DNA from: Cheilinus undulatus
Taxonomy: Eukaryota; Chordata; Actinopteri; Labriformes; Labridae
Assembly (NCBI RefSeq): GCF_018320785.1
Contig: NW_024571684.1
Location: forward strand, 1 to 64,000
Direction of reading: 5' to 3'
DNA: 64,000 nt
Shown here: positions 1-64,000 of the stretch, piece by piece
How positions within the stretch are numbered: the first letter of the stretch is position 1
How the letters are laid out: each line of letters begins with the position of its first letter
Notes under the pieces: model-generated
What the model was told of the DNA's origin: nothing
What the model saw: only the letters and a program-made list of their open reading frames with translations
The model's database searches: none
Made by a program: the position numbers and the translations under genes

Positions 1-466
1 AGAGTGTCGTCCATGCCCCTCACAGACAGAGCACCCTCGCGCATCCGCCGCTCCCGGAGGCTGCCCTCACCTCCGGGAACAGCTCGCGTCACGCCAGCGA
101 GGCGTCTTTGTTTAGGGCAAGGGGCGACTGTGACGTGTCGCCGCCTTCGCGTTCTTTCATGTGGGAGGAAAGAACGCTGCAGGCGTAACCCACGTCGTGG
201 CTCAAGAGCCACTTAAATGTCTGACCCCGGTACTGGCCAAACTGAAGCTCACTGGCAGAGAGCAACAGATCAAGGCTCTTGGGGTCACCTCCAGCCTGGA
301 TCACGCGTCCCCTCGCCTCTTCGCTCACCCGTCTGGCCGACTTCACCGGGATCACGAGTAAGCCCTGGGCCCTGTGGGCCTGGGCTACCCGCGATGCCTC
401 GGATGAAGGGGCCAGGATGAGCTCCGAGGACGAGGGGAGCTTCCTAAAAGCTGGCCTGTAATCCAT
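1..466 (-). pseudogene. broken copy of an uncharacterised multi-copy fish protein
   Basis: On the minus strand a good acceptor (pyrimidine-rich, ending ctccctgcag at 468-477) is followed one base later by ATG at 466-464. The frame starts M-D-Y-R-P-A-F-R-K and stays open for 125 codons to TGA at 91-89. It contains the block FGQYRGQTFKWLLSHDVGY, which I associate with a large family of uncharacterised fish proteins, from memory and without a search. After the stop the reading resumes as RELFPEV and then, one frame over, as LRERRMREGALSVRGMDD up to the window edge. That is one nonsense change plus one frameshift in sequence that still looks coding. I read it as a decayed copy, or the start of a truncated one; the rest lies outside the window. 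A possible leader exon lies at about 2690. No function is assigned. Confidence 0.55.
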
Positions 467-545
467 TCTGCAGGGAGAGAAGAAATGCATCATTATTATT
501 CAGATCATCAGAATATTGTTATACAGTAATAGCACTGAAACTCTC

Positions 546-825
546 TGATTCAAACTAAACTACCTTTTCTATCAGACGTGGCTATGCCAAAAAAAAAGGT
601 GACTGTTTTAATCCACACACTTACAAATAAATTCCGTTGATCCAGCTGGATAAAGTGTCTTTTATGTAATCGCAAACAACAAACTATGCTAAAAAGCCCT
701 GATAGAAAAACACACATGTGCATGCAGCTGAATGACAATTTTCATTATAAAAACAAGCTCACATCCACAACTCATGAATGAAACATGGCCTGACACACCA
801 CCAAACGATTAAAAGTGTGCTTAAA
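546..825. repeat. direct repeat copy 1 (partner 1440-1712)
   Basis: This stretch recurs at 1440-1712 in the same orientation with small indels. Shared blocks include gctaaaaagccctga, ctcatgaatgaaacatggcc and accaccaaacgatta. The 31/62-bp minisatellite lies exactly between the two copies, so the array probably grew at or between duplicated segments. No coding potential is seen. Confidence 0.85.
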
Positions 826-829
826 TTAG

Positions 830-1432
830 TGTAAAATACCTCTGATTGTACACAAGTACAATCATTTTAATACCTCTCATTGTACAAGGTAACAAATCAC
901 TGTCATGATAAAGTCTGAAGTCACTTTAACGCATCATTGTACAGTCTAGAGTCATTTTAATGCACCATTGTACAGTCTAGAGTCATTTTAATGCACCACT
1001 GTACAGTCTAGAGTCATTTTAATGCACCATTGTACAGTCTAGAGTCATTTTAATGCGTCACTGTACAGTCTGGGGTCATTTAAAGGTCTAAGAGTACAGT
1101 CTGGAGTCATTTTAATGCACCACTTTAAAGTCTGGAGTCATTTAAAGGTCTAAGAGTACAGTCTAGAGTCATTTTAATGCGTCACTGTACAGTCTGGAGT
1201 CATTTAAAGGTCTAAGAGTACAGTCTAGAGTCATTTTAATGCGTCACTGTACAGTCTGGGGTCATTTAAAGGTCTAAGAGTACAGTCTAGAGTCATTTTA
1301 ATGCGTCACTGTACAGTCTGGAGTCATTTAAAGGTCTAAGAGTACAGTCTAGAGTCATTTTAATGCGTCACTGTACAGTCTGGAGTCATTTAAAGGTCTA
1401 AGAGTACAGTCTGGAGTCATTTTAATGCATTT
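830..1432. repeat. minisatellite, 31-bp units arranged as 62-bp dimers
   Basis: About 600 bp of tandem units with the core gtacagtct(a/g)gagtca. Two unit types differ in their tails: one reads ttttaatgcgtcact and the other tttaaaggtctaaga. From about 1060 onward they largely alternate, giving a 62-bp higher-order unit, while 900-1060 is mostly the first type. No open frame or gene signal is seen. Confidence 0.9.
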
Positions 1433-1439
1433 TTGTAAC

Positions 1440-1712
1440 TATGATTCAAAATAAATTACCCATATTATCAGACATGACTATGCCATGAACAGATGACTGT
1501 TTTAATCCACACATACTTACAAATAAATGCCTTTTACACATCCTGTTGAGCATCCTTATGTGACTGCAAACAACATAAGATGCTAAAAAGCCCTGACAGA
1601 AAAACTCACAAGTGCATACAGCCAATTTTCATGATAAAAATAAGCCACAGCCACAACTCATGAATGAAACATGGCCTGAAACACCACCAAACGATTATAA
1701 GTGTGCTTAAAT
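1440..1712. repeat. direct repeat copy 2 (partner 546-825)
   Basis: Second copy of the segment described at 546-825, immediately right of the minisatellite. The two copies diverge sharply where the array begins in copy 1, after the shared run gtgtgcttaaatt. Confidence 0.85.
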
Positions 1713-1841
1713 TGCTATATCTCAGTCATTTAGTAAAGGGATGAGTGCTTCCTTCTTCATCGCTGTGTAAAGTGTTGCTATAAATGCATACCCAGTACAA
1801 TTACAGTTGCACGCCCGTTTAAACAGAGGAATGAAACGGAT

Positions 1842-2545
1842 AATGGCTTTACATGACACACCAAGCATCAATATTAAGGTTAAGCACAAGGTAGCGTTTA
1901 ACACACAACACCAGCATTAGCCGCCCTATTTTTAACCAAACTGTGGCAGTCTAAACGTCTGTTGAATGACAAGTTACTGGAGACGACTTGGTCGTTTTCA
2001 AATAGCATTTTCACCTACGGAGAATGAATGAATGAATGAATGGATGGATGTGGACGCGCCATATCAGAAACAACACACACTTTTGACTAAAACCGTAGTT
2101 TTACCGAAGAAAACCACGGTATCAAAAGTCATCACAAAAACTACCGAAAGAAACACTTTAAATCGCTAAGTGAGTGAATAAACCGGCGGCGGAGTTAAGC
2201 TAGAAAGGAACCGGAGAATGGCTTTACATGACACACCAAGCATCAATATTAAGGTTAAGCACAAGGTAGCGTTTAACACACAACACCAGCATTAGCCGAC
2301 CTATTTTTAACCAAACTGTGGCAGTCTAAACGTCTGTTGAATGACAAGTTAGCGGGGACGACTCGGCATAGCATTTTCACCTACGGTGATGTGGACGCGC
2401 CATATCGGAAACAACACACTCTTTGACTGAAACCGTAGTTGTACCGATGAGAACATCACAGTATTAAAGGTCCAACTACCGAAAGAAACACCTTAAATCG
2501 CTCGGTAAATCCGTTCGGAGGGTGGCGGAGTTAAGCTAGCAAAGA
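1842..2545. repeat. tandem segmental duplication, about 350 bp per copy
   Basis: Copy a (about 1842-2212) and copy b (2218-2545) share long blocks such as ttacatgacacaccaagcat, aaactgtggcagtctaaacg and tggacgcgccatatc, in the same order and orientation. Copy a carries an extra short (gaat)n(ggat)n run at about 2025-2049 that copy b lacks. The pair lies downstream of the putative leader exon at 2690, in the proposed first intron of the left-edge gene. Confidence 0.85.
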
Positions 2546-3019
2546 GCACGCCAGTCGGCGGGTTTACGGTATGAAGAACTCGGAAAAGTTAAGTAATAAG
2601 TAATGACTTGAATGGGATCATTACTACGGTGTAATACAATCAGTTATTCTCCGTACAAATGACGCTTTGACACCTTTTATAGCACTTACCTCGATCTCAA
2701 ACGACCACAAACTCTATACACTGAACGAACTGTCTTGACGACGGGAGTTGGCGTCCTGAACAACGTCCAGAGGCAGAATGACGGTAAATCCCGCTTACCG
2801 GTATAAGTGGGCGTGAACATCCACAGCCAGATGTTGACGACCAATCAGAGAGCGAGTCCTCAAGTAGAACCCACGAATCAGACGTTGCGATTTCACGCTC
2901 CGCTGTGTTTCGCTAAGGCTAAAGTAGAACAGGCCAATCAGGAGCTGCCCCCGAAAGCAGGTCGTGCAATTGGAATGATACAAAAGTAGAACAGGCTGGA
3001 GAGAAGATCTCCGCTCAGG
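2546..3019. other. no gene recognised apart from the possible leader exon
   Basis: Contains the putative minus-strand leader exon near 2690. It also has a threefold motif near 2860-2990 (variants of aagtagaac followed by an aatcag run), spaced about 60-70 bp apart. I see no supported coding sequence. Confidence 0.5.
2690..2785 (-). other. possible non-coding first exon for the left-edge gene
   Basis: Read on the minus strand, this stretch ends in a near-consensus donor (GATCGAG then GTAAGTGC, exon end 2690) and contains no long frame. The next good acceptor downstream on that strand sits just before the ATG at 466, so it could be the 5' leader of that gene. The exon start is not determined. 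This rests only on splice-site quality and position. Confidence 0.35.
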
Positions 3020-6000
3020 AGGCGCAAAGATGTTGATAAGAGTTTACCTAAAGTTCAACCTGTGACCTTGGATAGTGATATTAAGCTCACAAGCCTGAAT
3101 TGTAAGGGCTTGAATAACCCAATCAAGCGCAGCAAAGTTTTGCGCTACTTATAACTCATGAATGCACATATCATCTATCTACAGGAAACTCATTTAAAGA
3201 GCTCAGATAATATCAAATTAAGGAGGGGCTGGGTGGGGCAGGTTTATCTTTCATGTTTCTCAAGCCGAGCTAGGGGTGTAGCAATAATTTTACATAAATC
3301 TATTCCTTTTATTCATGCTAGAACAATAACAGATCCATCAGGCAGATATTTCATTGTTATAGGTCAGATTTATGACTCTAAACTAATATTGGCAAATGTT
3401 TATGCCCCAAATTGGGATGATGATAATTTTTTCAGGAATTTTTTCTCGTTATTACCTGACCTTAATTCATCTAACTTGATATTAGGAGGGGATTTTAATT
3501 GCTGGATTAATCCCCACCTTGATAGATCAGCTAAAGTAATTCAACATTTCATGGAAGGATTTGGGATGGTCGATCCCTGGCGCACCTTTAACCCTTCAAA
3601 AAAACAGTACTCCTTTTTTTCACCAGTCCACCACACATATACTCGTATAGACTTCTTCTTAGTGCATAAGCGACTCTTAAATTTGATTTCTGCGTGGAAT
3701 TATGACCCTATCATTTTATCTGACCATGCATCTGTATCTATAACTATATATTTGGAAAAAATGCTGAAAGCACGTACACCCTGGCATTTAAATTCTCAAT
3801 TGCTTTTGGAAGAAGGTTTAGTTAAATTTATACACGATCGCATAGATTTCTTCCTAGAAACTAATAGAACACCTAACATTTCTCCCTCATTGCTATGGGA
3901 GACTATGAAAGCTTATATCCGAGGCAAAATAATATCTTTTGTAACACACAAAAAAAGATATGGAGGGAAAGATTAAACCAACTGGCTCAGAAAGTAACAG
4001 AATTAGATCTAGACTATTCAATGTCTAAATCGCCAGATGTATATAAAAAGCGAATGACACCGCAAACTGAATATGACTTATTGATGACACAGCACACTAC
4101 GGAGCAACTGTTATGGTCCAGGTCAATGTTCTACCAGCATGGAGACAAACTAAGTAAATTATTAGCCCACAGAATCCCTCAAATTATGACCTCCCAATTA
4201 ATCTCTCAAATACAGACAAAATCTGGTTTATCCTCTGACCCGCTGGAGATTAATAATTGTTTTAAAGAATTTTATGAATCACTTCTGAAGTAAACCCCAC
4301 AATAACTGAACTGGATGATTTCTGTGATAAACTAAACTTTCCTGTCTTAGACCCAAACTTAGCTCAGGATTTGGAGAAGCCAATTACAATAGCCGAACTT
4401 AAGGCAGCAGCGACCTCTCTACAAACCGGTAAAAGCCTTGGGCCAGATGGCTTTCCGGACGAATTTTATAAAGTATTTTGGGAGAAATTGGCACCATTAT
4501 TACTAGAAGTCTATACAGAATCCTTTGGTCGTGGCTCCCTTCCACAAACTTTATCTCAGGCCTGTATATCTTTATTATTAAAAAAGGGAAAAGATCCGTT
4601 ACTCTGCAGCTCATACCGGCCAATAAGCCTACTTAATGTAGATTTCAAAATATTATCTAAATTGCTAGCACGGCGGCTGGAAGCCACACTCCCTTCCATC
4701 ATTTTAATGGATCAAACAGGCTTTATTCAGGGCAGGCATTCCCTCTTTAACCTGAGGCGAGTGTTCAATATAGCGTATAACAATGACTCTTCCACTTCCA
4801 CAGAGGCTTTGATTTCATTGGATGCCGAAAAGGCATTCGACAGGGTGGAATAGAATTATTTGTTTTCTATTTTGGAGAAGTTTTTTTTGGTGCTAAATTT
4901 ATAACCTGGGTAAAATTGCTCTACTCTTCACCACAAGCTACAGTAAAAACCAATGGCTTAAATTCAACCCCTTTTTCACTTCAAAGATCCACAAGGCAGG
5001 GATGTCCACTCAGCCCCCTCTTGTTCTCTATAGCTATAGAGCCTTTGTCTATCGCCATTCGATGTCACCCTAAATTTACAGGAATTACCAGAAATGGAGT
5101 GGAATCCAAACTCACTCTCTATGCAGATGACCTGCTTCTATTCACTTCAAATATATCTCAGTCTATTCCAGTAACGCTTTCTATTCTTGACTCTTTTAGT
5201 AAAATCTCAGGTTATAAAGTGAATCTTAGCAAGAGTGAGCTGTTTCTGATTGTTACCCCCTCCAAACTGTACCATTTAAATTAGCCAGGACAGGCTTTGA
5301 TTACCGAGGCGTTCATGTAACAGATACATATGACAAACTATTCAAGAGAAATTTCACTTCGCTAATGACTCAAATTAAATGCGATTTTGATCGATGGTCC
5401 CTTTTACAATTATCTGTAGCTGCCAGAATCAATATAATAAAAATGAATGTTTTACCTCGTTTTATGTATTTGTTTCAATGCATTCTGATTCCCATTCCCC
5501 GCTCCTTTTTTCATAAACTTGACGGTATTATTTTAGATTTTATTTGGAATAAGAAAAAACCCAAGTTAAGATTACAGTCACTTCAAAGAGCTAAAGAGTT
5601 GGGGGGGTGGCATTACCAAATATGCTATTTTATTACTGGGCGGTGAATATAAGAAATCTAAATTTTTGGATTCAATATGGAAACCTTGAGGATCCTCCTA
5701 CATGGTTAACTATAGAGGCTAATTCCACACATCCGGTCACATTACAGTCTCTATTACACTCACAGCTCTCCTCCTCTGTCTCCAGGTATACAAAGAATAC
5801 TATTGTGGCGTCGTCATTTAAAATATGGGCTCAGTTCCATCGTTATTTTGGTTTCCAATCAATCTCTACAAAATCTCCCTTGATTGGCAATCACCTATTT
5901 ACTCCATCCTTGATAGATGATGCTTTCTCAACATGGGCTCAATTGGGAGTGAGGTGCGTCAGGGATTTATTTATAGATGGGGTATTTGCCTCTTTTCAAC

Positions 6001-7090
6001 AATTAGTAACCAAATTTTCTTTGTCAAAAAGCCAGTTTTTCAGACATCTTCAAGTACGAAGCTCTGTCTCAAAGACATATGCATGTTTTCCTGCTTTGCC
6101 TCAGACTCTGGTATTGCCAGCTTTGTGAATGCTCTCTCATCTCTTAAAGGGGCTGTGTCCTCTATATACTCTAACATTCATAAACTTAGATCAGACTCCA
6201 TGGAAGCTTATAGGACAACCTGGGAAGCTAGTTTAGGAATGGAGATTTCAGAAAATATCTGGAATAAGGCTCTACGCAGAGCGCACAAATCCTCTATTTG
6301 TGCCAAACATTGTTTTATTCAATGTAAAATTCTACACCGTGCTCATTATACTAAAGAACGTTTGGCAAAAATGTTCAAGGAGGTATCACCATCTTGTGAT
6401 CGCTGTCATCGAACCCCAGCTAATTATATTCATATGTTTTGGCAGTGCCCACATCTGTCTAAATTCTGGCTAGAAATTTTCTCCACTTTATCTACAATTA
6501 TAGGTGCACTGATCCCACCAAATCCATTTACAGCTATTTTTGGGGTTCTGCTGCCCCCACTCAGCCTCTCTTCCTCACAAGAAGACACTTTGGCCTTTGC
6601 CACTCTTCTTGCCTGATGGCTAATTTTATTAAGGTGGAAGTCTATTCTACCTCCCACACATACACAGTGGCTAAAGGACGTTTTAAATTTTGTAAGACTT
6701 GAAAAAATGAGGCTGTCAATTTGTGGACGATCAGGAAAGTTTGATAAGATTTGGAACCCATTTTTTGCCCTAATTAATGGCACACAATTTGTATTTACAC
6801 CAAACTGAGCTAAAGACTGGACAAGTTAACATAACTTTATACTCTGAGGTCACTTTATACAGTATTTTATTTTGTGTATTTACTTTTTTTTTTTTGCTTA
6901 AACACTGTCTATGTATGCTCTGTTTGTCTCGATGTTGATTTTATTATGTGCTGGGGGAATGTGCCAAGAAGGGGAGGGTGGGGTAGGATTATTTTATTTT
7001 GTTTCCTTCTTTGCAGATTCTATTCAAGTGTTTTATTGTACATAAATGTTTTGTACTCTGCAATAAGTCAATAAAAAGAGGAAAAAAAAA
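3020..7090 (+). mobile_element. Tx1/L1-like LINE, ORF2 relic with poly-A tail, 5'-truncated
   Basis: A non-LTR retrotransposon ORF2 decayed by stops and frameshifts. The N-terminal endonuclease domain (about 3080-3760) shows the LNCKGLNNP start, the QETH catalytic block (after a TAA at about 3152), the GGDFNCW block and SDHASV. The reverse transcriptase follows (about 4370-5280), with the fingers motif GKSLGPDGFPDEFY, SYRPISLLNVD, the LDAEKAFDRVE block, TRQGCPLSPLLF and the catalytic YADDLLLF. A C-terminal Cys/His motif CDRCHRTPANYIHMFWQC lies near 6390-6450. Lesions include frameshifts near 3950 and 4290, a TAG at about 4851, a break near 5284 and another near 5610. ORF1 is missing, so insertion was 5'-truncated. 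The copy ends with aataaaaag and a short A-run at about 7090. It cannot now move by itself. Confidence 0.93.
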
Positions 7091-7370
7091 AGTTCATGTT
7101 TCACTGGGATTTGTTGTAGGCTTTTAAGTGGACCATCAGGTTTAAAACTAAATCAAACGTAGGACACTAAACTTCTAAGAAAAACAGAATAATAACCTAA
7201 AAATGAAAATCAAAATAGCTCTGCCAGAGTTTCTCATTTGAGTCATTTTTGCCGGTCCCAAGCCCAGATGAGGAGGGTTGGAATTGTGACGTTATTAAAA
7301 CAAGAATCTACAGAAGAAAGTTCATTTGTAGGTCTTCACATATTGAGGGTCTTTTTTACTGACTTTGTCT
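7091..7370. other. spacer between two LINEs, nothing recognised
   Basis: AT-rich sequence with no convincing frame, repeat or RNA gene. Confidence 0.5.
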
Positions 7371-9110
7371 TTTTTTTTTTTTTTTACAACTTTTAGAGAT
7401 CAATTTCAACATACAGACATATACAGTTCATCAAAAACAATCAACAGTTATCATTTGAATGTACATAGATGTAGAACAAATAAACGTTTACAAGGGAAAG
7501 GTTAAAATAAAAGACTGAATAAAAAATTATAGATATAAAAAACAAAACAAAACAAAAAATATGACTTAACATTTAAACTGTTATGAGAGGGTTGGACAAA
7601 AAAAATCATCATAATGGATTTACTCATTACTCACAGGAAGTAACTTCTTTAAAATCTGAAGGTTTTAAAAGCTTTCTGGTTATTGGATATCCATAGATTC
7701 AAATAGATATTTGAGTTCAATGTAAAATAGATGAATGTTAGGGATGGTTTGCGGTACTCTGGCCTTGTGGGGATACTTGCCAAGGATAAAAGAGTGTTTA
7801 ACTGCATTGTCTTTCATTGTGAATCAGAGACACAGTGTAGAAACAAACCATTTCTTCTGTTATAGCTATCAATCTATTGAAACAACGATAAATCATCAGT
7901 CATATTTCAACCCAAAATGTTTGCGAATGAAAACATTTGTAGACTAAATGTGGCATTGATTCCTCTTCTGTTCTGCACAAGGAACATAATGGAGAAATAT
8001 TTTCTTTGAATTTGCTTAAAAATGTATTACAGGGGTAGTATTTGTAACTTCTTTCACTTTATTGAGGATGAGAAAAGTATTAGGGTCTGACCACATTTGT
8101 TCTGCTGAAACATTTGGGAAAGAGAGTTTCCCTCTAGGCATTGACTTGGGTGATAAACTTTGTTCTGAGGTCATTACTCTTCTAATATGGCGACTATTAC
8201 ACAAACGATCACAGAGGATTTGTCTACCTATTAAAAGTTTAGGAAGTACTCCATTCAAAGAACCATAAAACAAAGCATTTTGGATTAAATGTAGTCGCTT
8301 TGGAGAAATACTTCTTGTAGCACAGTTAAATTCTCTTTGTGAAACATTTACACCCTTATTATGGATAAAGTCTTCATATGAATAGAGGCTGCCTCTATCA
8401 GTGAGCATGTCTAGAACAAAGATAATACCTTTATCAATCCATTCCTTAATGCACAATGATTTGTTTCTAGATACAGCATGTTGGTTGTTCCATATTATGC
8501 ATGTATGAGAAAAATTATGTGTAAAAGCTGTCGTTCCAGCCTCAAGGGATTGCTTGTGAAAATTAGAGAGTTTGACTGGTAATTTGTTACAGTTAAAGTT
8601 GCAAAATAATAGAAATTTAAGGCCACCGCACATATCACATAACAAGTTTGGGATGAAATGCCATTGGCAGTTGTTACTCATTAATCCAGTTGATCTTGAA
8701 AATCGTGTTAGTCATTTGAAAATCTAGGGCATTGAAGCCTCCTTCTGTGTAGCTTCTAATGCATGTTTTTCTTTTAACACGTTCAGTTTCATTTTTCCAT
8801 ATAAATTTAAACAATAAAGAGTGAATAGCATCACAGGTCAACATAGAGGGAGATAGGAGGATAAACCAATCTTGAAATGCCCTCTGCCTCTGAGTAAAAC
8901 ACGGCCTTGTATCATAGTTCCTTGGTTGTTTGCAGTAACATGCAAACTTGCTTTGCTGCTTAACTTTCCTTTTGTTTCTACTCGATTTAAAAATGATAAG
9001 AAATTATAGGAGATATTAACTTAAATGTGATCTCCATCTCCTTCTACATCTTGTTCTCTGCTAAAAAAAACATGCTGTTGTGAATTTCTAATAGGTTTCC
9101 CTAGGTAAAA
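7371..9110 (-). mobile_element. L1-type LINE 3' fragment, antisense
   Basis: Read on the minus strand this is the C-terminal part of an L1-like ORF2, its 3' UTR and a poly-A tail, seen as a T-run at 7371-7385. The longest open piece (8681-8016) contains blocks typical of fish L1 C-termini: IWNNQHAVSRNKSL, then IKEWIDKGIIFVLDML and LYSYEDF. Upstream (about 8755-8690) is FNALDFQMTNTIFKINWI, from the segment after the RT domain. Downstream (about 7995-7905) is a Cys/His cluster, CSLCRTEEESMPHLVYKC, matching the C-terminal zinc motif. Endonuclease and RT core are absent: a 5'-truncated, dead copy. Confidence 0.88.
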
Positions 9111-9121
9111 CATCATTCACC

Positions 9122-12100
9122 TGCCGCGGGATCCCTGGCTCCCGCTGACGCTGCATCTGTTGACCACACGGCTTCCTGGTCAACAGAACAGCGGAGCCAA
9201 CATCATGAGAAGCTCGCCTCCTCTCACCACCATGGAAGCCGTTAACAGACGCTCTGGTGGTCTCCCTCGCCCCCAGCTTCCTCTGGAACTGCGTCTACCT
9301 GTCGAGACCGCCCCCCCTCTACCGGCGACGCCACCTCGCGATGACGTCATCGCGCACACACACCCCTCTCCTGACAACACGCAGCCTTCATGTCCTCGTC
9401 CACTCTTTGAACCCACCACTCTGCTAATTGGTGACTCCATAATCAGAAATGTCAGGTTTTTTAACGTCACTACTCTCTGCTTCCCTGGCGCAACAGTCCC
9501 AGTCATCCTGGAAAAACTCCGGAACATTCTCCCTTCTCTCCCCTCCTCCATCACCAGCCTCATCGTCCACGCAGGCACCAATGACACCTCCCACCAACAG
9601 TCCGAAATGACAAAATCCCACTTCACTGAACTTTTCCACTTCCTAAAACAAACTGGCAAATCCATCTTCATCTCCGGTCCTACTGCACCTCTCTACAACG
9701 CCGCCTGTTTCAGTAGAGATCTTTATCTTCACCACTGGCGTCAGGCCGCCTGCAGGACCAACGATCTGTCATTTATCCCGAACTTTGATCTTCTTTGGAA
9801 GAAGATGCCGCTCACCATAATAGCCTTCAAAATCATCTAAAACTATCTTTATTCAACACTCGTTCATTAAACAATAAAAGTCTCCTCCTTCATGATTTCA
9901 TCACTGACAATAACCTGGACTTTCTCTGTCTCACTGAAACCTGGCATCAACCCATGGACTACACTGAACCAGACCACTCCCTCAGGATACACCTACACTG
10001 ACAAACCCCGTCCCAATGGGCGGGGGTGGTGTTGCTGCTGTATACAGGAAGGACTTCAAAATTACTGCCATCTCAACCCCTGTTTTCCTCTCTTTTGAAC
10101 ACCTTGCCCTTAACCTCCCTGGTCCCACACCCCTAGTTATTGCTATCATTTATCGCCCCCCCCAAGCCAATCCCCAGCTTTTTCACAGAATTTCCAGACC
10201 TCCTGACGCAATTATGCTCCACTTCATCCTCTGTTCTCCTCCTTGGGGATTTTAATTTCCATATTGACAACCCACACTCCAAACCCGCCAAGGACCTTCT
10301 TGACTTATTACACTGCCTCAATTTCACACAACACGTCAACTTCCCCACCCACAGCCATGGACACATACTGGACTTAGTTTGCACCGCCGCCCTCACCATC
10401 CATAATCTCTCAAGTCTCAACCTCCACATCTCCGACCACCTAGCAGTTATAATGGACATTGACCTTCCCATCCCCACCCCAAGACAAAAACGTACTATTT
10501 CCTTCAGAAACATTAACACTATCTCCCCCTCTGCCCTGTCTGCTTTAATTTCTAATCAGTTGGCACCTCTCAAAACCAAAACCGTCTCCTTCATTCACTC
10601 CACCCCCTGGTATACCCCCACCCTCCATTCAATGAAATCTCGAAAACGTCAACTGGAAAGACTCCAGAAAAACTGGTTTAACTGTCCATCTCCATGCCTA
10701 CACCGACTATATTCAGGAATACAAGCAAGCACTCATCTCTGCCCGGTCCACCTACTACTCCCAGATCATCCACTCTGGCTCCTCCAACCCCATAGTTCTC
10801 TTCTCCACCATCAAAAAACTCCTCGAACCCCACGACAGTACCCCTTCAACCTTCACCACCGACAAATGCAACTCATTCCTCTCACATTTCCAGACCAAAA
10901 TTGAAGATATCTACAGCAGCTTCACCACCACCCCTCCCCTCCTACTCTCCACTCTGCCTCCCTACCTTCAACCCCCTGCATCATCATCCAACCACTCTCT
11001 CAGTTCCACCCTATATCCTCCTCTGACCTGGCCACCATCATTACTGGCATGAAGAGTTCCTCCTGTACCCTTGACCCGATCCCATCAAACCTCCTCAAAA
11101 ACTGTCTTCCAGCCATCCCTCCCCTCATCAGCTCTATCATCAACTCCTCTCTCCACACTGCTACTGTTCCCCAATCCCTAAAACTTGCAGCTGTTACCCC
11201 CATCCTCAAAAAACCTGGACTCAGCCCTGATCACATGTCTAACTTCCGGCCCATCTCCAACCTCCCATTTCTGTCAAAAATCCTGGAACGCGTCATTGCC
11301 ACACAACTCAAGTCCCACCTCTCCCATAACAACCTCTATGAACCTTTCCAATCCGGCTTCCAACCCCAACACAGCACCCAAACAGCGCTATTGAAAGTTA
11401 CCAATGGCTTGAAAAACATAGCCCGCATCCGTCCACTACTCTCCTTCCCTGCAGCCGAAACCCTCATCCTCACCTTCATCACATCCAGACTAGCTTACTG
11501 CAACAGCATCCTCTTTGGCACATCTTCTACAGTCCTCAATAAACTTCAATACATCCAGAACTCTGCAGCACGCCTCCTAACACACACCCGCTACCATGAC
11601 CACATCACCCCCATCCTTCAAAACCTCCACTGGCTCCCTGTTCCCTACCGCATCAAATTTAAAATCCTCCTCCTCACCCACAAAGCCCTAAACCATAAGG
11701 CCCCTCCTTACCTTACTGACCTCCTGCACCTTCACAACCCCTCCCGTAATCTCCGCTCATCAAATCTCACTCTCCTCTCCCCACCAACAAGAACCAAGCA
11801 CCGAACCTGGGGGGACAGAGCCTTCTCCATAGCCGCCCCCTCCCTCTGGAACTCACTCCCTAAACACATCCAAGACTGTACGGACTCATCTACATTCAAA
11901 TCACTGCTCAAAACTCACCTCTTTAAAATGGCTTTTAATGTTTGACTCTGTTGTTGTTGTCTCGCCACTTTGTCTGCATGTTTGTCTGTTTGTTTGCTTG
12001 TTTGCTTGATCGTGTCACTGTCCTGTTCTTGGCTTCTTTGCAATGCATTTTATTATTTTTGTACAGTGTCTTTGAGTTCTTGAAAAGCGCTCTATAAATA

Positions 12101-12123
12101 AAATGTATTATTATTATTATCAT
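9122..12123 (+). mobile_element. L2-clade LINE, nearly full length but RT core deleted
   Basis: Four parts are seen. (1) An ORF1-type SGNH esterase-like domain (about 9400-9790) with LLIGDSIIRNVRF and HAGTNDTS blocks. (2) An endonuclease (about 9840-10500) with FNTRSLNNKS, CLTETWHQ, the LLLGDFNFHID block and SDHLAV, broken by frameshifts near 9830, 10010 and 10150. (3) The RT N-terminal part (11049-11410) with LDPIPSNLLK, NFRPISNLPFLSK and FQSGFQPQHSTQTALLKV. (4) The C-terminal domain ending TFKSLLKTHLFKMAF at about 11940. Between QTALLKVTNGL and the C-terminal domain the frame runs straight through, but the DARAF-like and YADD catalytic blocks are missing, so this is an in-frame internal deletion near 11410. 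The 3' end has the L2-style aaaagcgctctataaataa followed by a (ATT)n tail. Confidence 0.92.
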
Positions 12124-12963
12124 TTATTATCATGTTTTTCAAAATGTTTAGCATCCTGAATGATTTGATAAGACTTAAATGGATAATGAATTGACACCAA
12201 TTAAATAGAAACACCTTATTGCCACAGACAGTGACAGAGACGAAGTAGGTTAAAGTTCATCATCATATAGTCAGGATTCAACAGGTCACAGAAGCAGCTT
12301 TCTCCGTGTCAGTGGATGGTCTTAAAAGGTCATATTTTTATTTTATGGTGGATGAACTCACAAAAAAATGTGCAAAAATTGAAAGTGAACACCCTTTTGA
12401 AAAATCGACCGTATTCCTGTGATCTGAAGGTTCAGCTTTCAGACATCATCAGACCACTGTGTGAATGATGGAGCTATATTTTTGCTATAATGTGAAATAT
12501 TACATTCATGCATTAAATAGAGGATTTTAAAATGATTCAGTCTCCCTTTACTTTAATGACAAATTGGAGAATAGAAATAAACCACAATGAAAGAAATAAA
12601 GTGTTGGCACCATCTAATGTCATTATTTAACTTTCTTTCCTTTAACTTTAAGAAATGTAAACTGTCATCAGAGCTTCATTGCACTTTGTAAAATATATTT
12701 TCTTTAGGGAACCTGTTAATACCAATTTTTAATATAGAAATAGTTCATTTAAGGGACCAAACTTCTTTTCTCATTTGTCTATTACATCTTCTCTTGAAAA
12801 AGCAAAAGTGACTGATTTAATAAATGCAATATTTCTTATTAGAGTACTCGATTAATCATCAGAAGAATCGATAGAGTACTAGATTACTAAAAGAATCTAT
12901 TACTGCAGCCCTAATGTGTATATTTTTAAAAAGATTAATCTTAACAGTATTCTTTTATTCCAG
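12124..12963. other. intergenic spacer, nothing recognised
   Basis: AT-rich DNA with no supported exon. It ends at the proposed first exon of the gene that follows, so the promoter and any leader exon of that gene may lie here. I see no clear TATA or CpG-rich block. Confidence 0.45.
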
Positions 12964-12979
12964 GTGGAAGAGGGACAGA

Positions 12980-14859
12980 ATGGCAGCCTGTACAGCTGTC
13001 AGGTAAGAGCCATCTTTGATTCTGTTTACAGCTGCTTTAAAATCAGCACTGAAGTGCCACACACTATTTCAGAAGAGCTGAGCTCAGTAAAACTGTACTT
13101 ACAGTCTCAGTGAGAGAGCTTTTCAGAGCTGTTTCAAAGTAAAACATTTTCTATGAATATGATCTTTTTAAAACTTTTTTGGGAAAAACAATCCTTTTTC
13201 TAAGGCTGAAAGCAGTTGCATGGAGTACTGCATGGTTTTGTGAAGTTTAAAAATGCTTGATTTTTGTTGTTGTGTGTCTCTCTGGTGCTCTTCAGTGTGG
13301 GGTTCCAACTTAAAGTTTTGAGGAGATCTGAGGCACTCAGAGTGACTGTAGATAAAAAAGCCTTTATTTCATGAGGGCTACAGAGTCATAAAAACATGCC
13401 AACATGTTTCAGCCTTACAGGCCTTCATCAGGGCAGTTACAAAATGGCCGCCAAGCTGCTTCCTTTAAAGGTTCTCAACAGGTCACATGATTACTAGTAG
13501 TCACATGATCAAGTCAAAGGTTACACAATTAAAGGTGTAAAGCAGTCAGTTAAATGATGTCTAAGTACATTAAACACATCAACATTACAAGCTGTATCAC
13601 TAACACTGGATTGACACACAGAAATGTCGTTTCTAAGCAGTTATTAAATTGAGAACTAGAAAAGCTACAAAAAGGAAGTTACAAAAAAGGAGAGAAGTCC
13701 AGTTCCCATTTAGACCAGGAAATCCTCAATCCTTTTTCTTGTTTGCAGAACTTGTGCTGTTCTTCAGTTCCTGCAAAGAGGCAAAAAAAGAGGTAAAAAG
13801 CACACAGCCTCAAGTTACACACTGTAAAAATATTTTTGTCCACTTCCTGTCTAACTGCTTCTGTCTGTGATTTGTTCCAAGATTACATGAAAGAGATGAA
13901 TGCGCTTGTGAAAAAATATGAAGGCATCACTCTGGAACTGAAGAGCCCCGCTGATGCCAGCTGGAAGATATGTGGCCTTCGTGACACATGTTATCATGAC
14001 CAGGAAGATGTGGTGGATGAATGGGGACAGTTCTACCTTCGTGATGAGGTTGAGATGCAGGTTCTGGGTGTGGTGGAGGAAAGCTACTGTCCATGGGATC
14101 CGCTTATTCTGATGACCTGTGAGGACAGGAAGCTGTATGCCTTTGATGAAGAGGAGCTGCATGAGGTGGCCTCCAGTCTGGAGCAGCTCTTTAATGAGGG
14201 TTTGCAGTACCCAGGATCCAAGCGCTATTACAAAGGGGAGGCCTTCAGAGATATGGTGAGAAGTTACTGTTCAGTCACTACAAACAAGCAGGGCCCTGAT
14301 TTCTGGACCCCTTATTTACTTCTTTGTTTATTTTCAATCATTTCTCCTGTGTAGACCAAAGAGGACTGGGATGAAGTGAGGCGGGGGGATTCAGACAAAA
14401 CTCACAATGACCTGGTGAAAGCAGGTAAAGAGAGATTCCTGAAAAATCTCAGAATCAGAGGCGTGTATGTCATTCACACTGTATTCATTATGAGGTGGGC
14501 TTATAAAGGATTTTTTTTAATAAAGGAAAGTGTTAAAAAAAGGATTTCTGAATAATCTCAGAGGTGTGTATCTTTATACAAGCTGTAGGGAAAAGATGAA
14601 GATTGTTTAGTTTTTACAAGCGGCTGTGGATGAATTGTCTTAAACTGAAGAAACCCGGTAACATGACATGTCCAGGTAAAGACTAACCTGAATTGCTGCT
14701 CTGTTCTCTCTTCTTTCTCATACCCTAGGAGATCCACCACTGCTTTCTGAAAAGATGGAAGACAAGGGAGGAAAGACGCTGATGGCTGTAAAAAGGGAGA
14801 GAGAGGCATCAGTTGCACCAACACCTCCTCCGATTCCACCAAAGACGCGGAGGATCTAA
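12980..14859 (+). CDS. unrecognised five-exon gene, 213-residue acidic protein
   Basis: I infer exons 12980-13002, 13749-13792, 13882-14255, 14355-14424 and 14729-14859. All introns are GT/AG (donors gtaaga, gtaaaa, gtgaga, gtaaag; acceptors ttgcag, tccaag, tgtgtag, ccctag). Phases agree at every junction and give 642 nt: one ATG, 213 codons, one TAA. The ATG has A at -3 and G at +4. The N-terminus is basic and short (LQFLQRGKKR). The large third exon encodes DYMKEMNALVKKYEGI, then an acidic globular region with YCPWDPLILMTCEDRKLYAF and GSKRYYKGEAFRDM. The tail is lysine/arginine-rich and ends PTPPPIPPKTRRI. No signal peptide, membrane span or catalytic motif is evident. A hAT-like end at 14873 follows the stop almost at once, so the 3' UTR is probably repeat-derived. 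I do not recognise the family; the exon model is inference from open, in-phase splicing. Confidence 0.68.
13290..13600. repeat. probable interspersed repeat in intron 1 of the unrecognised gene
   Basis: Contains a block reading catgtttcagccttacaggc followed by cttcatcaggg and a tttatt run upstream. I have seen similar wording in many vertebrate repeats. Ends are not resolved. It fills much of the 746-bp first intron. Confidence 0.4.
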
Positions 14860-14872
14860 CCATATCGTAAAG

Positions 14873-14960
14873 CAGGGGTGTCAAACTCAATCACAGCAGG
14901 GGCCAGATTCTGTATTCCAGTCTAACCTGAGGGCCAACAGGGTCCCCTTTTTAACCAGAA
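14873..14960 (+). repeat. hAT-type terminal fragment (caggggtgtcaaactcaa)
   Basis: Starts with the same terminal sequence as the complete element at 54281-55465 (caggggtgtcaaact). No matching right end or 8-bp duplication is visible, so this is a truncated copy. It begins 14 bp after the stop codon of the preceding gene. Confidence 0.6.
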
Positions 14961-15089
14961 GCTGTAAACTTCTAACCTGACACACCAGATGGATTTGTTT
15001 CACACATCCATCTGGAAAACCTTCCATACTAAGCGTTTAGGAAAGAGAAGAGGATTTGAAAAAAAACTTTGAGTGTGATTGGATGAATG

Positions 15090-15700
15090 TTCTGTCACAT
15101 CTTTACGGGCCAATCAGAGCAACAAAACATGTAACTTAGTGGTGACCAAGGTGCGCATGTGCAGCTACCAAGGAATAACATGAACCATGCAGACTGTAGC
15201 CATGTACATACTCGACTTTTATCGTTTTCAATACTACGTTCCTGCAGGCGTGGAGGCTGCAGTTTCAGGACCGCAGTTCTAGGACCCTGGTGTTTTTGCC
15301 ACAGTGCCACCCCCTGTTGGAGGCTGGTTTCAGGAACGCAGTTGTAGGACCGCTATTTCAGGACTCTGGCTTTTCGCCACAGCGCCACCTACCAACTTGA
15401 ATGATTGCCAGAGTGCAAAAACCACCAAATTGCAGCCAAATACCTTTTGTTGTAGGTTATAAGCTTTATTCCACCAAGTAATAGTCTTACCTATCAGCTA
15501 TAGTTGTAGAGGTTCATTGCACCCAAATACATTGATTCATTATTTGTAGTTTTAAAGGTTGATTCCACCAAAATAATACTACATTATAGCAGTTTTAAAG
15601 GCTGATTCCACCCAAATAATTCCTTCCTTCTTCCAAAGACTCAAAGACTTATTCCATCCTAACACTATTTTGCCTTGCTATTTACCTTGGTTGGTAAGTC
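15090..15700. repeat. short tandem duplications (about 85 bp, then about 60 bp)
   Basis: At 15255-15395 a block containing caggaccgcagttctaggac and gccacagtgccacc appears twice with changes. At 15455-15650 diverged copies of (g)ttgattccaccaaaataat recur about every 60 bp. No genes are seen here. Confidence 0.55.
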
Positions 15701-16200
15701 TTGAAAATTGTATCATTAGCAGAATTAGCTAATGATACTCAGGGAAAAAAAAGTGAAAGCACAGTAGAGACCTCAATGTAAAACTGTGTATTAAGAGACA
15801 TTAGCTATGGTTACATGAGCATTTTTTTCACAATCAGATTAAATTCATTCGGATCAGAGATGAAAACGTCTCTGTACACACGGATGCTGGATGATACAAT
15901 CTGATTCAGATACATGTGCTCAGACATCTCAGTCTGATCTGAATACAGATTTTCTGACATGCGCTTTATCGTCCCACCAGTTAAATCTACTGACAATTTA
16001 CAATAGAAGAAGAAACTCTTCTTCTGCACCTGTAAACAAACCGCCTGACTCTAGCCACACACAAATGACGATGACACCGCCAGGTGTCATCTGGCCCGAT
16101 GTTTGGGGAAAAGATGGATTTTTTAAAATATTAATTTTCAATATTTACGTATTTCAGGAAAAAAATTCCAATCACTTGTCATGATCTAGCTATGATTATA

Positions 16201-18772
16201 TACGGTGGCCCTGAGAGCTCACAGCACTGCAACTTAAAAAAACACATGCAAAAAGACAAAACACAAGCAAATTAAGAAAACATCTTCATCAATTTGACAA
16301 CACATTTGCAGCATTTAGAAAACACGCTGCAAAGACCAACACAACACATTAGAAAAACGCGCTGCAAATACACCGCAACACAATGGAAGTGTTTCCAGAG
16401 GACACTTAAAAGTGATGCACATGTTCGGACACACTTATTGATGTTGTTGACCATAGATATGGATACGTAGATGACGCGTCCACAGCTATTAAACGTAGCC
16501 GCTCTGCATCTGCCGGTCCGCCATCTTGGAACTGGCGGGATTAGTGAACGCTCATTATAAACAAGCCCACTTCGCCTGTAATCCGCCCTACCTTGCTTAA
16601 TCCTGAACCAATCTACATGAAATTTGTTTTGTTATAAAGATGAAAGCTTGAACATCATACTGATTACTTACTGGAGTTAAATCGAGGTACTTATTGTGGG
16701 TCTGATCAACTTTAAATTAAAAATCCTATTACGTCTATGAGGTGTACAGGGAACATGTGTAATTGAATATTTAGAATCTATAATTAGATAGTTTTTGTTT
16801 CCCCAAATAGATTTATATAGATAATTTCTCTCCCTCTCATCTTGCAACTGGTCTTTAATCTAGGCTACATGCAGGCATACACTGGGAGTCGTCACGCCCT
16901 TTCTCACCTGATGATTTTTGAGTTTGCAGTGCATATTAGCCATGTGAGGACACAACGGCCGATCTCGGCTTAATTACTCATGCAGGGGATGGATTTCTGA
17001 CTTAAACACCCTCAGAGCTAGCAGATTCCAGTAAAATTTTCTGAGCGGATCATCAGATGGGAGACAGAGAGAGAGAGCTACATGAGGAAAACTAAAGTCT
17101 CAACAGGTAAAAGTCCCGACGAGTCACGTGATTTCTAATTTCTCATGATTTTCTTCTTTATGGTACAACAAAAAGTGGCAAAACAAAGAAGGAGAGAGCA
17201 AAGTTAAAGCTGAATGTTCCTGGCTTCTTTGATCATCTTTATGTTGTCTAAAAGCCTAAATCAAACTGATACTCACACTGTCTGTACAGCGGTGCACACT
17301 GACTCTCCCTCTCTGCGGTGCATATAATAATGCTTATCGTTAAAACGAGAGAATTTTCCTGCATTTAAGTCAAATACCAGTCTTCTGATGACTGATTTAT
17401 TGGTTTGTGGGACAGCAGAAAATGAAGGCAAATATATTTTTGGAGTGGGCGATAAGAACTGCGTGCTTTACTAACGCCAAAAATTTTTATATCACCTAGT
17501 TTTATATTTTAAGTATTGTATTTAATGACATTAAAATAACACTGAGTAAAAAAATAAATACTTAAAGCCAGGAGGTGCTTTCTGCCAGCAACATTAAAAT
17601 GACCAATCTGGCTTTTAACATTCAGATGACGGTCAGTACTACACCTAGTGAAAGATTCCACATTTCCTTCCAAAACAGCGGGTGCATTGTATTTTAAATA
17701 AGGTAACAACTTTTAATAAACAACCCGGTTGGAAGTCCTGTGCATATTTAAAGCCAGACCACTACCATCAGAGGGAGAAACCCATCGTATCTGTGGGCGT
17801 CGGCACAGGAAGTTGGCTTTTTCAATGCTGTCTGCCCATATAACTCTGTTGCACTCTCACTCTTTTGCCCTTGCCAAGATGGCGGCCCCAAAGACGCACC
17901 ATCAGATAGCGAACGCGTCATCTACATCTTGACATCTATGTTGTTGACGTGGATTTTGTGTTACAGTGGTGTTGGAAAATGAGATAAAAAGTGTTTTTGA
18001 TTAATTTTAACATTGTGATCGCATGATTCAGATTTTAGCCTATTGCAGTGATCTGCTGTTAAACTATCGTTAGCCTTTTGCTTGTAATTAGCCTGCCAAT
18101 TCTCATAACCTGATGAAATAATACACACGGTTAATTCACTGTAAAACCATAGACTGTATATAGTGTGAAACCATGTCAGCAAAACCCACCGGTAGTTTAA
18201 CTTACTTGTCCCCTATTAAGGGTTCTGATAGTAACTATAGCCAACTAACAGCGTGTTTCACACTATATACAGTCTATGGTTTCACAGTGAATTAACCGTG
18301 TGTATTATTTCATCAGGTTATGAGAATTGGCAGGCTAGTTAAAAGCAAAAGGCTAACGATAGTTTAACAGCAGATCACTGCAATAGGCTAATATCTGAAT
18401 CATACGATCACAATGTTAAAATTAATCAAAAACACTTACTTTTTATCTCATTTTCCAGCACCACTGTGACTCAAAATCCGCGTCAACAACATCAACAAGC
18501 GTGTCTGAACATGTGCATCACTTTTAAGTGTCCTCTGGAAACACTTCCGTTGTGTTGCGGTCTATTTGCAGCGCGTTTTTCTAATGTGTTGTGTTGGTCT
18601 TTGCAGCGCGTTTTTCTAATGTGTTGTGTTGGTCTTTGCAGCGTGTTTTCTAAATGCTGTGCATGTGTTTTCAAATTGATGAAGATGTTTTCTTAATTTG
18701 CTTGTGTTTTGTCTTTTTCCATGTGTTTTTTTAAGTTGCAGTGCTGTGAGCTCTCAGGGCAAGGAAAAAAAA
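16201..18772. mobile_element. foldback element inside transposon X, target duplication attata
   Basis: The two arms are inverted copies. Left is 16201-16451 joined to 17949-18185 (the join is split by the insert at 16452-17940); right is about 18245-18765. Both ends carry gccctgagagctcacagc. The flanks are attata (16195-16200) and attata (18773-18778). The uninterrupted sequence in the second copy of X (revcomp of about 39525-39545) reads tcattatagcaagg with a single attata, so the insertion point and 6-bp duplication are supported by an empty site. Without its own insert the element is about 1.08 kb with arms of nearly 500 bp. No coding capacity is seen. Confidence 0.85.
16452..17940. mobile_element. 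hAT-like non-autonomous element in the foldback arm, TSD ttgttgac
   Basis: The ends are inverted: catagatatgg...gtagatgacgcgt at the left and acgcgtcatctac...catctatg at the right. A perfect 8-bp repeat ttgttgac flanks it at 16444-16451 and 17941-17948. The opposite arm of the host foldback (about 18470-18490) carries the same site uninterrupted, which confirms the boundaries. Eight-base duplications are the hAT signature. The interior (1.49 kb) has no transposase frame. Confidence 0.8.
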
Positions 18773-20242
18773 ATTATAGCAAGGAAAAGTCATAATACAT
18801 TGCGATAAATTAGTTAAATATGGTATATTAAACTCTCTTTTGAGCGGGGAGCAACATTATAAAAAGACGCACAGCAGAGCAGCTGCAGCATCACCTCAGC
18901 TCTACAAACATGCTGTCTAAAAATAGGCTGATACAGACTGCATGGTTTTTAAGACTGAAGGAGATTAGTTTATTTTGTCTACTTTTGATGTTTTTTTTTT
19001 TTTTTTTTTTTAAAGATGAAAAATTTAACCACCGTGCACAGCCACGAATGCAGGCATCGTATCTCGCTTTGGTGAGTGATTCTGTACCATGTCAGCCTGA
19101 TTTAACCCCTCATTATAAAAATATGAAATGCCAAACTAACACCAACTAAATTTATTTACATATGATTTAATTATATGTCAAAAAGCAGTGCAATTATAGT
19201 CTTGATCACTTACGTTAAACGGGAAATCGTTTATAAATCCTGTGGTGTATTTAACTCCAGGTCTCATCAAATGGTAAAAAATCCTCTCATAACAGTAAAA
19301 ACAAATTCCTTAATTTAATCCTAATCTGTACACAGGCTGTCCTATTACTTGGTGCAGCGCTGATCCAAAATTACACACGGATATGGTCAGTTCATGACGC
19401 ATGCAGGGGAGTAAGGGGGATTCTGATAGAATGGATATGCACAAGATCGACTGTAGGGCTCATACGTGCGCTTAAGTCAAGTTTTCACTCAGTAGGTGAG
19501 GTAGTAGCTCTATGAGCAGTACGGGAGCGCAGCAGTCCAGGCCAAATCTCTGCAGGATCCTCCTCTCTCTGGACTCTGTGCATTAATCCTAGGTCAGGTG
19601 AAATAATCTCAGGGTCAGATCAGATATTGAGGACAACAGGTAGCTGTTTTAAAGCCATAAACAGTCTTGTTGAATCAATATTTTCAATGAATATTCCAGT
19701 CCTGTAAATTTAGCATCAATGGGTCCTAAAAACATTTAAAAATGTGGAAAAATTGCTGTGATACAAGGACAGCATATTTATGTCCTGTTTAGATTATATC
19801 TTTGAACATCCAAGGCATTTTAATGGTGTAATGGGTGGAAAAAAGTCCAATGTCTGGCCCTAGGCTTTTTGACCTTGAAACATTTTGGGATAAAAGTTAG
19901 GAACCCTGCTTTTAACCGTCAGATCGCTCGCTTATTTTTTTTTTTTTTTAACTCATCCGCATGTGAAAATATTGGTTTGTATACTCACTTGTGTTTGTAC
20001 TTTATATTATCTTTATTTCTACTTTTTTCTACTCAGAAATAGACCTTTATCATGTGCTGCAGACAGTTCTGATGTTTCTGGTGCTCCCCCTGTTAAAGCA
20101 GCAAGCTCAGTGGTTCATACTGCTGTAGTCCATTCAGAGGGGGAGAATAAGGAAGCGTGTCACGTTGGGCAGACATGCGCAGTAAGACAAAAATGCCCCA
20201 AATGGGGGTAGAAGATCAGATCAAGTGTTTTCAGATCAAGTA

Positions 20243-21042
20243 TTTGTGCAGCCCTAGTCTACTGACTATGTACAATCTCCAGTCTCTCACCTCGACGACT
20301 CCTGAGAGAGACAGACGGAGACAGAGGGAAAGATGGAGACAGAGAGACAACCAAATGTCTTTTTGTTTGTTTGTTTGTTTTTGGACTTTTCCTGAATATT
20401 CAAAACTCAGATTGTGAAGTTGGTAAAATCATCATCAGTATTCACTGATGCTGATGCTCTGTTGCTCAACTTTGTTGGGTGGAACAAAGTTGAGCAACAG
20501 AACGGACAATGAAATTGATGGCAGCAGGTAGAACATCTTGTAATGCCGGGCAGAGCTCTCCCTTCTTGGATAGTTAAATGCATCTTTAGAAGAAAGAGAT
20601 CACATAATTAGTCCAAAGAAATTTCAGATAATTTCACAAACTAGAAAATTGTATTTCCTTTAAATACACTGAGAATACTGACTGCTGAAATGAATGTAAA
20701 AACATGTAAAAAATGCAGAAAAGCAAAGTGAGTTGCAAAATATGTAAGATTAAAGTGCATGGCACAAACACTGTTAATAAAGGGCCACAATTTCAAAAAA
20801 CTTGTACACAAATGATAAATATAGAATTAAAAAAAGAGGGATATTTGAAAAAGCATAACATGATGAAAAACATACATTACAAGCAGATAAGTCACAATGC
20901 AGCTGTTTTTATTTGACATACGAATAAAGAGTAGAGAGGACGTTGACTGCAACTGCAACCTCCGCGACTGCAGCTAGACCCTACTCGTCGTTTTTGAAGA
21001 GACAACAACTCACTGCTGTTCTTTGTTCTTCTTTTAACGAAG
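20243..21042. other. no gene recognised; one perfect hairpin inside
   Basis: AT-rich, with short frames only. A perfect 18-bp inverted repeat lies at 20459-20500 (reported separately). Confidence 0.5.
20459..20500. repeat. perfect 18-bp stem hairpin, 6-nt loop
   Basis: Left stem ctgttgctcaactttgtt, loop gggtgg, right stem aacaaagttgagcaacag, with no mismatches. It is not at the end of any element I can define. It could be a folded precursor or a solo remnant of a palindromic insertion. Confidence 0.8.
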
Positions 21043-21688
21043 AAATGTGGCCAAGCTCTGATAAAACTGGCGCTTTAGCAGCATCCACGCTACTCTCTTC
21101 CCCCATAACTACTCACAACTCCGCCGTGCCTTGAAGTACTGCCCCTCAACGCTGACTGGGCCTGTCACTTTCTAACCGAGCCCAAACATGTTTGACATTA
21201 CGATTAGGGATTTTGGAGGCTACGGCACGGTTTGGAGCAATAAAACAATTGTGGTGACACCACACACGAAGATTATTCGGACAAACAGTTGTTTGCAACG
21301 AGGCTCCACTCGGGATACGCCCCCATGATCGTCGGAGGAGGCAAATCTTGCCCCAAATCAGGCTTAAAATCCTGTAGTGTGTGGCCAGCTTAATTGGGTC
21401 AGAAGGTCTGGAAATTCTGTGAAAAAGGTGGGGTTTTAACCTTGCAAAGCAGATGGATACGCCCGTTTCCTTGTTTCTCACTGGTGAATCCATCTTGCAA
21501 AGCTCCAATCTGAACCGTTTGGGCCCCGTTAGAAAGTGACAGGACCAATCAGCAATGAGGGGCAGTACTTTCAGGCGTGGCAGAGTCGTGACGTGAACAA
21601 GCAGCAACAAGAGCTGGTGCAGTTACGGAGGAAGAGATTAGTGTGGATGCTGCTAAAGTGCCAGTTTTATCAGAACTTGACAACATTT
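21043..21688. mobile_element. MITE-like element with about 150-bp terminal inverted repeats
   Basis: The left arm (21043-21192) and right arm (about 21525-21688) are inverted copies. Both contain ctgataaaactggc, ctttagcagcatccac, agtactgcccctca and cctgtcactttctaac blocks. The interior (about 330 bp) has no transposase frame. The left target repeat was not resolved. The right end abuts the T-run of a LINE tail. Confidence 0.75.
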
Positions 21689-22490
21689 CTTTTTTTTCTT
21701 AAACAAATATATTTATTGAATTTTCACATGAAAACATTGAAAAATACCATTAACACAAAAACAATATCAAGAAAAGGTGAAAGACAGTAGAGCAATGGAC
21801 AGTATCTATCTTTCAAATTCTGAGATAGGGCTTTCCACTGAGAAGATTGAGGTACAAGGCATGTGATGGTCCACTACCAAAGACATAAAAAAGAAAAAAA
21901 AAATAAATACATCAATAAATAAATAAAATAAAATAAAAATAGAGAATATATATATAAACATATGCATACATATGTACATATATACACCTACATACATACA
22001 TAGAGAGGGAAAAACATCTGTATACACTTAAGGCCTGAGAGCCCGCGTGGCTTCTTCCTTTTCTATAAAAGATAAGAATTTTCTCCAGATTACATTGAAT
22101 GTGGAATATTTACCTTTGCACACAAAAGTTAGCTTTTCAAGGGCAATATTGCTTGACAAGCTGGACAGTCATATTTGTCGACTTGGTCTAGTCGTAGATT
22201 TCCAGGCTTTGGCTATTGTAAGTTTTGCTTGCAAGTTGCAACAAACAATATACAATCATTTTCTTATCAGCCTTAGTTTACAGTTTTGTGAAAAATTCCA
22301 TGAATAAATCATTTAGGACACAGTAATAGCTTTTCACCTGTGACATATGAAAGGGTGTCCAAGACCTCCTTCCAGAAAATCTGGATAAGAGGACAATCCC
22401 AAAGGCAATAAAAAAAGGAGTACCTTACATACCACATTTTGCACAAATGTCAGGGATATTGGGATTAAATTTGTTCAATAAGGTCCCAGG
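21689..22490 (-). mobile_element. L1/Tx1-like LINE 3' end, antisense
   Basis: On the minus strand, about 22475-22330 reads NPNIPDICAKCGM, then a stop, then a Trp/Cys block FFYCLWDCPLIQIFWKEVLD. This is the C-terminal zinc motif region of L1-type ORF2. The following sequence is stop-ridden and runs into a 3' UTR that ends at a T-rich stretch near 21689-21700 (the poly-A side). It is 5'-truncated and dead. Confidence 0.75.
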
Positions 22491-22494
22491 CGGA

Positions 22495-23110
22495 AAAAAA
22501 GTATACTTAAGCATACTAAATTTAAGTACACTTAGTGTACTTCACATGCACTTAATTAGTGTACTCAAAGTGTGTTATTTTCGAGTACTAAAAATGTACT
22601 TAGTATACTAATGATATATCATTAGTGCTACTTAAGACATACTAAAATACAACTTAGTGTACTTTACTGTACTATTTTGAGACACCATCAAGTTCAACTT
22701 AAATATACTTAAGTACAACTTTCTGTACTAATGCTGTACTTATTTAAAATGTTCTTTAATTCAACTTAAAGTACACTTTAATCCACTTTTCAGCTTACTG
22801 GTAATAAATTTAGAATATACTGGAAATGTATTTCTAATATAATCAGAATGTGTTGCCATTGTATTAAAAATATGTTTACAAAAGTTAAATAAAATTTAAA
22901 AAGTTGTACTTAAGTATATTTAAGTTGATCTTAATGGTGTCTCAAAATAGTACAGAAAAGTACACTAAGTTGTATTTTAGCACTAATGATATATCATTAG
23001 TATACTAAGTACATTTTTAGTATTCAAAAATAACACTTTGAGTACACTAATGATGTGCACATGAAGTATACTAGATGTACTTCATTTAAATACACTTCAA
23101 TAGTACACAG
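22495..23110. mobile_element. foldback (palindromic) element, about 250-bp arms
   Basis: The left arm (about 22520-22755) and right arm (about 22895-23085) are near-identical inverted copies. Shared blocks are agtgtactcaaagtgt, actaaaaatgtacttagtat, ctaatgatatatcattag and gtactattttgagacacca. The centre (about 22760-22890) is AT-rich. The right arm lacks a short piece (near acttaagacat) that the left arm has. No transposase is present. It lies just downstream of the poly-A signal of the minus-strand gene that ends at 23625. Confidence 0.85.
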
Positions 23111-23213
23111 AAAGTATATATCTTTTATAATTATTTTGAATTTGGAATGACTTTCAAGTAAACATAAAAAATAATTACAACATACTTGAAGCAGAAAAAA
23201 AGTTGGAAATAAG

Positions 23214-23219
23214 TTTATT
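23214..23219 (-). terminator. poly-A signal AATAAA for the minus-strand gene ending at 23625
   Basis: Minus-strand AATAAA about 405 bp after the stop codon at 23627-23625. It is the first canonical hexamer I see on that side and it precedes the foldback element. Confidence 0.5.
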
Positions 23220-23624
23220 TTGAACATGCACAGCATTACAGGAAAAATGTGCATAGATACAGTACATTTAAGTGCAACTTCAAGATGTACAGTTTAGTGT
23301 TGGTACATCTTAACAACATTTTCAAACAGTTTCTCTTCATCATAACATTTTTATTCAACTTTGGATCATTTGACCCCAGACAATTCCTTTTACTAATACT
23401 CTAAAAGAAAATGTGCTAGCACTGCCCTGCTAAATGTGCACCACAGAGTAGCTAGTGAATTGTGTCTTAAATTTTATGTGTAAACCTAATAATGACACTG
23501 ATGAACCTGAAACTCACTTTTGAAATTTTTCATACGAGAACATTTGGAGTTTGAACAAATTGTGTCAAATTTATGTCCACCAAAAAACAAACATAAAAGT
23601 ACAATCACTTACTGTTGTTACTGC

Positions 23625-24113
23625 TTACTGTTTCTTTTTGGATGCAAAATTCTCATTGTTACATTTTCTCCGAATCACTGCTCTCACATCAGACACATTT
23701 GTTCCTGGAAATTCAGCAATGACTGTATCTGTATAAAAATAGAAAAGAACAAATAAAATGGTATTACAAATCATGCTTTTCCAGAGTTATCACTTTAGTG
23801 AGAAGGGAGTGTACATGAGGACAACCTGAAACATGTTGCTTCTGGCCATGGCCAAGGCAAGGGTGGAGGCATACAAACAAAGTGAACATAAGGAAAAATA
23901 GATATAACCAATACTTACCAACAAGGGCTCTCAGCTTTTTCAGATGTAGCTGTTCTTTCGCTGTTCCAGTAGGCGCTGAGGAGTTGAGGATGCCAACACA
24001 TCCCGCCCAAAGATGAGCACAGCTAATTCCTGTGTGAACAGGGACATTCTTGTTCGGTTTAGTCTTCAGAAACATCTTTTGCTGACCTGCACCCCTGTGT
24101 TGCCCAGGAAAAT
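23625..24113 (-). CDS. last two coding exons of an unrecognised gene
   Basis: The minus-strand exon 24113-23919 (195 nt) has acceptor ctggacacag and a perfect donor GTAAGTAT. It joins in phase to 23728-23625 (104 nt, acceptor tttttatacag), ending in TAA. The encoded C-terminus contains KMFLKTKPNKNVPVHTGISC, AHLWAGCVGILNSSAPTG, an amphipathic LHLKKLRALVDTVIAEFPG that spans the splice, and a basic end with RAVIRRKCNNENFASKKKQ. The 'VDTVIAEFPGT...VRAVIRRKC' pattern faintly recalls BEN-type C-termini, but I would not assign a family. Upstream exons were not found with confidence. The gene could be real, or a fragment left among transposons; intact splice signals and frame favour the first. Confidence 0.6.
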
Positions 24114-24194
24114 CTGTGTCCAGGAAATAAAATGTGTCAGTTATTACAAATGGCATTAGGAATATGCTTCTGGAATGTATTTCTTTAAAGACAA

Positions 24195-24470
24195 AGCTGA
24201 AATACACTGCTTTCCACATTATTAAGCAAATGACATTTTTCTCTTATTTTCCTAAATATTAATGCAAATGACCAAATTTTTTCAAGTCAGCCCTTAGAGC
24301 ATAATTCAAATGTTTTTGAACAAACTTCATAATGATAACCATTATTTTTTTTTAATTAAAACCTCAAAATGCACTGTTCCACATTATTATGCAAAACAGA
24401 GTTTTACAAGATTTTATAGGTTGTAAAGAACTGAAAACGGTTATTTGTTGCATTTGCAGCATTAGGAGGT
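24195..24470. repeat. interspersed repeat, two 'ccacattatta(t/a)gcaaa' boxes
   Basis: The boxes at about 24213 and 24389 read tccacattattaagcaaatg and tccacattattatgcaaaac. I remember this wording from repeated fish DNA but cannot place the ends or class. Confidence 0.4.
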
Positions 24471-24937
24471 CATATTTACTGAAATCAAAGCTATTTCAAT
24501 CAAAAAAGTGGTGTATAGAACGCCAAATTTTAGTAAAGCAAGGCGTCTTCAATTAAATAAAGTATAATTTCTGAACAGCTGTATGCTGAAATGGAAAATA
24601 TAGTTTCTATCAAATACAGTACGTGCAAAATGTGGGTCGAGACTACAGAGAAAAGGAGTGTCATATTCAAATGACATGGCACTTTATTTTTCACTTTTGA
24701 TAATATTGAGTGAAATCAGACTGAACTGATTTTTTATTCTTGTAAGACATGGTTTGCCTGGTCGACACCTAGAAAACTTTCTACAACACAATGATAAACT
24801 GTAAATACAGTCCTTATATATCTGTAATATTTCAAGAATAGCTGTCAGACAAAATTCAAATTAACAGGTTTTTTAATAACATTAGCCAGTGCTGCAGTGC
24901 CTACAGCAAGAAACAAAACAGCAATTACCAGTCTTAA
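24471..24937. other. AT-rich spacer, nothing recognised
   Basis: No supported exon or element boundary; short frames only. Confidence 0.4.
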
Positions 24938-25972
24938 AAGGAACCCTGCATGATCAGACAAGTTCATGTTGTTGGATAGATATTTGCATCTCTCATATAC
25001 ATAATTAACTAAAAAACTCACAAGATATCTGCATTTTGAGTCATTTGGGTTTATAAATTCACCAGGAAACCGCCATGTTTTGGTCCCGTTTGGTCCACGC
25101 TGGCGCCGTGACGTCACAGTTCCGCGGTGATCCTATGCAGTAACCTGTTTCAGACTGGCAGCCAGTGTTAGGGCTGCATCTCAGAAACACAGCACGTCTC
25201 ACACAGAGGACTCTAAAATTAGAGGTCTCTTCTATATTATATTTGCACCATGAGCAGTTATCTGTCCATCTAGACAGGAAAATGATAAATACAGAGCCAT
25301 ATTTACCTTGTTGAAGCAAATATTTACGTCCACATGGGTAGAAAATTGTTTGAATCTGTTTCTTGATGAACCAGATGAAGGCCACGAGCTAAAATGCATC
25401 TGTTTAATAAAGTTGTTCCCTGAACATCTCTTCTTTATGAGGCTCTCTGTTTCCACATGGTTCAGGTAAAGATAAACACAATACGAAAGGACTTCCGGTT
25501 TGAGCCTTTCAAAGTAGAAGTCTGCTTTAGCATCTCTTTGGAGAAACTGTGATCTACGTACATAAGAATTTTATTTTGAAAAGCTCCCAGCACGCTTCCA
25601 CTATACACTCAATGTAGTCATTTGACAGAGGGTTACTAAGGTAAAACTTTAGGAATGACAGAGCTTTGACAGCAGGGAGACTAAACCAACACGCAGCAAA
25701 CTCATGTCAGCAACAGCTGCAAGCAGAAAAACCGTCTGAAAAACGATTACTGCTTAGCAACAGAGGAGCGCTGTGGAACCGTGACGTCATACTCCGTGAC
25801 ACGGATGAAAACATGGCGGTCTCCTGGTGAGTTTATGAGCTGAAATGTACTCAAAATGCAGATGAGTGGGATATTTAGTGAGTTTTTTAGTTTAATATAC
25901 ATTTGAGACATACAAATATCTATCCAACCAGATAAACTTGTCTGATCATGCAGGGTTCCTTTTAAAGGAGAC
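24938..25972. mobile_element. inverted-repeat element, arms about 185 bp
   Basis: The left arm (about 24938-25120) and right arm (about 25785-25972) are inverted copies sharing aaaaggaaccctgcatgatc, agacaagtt, ggatagatatttg, ctcaaaatgcaga(t), accaggaaaccgccatg and cgtgacgtca blocks. The interior of about 660 bp has no transposase frame. Target duplications were not identified. It is a non-autonomous DNA element of unknown class. Confidence 0.7.
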
Positions 25973-26303
25973 ACTGACTTTGTAAAAGTAAAAACTAGCC
26001 AACAAGGTAAAAATTCCTTGATGTTTTTACACACATCACATCTGCAGACATGAAGAGCATATGCACAAATAGTTCTGAGCAATCAATAATCAAGAGTTCT
26101 GCGTAAATGCTGGTATCACCTACGGAATAGTAAAAACTTTTATTATGGTCAGTTCACTCTTGTTCAATGTTCAATTTCACTCTTGTGAAATGATGACTTA
26201 TACTTATTTTTTTCACACTCTGCATGAAGTGAAAACAGCCACACAAAACAATGTATGATATGATTTAAATGCTCTACATATTTTCAGTAGACAGTACTTA
26301 GTA

Positions 26304-26752
26304 TCAGTATTTGCTCAGAGGCTGCATGAACTGTAGAGAAAACAAAACAGTAATGGGGAGCTGCTGGCACAGCAAGGGTTTTACTTTTACAGCAGAGTTG
26401 GATGATCTTGGCACTGATCGTACTTCAGATGCTTGAAAGCAAAGTCCCAGTGGCCACCACTGAAGAGTTGCACCTATATTTAAATAAAAACAACAGCAAA
26501 AGAAACAATACAAAAATCAGAAAATCTACAGAAACAAAGATAATAAGTTAAGAACAAAATGAAAAGCATAAAACATACCGTATATAGCATCTACTTTATT
26601 TCTGTCCAGTGGTCCAGTTTTGAATTTTGGGAGCATGTTCATTTTAAGAATATTTATATGACTGTAACGTGAGGGTTCAATATATGGTGAAAGATTCACT
26701 CTAAGTATGAAGAACAGCAGGATGGAGTCAGATAACTTTCTCAGCATCTGTT
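26304..26752 (-). other. possible exon pair, minus strand, unassigned
   Basis: A frame beginning MLRKLSDSILLFF after an ..aaaacag acceptor (ATG at 26747) runs to a donor-like gtatgt near 26580, with KFKTGPLDRNKVDAIY at its end. A second block after tttaaatatag (about 26474) can be read as ATLQWWPLGLCFQASEV or, in another frame, as VQLFSGGHWDFAFKHLKYDQ. These may belong to the minus-strand gene ending at 23625, but no frame is clearly preferred and no family is recognised. Confidence 0.25.
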
Positions 26753-26879
26753 TTTAATGGCAGCCACTTTCTCTCTGCTCCACAACAACTTTCCACTTCC
26801 TGGTTGCTTGTCACTTGTCCTGCAGTTGACAAATCAGAGATCAGAAGGGCTAAACTCTAAGTAAACATGATGGGATCTC

Positions 26880-27589
26880 CAGTGGCACATTCAACATTTT
26901 TACCACTTTTTAAGCAACATTTCACAATTGATATGCCCATTTTTGCCAGTTTCTGACTATTTCTGCCTCAGCTAACCATTTTGATGCCAGTTTATATCAA
27001 TTTTCATCTGATTTCACAAAATTTCCACCTATTTTTGACACTTTAATGCCATTTTAGCCATTTTTGAATCCCCTTTTACCACTTAATATGTTCATTTTTG
27101 ACATCTTAACCCATTTTTGCCATTTTTTGGGGGGGGGGTTATTTTTCCACTTTTATCCAATTATTGGCATTTCTTACCCATTTCTGCTACTTTTAAAATC
27201 TAATTCCACCACCTTTCCTGCCATTTTTTGTCATTATTAACCCATTTTAGCTATTTTTAACATATTTTAATTCTGTTTTTAACAATAGGATTTACATTTT
27301 TAAGAGGGCTACTTACTACACAGATGAATTAAAATCGCAGAGTAGTTATTATTCAGGTTAAATATAAAATACCACAGCTTAACTTTACAATGGACCATGA
27401 TTTTGCTGGCTCCCAGTTTGGCTGGGCCCCAGAAAGCTCTCCCATTCCCCCCCCTCATGGACGGCCTCGTCTCCACATGACCATCTTGAATGTTCATGGC
27501 TGTTCAACCACCTTCAGGTCCAGTGGGGGTCCCCGGTCTCTGGCTCCTTTATTTTGGGGGTCACGGGTTGAAAAGGTTGAGACCTCCTG
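26880..27589 (+). mobile_element. hAT-type element, family A, decayed left end
   Basis: The right end (about 27390-27589) closely matches that of 30737-31793: cagtttggctgggcccc, ctcatggacggcc, tccacatgac, ttattttgggggtc and the terminal gttgagacctcctg. The left part is a run of degenerate (tttttgcca)(ttttaaccca)-like units. The left end near 26880 is only weakly similar to the terminus and no matching 8-bp flank was found. Confidence 0.65.
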
Positions 27590-28074
27590 GTTTAAACTAA
27601 TTTTGTTTGTTAATATTTATGAAATTTCTTCATGATTTTAAACCAAACACACATAAAAGTATAAATAAGTAATTTTCAATTAGAAATCCTGCAGGAGTTT
27701 TTCACCTGGTTGAGTTTGTGGTTTTGAACGTCTGCACAATATTTGAGTGAAGCTGGCGTCCGTCTGTAATATTCACTGATTGTTGTAATTTAATTTAATG
27801 ACCACCAGATGGAGACAAAGCACCAATGAATAAGACCAACAGGTCTGAGTTCAGCAGAATTAATGGTTGTGGTTTAGGGAGGTCAAAGTGTCACACAGAA
27901 GATCTCAGGGTCAGAGATGCTGCCTCAGTCACTGCTGTTTACAGGAACAATACGTCAGTGCAGCCGCCATCTTGGAGAGGGCCAGCTGTTGTTTTTGTTG
28001 AATGTTTAAAAAGAAAGTATTCTCTCTTCTTTCCTCTCTTCACCAAAGACTATTGACATTGACATGATCTGGAG
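27590..28074. other. spacer, nothing recognised
   Basis: No supported exon. It has a single (ccgccatcttgg) block at about 27965, a phrase that also occurs in the DNA elements elsewhere in this window. Confidence 0.4.
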
Positions 28075-28330
28075 GCTCAGGGACAGGATTGTTGACAGGC
28101 ACAGATCTAGGGAAGGCTACAAAAATCTGCAGCACTGAAGGTCCCCAAGAGAACAACCAGGACTCCTCCAAGAGCTGCTCACCCATCCAAACTGAGCAGT
28201 CAGTGAAGAAGAGCCTTAGTTAGAGAGGAGACCAAGAACCTGATGGTCCCAGACTGAGCTCCAGAGATCCTGTTCAGAGTTCCAGAAGGACCGCCATCCC
28301 TGCTGACCTCCACTGATCTGGGCTTGGTGA
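28075..28330 (+). pseudogene. Tc1-like transposase relic (N-terminal part)
   Basis: Across two frames this reads LRDRIVDRHRSREGYKN, then TRTPPRAAHPSKLSSQ, a stop, and RRALVREETKNLMV. The order and spacing match the paired helix-turn-helix region of Tc1-family transposases. Frameshifts and stops throughout show it is dead. The catalytic DDE part is not seen, and terminal inverted repeats were not identified. Confidence 0.7.
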
Positions 28331-28639
28331 GAGAGTGGCTGTGTGGAAGCCTCTCAGAAACCCTGACCCTGACCCAGCTCCACATGAAAGCTCTGCAGGC
28401 ACTTCCTTTGACCTCATAGCCTGGTGTGGCTCTGATATCACTGTCAGCTGAGTCCTTCTATAGAGAGCTGTGTGCTTTTCCAAACCATGTCCAATCAGTT
28501 TCATTTACCACAGGTGGATTTGGTTTGCATATGCCTTTAAACATCTGACCATTATGCTGTAATTTAGTGGGAAGAATGAGTTCGCATCCATGCAGCTGAT
28601 GCAGGCCTAGATAAAAGAAAAAGTGAAAGGGTCTAAAAC
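28331..28639. other. degraded DNA, possibly more Tc1 relic
   Basis: Continues from the Tc1 relic with no readable motif. No gene is supported. Confidence 0.35.
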
Positions 28640-28977
28640 TTTCTGAATCCATCCTCTACCTGTCCAAGGTTGGCTTGCAGCAGCAGGCAAGGTAAGTCAA
28701 ACCAGATGTTCCTCTCCCAAACATTTTCCAGCTCCTTTTGAGGGATTCTGACGCATTCCGAGGCCTGATGGGAAAAGTAATCCCTCCAGGAGATTCTGGG
28801 TCTGCCCTGGGTCTCCTCCAAGTTGGCATGGCCTGGTAGACCTCCACAGGGAGGCGACCATGAGGCATCCTGATCAGCTGCCCGAACCACCTCAACTGGC
28901 TCCTTTTGATGCAACAGAGCAGTGGCTCTACTTTGAGATACCTCTGGATGTCCGAGCTCCTCAGCCTGTCTCTAAGG
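28640..28977 (-). mobile_element. Rex3/RTE-like LINE C-terminal fragment, antisense
   Basis: On the minus strand the frame from 28977 reads CLRDRLRSSDIQRYLKVEPL, SQLRWFGQLIRMPHGRLP, WRRPRADPESP and SGLTYLACCCKP, the well-known tail of a fish LINE family. A second relic of the same family lies at 62780-63060 with the (GATG)n end I associate with Rex3. The upstream boundary coincides with the end of a hAT-type element at 28978. Confidence 0.75.
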
Positions 28978-29810
28978 CAGTGGTTTTCAACCTTTTCAGC
29001 CCGCAACCCCCAAAATAAAGGTGCCAGAGACCGGGGACCCCCACTGGAACTGAAGGTGGTTTAACAGCCAGGAACAGTCTAGAATAGTCATGTGGAGACA
29101 AGGCCGTCCATGAGGGGGATAAATGGGAGAGCTTTCTGGGGCCCAGCCAAACTGGGGCTCATGGAGGTCAGCAAAACCACAGTCCATTTTAAAGTTAAGC
29201 TGTGATACCCATACTTCATATTTAACCTGAATAATCACTCTTATCAAAGAAACTAATATAATTTTTAATCATTTGTGTAGTAAAAAGCCTTCTTAAAAAT
29301 GTAAAACCATTTTGTTGAACAAAAAAGAAGTGAAATGGTTTAAAAATTGCTACAATGGGTTAATAATGACAAAAATGGTGGAAAAGGTGGTGAAGTTTGA
29401 TTTTAAAAGTAGCAGAAATGCTTAAGAAATGGCAACAATGGGCATAAAAAGTGGTAAAAGGGAGTTAAAATGTGGCTGAAATGGCTTTAAATTTGCACAA
29501 ATGGGTGGAAATTTTATGAAATGGAATGAAACATTAGTATAAACTGGAAAAAAGAGTTAACTGAGAACGAAAAAATAGGCAGATATTGGCAGAAATTGGT
29601 TAAACTACCAAAATTGGGCATATTAAATGGTGAAATGTGGTTAAAATGGGAAAAAAAATGGGTGCTAAAAGTGGGTAAAAAAGGGTCTACAGAGGCAAAA
29701 TTAAGCTGAAGTGGCAAAAACAGGCAGAAAAAAAGTGGTGGAAAGAGTTTAAAACTGACAAAAAAAGGCATTAAATGGCAAAAATGTGCAGAGATAGGAA
29801 TGAGGGTCGG
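28978..29810 (-). mobile_element. hAT-type element, family A, antisense, one end missing
   Basis: Begins cagtggttttcaacctttt, the inverted right end of family A, followed by ccccaaaataaaggtgcc and the tccatgaggggg/catgtggagacaagg blocks in reverse. From about 29330 it consists of degenerate (aaaaatggcaaaa)-type units. The flank before it is ctctaagg. The other terminus is not recognisable near 29810, so this copy is truncated or rearranged. Confidence 0.65.
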
Positions 29811-30736
29811 GTTCATTGCAGACCAGGCAGCAGGCAAGGGTGGAGGCCCAGGCGTACTGGACCCCAGCAGCACAGACTGGTTTTTGGTTCTGTATTAGAA
29901 AGACCAGCAGAGCTAAAATGACAACAGATATCTTTGTCACGTTAAAAAACTCTCCACACCCCAGCCAAAACTTACATGATTTTAATTCCTTTTTTCCAGG
30001 ACCTTCAGGGCGTTGTTCACCAAATCAAGACACACAAAAACAATTTCTCTCCAAAGGACATCACATTCACAAACAGTTAACTCAGCCTGCAGTCACACAG
30101 AAACCCTAAACTCTGATGTTCAGACCTGATTTTAGTCTGTTCACACTATAATTTAAATGTTTCAGACTCCTTCATCCATTTCACTGGATTAATGGCCCAA
30201 TCATGGCTTAAAAATATTTCCATGTGTGCAGCTCAAACTGTCATAGAATAATAATAATAAAATCTGAGTGAAAAAGTCAGAATCAGATCACTTTGCCCTG
30301 CAGCTGTGTCCCAAAGGGTTAAATTTATTTCTGCCTACTCACAGAGTTAGTTTTCTATGCTGCCAGGACGTCTTCAGACCTCAGAGGATCTTCTTCAGAA
30401 CAATCAGAGTCTGGTCTGGTGTGTTTGTGTATTTACTGTGTGACTTTACAGTGCATACAGACATCTCCATATTTATACCACTGTCTTTATTCAAATGTTC
30501 ATTATAGTCATCATATTACTACTACACACAGCTGCAAACCAGGACACAAAACCAGAACCAACCTGTGGACCAGATCAGCTTGGTAATCTGTTTACTGCTG
30601 ATAAAAGTCTTTAGATTTTAAAGGCTTGGCTGAAACTTACATTTGCATGTTTGGATCATTTTAAATTGTTTATTCATGATTTTCTGATTTTCTGACCGCA
30701 GATAAAAATGTACAGACCCTGGCACATTGATTAAGT
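29811..30736. other. spacer, nothing recognised
   Basis: Mixed sequence with short frames only. No splice-supported exon or repeat boundary was found. Confidence 0.45.
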
Positions 30737-31793
30737 CAGGGGTTCTCAACATTGGGGTCAGGGCCCCATTGGGGGTTGCGAGACACTGAGAGGGGGTCTC
30801 CAGATTCCCTTAAAAAACTAAGAATATTTTTTGAATTCCACTCTTGCCACTTTACACCAATTTAGCCACATTTGAACCACTTTTCATCAATTTTTCCCCA
30901 CAAATTTTAACACTTATTTTGCCATTTTAAACTCTTTTTGCCACTTTTCTGCCTGTTTTTGCCACTTCTAAACCAATTTTTGCCATATAAGCCAAATGTT
31001 GCCTCTGTTGCCCTATAATTGCCACTATTAACTGCATTTGACCACTTTCTATGCACAATTTTCCCATTTTAACCACATTTCACTATCTGATATGCCCATT
31101 TTTTGCCATTTTGACCAACTTCTGCCAATATCTGGTTATTTTTTCTTTCTTTAGCACTTTTTTGCCCGTTTATATCGATGTTTCTTCCCGTTTCACCAGA
31201 TATCCACTCATTTTTGCCAATTTAAAGCCTTTTCAGCCACTTTTTAATCCCCTTTTACCACTATTTATGTCCATTTTAGCCACTGTAACCCATTTTTGCC
31301 TTTTGTCGGCTATTTTTTCCCATTCTTTTGTAATTTTTATAATTTTTGCCACCTCTAACATATTTATGCTACTTTTAAGATCCAACTGCACCACCTTTCC
31401 CTCCATTTTTTACCACTATTAACCCATTTTTTCAAATTTTAACCCATGTTAATTCTTTTATTTAACAGAATTATTTGAGAAGGCTTTATTCTACACACAT
31501 GATTAAAAATAGACTTGTTTGATTGATAAGAGTGGTTATTTTTTCAGGTTAAATATAAACTATGGATATCACAGCTTAACTTTACTGTAGACCATGGTTT
31601 TTAGACCTCCATGGTCCCAGTTTGGCTGGGCCCCTGAAAGCTCTCCCCTTTATGCTCCCTTATGGACGGCCTTGTCTCCACATGACTGTTCTACAATGTT
31701 CCTGGCTGTTCAACCATCTTCAGGTCCAGGGGGGTCCCGGTCTCTGCCACCTTTATTTTGGGGGTCCCAGGCTGAAAAGGTTGAGGGCCCCTG
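30737..31793 (+). mobile_element. hAT-type element, family A, complete, 8-bp TSD
   Basis: Ends caggggttctcaac and gttgagggcccctg are inverted copies. The flanks gattaagt (30729-30736) and gattcagt (31794-31801) match at 7 of 8 bases. Most of the interior (30835-31440) is degenerate tandem units of the tttttgccacttttaaccca kind; the last 250 bp is unique to the family. No transposase, so it would depend on one supplied elsewhere. Confidence 0.85.
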
Positions 31794-32157
31794 GATTCAG
31801 TGATGTACAAAGTGTTTGACTGTGACCCCAGCACGAGCCTCTGGCTCCATCTGGTGGACACTTCACATTAATGCGTGCTTTCAAGCATCAACATCTTCTG
31901 ACTTTTTCTCTCCACTTCTAGCCACCGCTGTGTCCTTAGACAAGACACTCAGCAATCACAGTGATCAGTTAGCTAAATAAAGGTTTAATGCTCTGATTAA
32001 TGAATGCTCTAATGTAAACATTTACTCTTATTAGAAGAGTGGCAGCATTATTTTACAGGCTCACCAGCACTGATACCTAATCAAAGTGTCTGACAGTCAC
32101 TTCAACGTCTGCTGCATCAGTCAGTTTGATCTTTTTCTCCAACCTTAGAGATCAGAC

Positions 32158-33388
32158 CAGTGATAGTCAACGCGTGGCTCTGCAGCCACATGTGGCTCTT
32201 CAGTGATGGTTTGTGGCTCTTTTATGTCTAAGTTTGAAACATTATTCCCCCAGAAAACCTTTATGAAAGGAAACTATGACCTCAGAAATTATCCATTACA
32301 ATCAGTTTGAATCTCCACATTAATGCAGTTGGCTTCAATTTTCAACCTTTATTTTTTTCTGTATATTTCCATTGCCCTTATTTGCATTTTGCAAATTTTG
32401 TAAAATTTTTGCCACTTTAAATCCATTTTTACTGCTTCTATCCCATTTTTGCCAAGTTTGTTGTCTCTCTGCTTCTTGCTATTTGCATTTTTTTTTGCCA
32501 CTTTTTGCCCATTTAAGCCATATTTTGCTATTAAATGCCACTGTTGTCAGTATTTTTGCCACTCTTTGCTGTTTTCTGACCATTTTCCCCATATTTTTGC
32601 CCATTTTAATCACTTTTACACAAATTTTTCACCATGTTTTTGCTGTTTTTTGACTATTTTTCCCACATTTTTGCCCATTCTAGTCACTTTTGCTCTCATT
32701 TTTTGCCACTGTTTTTGCTGTTTTTTGACTATTTTTCCCACATTTTTGCCCATTTTAGTCACTTTTGCTCTCATTTTTTGCCACTGTTTTTGCTGTTTTT
32801 TGGCCATTTTTGCCACCTGTAAATCATTTTTGGTAACTACTCACCCATTTTTACCACTATCTGCCATATTTAATTCATAATATAACTCAAATAACTCATT
32901 GGAGGATGGGGTGGAGAGAATGAAGAAGGTGGAGGCCATTGTGGGGAACATGGATCATCCACTTCATATCACCCTAAATGACTAAAAAAACAACAGTGGT
33001 GGACGGCTCCTCTCTCTTCGCTGCAGGACAGAAAGATATAGAAGATCTTTTATACATCAGCAATAAGACTATATAATTCTACCGTAAACAGATGAGACTC
33101 CAGACAGATGAATTTCCCTTTGGGGATAAAGTTATTGTATTGTATAGTATTGTATTATTCTATTTTACCACTTGCTCTCCCTGTCTTTCCACTTTTCCCC
33201 CACTTTTTGCCATTTAATGCCCCTTTCACCCCCTTTTTTCCGCTGTTTGACCATTATTTGCCACCTTGTACTTATATTTATTGCCATTTTAACCCATTTT
33301 TGCCACTTTCTACCACTTAGATTGTGGCTCTTCCAAAGGCATTTTTCAACAATGTGGCTCTTTGGTTGAGCAGGGTTGAGGAACGCTG
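32158..33388 (+). mobile_element. hAT-type element, family C, 8-bp TSD
   Basis: Starts cagtgatagtcaac and ends gttgaggaacgctg. The flanks gatcagac and gattagac match at 7 of 8. The subterminal regions are 'ggctc' rich (gccacatgtggctcttcag at the left, gtggctctttggttgag at the right). The interior is degenerate ttttgccact-type repeats, including a near-exact 105-bp tandem duplication at about 32640-32800. It encodes nothing. Confidence 0.85.
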
Positions 33389-34270
33389 GATTAGACGGTG
33401 ACAGTCCTCTCGTACCAGCCTGATATTGTCTTTCTTTGTTTCTGTGTCAAATGTCTGCCTGACATGACTGGCATCATTATCATTAGTACCATAAAGACCA
33501 ATGATTTCATTAGAAATGGAGATTCAGACGTAGGAGACATCCTTCAAAATAAAAGCACATAATAGACGCTTTACTTTAAAAAGTGTGTAAAACTGCCTGA
33601 TCAGCAAAAACTCCTGCGTAACATGTTTCTGCTTCTTAAATTTGGGATGTTACACACATCTGGTTCCTGATACTAAGTTTTTTCTACTTTCATCGGTGTT
33701 GTTAAGATTGAAATTTAGCCTTAAACTCCTGTCTGTCCATGGACGATCAGCGCTGTTTGCTCAATGCTGAAATAGTATTTGACTAATAACAGCTCAGTGT
33801 CATCTGCTCACACAGGGACACAACAAGAATTGAACCTCCTCATATGAGTGTGCTATTGTAACCCAGCTGCAGTTTCAGTAATCCATTTCTCATTTAATTT
33901 TCTTTGAATATAAACTTTGTCAGTTTAATTTTGATTTGATATATTTTATGTTGTATATAAAATGCCCTCTAAGCATCTACAGCTTTACATCACACTGCCT
34001 ACAGTGTGTCTATAAAGTCATCACAGATACACCCTGTAGGTGTATCAGAATCAACATGATTGCATTAGTTAGACATTACTTGAAACTAGCTCTTGCTGTA
34101 GTAACTCTGTAGGTCATGAAAGGCCTTAGTCGTGTTAGTAAGTCTGTCACATCTCTTATCACTGGACTACGGTAAACAACTGCCATGCAAACACAACTGT
34201 GTCCATTTAAGAAAGCATATAGTGTTATTCTTACTGTTTGGAACAACTTTAAGGACCTACAGCATTACTC
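33389..34270. other. spacer downstream of TXNL4A, nothing recognised
   Basis: No exon or element boundary is supported between the family C element and the TXNL4A poly-A signal. Confidence 0.5.
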
Positions 34271-34291
34271 TATATTAAATATGCAACCATC

Positions 34292-34297
34292 TTTATT
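34292..34297 (-). terminator. poly-A signal AATAAA for TXNL4A
   Basis: Minus-strand AATAAA, about 237 bp past the TXNL4A stop at 34536-34534. It is a plausible single 3' end with a short 3' UTR. Confidence 0.6.
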
Positions 34298-34533
34298 ACA
34301 CCATTTCAACACTGAGTTTAAAACAACTAAATATGTTCACACACATTTATAAATGGCACAATGCAATACAACAATGATCGATGAATAAAAAGAACACTGT
34401 CATGTTGCACTGGATGCCTGGAAAACAAGCATGTAAAAAGAATAGAAAAGCTTCCTTGCTTCCTGCATGTTTAGTCTCTGTTGCGTCACAAATATGAAGA
34501 AAAAGATGAAAACTGGAGAGGAAGAAAAAAAAA

Positions 34534-37500
34534 TCAGTATCTGTATTTTGTAGAATAATCCTTTGGGGACACCACGAGACCTCTTCCTTTTCTTGCACCG
34601 CGGTAAACGGTTTCAATAATGTCAATCATCTCCTGCTTGTCCTCCATTGTCCAGTTTATCTTGTTGTTGTTTCCAGTCCCCAGATCAATCATGATGTGCT
34701 TGTTCCTGAAAAATCATTAGAATGATAATAAATGAAACAGAGAAGTTCTGAGGTTTAACAGTGGTTCATTAACTACGTCTGACGGAGGGTTTTAAATGAC
34801 CAAGCCTTTATAGAGAAGAATAAGTTAACCTGTATTACTTTAATCATCATGAAATAATTAACATTTACTCTCATGTTGTTTGTCTATAAATGAAAATGTC
34901 ATACCTGAAAAAGAACATGACCGTGCAGGGGTCATACAACTCGTACATCTTGTTGAAGTCAGGTACTTCTGTGATATCCACCAGATAGATGACGGCAAAA
35001 TTCTTGACCTGTCATGACAGGTTAGTGGTTAACAACAACACCTTAATAACAATAAATCAAAAAAGAAACCAAGAAAACATTTATCTTGGACTTCTGGTTT
35101 TAAGGAGTTAAGGTAGCTGCTTTGTCAGTAAAGTAAAGCCATCATATCCTTCTAATATATTTACATTAGGCCATTAAAATAAACCCTGAATGATAACAAA
35201 AGCAATAAAATTAAAGTTACACCAATAAAGAACCTCAGATTTCACAACACTTTGCTTTGTGTTTGATGTTCCAAACTGAGCCAGAAAACTTCAGACTGTG
35301 GATTAAATATCCAAAACCCTCTGAAGAGTCAACTAATCAAACCTTCAAAAGAAAAACATCAAATAAATTACATATGATGAGGTATTAAAATTGCAGGTTA
35401 AATAGGATTTTCAGACAAGTTACTCCATGTCAAGAGCATTTTGATTATGAGCTACAGGTGTATAAAACAACAGCCATAGATGACAACAAAAAAAGCTAAA
35501 AGGTGGAGAAAATAAAGGCTTGTAGGTCAAGGATTGGACACGATAAATCTTGGTTTTGGTTCAGTTGTTGTTCTGACGTTATTCACTTAGAGCAGTGATA
35601 CTCAACATGTAGCTCATTTGTGATGATTTGTGGCTCTTTTATGTCTAAATTTGAAACATTATTCCTCCAGAAAACCTTTAAAAAGGACAATTTTACCTCA
35701 AAAATCATCCACTGCAAGTAACATTAATCAGTTTGTTTCTCACGCTTATACAGTAGGCTTTAACTGTCATCTCTATTTTTGTCTGTATATTTCCGTTGCC
35801 CTTATTTGCAATTTTTTGCTACTTTATTTCCATTTTTACTGCTTTTGAGCCATTTTTGATAGGGATGCACCGATCCATTTTTTTTCCAGTTCCGATTACC
35901 AGTACCAATTCCGATATTTTTTTAACAATTATTATTGTTGTTGGTATGTGTGAGGTTACATGAGGCTGTAGTAAACCACCCAGCTCCTCTTATTACAAAT
36001 TAAAAACATACAAAAATGAATTAAATTTAAATGTATTCCAAACAAATTTATTGTAACTACTACTAAATATTGATTGACTAGTCGGTTAAACTAATAACTT
36101 ATCATTTTTTATGAACATGGGCTTGAAGTCCCTGTCTATAATGCTTTTTAATGAACCTCCCGCCACTAGAGACCGCTGTAGCTTCAGTCAATGGCCGCAG
36201 CCTTCCTCTCTGACCCTTCACCAGATATAAACAATGAGAAGCTCGGCGGTGGCTAACCTGTTAGCGTATAGTAGGAAGACCGCGGTACGACAGTTTTCCA
36301 AAGAAGTAAATGGAAATAAAGTGGTATGTGGGCTGTCGAGGGTTAAGCTCACGTATGACTACTCACCTGAAGTGAAAAGAGGCCAAATATCAAAGCACCA
36401 TATTAATCTGTAAAGAGGAACAAAGGCGGGCGACGCTAGCGCTAGCCACGCTGTATTATCATGCTAACGTCACACCCACTCTTCTTTGTGTTCTCTCATC
36501 TTTAGACTAGTTTTGACTATTCTAAATATAAGTTTACGTTTAATCTACTCGGTAATTATATGGCAAAGAACATCCTAACTAATACTAGCTCAGCTACACA
36601 GACTGTCTCGTGTTAGACCGCGGTGCATTCATGGTCTACCGCAAACTGTAAGATGGATTTGGATCAGTCACTTGGATCGAGATCGTCAGTCAGTTATCCG
36701 ATCTATTAATTCCGATACCGATATCGGATCAGATCAGTCCCATCCCTGATTTTGACACTTTTATCCAGCTGTTTGCTAATTTTTGCACCTTTTCTTTGCC
36801 TTCTTTGCCATTTTTTGCCTCATTTAAACTGCCTTTTGCAATTAAATGTCACTACTTTCCCATTTTTCCACTTTGATGCTTTTTGCCCATTTTCCCCTGT
36901 GTAATTCTGATTTTTGCCTTGTTAAGTCAAATTTCCCTAAGGGAACAATAAAGTGTATCATATCGTATTATATTTTACTCATATTTCTCTTGGTTTTTGC
37001 CACTTTAGGACCATTTTTGCCACCTGTAACTCGTGTTTTTGCCAATTTGCACCCATTTTTGGCACTTTCTGCCCCTTTATGCCACTTTCCTCCCAGTGTT
37101 TGCCACTTTAGCCCATTTTTAACACTTCTTTTTGTCACTTTTTTCCCCTTTTTGACACTTTTATCTGTTTGCAAATTTTTGCACCTTTTTATTGCCATTT
37201 TTTTTGCTCATTTAAGCTGCCTTTGCAATTAAATGCCACTAGTTTCCCTTTATCCCACTCTTTGATGCTTTTTGCCCATTTTTCTCCCCTTTATTCTGAT
37301 TTTTGCCTATTTAAGTTACTTTTGATTTTTCTCCAGGTTTTAGCCACTTCTGAACCATTTTTCCACCGGTAACTCATTTTTTGGTCTCTTTTCACCCATT
37401 TCTGACACTTACTTTCTGCCCTTTTATGCCACTTTTCTCCGAGTGTTTGTCGCTTTAAGCCCATTTTTCCCCTTTTTGACACTTTATTCCTGCTTTGTTT

Positions 37501-40500
37501 TATTTTTTGACCCTTTTCGCCAATTTAAGCTGCTGTTTGCAATTTAATGCCACTTTTCTCAGATTTTTCCCATTTCAGTCACTTTTCACTCATTTTTTGC
37601 AACGTTTTCGCCACTTTTAACTCATTTGGTCACTTCCCGCCCATTTTTGCCACTTTTCTCCCAGTGTTTGCTGCTCTTTGACCACTTTAGCCACCATCAA
37701 CTTATTTTTATTCCCACTTAACTCCTATTAGATTGTGGCCTTTGTAAATGTATTTTTCAACAGTTTGGCTCTTTGGTTGAGTAACACTGACTTAGAGACT
37801 GACTGACTTCTGCCAGTGTTTACAAATATTCTCTGTTATGAACCAGTTTACCTACAGTCAGTGCTATTGTTCATATTCACAGAGCAGCTAACGATGCTAA
37901 CACCTAAACACACGCTGTTTATAAGCTGCCTCACCTTTTCAGCGATGCTAACACCTAAACACATTAGGCATGTTTACATGGACCACTTGCAATCGGAATA
38001 AATTCCTGATCGGAATGAAAATGCTTCATATACACACTCCATTCGGAATGAAATCTTCCAATCCGGCGCATTCGGAAAGGAATTTCACACCGAACGAGAG
38101 GGGTGGTTTATGTCAATCATTCAGATCAGCGTCCATGAAAACACTTGATCTGATCACCTCTCCCCGTTTGGGGTGTTTTTGTCTTACTGCGCATGTCTGC
38201 CCCACGTGACATGCTTCGTTATTCTCCTCCTCTGAATGGACTGCAGAAGAAGCCTATGTACCGCTGAGCTGCTTTGACAGGGGAAGCACCAGAATATCAG
38301 AACTGTCTGCAGCACACGATAAAGGTCTATTTCTAAGTACAATAAAGTAAAAATAAAGATAATATAAAGTACGAACACGAGTGGAAAAACCAATATTTTC
38401 GCACGGGGATGAATTGAAAAACACGAGCGAGCGTCCTGACGGTGTAAAGCAGGGTTCCTTACTTTTATCCCAAAATATTTCAAGATCAGAAAGCCGAGGG
38501 GCAGACATTGGATTTTTTCCATTACACCATTAAATGTTTTGGATGTTCAAAGATATAATCTAAGCAGGACAGACATAAATGTGCTATGGATGACAACATT
38601 TTTTAATTTACATTTTTAGACTCATAGAGCTACAACCCTCACCTACTGAGTGAAAACTTGACTTTAGCGCACATATGAGCCCTGCAGTTGTTCTTCTGCA
38701 TATCCATTCAATCAGAATCCCCCTTACTCCCCTGCATGCGTCATGAACTGACCCATCTCTGTGTGTAATTTTGGATGCCTTTTAGCACTGCACCAAGTCA
38801 TAGGACAGCCTGTGTACAGATTAGGATTACATTTGTAGTTATAAAGAATTTGTTTTTACAGTGAGAGGAATTTTTACCATTTGATGAGACCCGGAGTTAA
38901 AAACACCACAGGATGTCCCGTTTAACTAAGTGATCGAGACCATAATTGCACTTCTTGTTGACATAAAATTATATCGTATGTAAATAAATTTAGTTTAACT
39001 TAGTTTGGCATTAAAGATTTTTATAATAAGGGGTTAAATCAGGCTGAAACTGAACTGAATCACTCACCAAAGTAAGGTATGATGTCTGTGTTTGTGGCTG
39101 ATGGACTATTACGCAGGGAAAGTATTTGCTATCCTGACAGCAGCTGTTTTAATCCCTCACAGATAGAAGTTTGGTTTTTAAAAGGCAAAAACCTCTGGCT
39201 CTGATATTTGTTAAGGCCTAGAGATGCAGACAGGACTGCACTCTGTGAGGGAGCGAATTGCAGCTATGCATGGTGGTTAAATTCTTCATCTTAAAAAAAA
39301 TAAAACAAAAAAGAATTTAAAAAACATAAAAAGTAGACAAAATAAATTAATCTCCTTCAGTGTAAAAAATCGTGCCGTCTCAGCCTAGTTTTTGACAGCA
39401 TGTTTGCAGAGCTGAGAGGATGTGCTGCTGGGCGCTCTGCTGTGTCTTTTAATGATGTTCCTCCCTGCTCTAAAGGGAGTCAATTTACCATAGGCTATTT
39501 AAATCATTTATCGCATTGTATTACGACCTTTCCTTGCTATAATGATAGATAAATTGTGATAAGTGAGTGGAAATTTGTATGTGAAATACGTTAATATTGT
39601 AGATTAATATTAAAAAATATCAATTTTTTTCCCCAAACGTCTTGTGGGCCAGATGACTCCTGTTGGCACTGGACCTGGCCCGCCGGCCGTCATTTGGGGA
39701 TGGCTAGTGTAAGTCAGGAGGTTTGTTTACAGATGCAGAAGAAGAATTTCTTCCTCTATGGCAAACTGTCAGTAGATTTAACAGGTGGGACGATAAGGCG
39801 CATGTCAGAACATTTATATTCAGATCAGACTGAGATGCCTGAGCACATGTATCTGAATCAGATTGAATCTTCCAGCGTCCGTGTGGACAGAAACGATTTC
39901 ATCTCTGATCCGAATGAATTTAATCTGATAGTGAAAAAAAGGCTCCTGTAACCGCAGCTAGTGTTTATAAGCTACCTCACCTTTACAGCCATGCTAACAG
40001 CTAAACACTGTTTATAAGCTACCTCACCTTTACAGCCATGCTAACAGCTAAACACTGTTTATAAGCTACCTCACCTTTACAGCCATGCCAACATCTAAAC
40101 ACACTGTTTATAAGCTACCTCACCTTTACAGCCATGCTAACATCTAAACACACTGTTTATAAGCTACCTCACCTTTACAGCCATGCTAACATCTAAACAC
40201 TGTTTATAAGCTACCTCACCTTTTCAGCCATGCTAACATCTAAACACTGTTTATAAGCTACCTCACCTTTACAGCCATGCTAACATCTAAACACTGTTTA
40301 TAAGCTACCTCACCTTTACAGCCATGCTAACATCTAAACACTGTTTATAAGCTACCTCACCTTTACAGCCATGCTAACATCTAAACACTGTTTATAAGCT
40401 ACCTCACCTTTTCAGCTATGCTAACATCTAAACACTGTTTATAAGCTACCTCACCTTTTCAGCCATGCTAACAGCTAAACACTGTTTATAAGCTACCTCA

Positions 40501-43500
40501 CCTTTTCAGCCATGCTAACATCTAAACACTGTTTATAAGCTACCTCACCTTTACAGCCATGCTAACATCTAAACACTGTTTATAAGCTACCTCACCTTTT
40601 CAGCCATGCTAACATCTAAACACTGTTTATAAGCTACCTCACCTTTACAGCCATGCTAACATCTAAACACTGTTTATAAGCTACCTCACCTTTTCAGCCA
40701 TGCTAACATCTAAACACTGTTTATAAGCTACCTCACCTTTACAGCTATGCTAACATCTAAACACTGTTTATAAGCTACCTCACCTTTTCAGCTATGCTAA
40801 CATCTAAACACTGTTTATAAGCTACCTCACCTTTACAGCCATGCTAACATCTAAACACTGTTTATAAGCTACCTCACCTTTACAGCCATGCTAACATCTA
40901 AACACTGTTTATAAGCTACCTCACCTTTACAGCTATGCTAACATCTAAACACTGTTTATAAGCTACCTCACCTTTTCAGCTATGCTAACATCTAAACACT
41001 GTTTATAAGCTACCCCACCTTTTCAGCCATGCTAACATCTAAACACACTGTTTATAAGCTACCTCACCTTTACAGCCATGCTAACATCTAAACACTGTTT
41101 ATAAGCTACCCCACCTTTTCAGCCATGCTAACATCTAAACACACTGTTTATAAGCTACCTCACCTTTTCAGCCATGCTAACATCTAAACGTTGTTTATAA
41201 GCTACCTCACCTTTTCAGCCATGCTAACACCTAAACACTGTTTATAAGCTACCTCACCTTTTCAGCCATGCTAACATCTAAACACTGTTTATAAGCTACC
41301 TCACCTTTACAGCCATGCTAACATCTAAACACTGTTTATAAGCTACCTCACCTTTTCAGCCATGCTAACATCTAAACACTGTTTATAAGCTACCTCACCT
41401 TTTCAGCCATGCTAACATCTAAACACTGTTTATAAGCTACCTCACCTTTTCAGCTATGCTAACATCTAAACACTGTTTATAAGCTACCTCACCTTTACAG
41501 CTATGCTAACATCTAAACACTGTTTATAAGCTACCTCACCTTTACAGCCATGCTAACATCTAAACACTGTTTATAAGCTACCTCACCTTTTCAGCCATGC
41601 TAACATCTAAACACTGTTTATAAGCTACCTCACCTTTACAGCCATGCTAACACCTAAACACTGTTTATAAGCTACCTCACCTTTTCAGCCATGCTAACAT
41701 CTAAACACTGTTTATAAGCTACCTCACCTTTACAGCTATGCTAACATCTAAACACTGTTTATAAGCTACCTCACCTTTACAGCCATGCTAACATCTAAAC
41801 ACTGTTTATAAGCTACCTCACCTTTTCAGCCATGCTAACATCTAAACACTGTTTATAAGCTACCTCACCTTTACAGCCATGCTAACATCTAAACACTGTT
41901 TATAAGCTACCTCACCTTTTCAGCCATGCTAACATCTAAACACTGTTTATAAGCTACCTCACCTTTACAGCCATGCTAACATCTAAACACTGTTTATAAG
42001 CTACCTCACCTTTACAGCTATGCTAACATCTAAACACTGTTTATAAGCTACCTCACCTTTACAGCCATGCTAACATCTAAACACTGTTTATAAGCTACCT
42101 CACCTTTTCAGCCATGCTAAATGCTAAACACTGTTTATAAGCTACCTCACCTTTACAGCCATGCTAACATCTAAACACTGTTTATAAGCTACCTCACCTT
42201 TACAGCTATGCTAACATCTAAACACTGTTTATAAGCTACCTCACCTTTACAGCCATGCTAACATCTAAACACTGTTTATAAGCTACCTCACCTTTACAGC
42301 CATGCTAACATCTAAACACTGTTTATAAGCTACCTCACCTTTTCAGCCATGCTAAATGCTAAACACTGTTTATAAGCTACCTCACCTTTACAGCCATGCT
42401 AACATCTAAACACTGTTTATAAGCTACCTCACCTTTACAGCTATGCTAACATCTAAACACTGTTTATAAGCTACCTCACCTTTACAGCCATGCTAACATC
42501 TAAACACTGTTTATAAGCTACCTCACCTTTACAGCTATGCTAACATCTAAACACTGTTTATAAGCTACCTCACCTTTTCAGCCATGCTAACAGCTAAACA
42601 CTGTTTATAAGCTACCTCACCTTTTCAGCCATGCTAACATCTAAACACTGTTTATAAGCTACCTCACCTTTTCAGCCATGCTAACATCTAAACACTGTTT
42701 ATAAGCTACCTCACCTTTACAGCCATGCTAACATCTAAACACTGTTTATAAGCTACCTCACCTTTACAGCCATGCTAACACCTAAACACTGTTTATAAGC
42801 TACCTCACCTTTTCAGCCATGCTAACATCTAAACGTTGTTTATAAGCTACCTCACCTTTTCAGCCATGCTAACACCTAAACACTGTTTATAAGCTACCTC
42901 ACCTTTACAGCCGTGCTAACACCTAAACACTGTTTATAAGCTACCTCACCTTTTCAGCCATGCTAACACCTAAACACTGTTTATAAGCTACCTCACCTTT
43001 TCAGCCATGCTAACACCTAAACACTGTTTATAAGCTACCTCACCTTTACAGCCATGCTAACACCTAAACACTGTTTATAAGCTACCTCACCTTTTCAGCC
43101 ATGCTAACATCTAAACACTGTTTATAAGGTACCTCACCTTTTCAGCCATGCTAACATCTAAACACTGTTTATAAGCTACCTCACCTTTTCAGCTATGCTA
43201 ACATCTAAACACTGTTTATAAGCTACCTCACCTTTTCAGCTATGCTAACATCTAAACACTGTTTATAAGCTACCTCACCTTTACAGCCATGCTAACACCT
43301 AAACACTGTTTATAAGCTACCTCACCTTTACAGCCATGCTAACACCTAAACACTGTTTATAAGCTACCTCACCTTTTCAGCCATGCTAACATCTAAACAC
43401 TGTTTATAAGCTACCTCACCTTTACAGCCATGCTAACATCTAAACACTGTTTATAAGCTACCTCACCTTTACAGCTATGCTAACAGCTAAACACTGTTTA

Positions 43501-46500
43501 TAAGCTACCTCACCTTTACAGCCATGCTAAATGCTAAACACTGTTTATAAGCTACCTCACCTTTACAGCCATGCTAACATCTAAACACTGTTTATAAGCT
43601 ACCTCACCTTTTCAGCCATGCTAAATGCTAAACACTGTTTATAAGCTACCTCACCTTTACAGCTATGCTAACAGCTAAACACTGTTTATAAGCTACCTCA
43701 CCTTTACAGCCATGCTAAATGCTAAACACTGTTTATAAGCTACCTCACCTTTACAGCCATGCTAACATCTAAACACTGTTTATAAGCTACCTCACCTTTT
43801 CAGCCATGCTAAATGCTAAACACTGTTTATAAGCTACCTCACCTTTACAGCCATGCTAACATCTAAACACTGTTTATAAGCTACCTCACCTTTACAGCTA
43901 TGCTAACATCTAAACACTGTTTATAAGCTACCTCACCTTTTCAGCCATGCTAACAGCTAAACACTGTTTATAAGCTACCTCACCTTTTCAGCCATGCTAA
44001 CATCTAAATACTGTTTATAAGCTACCTCACCTTTACAGCCATGCTAACATCTAAACACTGTTTATAAGCTACCTCACCTTTACAGCCATGCTAACATCTA
44101 AACACACTGTTTATAAGCTACCTCACCTTTACAGCCATGCTAACATCTAAAAACTGTTTATAAGCTACCTCACCTTTACAGCTATGCTAACATCTAAACA
44201 TACTGTTTATAAGCTACCTCACCTTTACAGCCATGCTAACATCTAAACACTGTTTATAAGCTACCTCACCTTTTCAGCCATGCTAACATCTAAACGTTGT
44301 TTATAAGCTACCTCACCTTTTCAGCCATGCTAACACCTAAACACTGTTTATAAGCTACCTCACCTTTTCAGCCATGCTAACACCTAAACACTGTTTATAA
44401 GCTACCTCACCTTTTCAGCTATGCTAACATCTAAACACTGTTTATAAGCTACCTCACCTTTTCAGCTATGCTAACATCTAAACACTGTTTATAAGCTACC
44501 TCACCTTTACAGCCATGCTAACATCTAAACACTGTTTATAAGCTACCTCACCTTTACAGCTATGCTAACATCTAAACACTGTTTATAAGCTACCTCACCT
44601 TTTCAGCTATGCTAACATCTAAACACTGTTTATAAGCTACCTCACCTTTACAGCTATGCTAACATCTAAACACTGTTTATAAGCTACCTCACCTTTTCAG
44701 CTATGCTAACATCTAAACACTGTTTATAAGCTACCTCACCTTTTCAGCTATGCTAACATCTAAACACTGTTTATAAGCTACCTCACCTTTACAGCCATGC
44801 TAACATCTAAACACTGTTTATAAGCTACCTCACCTTTACAGCTATGCTAACATCTAAACACTGTTTATAAGCTACCTCACCTTTTCAGCTATGCTAACAT
44901 CTAAACACTGTTTATAAGCTACCTCACCTTTACAGCTATGCTAACATCTAAACACTGTTTATAAGCTACCTCACCTTTTCAGCCATGCTAACATCTAAAC
45001 ACTGTTTATAAGCTACCTCACCTTTACAGCCATGCTAACATCTAAACACTGTTTATAAGCTCCCTCACCTTTACAGCCATGCTAACATCTAAACACTGTT
45101 TATAAGCTACCTCACCTTTACAGCTATGCTAACAACTAAACACACTGTTTATAAGCTAACTCACCTTTTCAGCCATGCTAACATCTAAATACTGTTTATA
45201 AGCTACCTCACCTTTACAGCCATGCTAACATCTAAAAACTGTTTATAAGCTACCTCACCTTTACAGCTATGCTAACATCTAAACATACTGTTTATAAGCT
45301 ACCTCACCTTTACAGCCATGCTAACATCTAAACACTGTTTATAAGCTACCTCACCTTTACAGCCATGCTAACATCTAAACACTGTTTATAAGCTACCTCA
45401 CCTTTACAGCCATGCTAACATCTAAACACTGTTTATAAGCTACCTCACCTTTACAGCCATGCTAACACCTAAACACACTGTTTATAAGCTACCTCACCTT
45501 TACAGCCATGCTAACACCTAAACACTGTTTATAAGCTACCTCACCTTTTCAGCCATGCTAACAACTAAACACTGTTTATAAGCTACCTCACCTTTTCAGC
45601 CATGCTAACATCTAAACACTGTTTATAAGCTACCTCACCTTTTCAGACATGCTAACATCTAAACACTGTTTATAAGCTACCTCACCTTTACAGCCATGCT
45701 AACATCTAAACACTGTTTATAAGCTACCTCACCTTTTCAGCCATGCTAACATCTAAACACTGTTTATAAGCTACCTCACCTTTACAGCCATGCTAACAGC
45801 TAAACACTGTTTATAAGCTACCTCACCTTTACAGCCATGCTAACATCTAAACACTGTTTATAAGCTACCTCACCTTTACAGACATGCTAACATCTAAACA
45901 CTGTTTATAAGCTACCTCACCTTTACAGCCATGCTAACAGCTAAACACTGTTTATAAGCTACCTCACCTTTACAGCCATGCTAACATCTAAACACACTGT
46001 TTATAAGCTACCTCACCTTTTCAGCCATGCTAACATCTAAACACTGTTTATAAGCTACCTCACCTTTACAGCCATGCTAACACCTAAACACTGTTTATAA
46101 GCTACCTCACCTTTACAGCCATGCTAACACCTAAACACTGTTTATAAGCTACCTCACCTTTACAGCCATGCTAACATCTAAACACTGTTTATAAGCTACC
46201 TCACCTTTTCAGCCATGCTAACATCTAAACACTGTTTATAAGCTACCTCACCTTTACAGCCATGCTAACATCTAAACACTGTTTATAAGCTACCTCACCT
46301 TTACAGCCATGCTAACACCTAAACACACTGTTTATAAGCTACCTCACCTTTACAGCCATGCTAACACCTAAACACTGTTTATAAGCTACCTCACCTTTTC
46401 AGCCATGCTAACAACTAAACACTGTTTATAAGCTACCTCACCTTTTCAGCCATGCTAACATCTAAACACTGTTTATAAGCTACCTCACCTTTTCAGACAT

Positions 46501-47256
46501 GCTAACATCTAAACACTGTTTATAAGCTACCTCACCTTTTCAGCCATGCTAACATCTAAACACTGTTTATAAGCTACCTCACCTTTACAGCCATGCTAAC
46601 AGCTAAACACTGTTTATAAGCTACCTCACCTTTACAGCCATGCTAACATCTAAACACTGTTTATAAGCTACCTCACCTTTACAGACATGCTAACACCTAA
46701 ACACACTGTTTATAAGCTACCTCACCTTTACAGCCATGCTAACACCTAAACACTGTTTATAAGCTACCTCACCTTTACAGCCATGCTAACACCTAAACAC
46801 TGTTTATAAGCTACCTCACCTTTACAGCCATGCTAACATCTAAACACACTGTTTATAAGCTACCTCACCTTTACAGCCATGCTAACACCTAAACACTGTT
46901 TATAAGCTACCTCACCTTTACAGCCATGCTAACATCTAAACACTGTTTATAAGCTACCTCACCTTTTCAGCCATGCTAACATCTAAACACTGTTTATAAG
47001 CTACCTCACCTTTACAGCCATGCTAACATCTAAACACTGTTTATAAGCTACCTCACCTTTACAGCCATGCTAACATCTAAACACTGTTTATAAGCTACCT
47101 CACCTTTTCAGCGATGCTGTAGAGAACTTCGTCCATTTTCATACACGTTGGGTCCCAGTCGTGTCCGAAGCGGATCACCAGGACCCGGTCCTCCTCTGAG
47201 AGGATGGCTTGGTCCACCTGCCAGCCATTATGGAGATGTGGTAGCATGTACGACAT
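34534..47256 (-). CDS. txnl4a: TXNL4A (Dim1, U5 snRNP 15-kDa protein), complete
   Basis: Coding exons are 47256-47104, 35008-34905 and 34705-34534 (153+104+172 = 429 nt; 142 residues and TGA), the usual length for this protein. It is a thioredoxin-fold component of the U5 snRNP and tri-snRNP, needed in the nucleus for pre-mRNA splicing. Exon 1 gives MSYMLPHLHNGWQVDQAIL and HDWDPTCMKMDEVLYSIAEK; exon 2 VKNFAVIYLVDITEVPDFNK and MYELYDPCTVMFFF; exon 3 RNKHIMIDLGTG, NNNKINWTMEDKQEM, ending SPKDYSTKYRY. I see no lesion. Junctions are AAG|GTGAGG to acag|GTC (phase 0) and CAG|GTATGA to ttcag|GAA. Intron 2 is 199 bp, but intron 1 is 12,095 bp and holds two transposons and a 7-kb satellite built from the exon 1 donor region. 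An acceptor at 47284 implies an intron in the 5' UTR. Confidence 0.97.
35009..35592. other. TXNL4A intron 1, unique part next to exon 2
   Basis: AT-rich intronic DNA, no repeat unit recognised. It includes the branch/acceptor region for exon 2. Confidence 0.7.
35593..37789 (+). mobile_element. hAT-type element, family C, in TXNL4A intron 1, TSD acttagag
   Basis: Starts cagtgatactcaacatgtag and ends tttggttgagtaacactg. Perfect 8-bp flanks acttagag lie at 35585-35592 and 37790-37797. The interior has the same degenerate ttttgccactttt units as 32158-33388. It is longer than its relatives because another element (35860-36749) sits inside it. No transposase frame. Confidence 0.9.
35860..36749. 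mobile_element. element nested in the family C copy (tagggatgcaccgat end)
   Basis: Left end tagggatgcaccgatcc; right end gatcagtcccatccctga, an inverted match over agggatg. Subterminal parts have mirrored 'ttccgat' and 'gatatcgg' blocks. The low-complexity host makes the target repeat ambiguous. The interior is CG-richer, with no transposase frame. Confidence 0.7.
37889..37965. repeat. stranded outer units of the TXNL4A intron satellite
   Basis: About one and a half units (gctaacacctaaacacacg, ctgtttataagctgcctcac, cttttcagcgatgctaacac) on the exon-2 side of the X element at 37966. They keep gcgatgct, as in TXNL4A exon 1, where nearly all inner units read gccatgct. Confidence 0.85.
37966..39958. 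mobile_element. DNA transposon X, copy 2, inserted in the satellite
   Basis: Inverted relative to copy 1 (15801-20242) and without its nested inserts, so it provides the empty site for them. Left end ttaggcatgtttacatgg; right end ggctcctgtaaccgcag. Satellite units border it on both sides, so it landed in the array near its far edge. There is no transposase. A frame at 39694-39948 is open on both copies' homologous strands only by chance and is not supported as a gene. Confidence 0.85.
39959..47103. repeat. 47-bp satellite, about 150 units, copies of the TXNL4A exon 1 donor junction
   Basis: Unit (plus strand): ctgtttataagctacctcac, then ctttacagcc or cttttcagcc, atgctaacat and ctaaacac. The period is 47 bp (49 where 'aacacactg' occurs). 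On the TXNL4A strand each unit has AGCATGGCTG(T/A)AAAG, then GTGAGGTAGC and TTATAAACAG. The authentic exon 1 end and donor are AGCATCGCTGAAAAG then GTGAGGTAGC. The array touches exon 1 without a gap: the last unit is the exon edge itself. Variants (acatct, acacct, acagct, aatgct) form higher-order patterns, including an 850-bp block at 45471 repeated at 46321. Confidence 0.97.
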
Positions 47257-47650
47257 GCTCAAATCTTTGTCTCACTTCCCAAGCTGGAGAAAAACACATA
47301 ACACACATCATGTAGCAGGCAGGGGGAGTAAGGTTGGGATGACATCCTTATTTCGCTCCTACATCAGTCCAAACAGGGACCGTGAGTTTAGGATCGAAAG
47401 GCTGGCCTTATGAAACTGAGCTAAGCTAACATTAGCCATTTAGCAACGACAAGTACAGACGGACATTAAAGAAACCCACTGGAGGAAATTATAAACAGTG
47501 TCTAATGAAACCCCTACCGTAAAAACGGAAACGGCGTCTGCCGTTAAGATAACTTGCAGATGTTGGTTACCAGAAGATTCTTCTAATTCCAGTAAAGACG
47601 GCTGCTCATGGACCTGAACGAAAACGTTTTCCTTGTTTCCCCTACGTCAT
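47257..47650 (-). promoter_or_regulatory. TXNL4A 5' UTR and probable promoter region
   Basis: On the minus strand, ttttctccag ends at 47284 and gives 27 nt of leader before the ATG at 47256. A donor-like ACG|GTAGGG at 47518 could close a first non-coding exon starting around 47650. The block is less AT-rich than its surroundings. I see no obvious TATA box. This comes from splice sites only. Confidence 0.4.
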
Positions 47651-47707
47651 AAACAATCGACACTGTGAGTGCGGGCGCTTAGTGTTTACGTCATGCTTAG
47701 TGTTTAC

Positions 47708-48535
47708 CATGGACTGCAGAAAGAATTGGACAAATTAATTGGTTAAAGCAGTTACTTAAAAAACCTCCAGCTCAATTTGGAAGATAGCTAGCTGCTCAAA
47801 TGTCTGCTTTTTCTCGCCAAGCCTTCTTATCCTGGTCTCTCATCTACAAGCACAACTTTTCTCCTCACAAATATTACATCTGGAATAACAAACACAAGTC
47901 TCTCTTCATAAAAAACTGTTATTTTACTGGTAGATCAGCTTTTTAATTGGTCTTCTTTTCACATATGAAGAATTTCTGTCAAATATAGCATACCTGAAAC
48001 ACCTGGGGATTTAGCAAATGTTTTTAATGTTTGATCACCAATAAAGTCAATTAAGTTTCCTTCAAGCTTACCAGAGGTTTTATCCATCAAACTTTCACAT
48101 TTAAAACAGGTTTAAAACTGATTTCAGCTGTAGCTTCTGCGATCTATGTCCTGAAACTGTTGTACATTTATTTTGGCGTTGCTCTGCTGTAAAGAAATTC
48201 TGGCGAAAACTCTGATTTCATTCACAATAAAATAGATAAACACTCTGAATTACTATGGAGGAACTGGACTCATGGAAAACGGTACAATGAAAACAGCTGT
48301 TTATTCTTGATAAATCTTTTATTATATTGGTCAAATTCCATATCTATAGTTGTACATTTTCAATACATTTTAAAATGAGTTCAAACAATATTTGAATTCC
48401 ATCAAATTCTCTGAAGAACAAAAAGCAATTAAAAGAGTTTCAGCTTGTTACATGTTTGATATCTCTACATAGACACTCATCCCCCAGCATTTAATGTTTA
48501 CTTGTTTGTTTGTTCTGTCTTTTTTCAATTGTTAA
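47708..48535 (+). mobile_element. L1-type LINE 3' fragment, sense
   Basis: Broken frames read WIKQLLKKPPAQFG, FLSWSLIYKHNFSPHKYYIW, NNKHKSLFIKNCYF and, after several stops, a Cys/Trp region (about 48130-48215) and LFLINLLLYWSNSI. This is the C-terminal part of a fish L1 ORF2. It starts close behind the TXNL4A promoter, is heavily decayed, and runs into the 21-bp satellite. Confidence 0.7.
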
Positions 48536-48540
48536 TGCAC

Positions 48541-50391
48541 CAAATACAACTGTATACATAAAATACACAACTGTATACATAAAATACACAACTGTATACA
48601 TAAAATACACAACTGTATATATAAAATACACAACTGTATACATAAAATACACAACTGTATACATAAAATACACAACTGTATACATAAAATACACAACTGT
48701 ATACATAAAATACACAACTGTAAACATAAAATACACAACTGTATACATAAAATACACAACTGTATACATAAAATACACAACTGTATATATAAAATACACA
48801 ACTGTATATATAAAATACACAACTGTATATATAAAATACACAACTGTATACATAAAATACACAACTGTATATATAAAATACACAACTGTATATATAAAAT
48901 ACACAACTGTATACATAAAATACACAACTGTATATATAAAATACACAACTGTATATATAAAATACACAACTGTATACATAAAATACACAACTGTATATAT
49001 AAAATACACAACTGTATACATAAAATACACAACTGTAAACATAAAATACACAACTGTATACATAAAATACACAACTGTATACATAAAATACACAACTGTA
49101 TACATAAAATACACAACTGTATACATAAAATACACAACTGTATATATAAAATACACAACTGTATACATAAAATACACAACTGTATACATAAAATACACAA
49201 CTGTATATATAAAATACACAACTGTATACATAAAATACACAACTGTAAACATAAAATACACAACTGTATACATAAAATACACAACTGTATACATAAAATA
49301 CACAACTGTATACATAAAATACACAACTGTATACATAAAATACACAACTGTATATATAAAATACACAACTGTACATATAAAATACACAACTGTATATATA
49401 AAATACACAACTGTATATATAAAATACACAACTGTACATATAAAATACACAACTGTATATATAAAATACACAACTGTATATATAAAATACACAACTGTAT
49501 ACATAAATTACACAACTGTATATATAAAATACACAACTGTATATATAAAATACACAACTGTATACATAAAATACACAACTGTATATATAAAATACACAAC
49601 TGTATACATAAAATACACAACTGTATACATAAAATACACAACTGTACATATAAAATACACAACTGTATATATAAAATACACAACTGTAAACATAAAATAC
49701 ACAACTGTATATATAAAATACACAACTGTATACATATAATACACAACTGTATATATAAAATACACAACTGTATATATAAAATACACAACTGTATACATAT
49801 AATACACAACTGTATATATAAAATACACAACTGTATATATAAAATACACAACTGTTTATATAAAATACACAACTGTATACATAAAATACACAACTGTATA
49901 TATAAAATACACAACTGTATATATAAAATACACAACTGTATACATAAAATACACAACTGTATATATAAAATACACAACTGTATACATAAAATACACAACT
50001 GTATATATAAAATACACAACTGTATATATAAAATACACAACTGTATACATAAAATACACAACTGTATATATAAAATACACAACTGTATATATAAAATACA
50101 CAACTGTATACATAAAATACACAACTGTATATATAAAATACACAACTGTATATATAAAATACACAACTGTATATATAAAATACACAACTGTATACATAAA
50201 ATACACAACTGTATATATAAAATACACAACTGTATACATATAATACACAACTGTATATATAAAATACACAACTGTATACATAAAATACACAACTGTATAC
50301 ATAAAATACACAACTGTATATATAAAATACACAACTGTATACATAAAATACACAACTGTATACATAAAATACACAACTGTATACATAAAAT
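48541..50391. repeat. 21-bp satellite, about 88 units
   Basis: Unit acaactgtatacataaaata(c), with variants at the middle dinucleotides (tatacat, tatatat, taaacat, tacatat). Because 21 is a multiple of 3 and the unit has few stops, several frames stay open over hundreds of codons on both strands. These are not genes. The order of variants repeats about every 10 units (around 210 bp) in 48990-49350. It lies between two L1 3' fragments. Confidence 0.97.
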
Positions 50392-50880
50392 GAACCTCAT
50401 TGTATTAATTGGCAAATTCCACAGACATAAAGCAAAGTTCTCAAAGTCCTTCCCAAACTTTTTTTTTTATGATAGAATTCAATTCTTATATGAATATGTT
50501 AAACTATGTGACAATGTAACACATTTTATCATTTTACAATGAGTTATTTCCTGTAATTCCCACTGACTTACTGTATAATCTTAATTTGTTGTGATGTTTT
50601 ATTTATGTTATCTTTTGTAATATGTTAAGTTTGTTCTTCTTATATAATTATTTGCTTCCTTTGTACCATTAAAAAACTGTTTCTTTTTTTGTATGTATTG
50701 TGACTTTCAGTTGTCTTCCCTTTAGCAATATTTTCTGTTTTTTTTTCCTTTGTAATGCTTATTAATTTGTTGAACTGTTGTGTTTGTATTTATGTTTGCC
50801 CTTTCACCTGTAGGCTCCGTGCTACGTGTGTGTTTAGTCTTTATGTAGACTCTTTTAAACAACAAAGAAAAAAAGTAAAA
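50392..50880 (+). mobile_element. second L1-type 3' fragment, right of the satellite
   Basis: Reads IVLIGKFHRHKAKFSKSFPN and then FFYDRIQFLYEYVKL before stops and a 3' UTR. The block is the counterpart of the last coding part of the fragment at 47708-48535. It is therefore a separate copy, or a duplication of the same end, with the satellite in between. Confidence 0.55.
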
Positions 50881-51768
50881 TATATAACTTACTGAACCTA
50901 GAAACACAGAGAGGCCAGATAAGTTAATACAAGCAAAAAGTAGCCGAGGCATAAATTATGTTTGTAAGTAAATTCAGTAAATTCATTCACCTGTTTAAAT
51001 ATGGTCATATAACACAAATAACCACTTACTGGAATGACCTGGTTGACTTTATTAGTACAACCTTTGAAAAAATACCTTAATGTTAGGAGGAGACCAAAAA
51101 GAATGCTGTGCCATCATAAACTATTTTTTAAATCAATAACTGACATCACCTAAACAGACAATAGGCATCCAGACACATTACTTTGTTTTAATTTGCATAA
51201 AGGTTAATTTTTAAGGATTTTATTTATTATTCAGTCTCTTTAGTGCCTTTACAAAATATTTCCTGAACACATATTTGCTGAAGAATTGTCTTTGATAAAA
51301 AGAAAAACCTCATCTTATAATAAATAGATATTTTTTTAAGAAAGTGATTTTTGAAGATTAAAGCTGTGTCTCCAGCATCCTCCCCCTAGGACATCCCACT
51401 GGTAGATGGTGAAAATACCTAAGCGAAAGGCGTACCATACTAGACAGATGTATTTTGTCTGCAACACCTTGGGTAAATTAAAAGCTGACATTTCCCAACA
51501 CTGTTCATTCTGCAGCAGCCAGAACGAACACTTGAACGTTGTCCCAGCACGCCCACCCTCAGGGAGTCATACCACGTCTACACGGCCCTCTCCAGCTGAC
51601 TAAACTTTAAATCACCATCATCACGGCTTGTTTATGTATTGCATAACAGAAATACCAGGAGACCTCTTCATCCTAAACAAAATTTGGATTGTCTAATTAA
51701 ACATCTATTGTGTGAATGTTTTCAAGTTGTGCCTGCCATAAAACCAAGAAGACAAGGTTTTTATGTCT
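50881..51768. other. spacer, nothing recognised
   Basis: AT-rich. A short plus-strand frame at 51406-51603 contains four cysteines but has no splice or family support. Confidence 0.4.
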
Positions 51769-51776
51769 GTTTAGAG

Positions 51777-53019
51777 CAGTGCTACTCAACCCTGCTCAAC
51801 CAAAGAGCCAAACTGTTGAAAAATACCTTTGCAAGAGCCACAATCTAAGTGATGAAGAGTGGCAAAAACAGCTTGGAGTAGCAATAAAAATAAGTTAAAG
51901 GTGGCAAAAATGGTCAAAAAGCAGCAAAAATGTGTGAAAAGGGGAGAAAAAATGGAAAATTGGTCAGAAAAATGGGTTTGAAAAATTGGGGAAAAAAGGA
52001 AACAAGTGGTATTTAATGGCAAACGGGACCTTATTTAGACAAGAATAGGTGAAAAATGGTAAAAAAAAAAAAAAAAAAGGGGGGGGGGGGCAAAAGTTGC
52101 AAAAATTGGGAAAAAGTGTCAAAAAGAAGTTGCAAAAATGGGCAAAATAGATGTAAAAAGGGGTATTCAATGGCAAAAGGTAGCTTAATTGGTCAAAACG
52201 TGGCAAAACATTGTAAAAAAGGGCAAAAGTGGGAAAAAATGGGGGGAAAGTGGCAAAAGGAAGCTGCAAAATGGCCCATAAAGGGTATAATTGGGTATTT
52301 AATGGCAAAAAGTAGCTTAAATTGGTGAAAAGTTGCAAAAATGGTCAAAAAGGGGCAAATAGTGGCAAAAAAATGAATGAAAGTGACTGGGCAACTGGGT
52401 AAAAAGCAGTCAAGAGTGGCAAAAATGGGCAAATAATAGGAAACAAGTGGTTTGTAATAGCAAAAGATAGCTCAAATGTGCAAAAAGTGGAAAAAAATGG
52501 TGAAAAGGCCAAAACTGGGCAAAAAAGTGGCAAAAGAAGAGGCAAATATTTGGGAGAAAATGAAACAAATGGTATTTAATGGTAAAAGCTAGCTTATCTA
52601 GACAAAAAATGTCGAAAAATTGTTAAAAAAAAGTGCCAAAAATTGGGGGGAGTGTCAATAAGAAGTTGCAAAAATGGCCAAAAATAGGAAAAAAGGAGTA
52701 TTCAATGGCAAAAGGCAGCTTAATTGGGAAAAAAGTGGCAAAAACATGGATAAAGGGCTAAAGTGAGATAAAATTGGATCAAAAGGGGGGAACGTGGCAA
52801 AAGGAAGCTGCAAAATGGCCCAAAAAGGATAAAATGGGGTATTTAATGGCAAAAGATAGCTTAAATGGTTGAAAAGTGGCAAAAATGGTGAAAATGGCAA
52901 AAAAAGTTTCCTTTTTAAGGTTTTCTGGGGGGATAATATTTAAAATTAAGACATAAAAGAGCCACAAATCCTCAGTAAAGAGCCACATGTGGCCCAGAGC
53001 TTCACGTTGAGTATCACTG
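51777..53019 (-). mobile_element. hAT-type element, family C, antisense, TSD gtttagag
   Basis: Ends cagtgctactcaaccctgct and cacgttgagtatcactg. Perfect 8-bp flanks gtttagag lie at 51769-51776 and 53020-53027. It is the reverse of the copies at 32158 and 35593. The interior is degenerate (ggcaaaaatgg)-type repeats with an A18-G11 run near 52060-52090. Confidence 0.9.
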
Positions 53020-53202
53020 GTTTAGAGGGTAAATGAGAATGGCTCATAATGTTCTCCCAACATATTAAAACAGTTTGTCTCTTTTCTAATCTTCATCTTG
53101 TCTCTCTTGAGAGAAACGCCATCCTTCAGACAAGAGTTAACATGTTAGGGTGTATCATCACTTTTCATTAACTTCTTAAGTAGCCAGACACGAAGACAAA
53201 AA

Positions 53203-53208
53203 TTTATT
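53203..53208 (-). terminator. poly-A signal AATAAA for the ZNRF gene
   Basis: Minus-strand AATAAA about 780 bp past the ZNRF stop codon, with no other hexamer noticed between. It implies a 3' UTR of roughly 0.8 kb (53190-53985). Confidence 0.5.
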
Positions 53209-53985
53209 GTTGTGCAATTATTACAGTACAAGTACAAAGTACAATAAACAAAAATTCAGAGGTTATACAAAAATTTCCAGTCTATGACATAGCAGCATAT
53301 TATGGCACTCCTTGTAAGAGCATGAATCATCATTAGAATATTTTTAATTCCACCACGAAACTACACAATCACATTACTGTGGTTCTGAAGGGCCAGTTGA
53401 TTAACACAGACAGACTATTACATGTCTTACTATTTGGTCTAGGCGACAGGATTGTTTAACAGTGATAGCCACAATGAAATTAAGATTTCAACCATCCACA
53501 CTGTAAGCCTCTCTTAAAGCTGACATGGGCATTTCTAATTCTCTATGGCTGTTTTTCACATTGCACAGCATCAGCCTAACAACCCTCTGACAGTCTCAGT
53601 CTAGATCACTGCTAAAAAGAGCTTTTTGTCCTCTATGTTGGTTATAGTCCTCTGTCATTAAATATCACCCTCCTCAATAGAACAGTTCAGATTCCAGGTT
53701 GTTTGAGGCTACTTAAGGCCAGTAGGTGGCATAAAAACATTCACATATTCTCTCCTGACAAGCGACCCCACCAGTGGTTCTTTAAGCATCCCACGATGTC
53801 GAGGGAAGCACGTCCACAGTCCGCTGATACTCCATCAGACAAAATGATAAATCTGGTACGCAGTAATGTCTTTAATTCCCTGAGGAGCGCTGATGCTCGG
53901 CTGGAACAGACAGTTTTGGGATGAGGTCAGGCACGCGGTCCACCACAGTGATGAACAGTCGGCTGAAACTGGACTCTTGTGGCTC

Positions 53986-56900
53986 TTAGTCAGCAGGATG
54001 CTCCGGACACGAGCGATTCACCTCAAACCACTCGTCTATACACCTGAAACAGGGAGACGACAGAGAAGTTTGTACCTTTAAAACCAAGAAGAAACGCCAT
54101 CATCTCCACGACTCATTTTCTAATACATTCAGTTTTTACAAAACATTTAAATAATGTCATTGCCTGTGCTGTTATTTTGTAAAAACATATCCCTCTTCTC
54201 TTACTATATTTAGCTTCACTCTGATTGGATGGGAGGAGTTAGATCAGTGTTTTTCAAAGTGACGGTCCAGACCTCTGAGGCAGGGGTGTCAAACTCAAGG
54301 CCCGGGGGCCAAATCCGGCCCATGGTACAGTTACACCCAGCCCACCAGGTCATATCGTATTTTTATCATAACTGGCCAACTGGTTTGAGGACAGCAGATT
54401 TCCTCCAGTTTAAAAATGTAAACGTAACCATGGCGATCTAAAATATCCTTGTTAGGATATCCTTGTTTGTGTTCTTTGTGTATTTAATTTTTATTTTTGC
54501 ATCACTATTTGTTATTATTATTATTATATATACACTTTTATTATTATATTCTAATATTATGAGTATATATTAACAGATAAACATTTTTATTTAATGTAAA
54601 ATTTTTCTTTTTTTTCCTTTTCCTCCCTCTCTTCATCTCTCACTGTCTCTCATGTACCACTATAATATCACTCGTCTGTCTTGTTATTTCTCACCAAATT
54701 AGAAAAAAAATAAAATTTAAAAATCCTTGTAAAGTCTTGAAAATTAGAAAAAAGTTAAAAGTTAAAATAATTAGATAAAAGTCAGGAATGTGGGACAACA
54801 CATTTCTGTTTTTATTTCAGATTCTTAATTTTGCATTCAGTTATGGTTTGACTTTTTATTTTATATGTTGACCTTTTTAATTCACAATTTTGACTTTTTA
54901 TCTTATTTTTTGACCTTATAGATCCCCAATTTTAAATTTTAAGTAATATTTTGACCTTTCAAATTCATTATTATGATTTTTTATCTTATTTTTTGACCTT
55001 TTTAGCTCCTTACTTTGACTTTTATCTCATAATTTGACCTTGTAGATCCTCAATTTTAAATTTCCTTTAAAACTCAGTTTAAATATTTTTCTCACTCTTT
55101 AATGTTTTAAGCCGCTGATTTTGAATTTATCTAATATTTTGACTGTCAAGAATAATGATTTCAACTTTCTGTCTCATATATTTGCCTTTTAAAAACATTA
55201 TTTTGACTTTGAATGCCAAGTTTTAAACATTTTGAGCTAATAAGTTTGAATTTTTATCTCAGATTCTGAGCCTTTAAACTTATTACTTCAACCCTTTTCA
55301 ATCTCAAAATCAATAATCATCAGTTTATCAGGTTTTTTCCCCCATAATTCATTGCTGGTGAAAATGCATTTGACAGTTTAGGGTTAAATGTGGACCCTGC
55401 TCAGCCCTCAGGTTGGACCCAAAGTCAGAATTTGGCCCCTGCTGGGATTTAGTTTGACAGCCCTGCTCTAAGGGGTCAGGGAATCAGGGCTCTAATGGAG
55501 ACACGGAGGGAGGAAAAGTCAACCCATGACTCTATTTTTAACAGCAGCATTTTAATTTCTTTTTTCCTTAGTAAAATTTGAACCTGCTATTTTTATCTAT
55601 CTTTTTATCTATCTACTTTTGTATTATCTAATTTATCTACAGCTTTTATTATTTAGTATGTGGTACTTTGCACTGCACCGCTGGTGAGAACTTCATCTCG
55701 TTTTTATTGTGTATGTGCATACACAGCGTAAAGTGACAATAAAGGAATCTTGAAAAAGATGCTACTGCTGATTATTAGAGTAATTCAGAGGTTAAAATGT
55801 ACAAGCATCATCCATTACAGCTTGAATAGGATAAGGATAGGATTCCTCTGCCTTCTATTGTCCAGGGATAAGAGGAATGGGCCTCTGATAACGTAAACTA
55901 GCATATTTGGCCAACTTTATTAGCTTCACCTCCATCAGTTAAGGAAGGTTCATACTTTAAAAGCAGACATAGTCTAGTCAGAGCAAAAAACATCTCACAT
56001 CAGCACGCCTGGCTTTCATTTACAGCATCCTTTAGCGTCTTTTAGCTCTTAGCTAACTGATTATCATACTTTGGAGCATACATACAGTCTGCACAGAAAC
56101 ACAAACTTGGCTCACTGTTTTTTATTCCAAAAGAAGCTTAGCTAAGCCAAATATAGATAAGAGCTGGAATATCTGGAATTCTCATAGTTCTAAAATCAAT
56201 CTCTCTTTTAGTATGGGTCTTTACTGATGTCCACCAGCTCATTTAAATTCTGTTTAAGCGTCACTGGTTATTAGTACAACTACGAACAGTGCAAGAGGTG
56301 TCAGAACTGTGCAGGGCATTTTTATAAATACATCTGATTAAGACAAATGAAGAAGAATTTGCTAAAATGAGGGTCATTTCCTTCCAGAACAACCGCCATT
56401 TGTGCTTATAGCCACTTATGCATGAATAATCACGAGTTTGCACATTTTAAAGGGAAAACTTTATTTTAGGTTAATATAGCATTCAAATAAATATAACATA
56501 CAAAAGTATAAGCAAGTGAAGTCTATCGCCCAAACCTGAGGGTGGACCAAGTGGACAAGTGGGTGTGCCCAGGCCCATGAGGTGTGCCCCTAACGGCGCG
56601 GCTGCTATATGATGGTTGACACGGCGATGTTTGGGAGCCTTCAAATTATTCGACTGGTACAGTTCTCATCTCTGCTTGTTAGCTCTAAGACCTTAGCCTT
56701 AGCTTCACGTCTTTTTTTAGCTTCACTTAGCTTAGTTTAGCTTCGATTAGCTTACCTTAGGTTAGCTTTTGCTTCGCTTCACTTAGCATAGATTAGCTTC
56801 GCTAAGCTTGACTAAGTTCAGTTTATCTTTTTTATAGCTTCACTTAGCTTAGTTTAGCTTCGCTAAGCTTGACTAAGTTCAGTTTATCTTTGCTTAGCTT

Positions 56901-59117
56901 CACTTAGCTTAGTTTGGCTTCGCTAAGCTTGACTAAGTTTAGTTTATCTTTTTTAGCTTCACTTAGCTTAGTTTAGCTTTGCTTAGCTTACCTTAGGTTA
57001 GCTTTTGCTTCGCTTCACTTAGCATAGACTAGCTTTGCTAGCCTAAGTTCAGTTTATCTTTGCTTAGCATCACTTAGCTTAGGTCAGCTTTTCTTAGCTT
57101 AGTTTAGCTTCACTAAGCTTGACTAGGTTCAATTTCTCTTTGCTTATCATCACTTAGCTTAGTTAAGCTTTGCTTAGCTTAGTTTAATTCAACTTAGCTT
57201 AGTATATGTTTAGTTAGCTAAGCTTCACTAACTTTAGCTTAGCTTCACTTAGCTTAGTTTAGCATTGCTTAGTTTAGCTTCACTTAGCTTAGTTTAGCTT
57301 CACTTAATTTAGCTTCACTTAGCTTAGTTTAGCTTCACTTAATTTAGCTTCACTTAGCTTAGTTTAGCTTCACTTAATTTAGCTTCACTTAGCTTACTTT
57401 AACTAATCTTAGCTTAGTTTAGCTTTACTTAGCTTATTTTAGCTTTACTTAGCTTATTTTAGCTTTGCTTAGCTTTGCTTCTCTTAGCTCAGTTTAATCT
57501 TACTTAGCTCAGTTTAATCTTACTTAGCTCAGTTTAGCTTTGCTTAGCTTTGCTTCTCTTAGCTCAGTTTAATCTTACTTAGCTCAGTTTAATCTTACTT
57601 AGCTCAGTTTAGCTTTGCTTAGCTTTGCTTCTCTTAGCTCAGTTTAATCTTACTTAGCTCAGTTTAGCTTTGCTTAGCTTTGCTTCTCTTAGCTCAGTTT
57701 AATCTTACTTAGCTCAGTTTAATCTTACTTAGCTCAGTTTAGCTTTGCTTAGCTTTGCTTCTCTTAGCTCAGTTTAATCTTACTTAGCTCAGTTTAGCTT
57801 TGCTTAGCTTTGCTTCACTTAGCTCAGTTTAATCTTACTTAGCTCAGTTTAATCTTACTTAGCTCAGTTTAATCTTACTTAGCTCAGTTTAGCTTTGCTT
57901 AGCTTTGCTTCTCTTAGCTCAGTTTAATCTTACTTAGCTCAGTTTAATCTTACTTAGCTCAGTTTAATCTTACTTAGCTCAGTTTAGCTTTGCTTAGCTT
58001 TGCTTCACTTAGCTCAGTTTAATCTTACTTAGCTCAGTTTAATCTTACTTAGCTCAGTTTAGCTTTGCTTAGCACAGATGTTGTAACAGTGGAACAACTG
58101 CTTCTTTTGGGCTCTGTCCAAACAAAACAGAAACATCCACCACCTCTTCAAAAGTACACTAGCAAAGACACTTCAGCCCATCTTTGCTGAATGTGTAACC
58201 TTGAGACAGAAATAGTTTTCATCTTTAAAGCTGAGCTACTCTGGATGTAAGAGCAACAGATTTATGTAAAGGAGTGTGGTAAATCTTCCCATCTTTCTTT
58301 GAAAGCTAACACAATTTGTTAAAGTACACTTGTTGTAGCTTTATTTTTTGGGGGATAATTTAGCACACTTAGTTTAAAACTGAAAACACATGGTTAGTTT
58401 CACTTTTTCTCTATCCAGAATAATTCATGTTGAAGTAAACTTCTGTGACTTTTCTATTTTCCACAAAGAACTTTCAGCATTTCCATCTTTGTTTTCCTCT
58501 GCTGCTGCATGCTGGTGTTGGTGAATATCCAGTGGTGTCTATATCAAAAGGACACATCACCAGTTTAAATAAATATATTTTGTCTTTTTGTGAGACTATT
58601 ATCACCCTTTTGCTTTTGGTCCGGCAGCATGGTAGCTTATTTTAGCATAGAGCTTGAAAACAGGGCATCTGGCATCCAAAGGTAAAAAACTCCCCATGTA
58701 GCACCTAAAAGTTGACTAATTAACATGCTGTATCACCGTTGTTTAATGCATAAAAGGGTTATGTAACACTTTTTCTTGGCTGTGTATGTAGGGCACATGT
58801 TAAGCATGCTAGGCTGAGTAAACTGGTCATTAGCATTTGCTTTCTATTTACTGCAGAAAATTCGGAGACGTTTAAATTAATCATCCACTCTTGGGGGGAA
58901 AAGAGTTGTTATTGCATCAAATGTTAACCAGCAGAAATTAATGTTTAAAAAATGCATTGTGCATCTGTCCAACTATTTCTAACTGAATTCATGTGTGTTT
59001 GCGTCAGTTACCCTTTATGGTAGATACAGAGGCAGGGCAGCCTGGCAATGGTATCTCCCTGCTCCAGCTCCTCTAAGCAGATGGCACATTCCCCGGAGTC
59101 TCTGGACAGGATGTCCT
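53986..59117 (-). CDS. znrf1: ZNRF1/ZNRF2-type RING E3 ubiquitin ligase, last two exons
   Basis: Minus-strand exon 59117-59012 (106 nt; acceptor tttatcag, donor GTAACT) and final exon 54043-53986 (58 nt; acceptor ctgtttcag, stop TAA) join in phase through a glycine codon. The product ends SRDSGECAICLEELEQGD, TIARLPCLCIYHK, GCIDEWFEVNRSCPEHPAD. All eight zinc-binding positions of the C3H2C3-type RING are present (CxxC, C-x-C..H, C, CPxH). ZNRF proteins are membrane-associated ubiquitin ligases on endosomes, lysosomes and synaptic vesicles; the myristoylated start and first zinc finger are encoded upstream, and I did not find those exons before 64000. The terminal HPAD favours ZNRF1 over ZNRF2, by memory only. 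The 4968-bp intron holds a hAT-type element and an AGCTT satellite. The gene is in tandem with TXNL4A. Confidence 0.9.
54281..55465 (+). mobile_element. hAT-type element, family 'caggggtgtcaaact', in ZNRF intron
   Basis: Ends caggggtgtcaaactcaagg and tagtttgacagccctg. The flanks ctctgagg and ctctaagg match at 7 of 8. The interior is a degenerate repeat of 'ttttgactttttatctca' and 'gacctttt(a)aattc' units. No transposase. Confidence 0.85.
55466..56694. other. ZNRF intron, unique sequence
   Basis: No exon or element recognised. Confidence 0.5.
56695..58075. repeat. AGCTT-based satellite in the ZNRF intron
   Basis: About 1.4 kb built from 'cttagctt(c/t)a' decamers. The left half (to about 57470) is irregular. 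The right half is ordered into blocks of cttagctcagtttaatctta and cttagctcagtttagctttg plus cttagctttgcttct. The number of first-type blocks per cycle varies from 1 to 3, giving higher-order units of about 55, 75 and 95 bp. No coding potential. Confidence 0.9.
58076..59011. other. ZNRF intron next to the RING exon, unique sequence
   Basis: No repeat or exon recognised. Confidence 0.5.
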
Positions 59118-60596
59118 CTGATAAAGACAACATGGAAAGACAACAAACTGAGAAAAGAGAAGTGTACAAAACACTATGTATCTGCTTTAGTGTTCAGTTC
59201 AGCTGAGGAACTCTGCATAACCAGGTGTTTAACCTTTGCTGCCTAAACACCAGGGGTCAGCTGTGCACAGGAGAGAACTTGCATTTCTGCAGGAAGAAGA
59301 GGGCTGAACATTAATTTAAAAAACACTGAGTTAATGTCAGTAATCAGATGAACCCTAGATCAGTTATTGATGAAACTTCCTTTTGTGTTTACCTGCACAT
59401 TTATCTACGAAAGGCCCTTGAGTCAAGACTTGGGGCCTAGTTTTGAGACTCTTTATTTGCATTAGAATAAATCTATGGGAGAAGAAGATAATTTCAAAAA
59501 TGCATGGAGAAAAAGTGTTGATTTGATGAATTTTGCACGTGTGTATTAGCATGATAAGATGACACAGCGTGCTGCCAATGAGCCACATGCTCAGGTTCCA
59601 CTTATTTATCAGCAGCAGGCATGCTGCCATGGGTGTGTGTGTGCCAGCAGTAAAAAGTGTGCATGTGCAGATCTCTGCATATTAAACATACAGACAACCT
59701 TCTCTTGTTTACCGATATGCATCGCTGTCAGGTCTGGGGAGTTTCTAACTGCAGGAAGTGTTTTGTGAAAGATGCATGCTAACAGAGAAAATGTGTTTCC
59801 CTTTCCTGTGAGCACATGTAGGTGCATGTGCACGCCCAGGTGCTCACTCACTGCTGGTTTACTGTCATGTTTGTGGCTGTACCAGTGTGCAGCTGCATTT
59901 ACTCTGACCATGTTATGCTGCACTCTTTAATGCCTGCAATGCAAGTGCATTTCTAAACTCAAAAGTGTGCATTGTCATAAATATCCTTAAATGCTAGACA
60001 TCTTTCATATTGTCTGACTACTCCCTGCACACGGTCTAGTTGTAGAAGCAAATTGATGCAAATTTCTCAAAGAAAGGCAGAAGAAGTAGGAGGCTGACAA
60101 GTACATGCTCTGCCCTTATGGATAATTTGACTAACTAGTGCCTGATTACTTACATTTACTGCTGGCTGTTGTTTCTTTTTTAAGTTTTAAAGTGTGTATT
60201 GCTCAACTCAAAACATACAATTATAAAGTGGCATAAAAAAGTTCTGCTTTCAAAAGAACTTTTTAAATTCCCTTTTTTAAAATCTATATTTTCTCTATCC
60301 TTTCTTTTATACACTGTACTTGGATACTAAGATGACCTTCAATATTTACTGCAGTTTTCAAAGCCGGCTGTAACCAGATGTGTGTTTTCATGGTGGCTGC
60401 CATGATAGAGTGACCATGACGAGACGAACAGTTTGTTACAGTTGCCGTGGAGGGACAGGATGTTATGTCAAAGACTGCCGAATGAGGAAGCATACCTCTG
60501 TAATTTGTAATAATTGTGCAGGATGTCATGCCATGTCTGTAATTTGCGGAGTAAAAATTCACGGGTAAGTTACCAATCATATTTTAGCACACAAAA
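59118..60596. other. upstream ZNRF intron, nothing recognised
   Basis: No other ZNRF exon found. A short plus-strand cysteine-rich frame at 60416-60568 is noted under rejected items. Confidence 0.45.
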
Positions 60597-61752
60597 GCCG
60601 TGTTTCCATCAGGGGGTCCGGTTTGATTCGGTTTGGTTTGGTACGCTAAACCTCAAAATTGTTATTGTTTCCACAGACATCCGTGCTCTCACTTGGTGGG
60701 CGGACTGTAAAGGTGATGAATGGGAAGTCACATGCAGCGCGAGTCAGCTGGTCCAGCCGCAGAGTTATAGAAAGGATGAGAGACAGAAATCAGTCGGAAA
60801 TAAGCATTAAACAGCTTTATTTCAGCTGAAAGTGCTTTTAAAAAAATAACTGCATCTTAATGATGTTAACCGCTGTCAGTACAGATCCTCAGCTGATGGA
60901 ATACGTGTACAGAGACGTTTGAGTCGTAACGCTACGTTAATATGTGAATATATCTAGTCTAGAACAGTTTATACAACGAAATATGAAAGTTTAGAGCTGT
61001 ACTGTAAGAATATGCTACATTAAAAATAAGGTAAAAGTTCAGCTGGTGTTAGAATCAAACTAGATTAAATCAGAAATCCTGGGTGCGCTGATCTTGTTTT
61101 AAAATAGGCTGCAACCTGAAGTTTTACAAACACGTCCAACAACCACAGAGCGACGTTTTCACAGGTTACCTAAAGTAAGAAGTAGATTAACAATAACTAG
61201 TTACAGTACAGGGAATCAACCAATCTAATGCTTTGTATTCACAAAACTTCAGCATTAATTTAGTTTCACATCCATTGCGGATAGACCAGGCTGATGTGAG
61301 CCTTCAGGCTCTACTTTGTGTTCTTAAAATCAGGTCCAGATAAACATCAGGAAACTTGATTTGTGGCCAGATATCAATATCCACAGATTAGGAAACAGTT
61401 TGGATCTCTGTTGAGTCCAAATATCCCCGATTTAAGTAGACATCAGTGAGTTTTTCTCCCGTTTTTCCCACTCCTAACAGCGCTGACTTCCGTGTTTTGC
61501 AGACTGAAGCTGAGCAGCTATGTCATACGCTGACATGACATCAGTACAACCCCCTATTGTTGTGTGTGTGTAGCTCCACCTTTGTGGGACGGATAGATAA
61601 GATAGGTACCCCTACGAAGGAGTGCCAAAAAGTGGGACAGTACAGGTGTTTTTTTTGGGAACCTTTCCAACTTTTGCTCTATGGAAATACAAAAAAATGC
61701 GTGCCATTCCGCACTGAACTGAGCCAGACCGCTTGGTGGAAACGACCTAATA
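60597..61752. mobile_element. DNA transposon remnant with 'gtttccatca/ttggtggaaac' ends
   Basis: Left end gccgtgtttccatcaggggg, then cggtttgattcggtttgg. Right end ctgaactgagccagaccg, then cttggtggaaacgacc. The ends are inverted relatives, of a type seen repeatedly in fish. The interior is 1.1 kb with no transposase frame. The target repeat is not resolved. Confidence 0.65.
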
Positions 61753-62377
61753 GAGAGCCAGAAGAAATAGTTAGCGTGTAAAAATCAGCTTCGTTGTAAT
61801 TTAGGATGGTAATTGTGTTTATACGATCCCTTTTTCTGCTATTTTTTCTATTTTTTTCTGATTAAAAATATGTGATTGACACATACAAGTTATAAATAGT
61901 GTTTCCCTTTCACTTCATTTCAGCCTATGTGTTAAAATGACTTTATTTTACTTATTCATTGAAACTCTGCTGTCCAATCCTGCTTGCATGCACCGCTACT
62001 CTCTTCATTCATGCAGCTGCTCTGCTTCCTACAGCTTCTCTTTGCAAGTGCCTGATCTTAAATCAGTATTATTCAGCTGTAAATTTCATGCATAACACAA
62101 TTTATGATTTAAAATGTGTTCCTCAACTTTCATAACAATCCCAAATGCCTATAATGTCAGCATCAGCTGCATAGAAACTGTTAAAAGTTACAGCAGAGGC
62201 TCATATTCTACATTAGACATCTATCTATGTCATGCATTAATGCTTCACTTTCTCTCTCTTCCTCTGTCTGATTGGCTGCAGATATGCACAGGTGACTCAT
62301 GCAGCCTTGATGGGTAATGTGATTATTGGAGGAGATATTTCACTGGTTTATTAGTCATGGACAGCTAGCTACAGATT
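61753..62377. other. spacer, nothing recognised
   Basis: No exon or repeat boundary is supported. Confidence 0.45.
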
Positions 62378-62719
62378 AGGGCTGGGCAATTAATCAAAAA
62401 ATAGATTAAATCACAATATGGCCTGCTCCAATTTTCAAATCACAGAAGGTGAAATGTTTCTTAAATTTCAAAATACCCGTTTAAAACTTAATTTTGCAGC
62501 AGAGATGCAATGCATTACATAACCACGCAATCACTCGAATGCCATTTTTTTGGAATAGTCTACAAAAAATCCTACTTTCTTCATTTTTATACTTTTTCTT
62601 ATTAAATATGAAAATGACATAGAAATATAGAGAGCCATTCAATACAAAAAATCATATTCAATTTGCAATATGTTTTAAAATCATCACAATAAAGTATTTT
62701 TTCAAAATTGTTCAGCCCT
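62378..62719. mobile_element. short DNA element with 'agggctg(ggc)aatt' ends
   Basis: Left end tagggctgggcaattaatc; right end aaaattgttcagccctt. The inverted match covers agggctg. The interior is AT-rich and has no frame. It resembles a very common vertebrate element beginning TAGGGCTGGGC. Confidence 0.65.
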
Positions 62720-62779
62720 TGTTTAATCTAATATTGTGGTGGTTGTAAGAGAGAATTATTTATTGCTTGTGTTTGTTTG

Positions 62780-63060
62780 AAAACAAACACAAACATCGTC
62801 AGGAGCCAGCTGAGGTGGTTCGGGCATCTAATCAGGATGCCTCCTGGACGCCTCCCCACAGAGGTGTTCCGGGCATGTCTGGTTGGGAGGAGACCTCGGG
62901 GAAGACCCAGAATATGCTGGAGGAATTACGTATCCTGTCTGGTCGGGGAACGCCTTGCGATCCCCCAGCAGGGGTCGGAAAGTGTCACTGGGGAAAGGGA
63001 TGCCTGGGTAGACTTGCGACCCGGCTCCGGATGAGCGGATGAAGATGGATGGATGGATTA
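62780..63060 (+). mobile_element. Rex3/RTE-like LINE 3' end with GATG tail
   Basis: One frame reads SQLRWFGHLIRMPPGRLP, EVFRACLVGRRPRGRPRICW and VTGERDAWVDLRPGSG, then a stop and gatgaagatggatggatgga. It is the conserved C-terminal end of the fish LINE, 5'-truncated. The same family appears antisense at 28640-28977. The (GATG)n end matches what I remember of Rex3. Confidence 0.8.
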
Positions 63061-64000
63061 TTCAAAATAAAAATTCACTGTGCATTTTCATTGCTGCTGT
63101 CTCTGAGCACCCTCATGTTTTCCTTCAGAAATGCCCGTGAATTTGAAAACATTACAGACTTCCCTTATCCTGTGCAAATGTACCACCCAACTCTGATATC
63201 AGGGAAATTCACAAACTGCTAGAGGTTCACAGGTAATGCTAATGCTAGTACCATGCAAACAGTACTTTATTTTGGATTTAAGAGTGTATTCAACAAAACC
63301 TCCACTTCATAAGGTGTTTTAGCAAAGAAGGTAAAGTGTTGTTTTTGTTTCATGGATGAAATTCAAATAATGTGCTGGAAAAGTTCTTTAGAAAGGACCT
63401 TCCTTGTTAGCACAGCAAGCTATCTCAGAAGAGTAGCTAACCGTCTAACAAATACAAAATTAGATTACAGAGTGAAAAATGAGAGGCTCACTGCCCACTT
63501 TGGGCCGTGAGCCCCCCAGGGCAGCGCAGGGTAGTAACAGGAGGGGTGCGGCAAGGCCAGGCTAAGCAGCACTGGCTGCTAACTTCAGCCCTGTAGAAGA
63601 GGAGAAGTTTACTGATGTCTCCAGATTCAACAATATTATTGCAGTTCTAGTCCAAGACATTGCCAACATTTTGGACTGGAGTGGGAAAGGAGTGGTAGTA
63701 GCTAGGCACACTTTTTTTCTCCTTTTGCATCTACAAAACATAATCAAATCATAGCTGGACAGTGAAAATGAACGGAGTTTGGCAGTCTCACAGCTGCACC
63801 CAAGACGCAAAAAGATCTATAGCACCAGATAAGCCCACAGTAGTCAGTGAAACTATTGCACAACTCAGTATATAAACCTTAAAGATGTTCATTAAGTTTT
63901 TCTTTTCAGGGAATTGTTCATCTTCAGAGAGCCAGATTTTTAAAACTCAAAAAATTTAGGTTTTATTTTTTTTATGTGAAATTTGCAAAAATTATAAAAA
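63061..64000. other. right edge, nothing firmly recognised
   Basis: A minus-strand frame at 63810-63562 and a GC-richer stretch near 63480-63580 may come from another repeat. No ZNRF exon or other gene is supported. Confidence 0.4.

Follow-up and report, generated by a model that had tools for sequence, protein, structure and literature searches.

Introduction

Tandem repeats that sit at exon-intron boundaries have been described in human genes. Genes in segmental duplications carry variable internal tandem repeats at these boundaries, with 27 intron modifications reported, and the gene-changing repeats of human paralogs have units of 30 bp on average, repeated 4 times (PMC2812944). The choice between identical 5' splice sites (donors) has been followed in minigenes: where two identical strong donors were placed 52 nt apart and the introns on either side measured 365 nt, splicing is reported to have taken the upstream donor alone; when the donors were very weak, most transcripts skipped the larger exons, and the smaller exons were still spliced preferentially from the upstream site (PMC9225289). 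The reverse preference, for the downstream (intron-proximal) donor, applies under intron definition, a result of Reed and Maniatis that the same paper recalls (PMC9225289).

Here, we describe a tandem array in intron 1 of TXNL4A (also referred to as DIM1) of Cheilinus undulatus. It lies in the window, by which we mean the whole stretch of DNA analysed, the first 64 kb of contig C33; the assembly that was searched comprises 1,173,462,691 bases in 46 contigs. The array belongs, as an extreme example, with the known minisatellites at exon-intron boundaries, and its seeding by TXNL4A's own exon 1 donor junction is supported by the evidence set out below. On balance, we consider it probable that this minisatellite, grown from the gene's own donor, is mostly a tolerated passenger.

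The TXNL4A gene and its surroundings

TXNL4A is intact on the minus strand of the window, with its coding sequence in three exons, as judged by tblastn and by splice borders read from the sequence. The tblastn query was the human protein. The coding part of exon 1 (47104..47256, minus strand; codons 1-51, ending ...YSIAEK) matches at 51 of 53 residues in an alignment that overruns 2 codons into the intron; exon 2 (34905..35008, minus strand), the borders of which were read from the sequence, matches at 35 of 36, and the coding part of exon 3 without the stop (34537..34705, minus strand) at 56 of 57. Intron 1 is 12,095 bp long. We take it to be old, because in the human gene intron 1 divides the same coding parts. 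In human TXNL4A, c.131 falls within exon 1 and exon 3 is the last exon (PMC7394406).

The whole-genome protein search detected no second copy of TXNL4A: all three of its matches lie at the three exons. As this is the only TXNL4A gene found in the assembly, its splicing must work well enough. An acceptor-like TTTTTCTCCAG is present at 47284-47285 (minus strand), 27 bp 5' of the ATG, so a noncoding upstream exon is possible and coding exon 1 may be internal. When the exon 1 peptide was compared with viral contigs, 13 pattern matches were obtained, with no relative among them.

Several other features of the window were recorded. A second large array (48546-50391) has a 21-bp unit in about 88 copies and lies about 1.4 kb upstream of the exon 1 region; no inverted repeats of at least 20 bp were found in 48400-50600. 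A TTAGC-rich array at 56717-58073 has a 5-bp period, with a 75-bp sub-pattern over part of its length. At 3155-6616 (plus strand), overlapping open frames resemble a broken LINE-type endonuclease and reverse transcriptase, the translation being judged by eye.

An array that begins inside exon 1

Tandem Repeats Finder (TRF) reports a single array at 39962-47118, with period 47, 151.7 copies and 96% matches. It is a tandem array of units tens of base pairs long and it spans the exon-intron boundary itself, starting at 47118, 15 bp within exon 1. These 15 bases, the exon edge AGCATCGCTGAAAAG (47104..47118, minus strand), are the first of the repeat by both the TRF border and the unit parse, and represent the seed. 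The junction reads AGCATCGCTGAAAAG/GTGAGGTAGC, and the intron belongs to the array from its very first base, which bears out an earlier sequence-only reading in which array and exon adjoin with no unique DNA between them. The intronic part of the array (39962..47103, minus strand; TRF and unit parse) holds the true donor at 47103 and 151 donor-junction copies in units of 47 or 49 bp, the last at 39980. As assembled, these 152 donors are spaced by 47 bp in 138 cases and by 49 bp in 13, each unit having an intronic part of 32 or 34 bp.

Both counts agree with the sequence-only reading, which had put the number of copies of the exon 1 donor junction at about 150. The extent that it gave is indeed array, with the edge at 39962 rather than 39959, and its description of the unit is correct as far as it goes and incomplete at one base: the 6th base of the exon-like part, C in the exon, is replaced by G in 121 copies and by A in 30, and is C in none of the 151. 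At a second variable position, where units carry T or A, the exon's base A is found in 60 of the 150 copies tallied. The common unit also holds TAAACAGTGTTTA, an odd-length perfect palindrome. Among the 151 units, 29 are distinct and their order is non-periodic. Near-identical stretches within the array reach 946 bp at 97%. A strict higher-order unit was considered and rejected: the lag peaks are weak (z 3.0 at lag 2, z 2.6 at lag 6) and repeated strings comprise at most 6 identical units.

Repeats readily collapse or inflate during assembly, and the array or its length might have been made in that way. We consider this very improbable, given the 29 distinct units in non-periodic order and the independent relic unit, described below, that an inserted dispersed repeat sets apart from the array.

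The likeness between unit and exon is specific to this locus. In the window outside 39001-47300, on either strand, the exon's last 15 bases occur once exactly (in the relic), never with 1-2 mismatches and three times with 3 mismatches, and this scarcity excludes a chance likeness. A search of the whole genome with the array (very common words skipped) gave 44 matches, all at the TXNL4A locus. As a control, 35 other donor-like sites of the window were examined, with four arrays masked and the true exon 1 donor included in the mask, and none has its 21-nt context exactly repeated within 12 kb downstream; the 21-nt context of the true exon 1 donor recurs exactly in the relic. One could still suppose that a satellite of other origin was inserted at the donor and that it resembles the exon edge by chance or through later conversion, and the base that differs from the exon in all 151 copies would suit such a history. 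However, the relic equals the exon edge at 15 of 15 positions, the array query, with very common words skipped, matched no other locus in the genome, and outside 39001-47300 the window has no further 15-mer with fewer than 3 mismatches; this origin is scarcely credible.

A relic unit and the order of events

Two kilobases past the end of the array, in the same intron, a pattern search found a further unit at 37916-37934. Together with the adjoining sequence it forms a relic of 1.5 fossil units (37892..37962, minus strand; pattern search and sequence reading), with the exact exon edge AGCATCGCTGAAAAG and a donor GTGAGGCAGC at 37934; the stretch from 37962 to 37892 reads GTGTTTAGGTGTT AGCATCGCTGAAAAG GTGAGGCAGCTTATAAACAGCGTGTGTTTAGGTGTT AGCATCG. 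The relic matches the exon edge at all 15 exon bases and at 6 intron bases besides, as do none of the 151 array copies. An exact exon edge in the relic and a repeat start within the exon uphold the proposal that the seed was made of 15 exonic and about 32 intronic bases, the intronic part being 32 or 34 bp.

Array and relic are separated by 1,999 bp (37963..39961, minus strand; border uncertain by about 3 bp) that match sequences on many contigs, with at least 64 matches in the assembly when 40 of 1,786 candidates were scored. Several copies of this 2-kb repeat have their termini at query bases 1-3 and 1996-1999. When the flanks are rejoined at 39961 and 37963, the donor spacing stays 47 bp and the relic falls in register, though these borders were picked to restore the 47-bp unit and the register depends partly on that choice. 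A target-site duplication was searched for at the borders of the inserted repeat and none was clear. Given the dispersed nature of the repeat and the kept 47-bp spacing, it was most likely inserted into a distal unit, cutting off the relic. A second, interrupted copy of the repeat lies at 15798-20233 (plus strand) in four pieces that are 80-84% identical; it is absent from the 64 matches, for which 40 candidates were scored.

The array is older than this insertion, and it changed as a group after the relic was isolated. Because the older state survives in both the relic and the exon, the replacement of C by G or A most likely spread through the array after the insertion, as the T and GATGTT variants probably did. 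A tree built from 11 copies places the inserted one on a terminal branch of 0.055 substitutions per site, with modest support for its position (0.66). Substitution rates in vertebrates are about 0.3-1 x 10^-8 per site per year, which would give the insertion an age of some 5-20 million years, as a rough figure only. Persistence of the array over such a branch suits neutrality and benefit equally.

The outer edges hint at how the array began. On both strands of the 64 kb taken together, the motif AGCATCG is found only three times: at the exon edge, in the relic unit and at the far end of the relic. The first and last form a 7-bp direct repeat, with a proximal copy found by sequence search at 47112..47118 (minus strand) and a distal copy, located by reading and search, at 37892..37898 (minus strand), past which the sequence departs from the repeat into non-repeat TTAGCTGC. 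As duplication between microhomologies leaves a short direct repeat at both edges, this arrangement suggests a microhomology-mediated duplication; the same edge pattern could result whenever an array stops partway through a unit. An array-free intron 1 would have begun GTGAGG(T/C)AGCTTATAAACAG... and would have carried another AGCATCG at around +33 to +37, running on into TTAGCTGC. In the proposed model, a 47-bp tandem duplication would have arisen between the two AGCATCG copies, one at the exon edge and the other about 33-37 bp into the intron, and would have expanded by unequal exchange or slippage. Insertion of the dispersed 2-kb element into a distal unit would later have set the relic apart, with the array itself still turning over.

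What the copied donors may do

The 152 donors are nearly uniform in sequence: 149 have the 9-mer of the true donor, AAG/GTGAGG, one has AAG/GTGAGT and two have AAG/GTGGGG, which score as stronger and weaker, respectively, than the common 9-mer on a donor matrix. In its context, the common 9-mer has a predicted pairing with U1 of -10.1 kcal/mol, the TXNL4A exon 2 donor reaching -7.2 and a perfect site -14.0. Only two further sites with scores this high, one being that of the relic, are present in the remaining 4,953 bases of intron 1, as against a mean of 0.28 in shuffles of that stretch. The donor motif shows no significant deficit of substitutions: of 18 substitution classes over the 47 positions, 2 fall in the donor 9-mer with 3.4 expected (P 0.30; low power), as counted over 150 copies with the GT insertions excluded and linked changes each counted.

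Use of any downstream donor would extend the frame from exon 1 into the intron as GTG AGG TAG, with the stop as the third codon past the true junction, a frame that had already been read correctly from the sequence alone. The TAG precedes the last junction of the message, as the junction of exons 2 and 3 lies downstream. An RNA with a stop upstream of a later exon junction is a target of decay, so RNAs spliced from array donors should be decay targets.

Under the passenger reading, the cell probably mostly ignores the copies. The first, exon-adjacent donor would be used in most transcripts, the exon being defined from its upstream end with a 12-kb intron behind it; RNA from array donors would be degraded, and the array would add at most a small unproductive fraction. 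An intron of 12 kb is better modelled by exon definition, under which the true donor should win. That the array is neutral and the nearest true donor wins, one of two outcomes foreseen earlier, fits best, and agrees with the exclusive use of the upstream identical donor in minigenes (PMC9225289). Some points count against it. In predicted openness the true donor ranks 150th of 152, below nearly every copy; under intron definition a downstream donor would be favoured (PMC9225289); and the minigene donors are stronger and their exons internal, whereas coding exon 1 of TXNL4A may be the first, with the cap alone upstream. As for RNA structure more generally, a 245-nt segment made of the exon edge and array folds better than every one of 200 shuffles (z -4.2); we rejected this as functional support, since repeats are expected to pair mutually and local opening gives no advantage to the true donor.

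The array donors might instead compete with the true one, the resulting stop-bearing RNAs tuning the level of TXNL4A, perhaps with spliceosome activity or array length. The keeping of the true 9-mer in all but three donors, one of these being stronger on the donor matrix, the in-frame stop that follows every downstream donor and the predicted openness of the copies would all suit such control. Splicing factors are reported to self-regulate often by unproductive splicing (PMC9262138), and human TXNL4A is dose-sensitive, with 34-bp promoter deletions that lower reporter activity by 59% and 72% (PMC7394406). On the other side stand the substitution count given above, with its low power, the likeness of the copies, for which recent amplification is enough, and the minigene result (PMC9225289); we regard this control as unlikely. 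A more specific form, in which a length-variable donor bank would act as a splicing sensor, with changes in U1 supply or spliceosome fidelity giving unproductive TXNL4A RNA in amounts tunable by copy number, seems to us quite unlikely. U1 titration, decoy donors and feedback through decay, as suggested from the sequence at the outset, are thus left without positive support, the donor being not significantly under-mutated (at low power) and the upstream minigene donor exclusive (PMC9225289); they are not disproved, and a regulatory reading is unproven and not favoured.

The copies might serve U1 in another way, drawing it near the promoter to guard against early 3'-end cleavage or to aid transcription, while the true donor is spliced. 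Each of the 152 donors is predicted to pair with U1 like the true one, and TATAAA, a weak variant of the poly(A) signal, occurs 152 times in the array, which has no AATAAA. Protection of transcripts by U1 is established (PMC5499120, PMC4889658). However, the donor and TATAAA counts both follow from one unit and are hence not independent evidence, and other genes manage without arrays; this role appears improbable. Finally, each unit border, ...AAAG/GTGAGG, could act as acceptor and donor in turn, so that the array would be removed stepwise and without trace. AG/GT stands at every border, and new introns are known to arise when AGGT segments are duplicated in tandem (PMC3443670). By eye, though, the sequence before the AG is purine-rich with no pyrimidine tract, and other AGs (ACAG, TTTAG and TTAG) come earlier in each unit. 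At 47 bp, a unit is also too short for the usual vertebrate intron, and we give stepwise removal hardly any credence.

Comparison with known systems

With the passenger reading preferred, the array remains of interest in several ways. It is a clear case of an exon edge turned into satellite DNA. It also offers a rare natural test of the choice among near-identical donors, for which most work relies on engineered pairs: the 152 donors hardly vary in strength and differ mainly in position. Few minisatellites can be polarised and roughly dated, as this one can through its relic unit. In the open-licence literature, as far as titles and the openings of abstracts were listed, we found no minisatellite grown from a gene's own donor, which is weak evidence of absence.

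Four described systems come close in different respects. CeRep25B of C. elegans is likewise an intronic minisatellite near splicing decisions, but its 24-base repeat is palindromic and occurs in many genes, and it is not described as a copy of a junction of its host gene (PMC4039745). Minigenes likewise set identical donors in competition within a transcript at a spacing of about 50 nt, as engineered pairs of stronger donors at internal exons; in TXNL4A they form a natural series of 152 (PMC9225289). Introns gained by tandem duplication share with the TXNL4A array the copying of splice signals when a segment spanning or close to an exon-intron border is duplicated; such new introns usually result from one duplication, whereas in TXNL4A the donor has been copied many times within an existing intron (PMC4974935, PMC3443670, PMC2891723). 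The human boundary repeats share with the TXNL4A array a minisatellite across the exon-intron boundary, able to add splice sites; unlike those of recent human paralogs, the array has 151 donor-junction copies in a gene found only once, a fossil unit that polarises it and no evidence of a new intron (PMC2812944). The TXNL4A array differs from the boundary repeats and from intron gain in its scale, in the copying of the donor only, in its place in a core splicing gene found once, and in its fossil unit.
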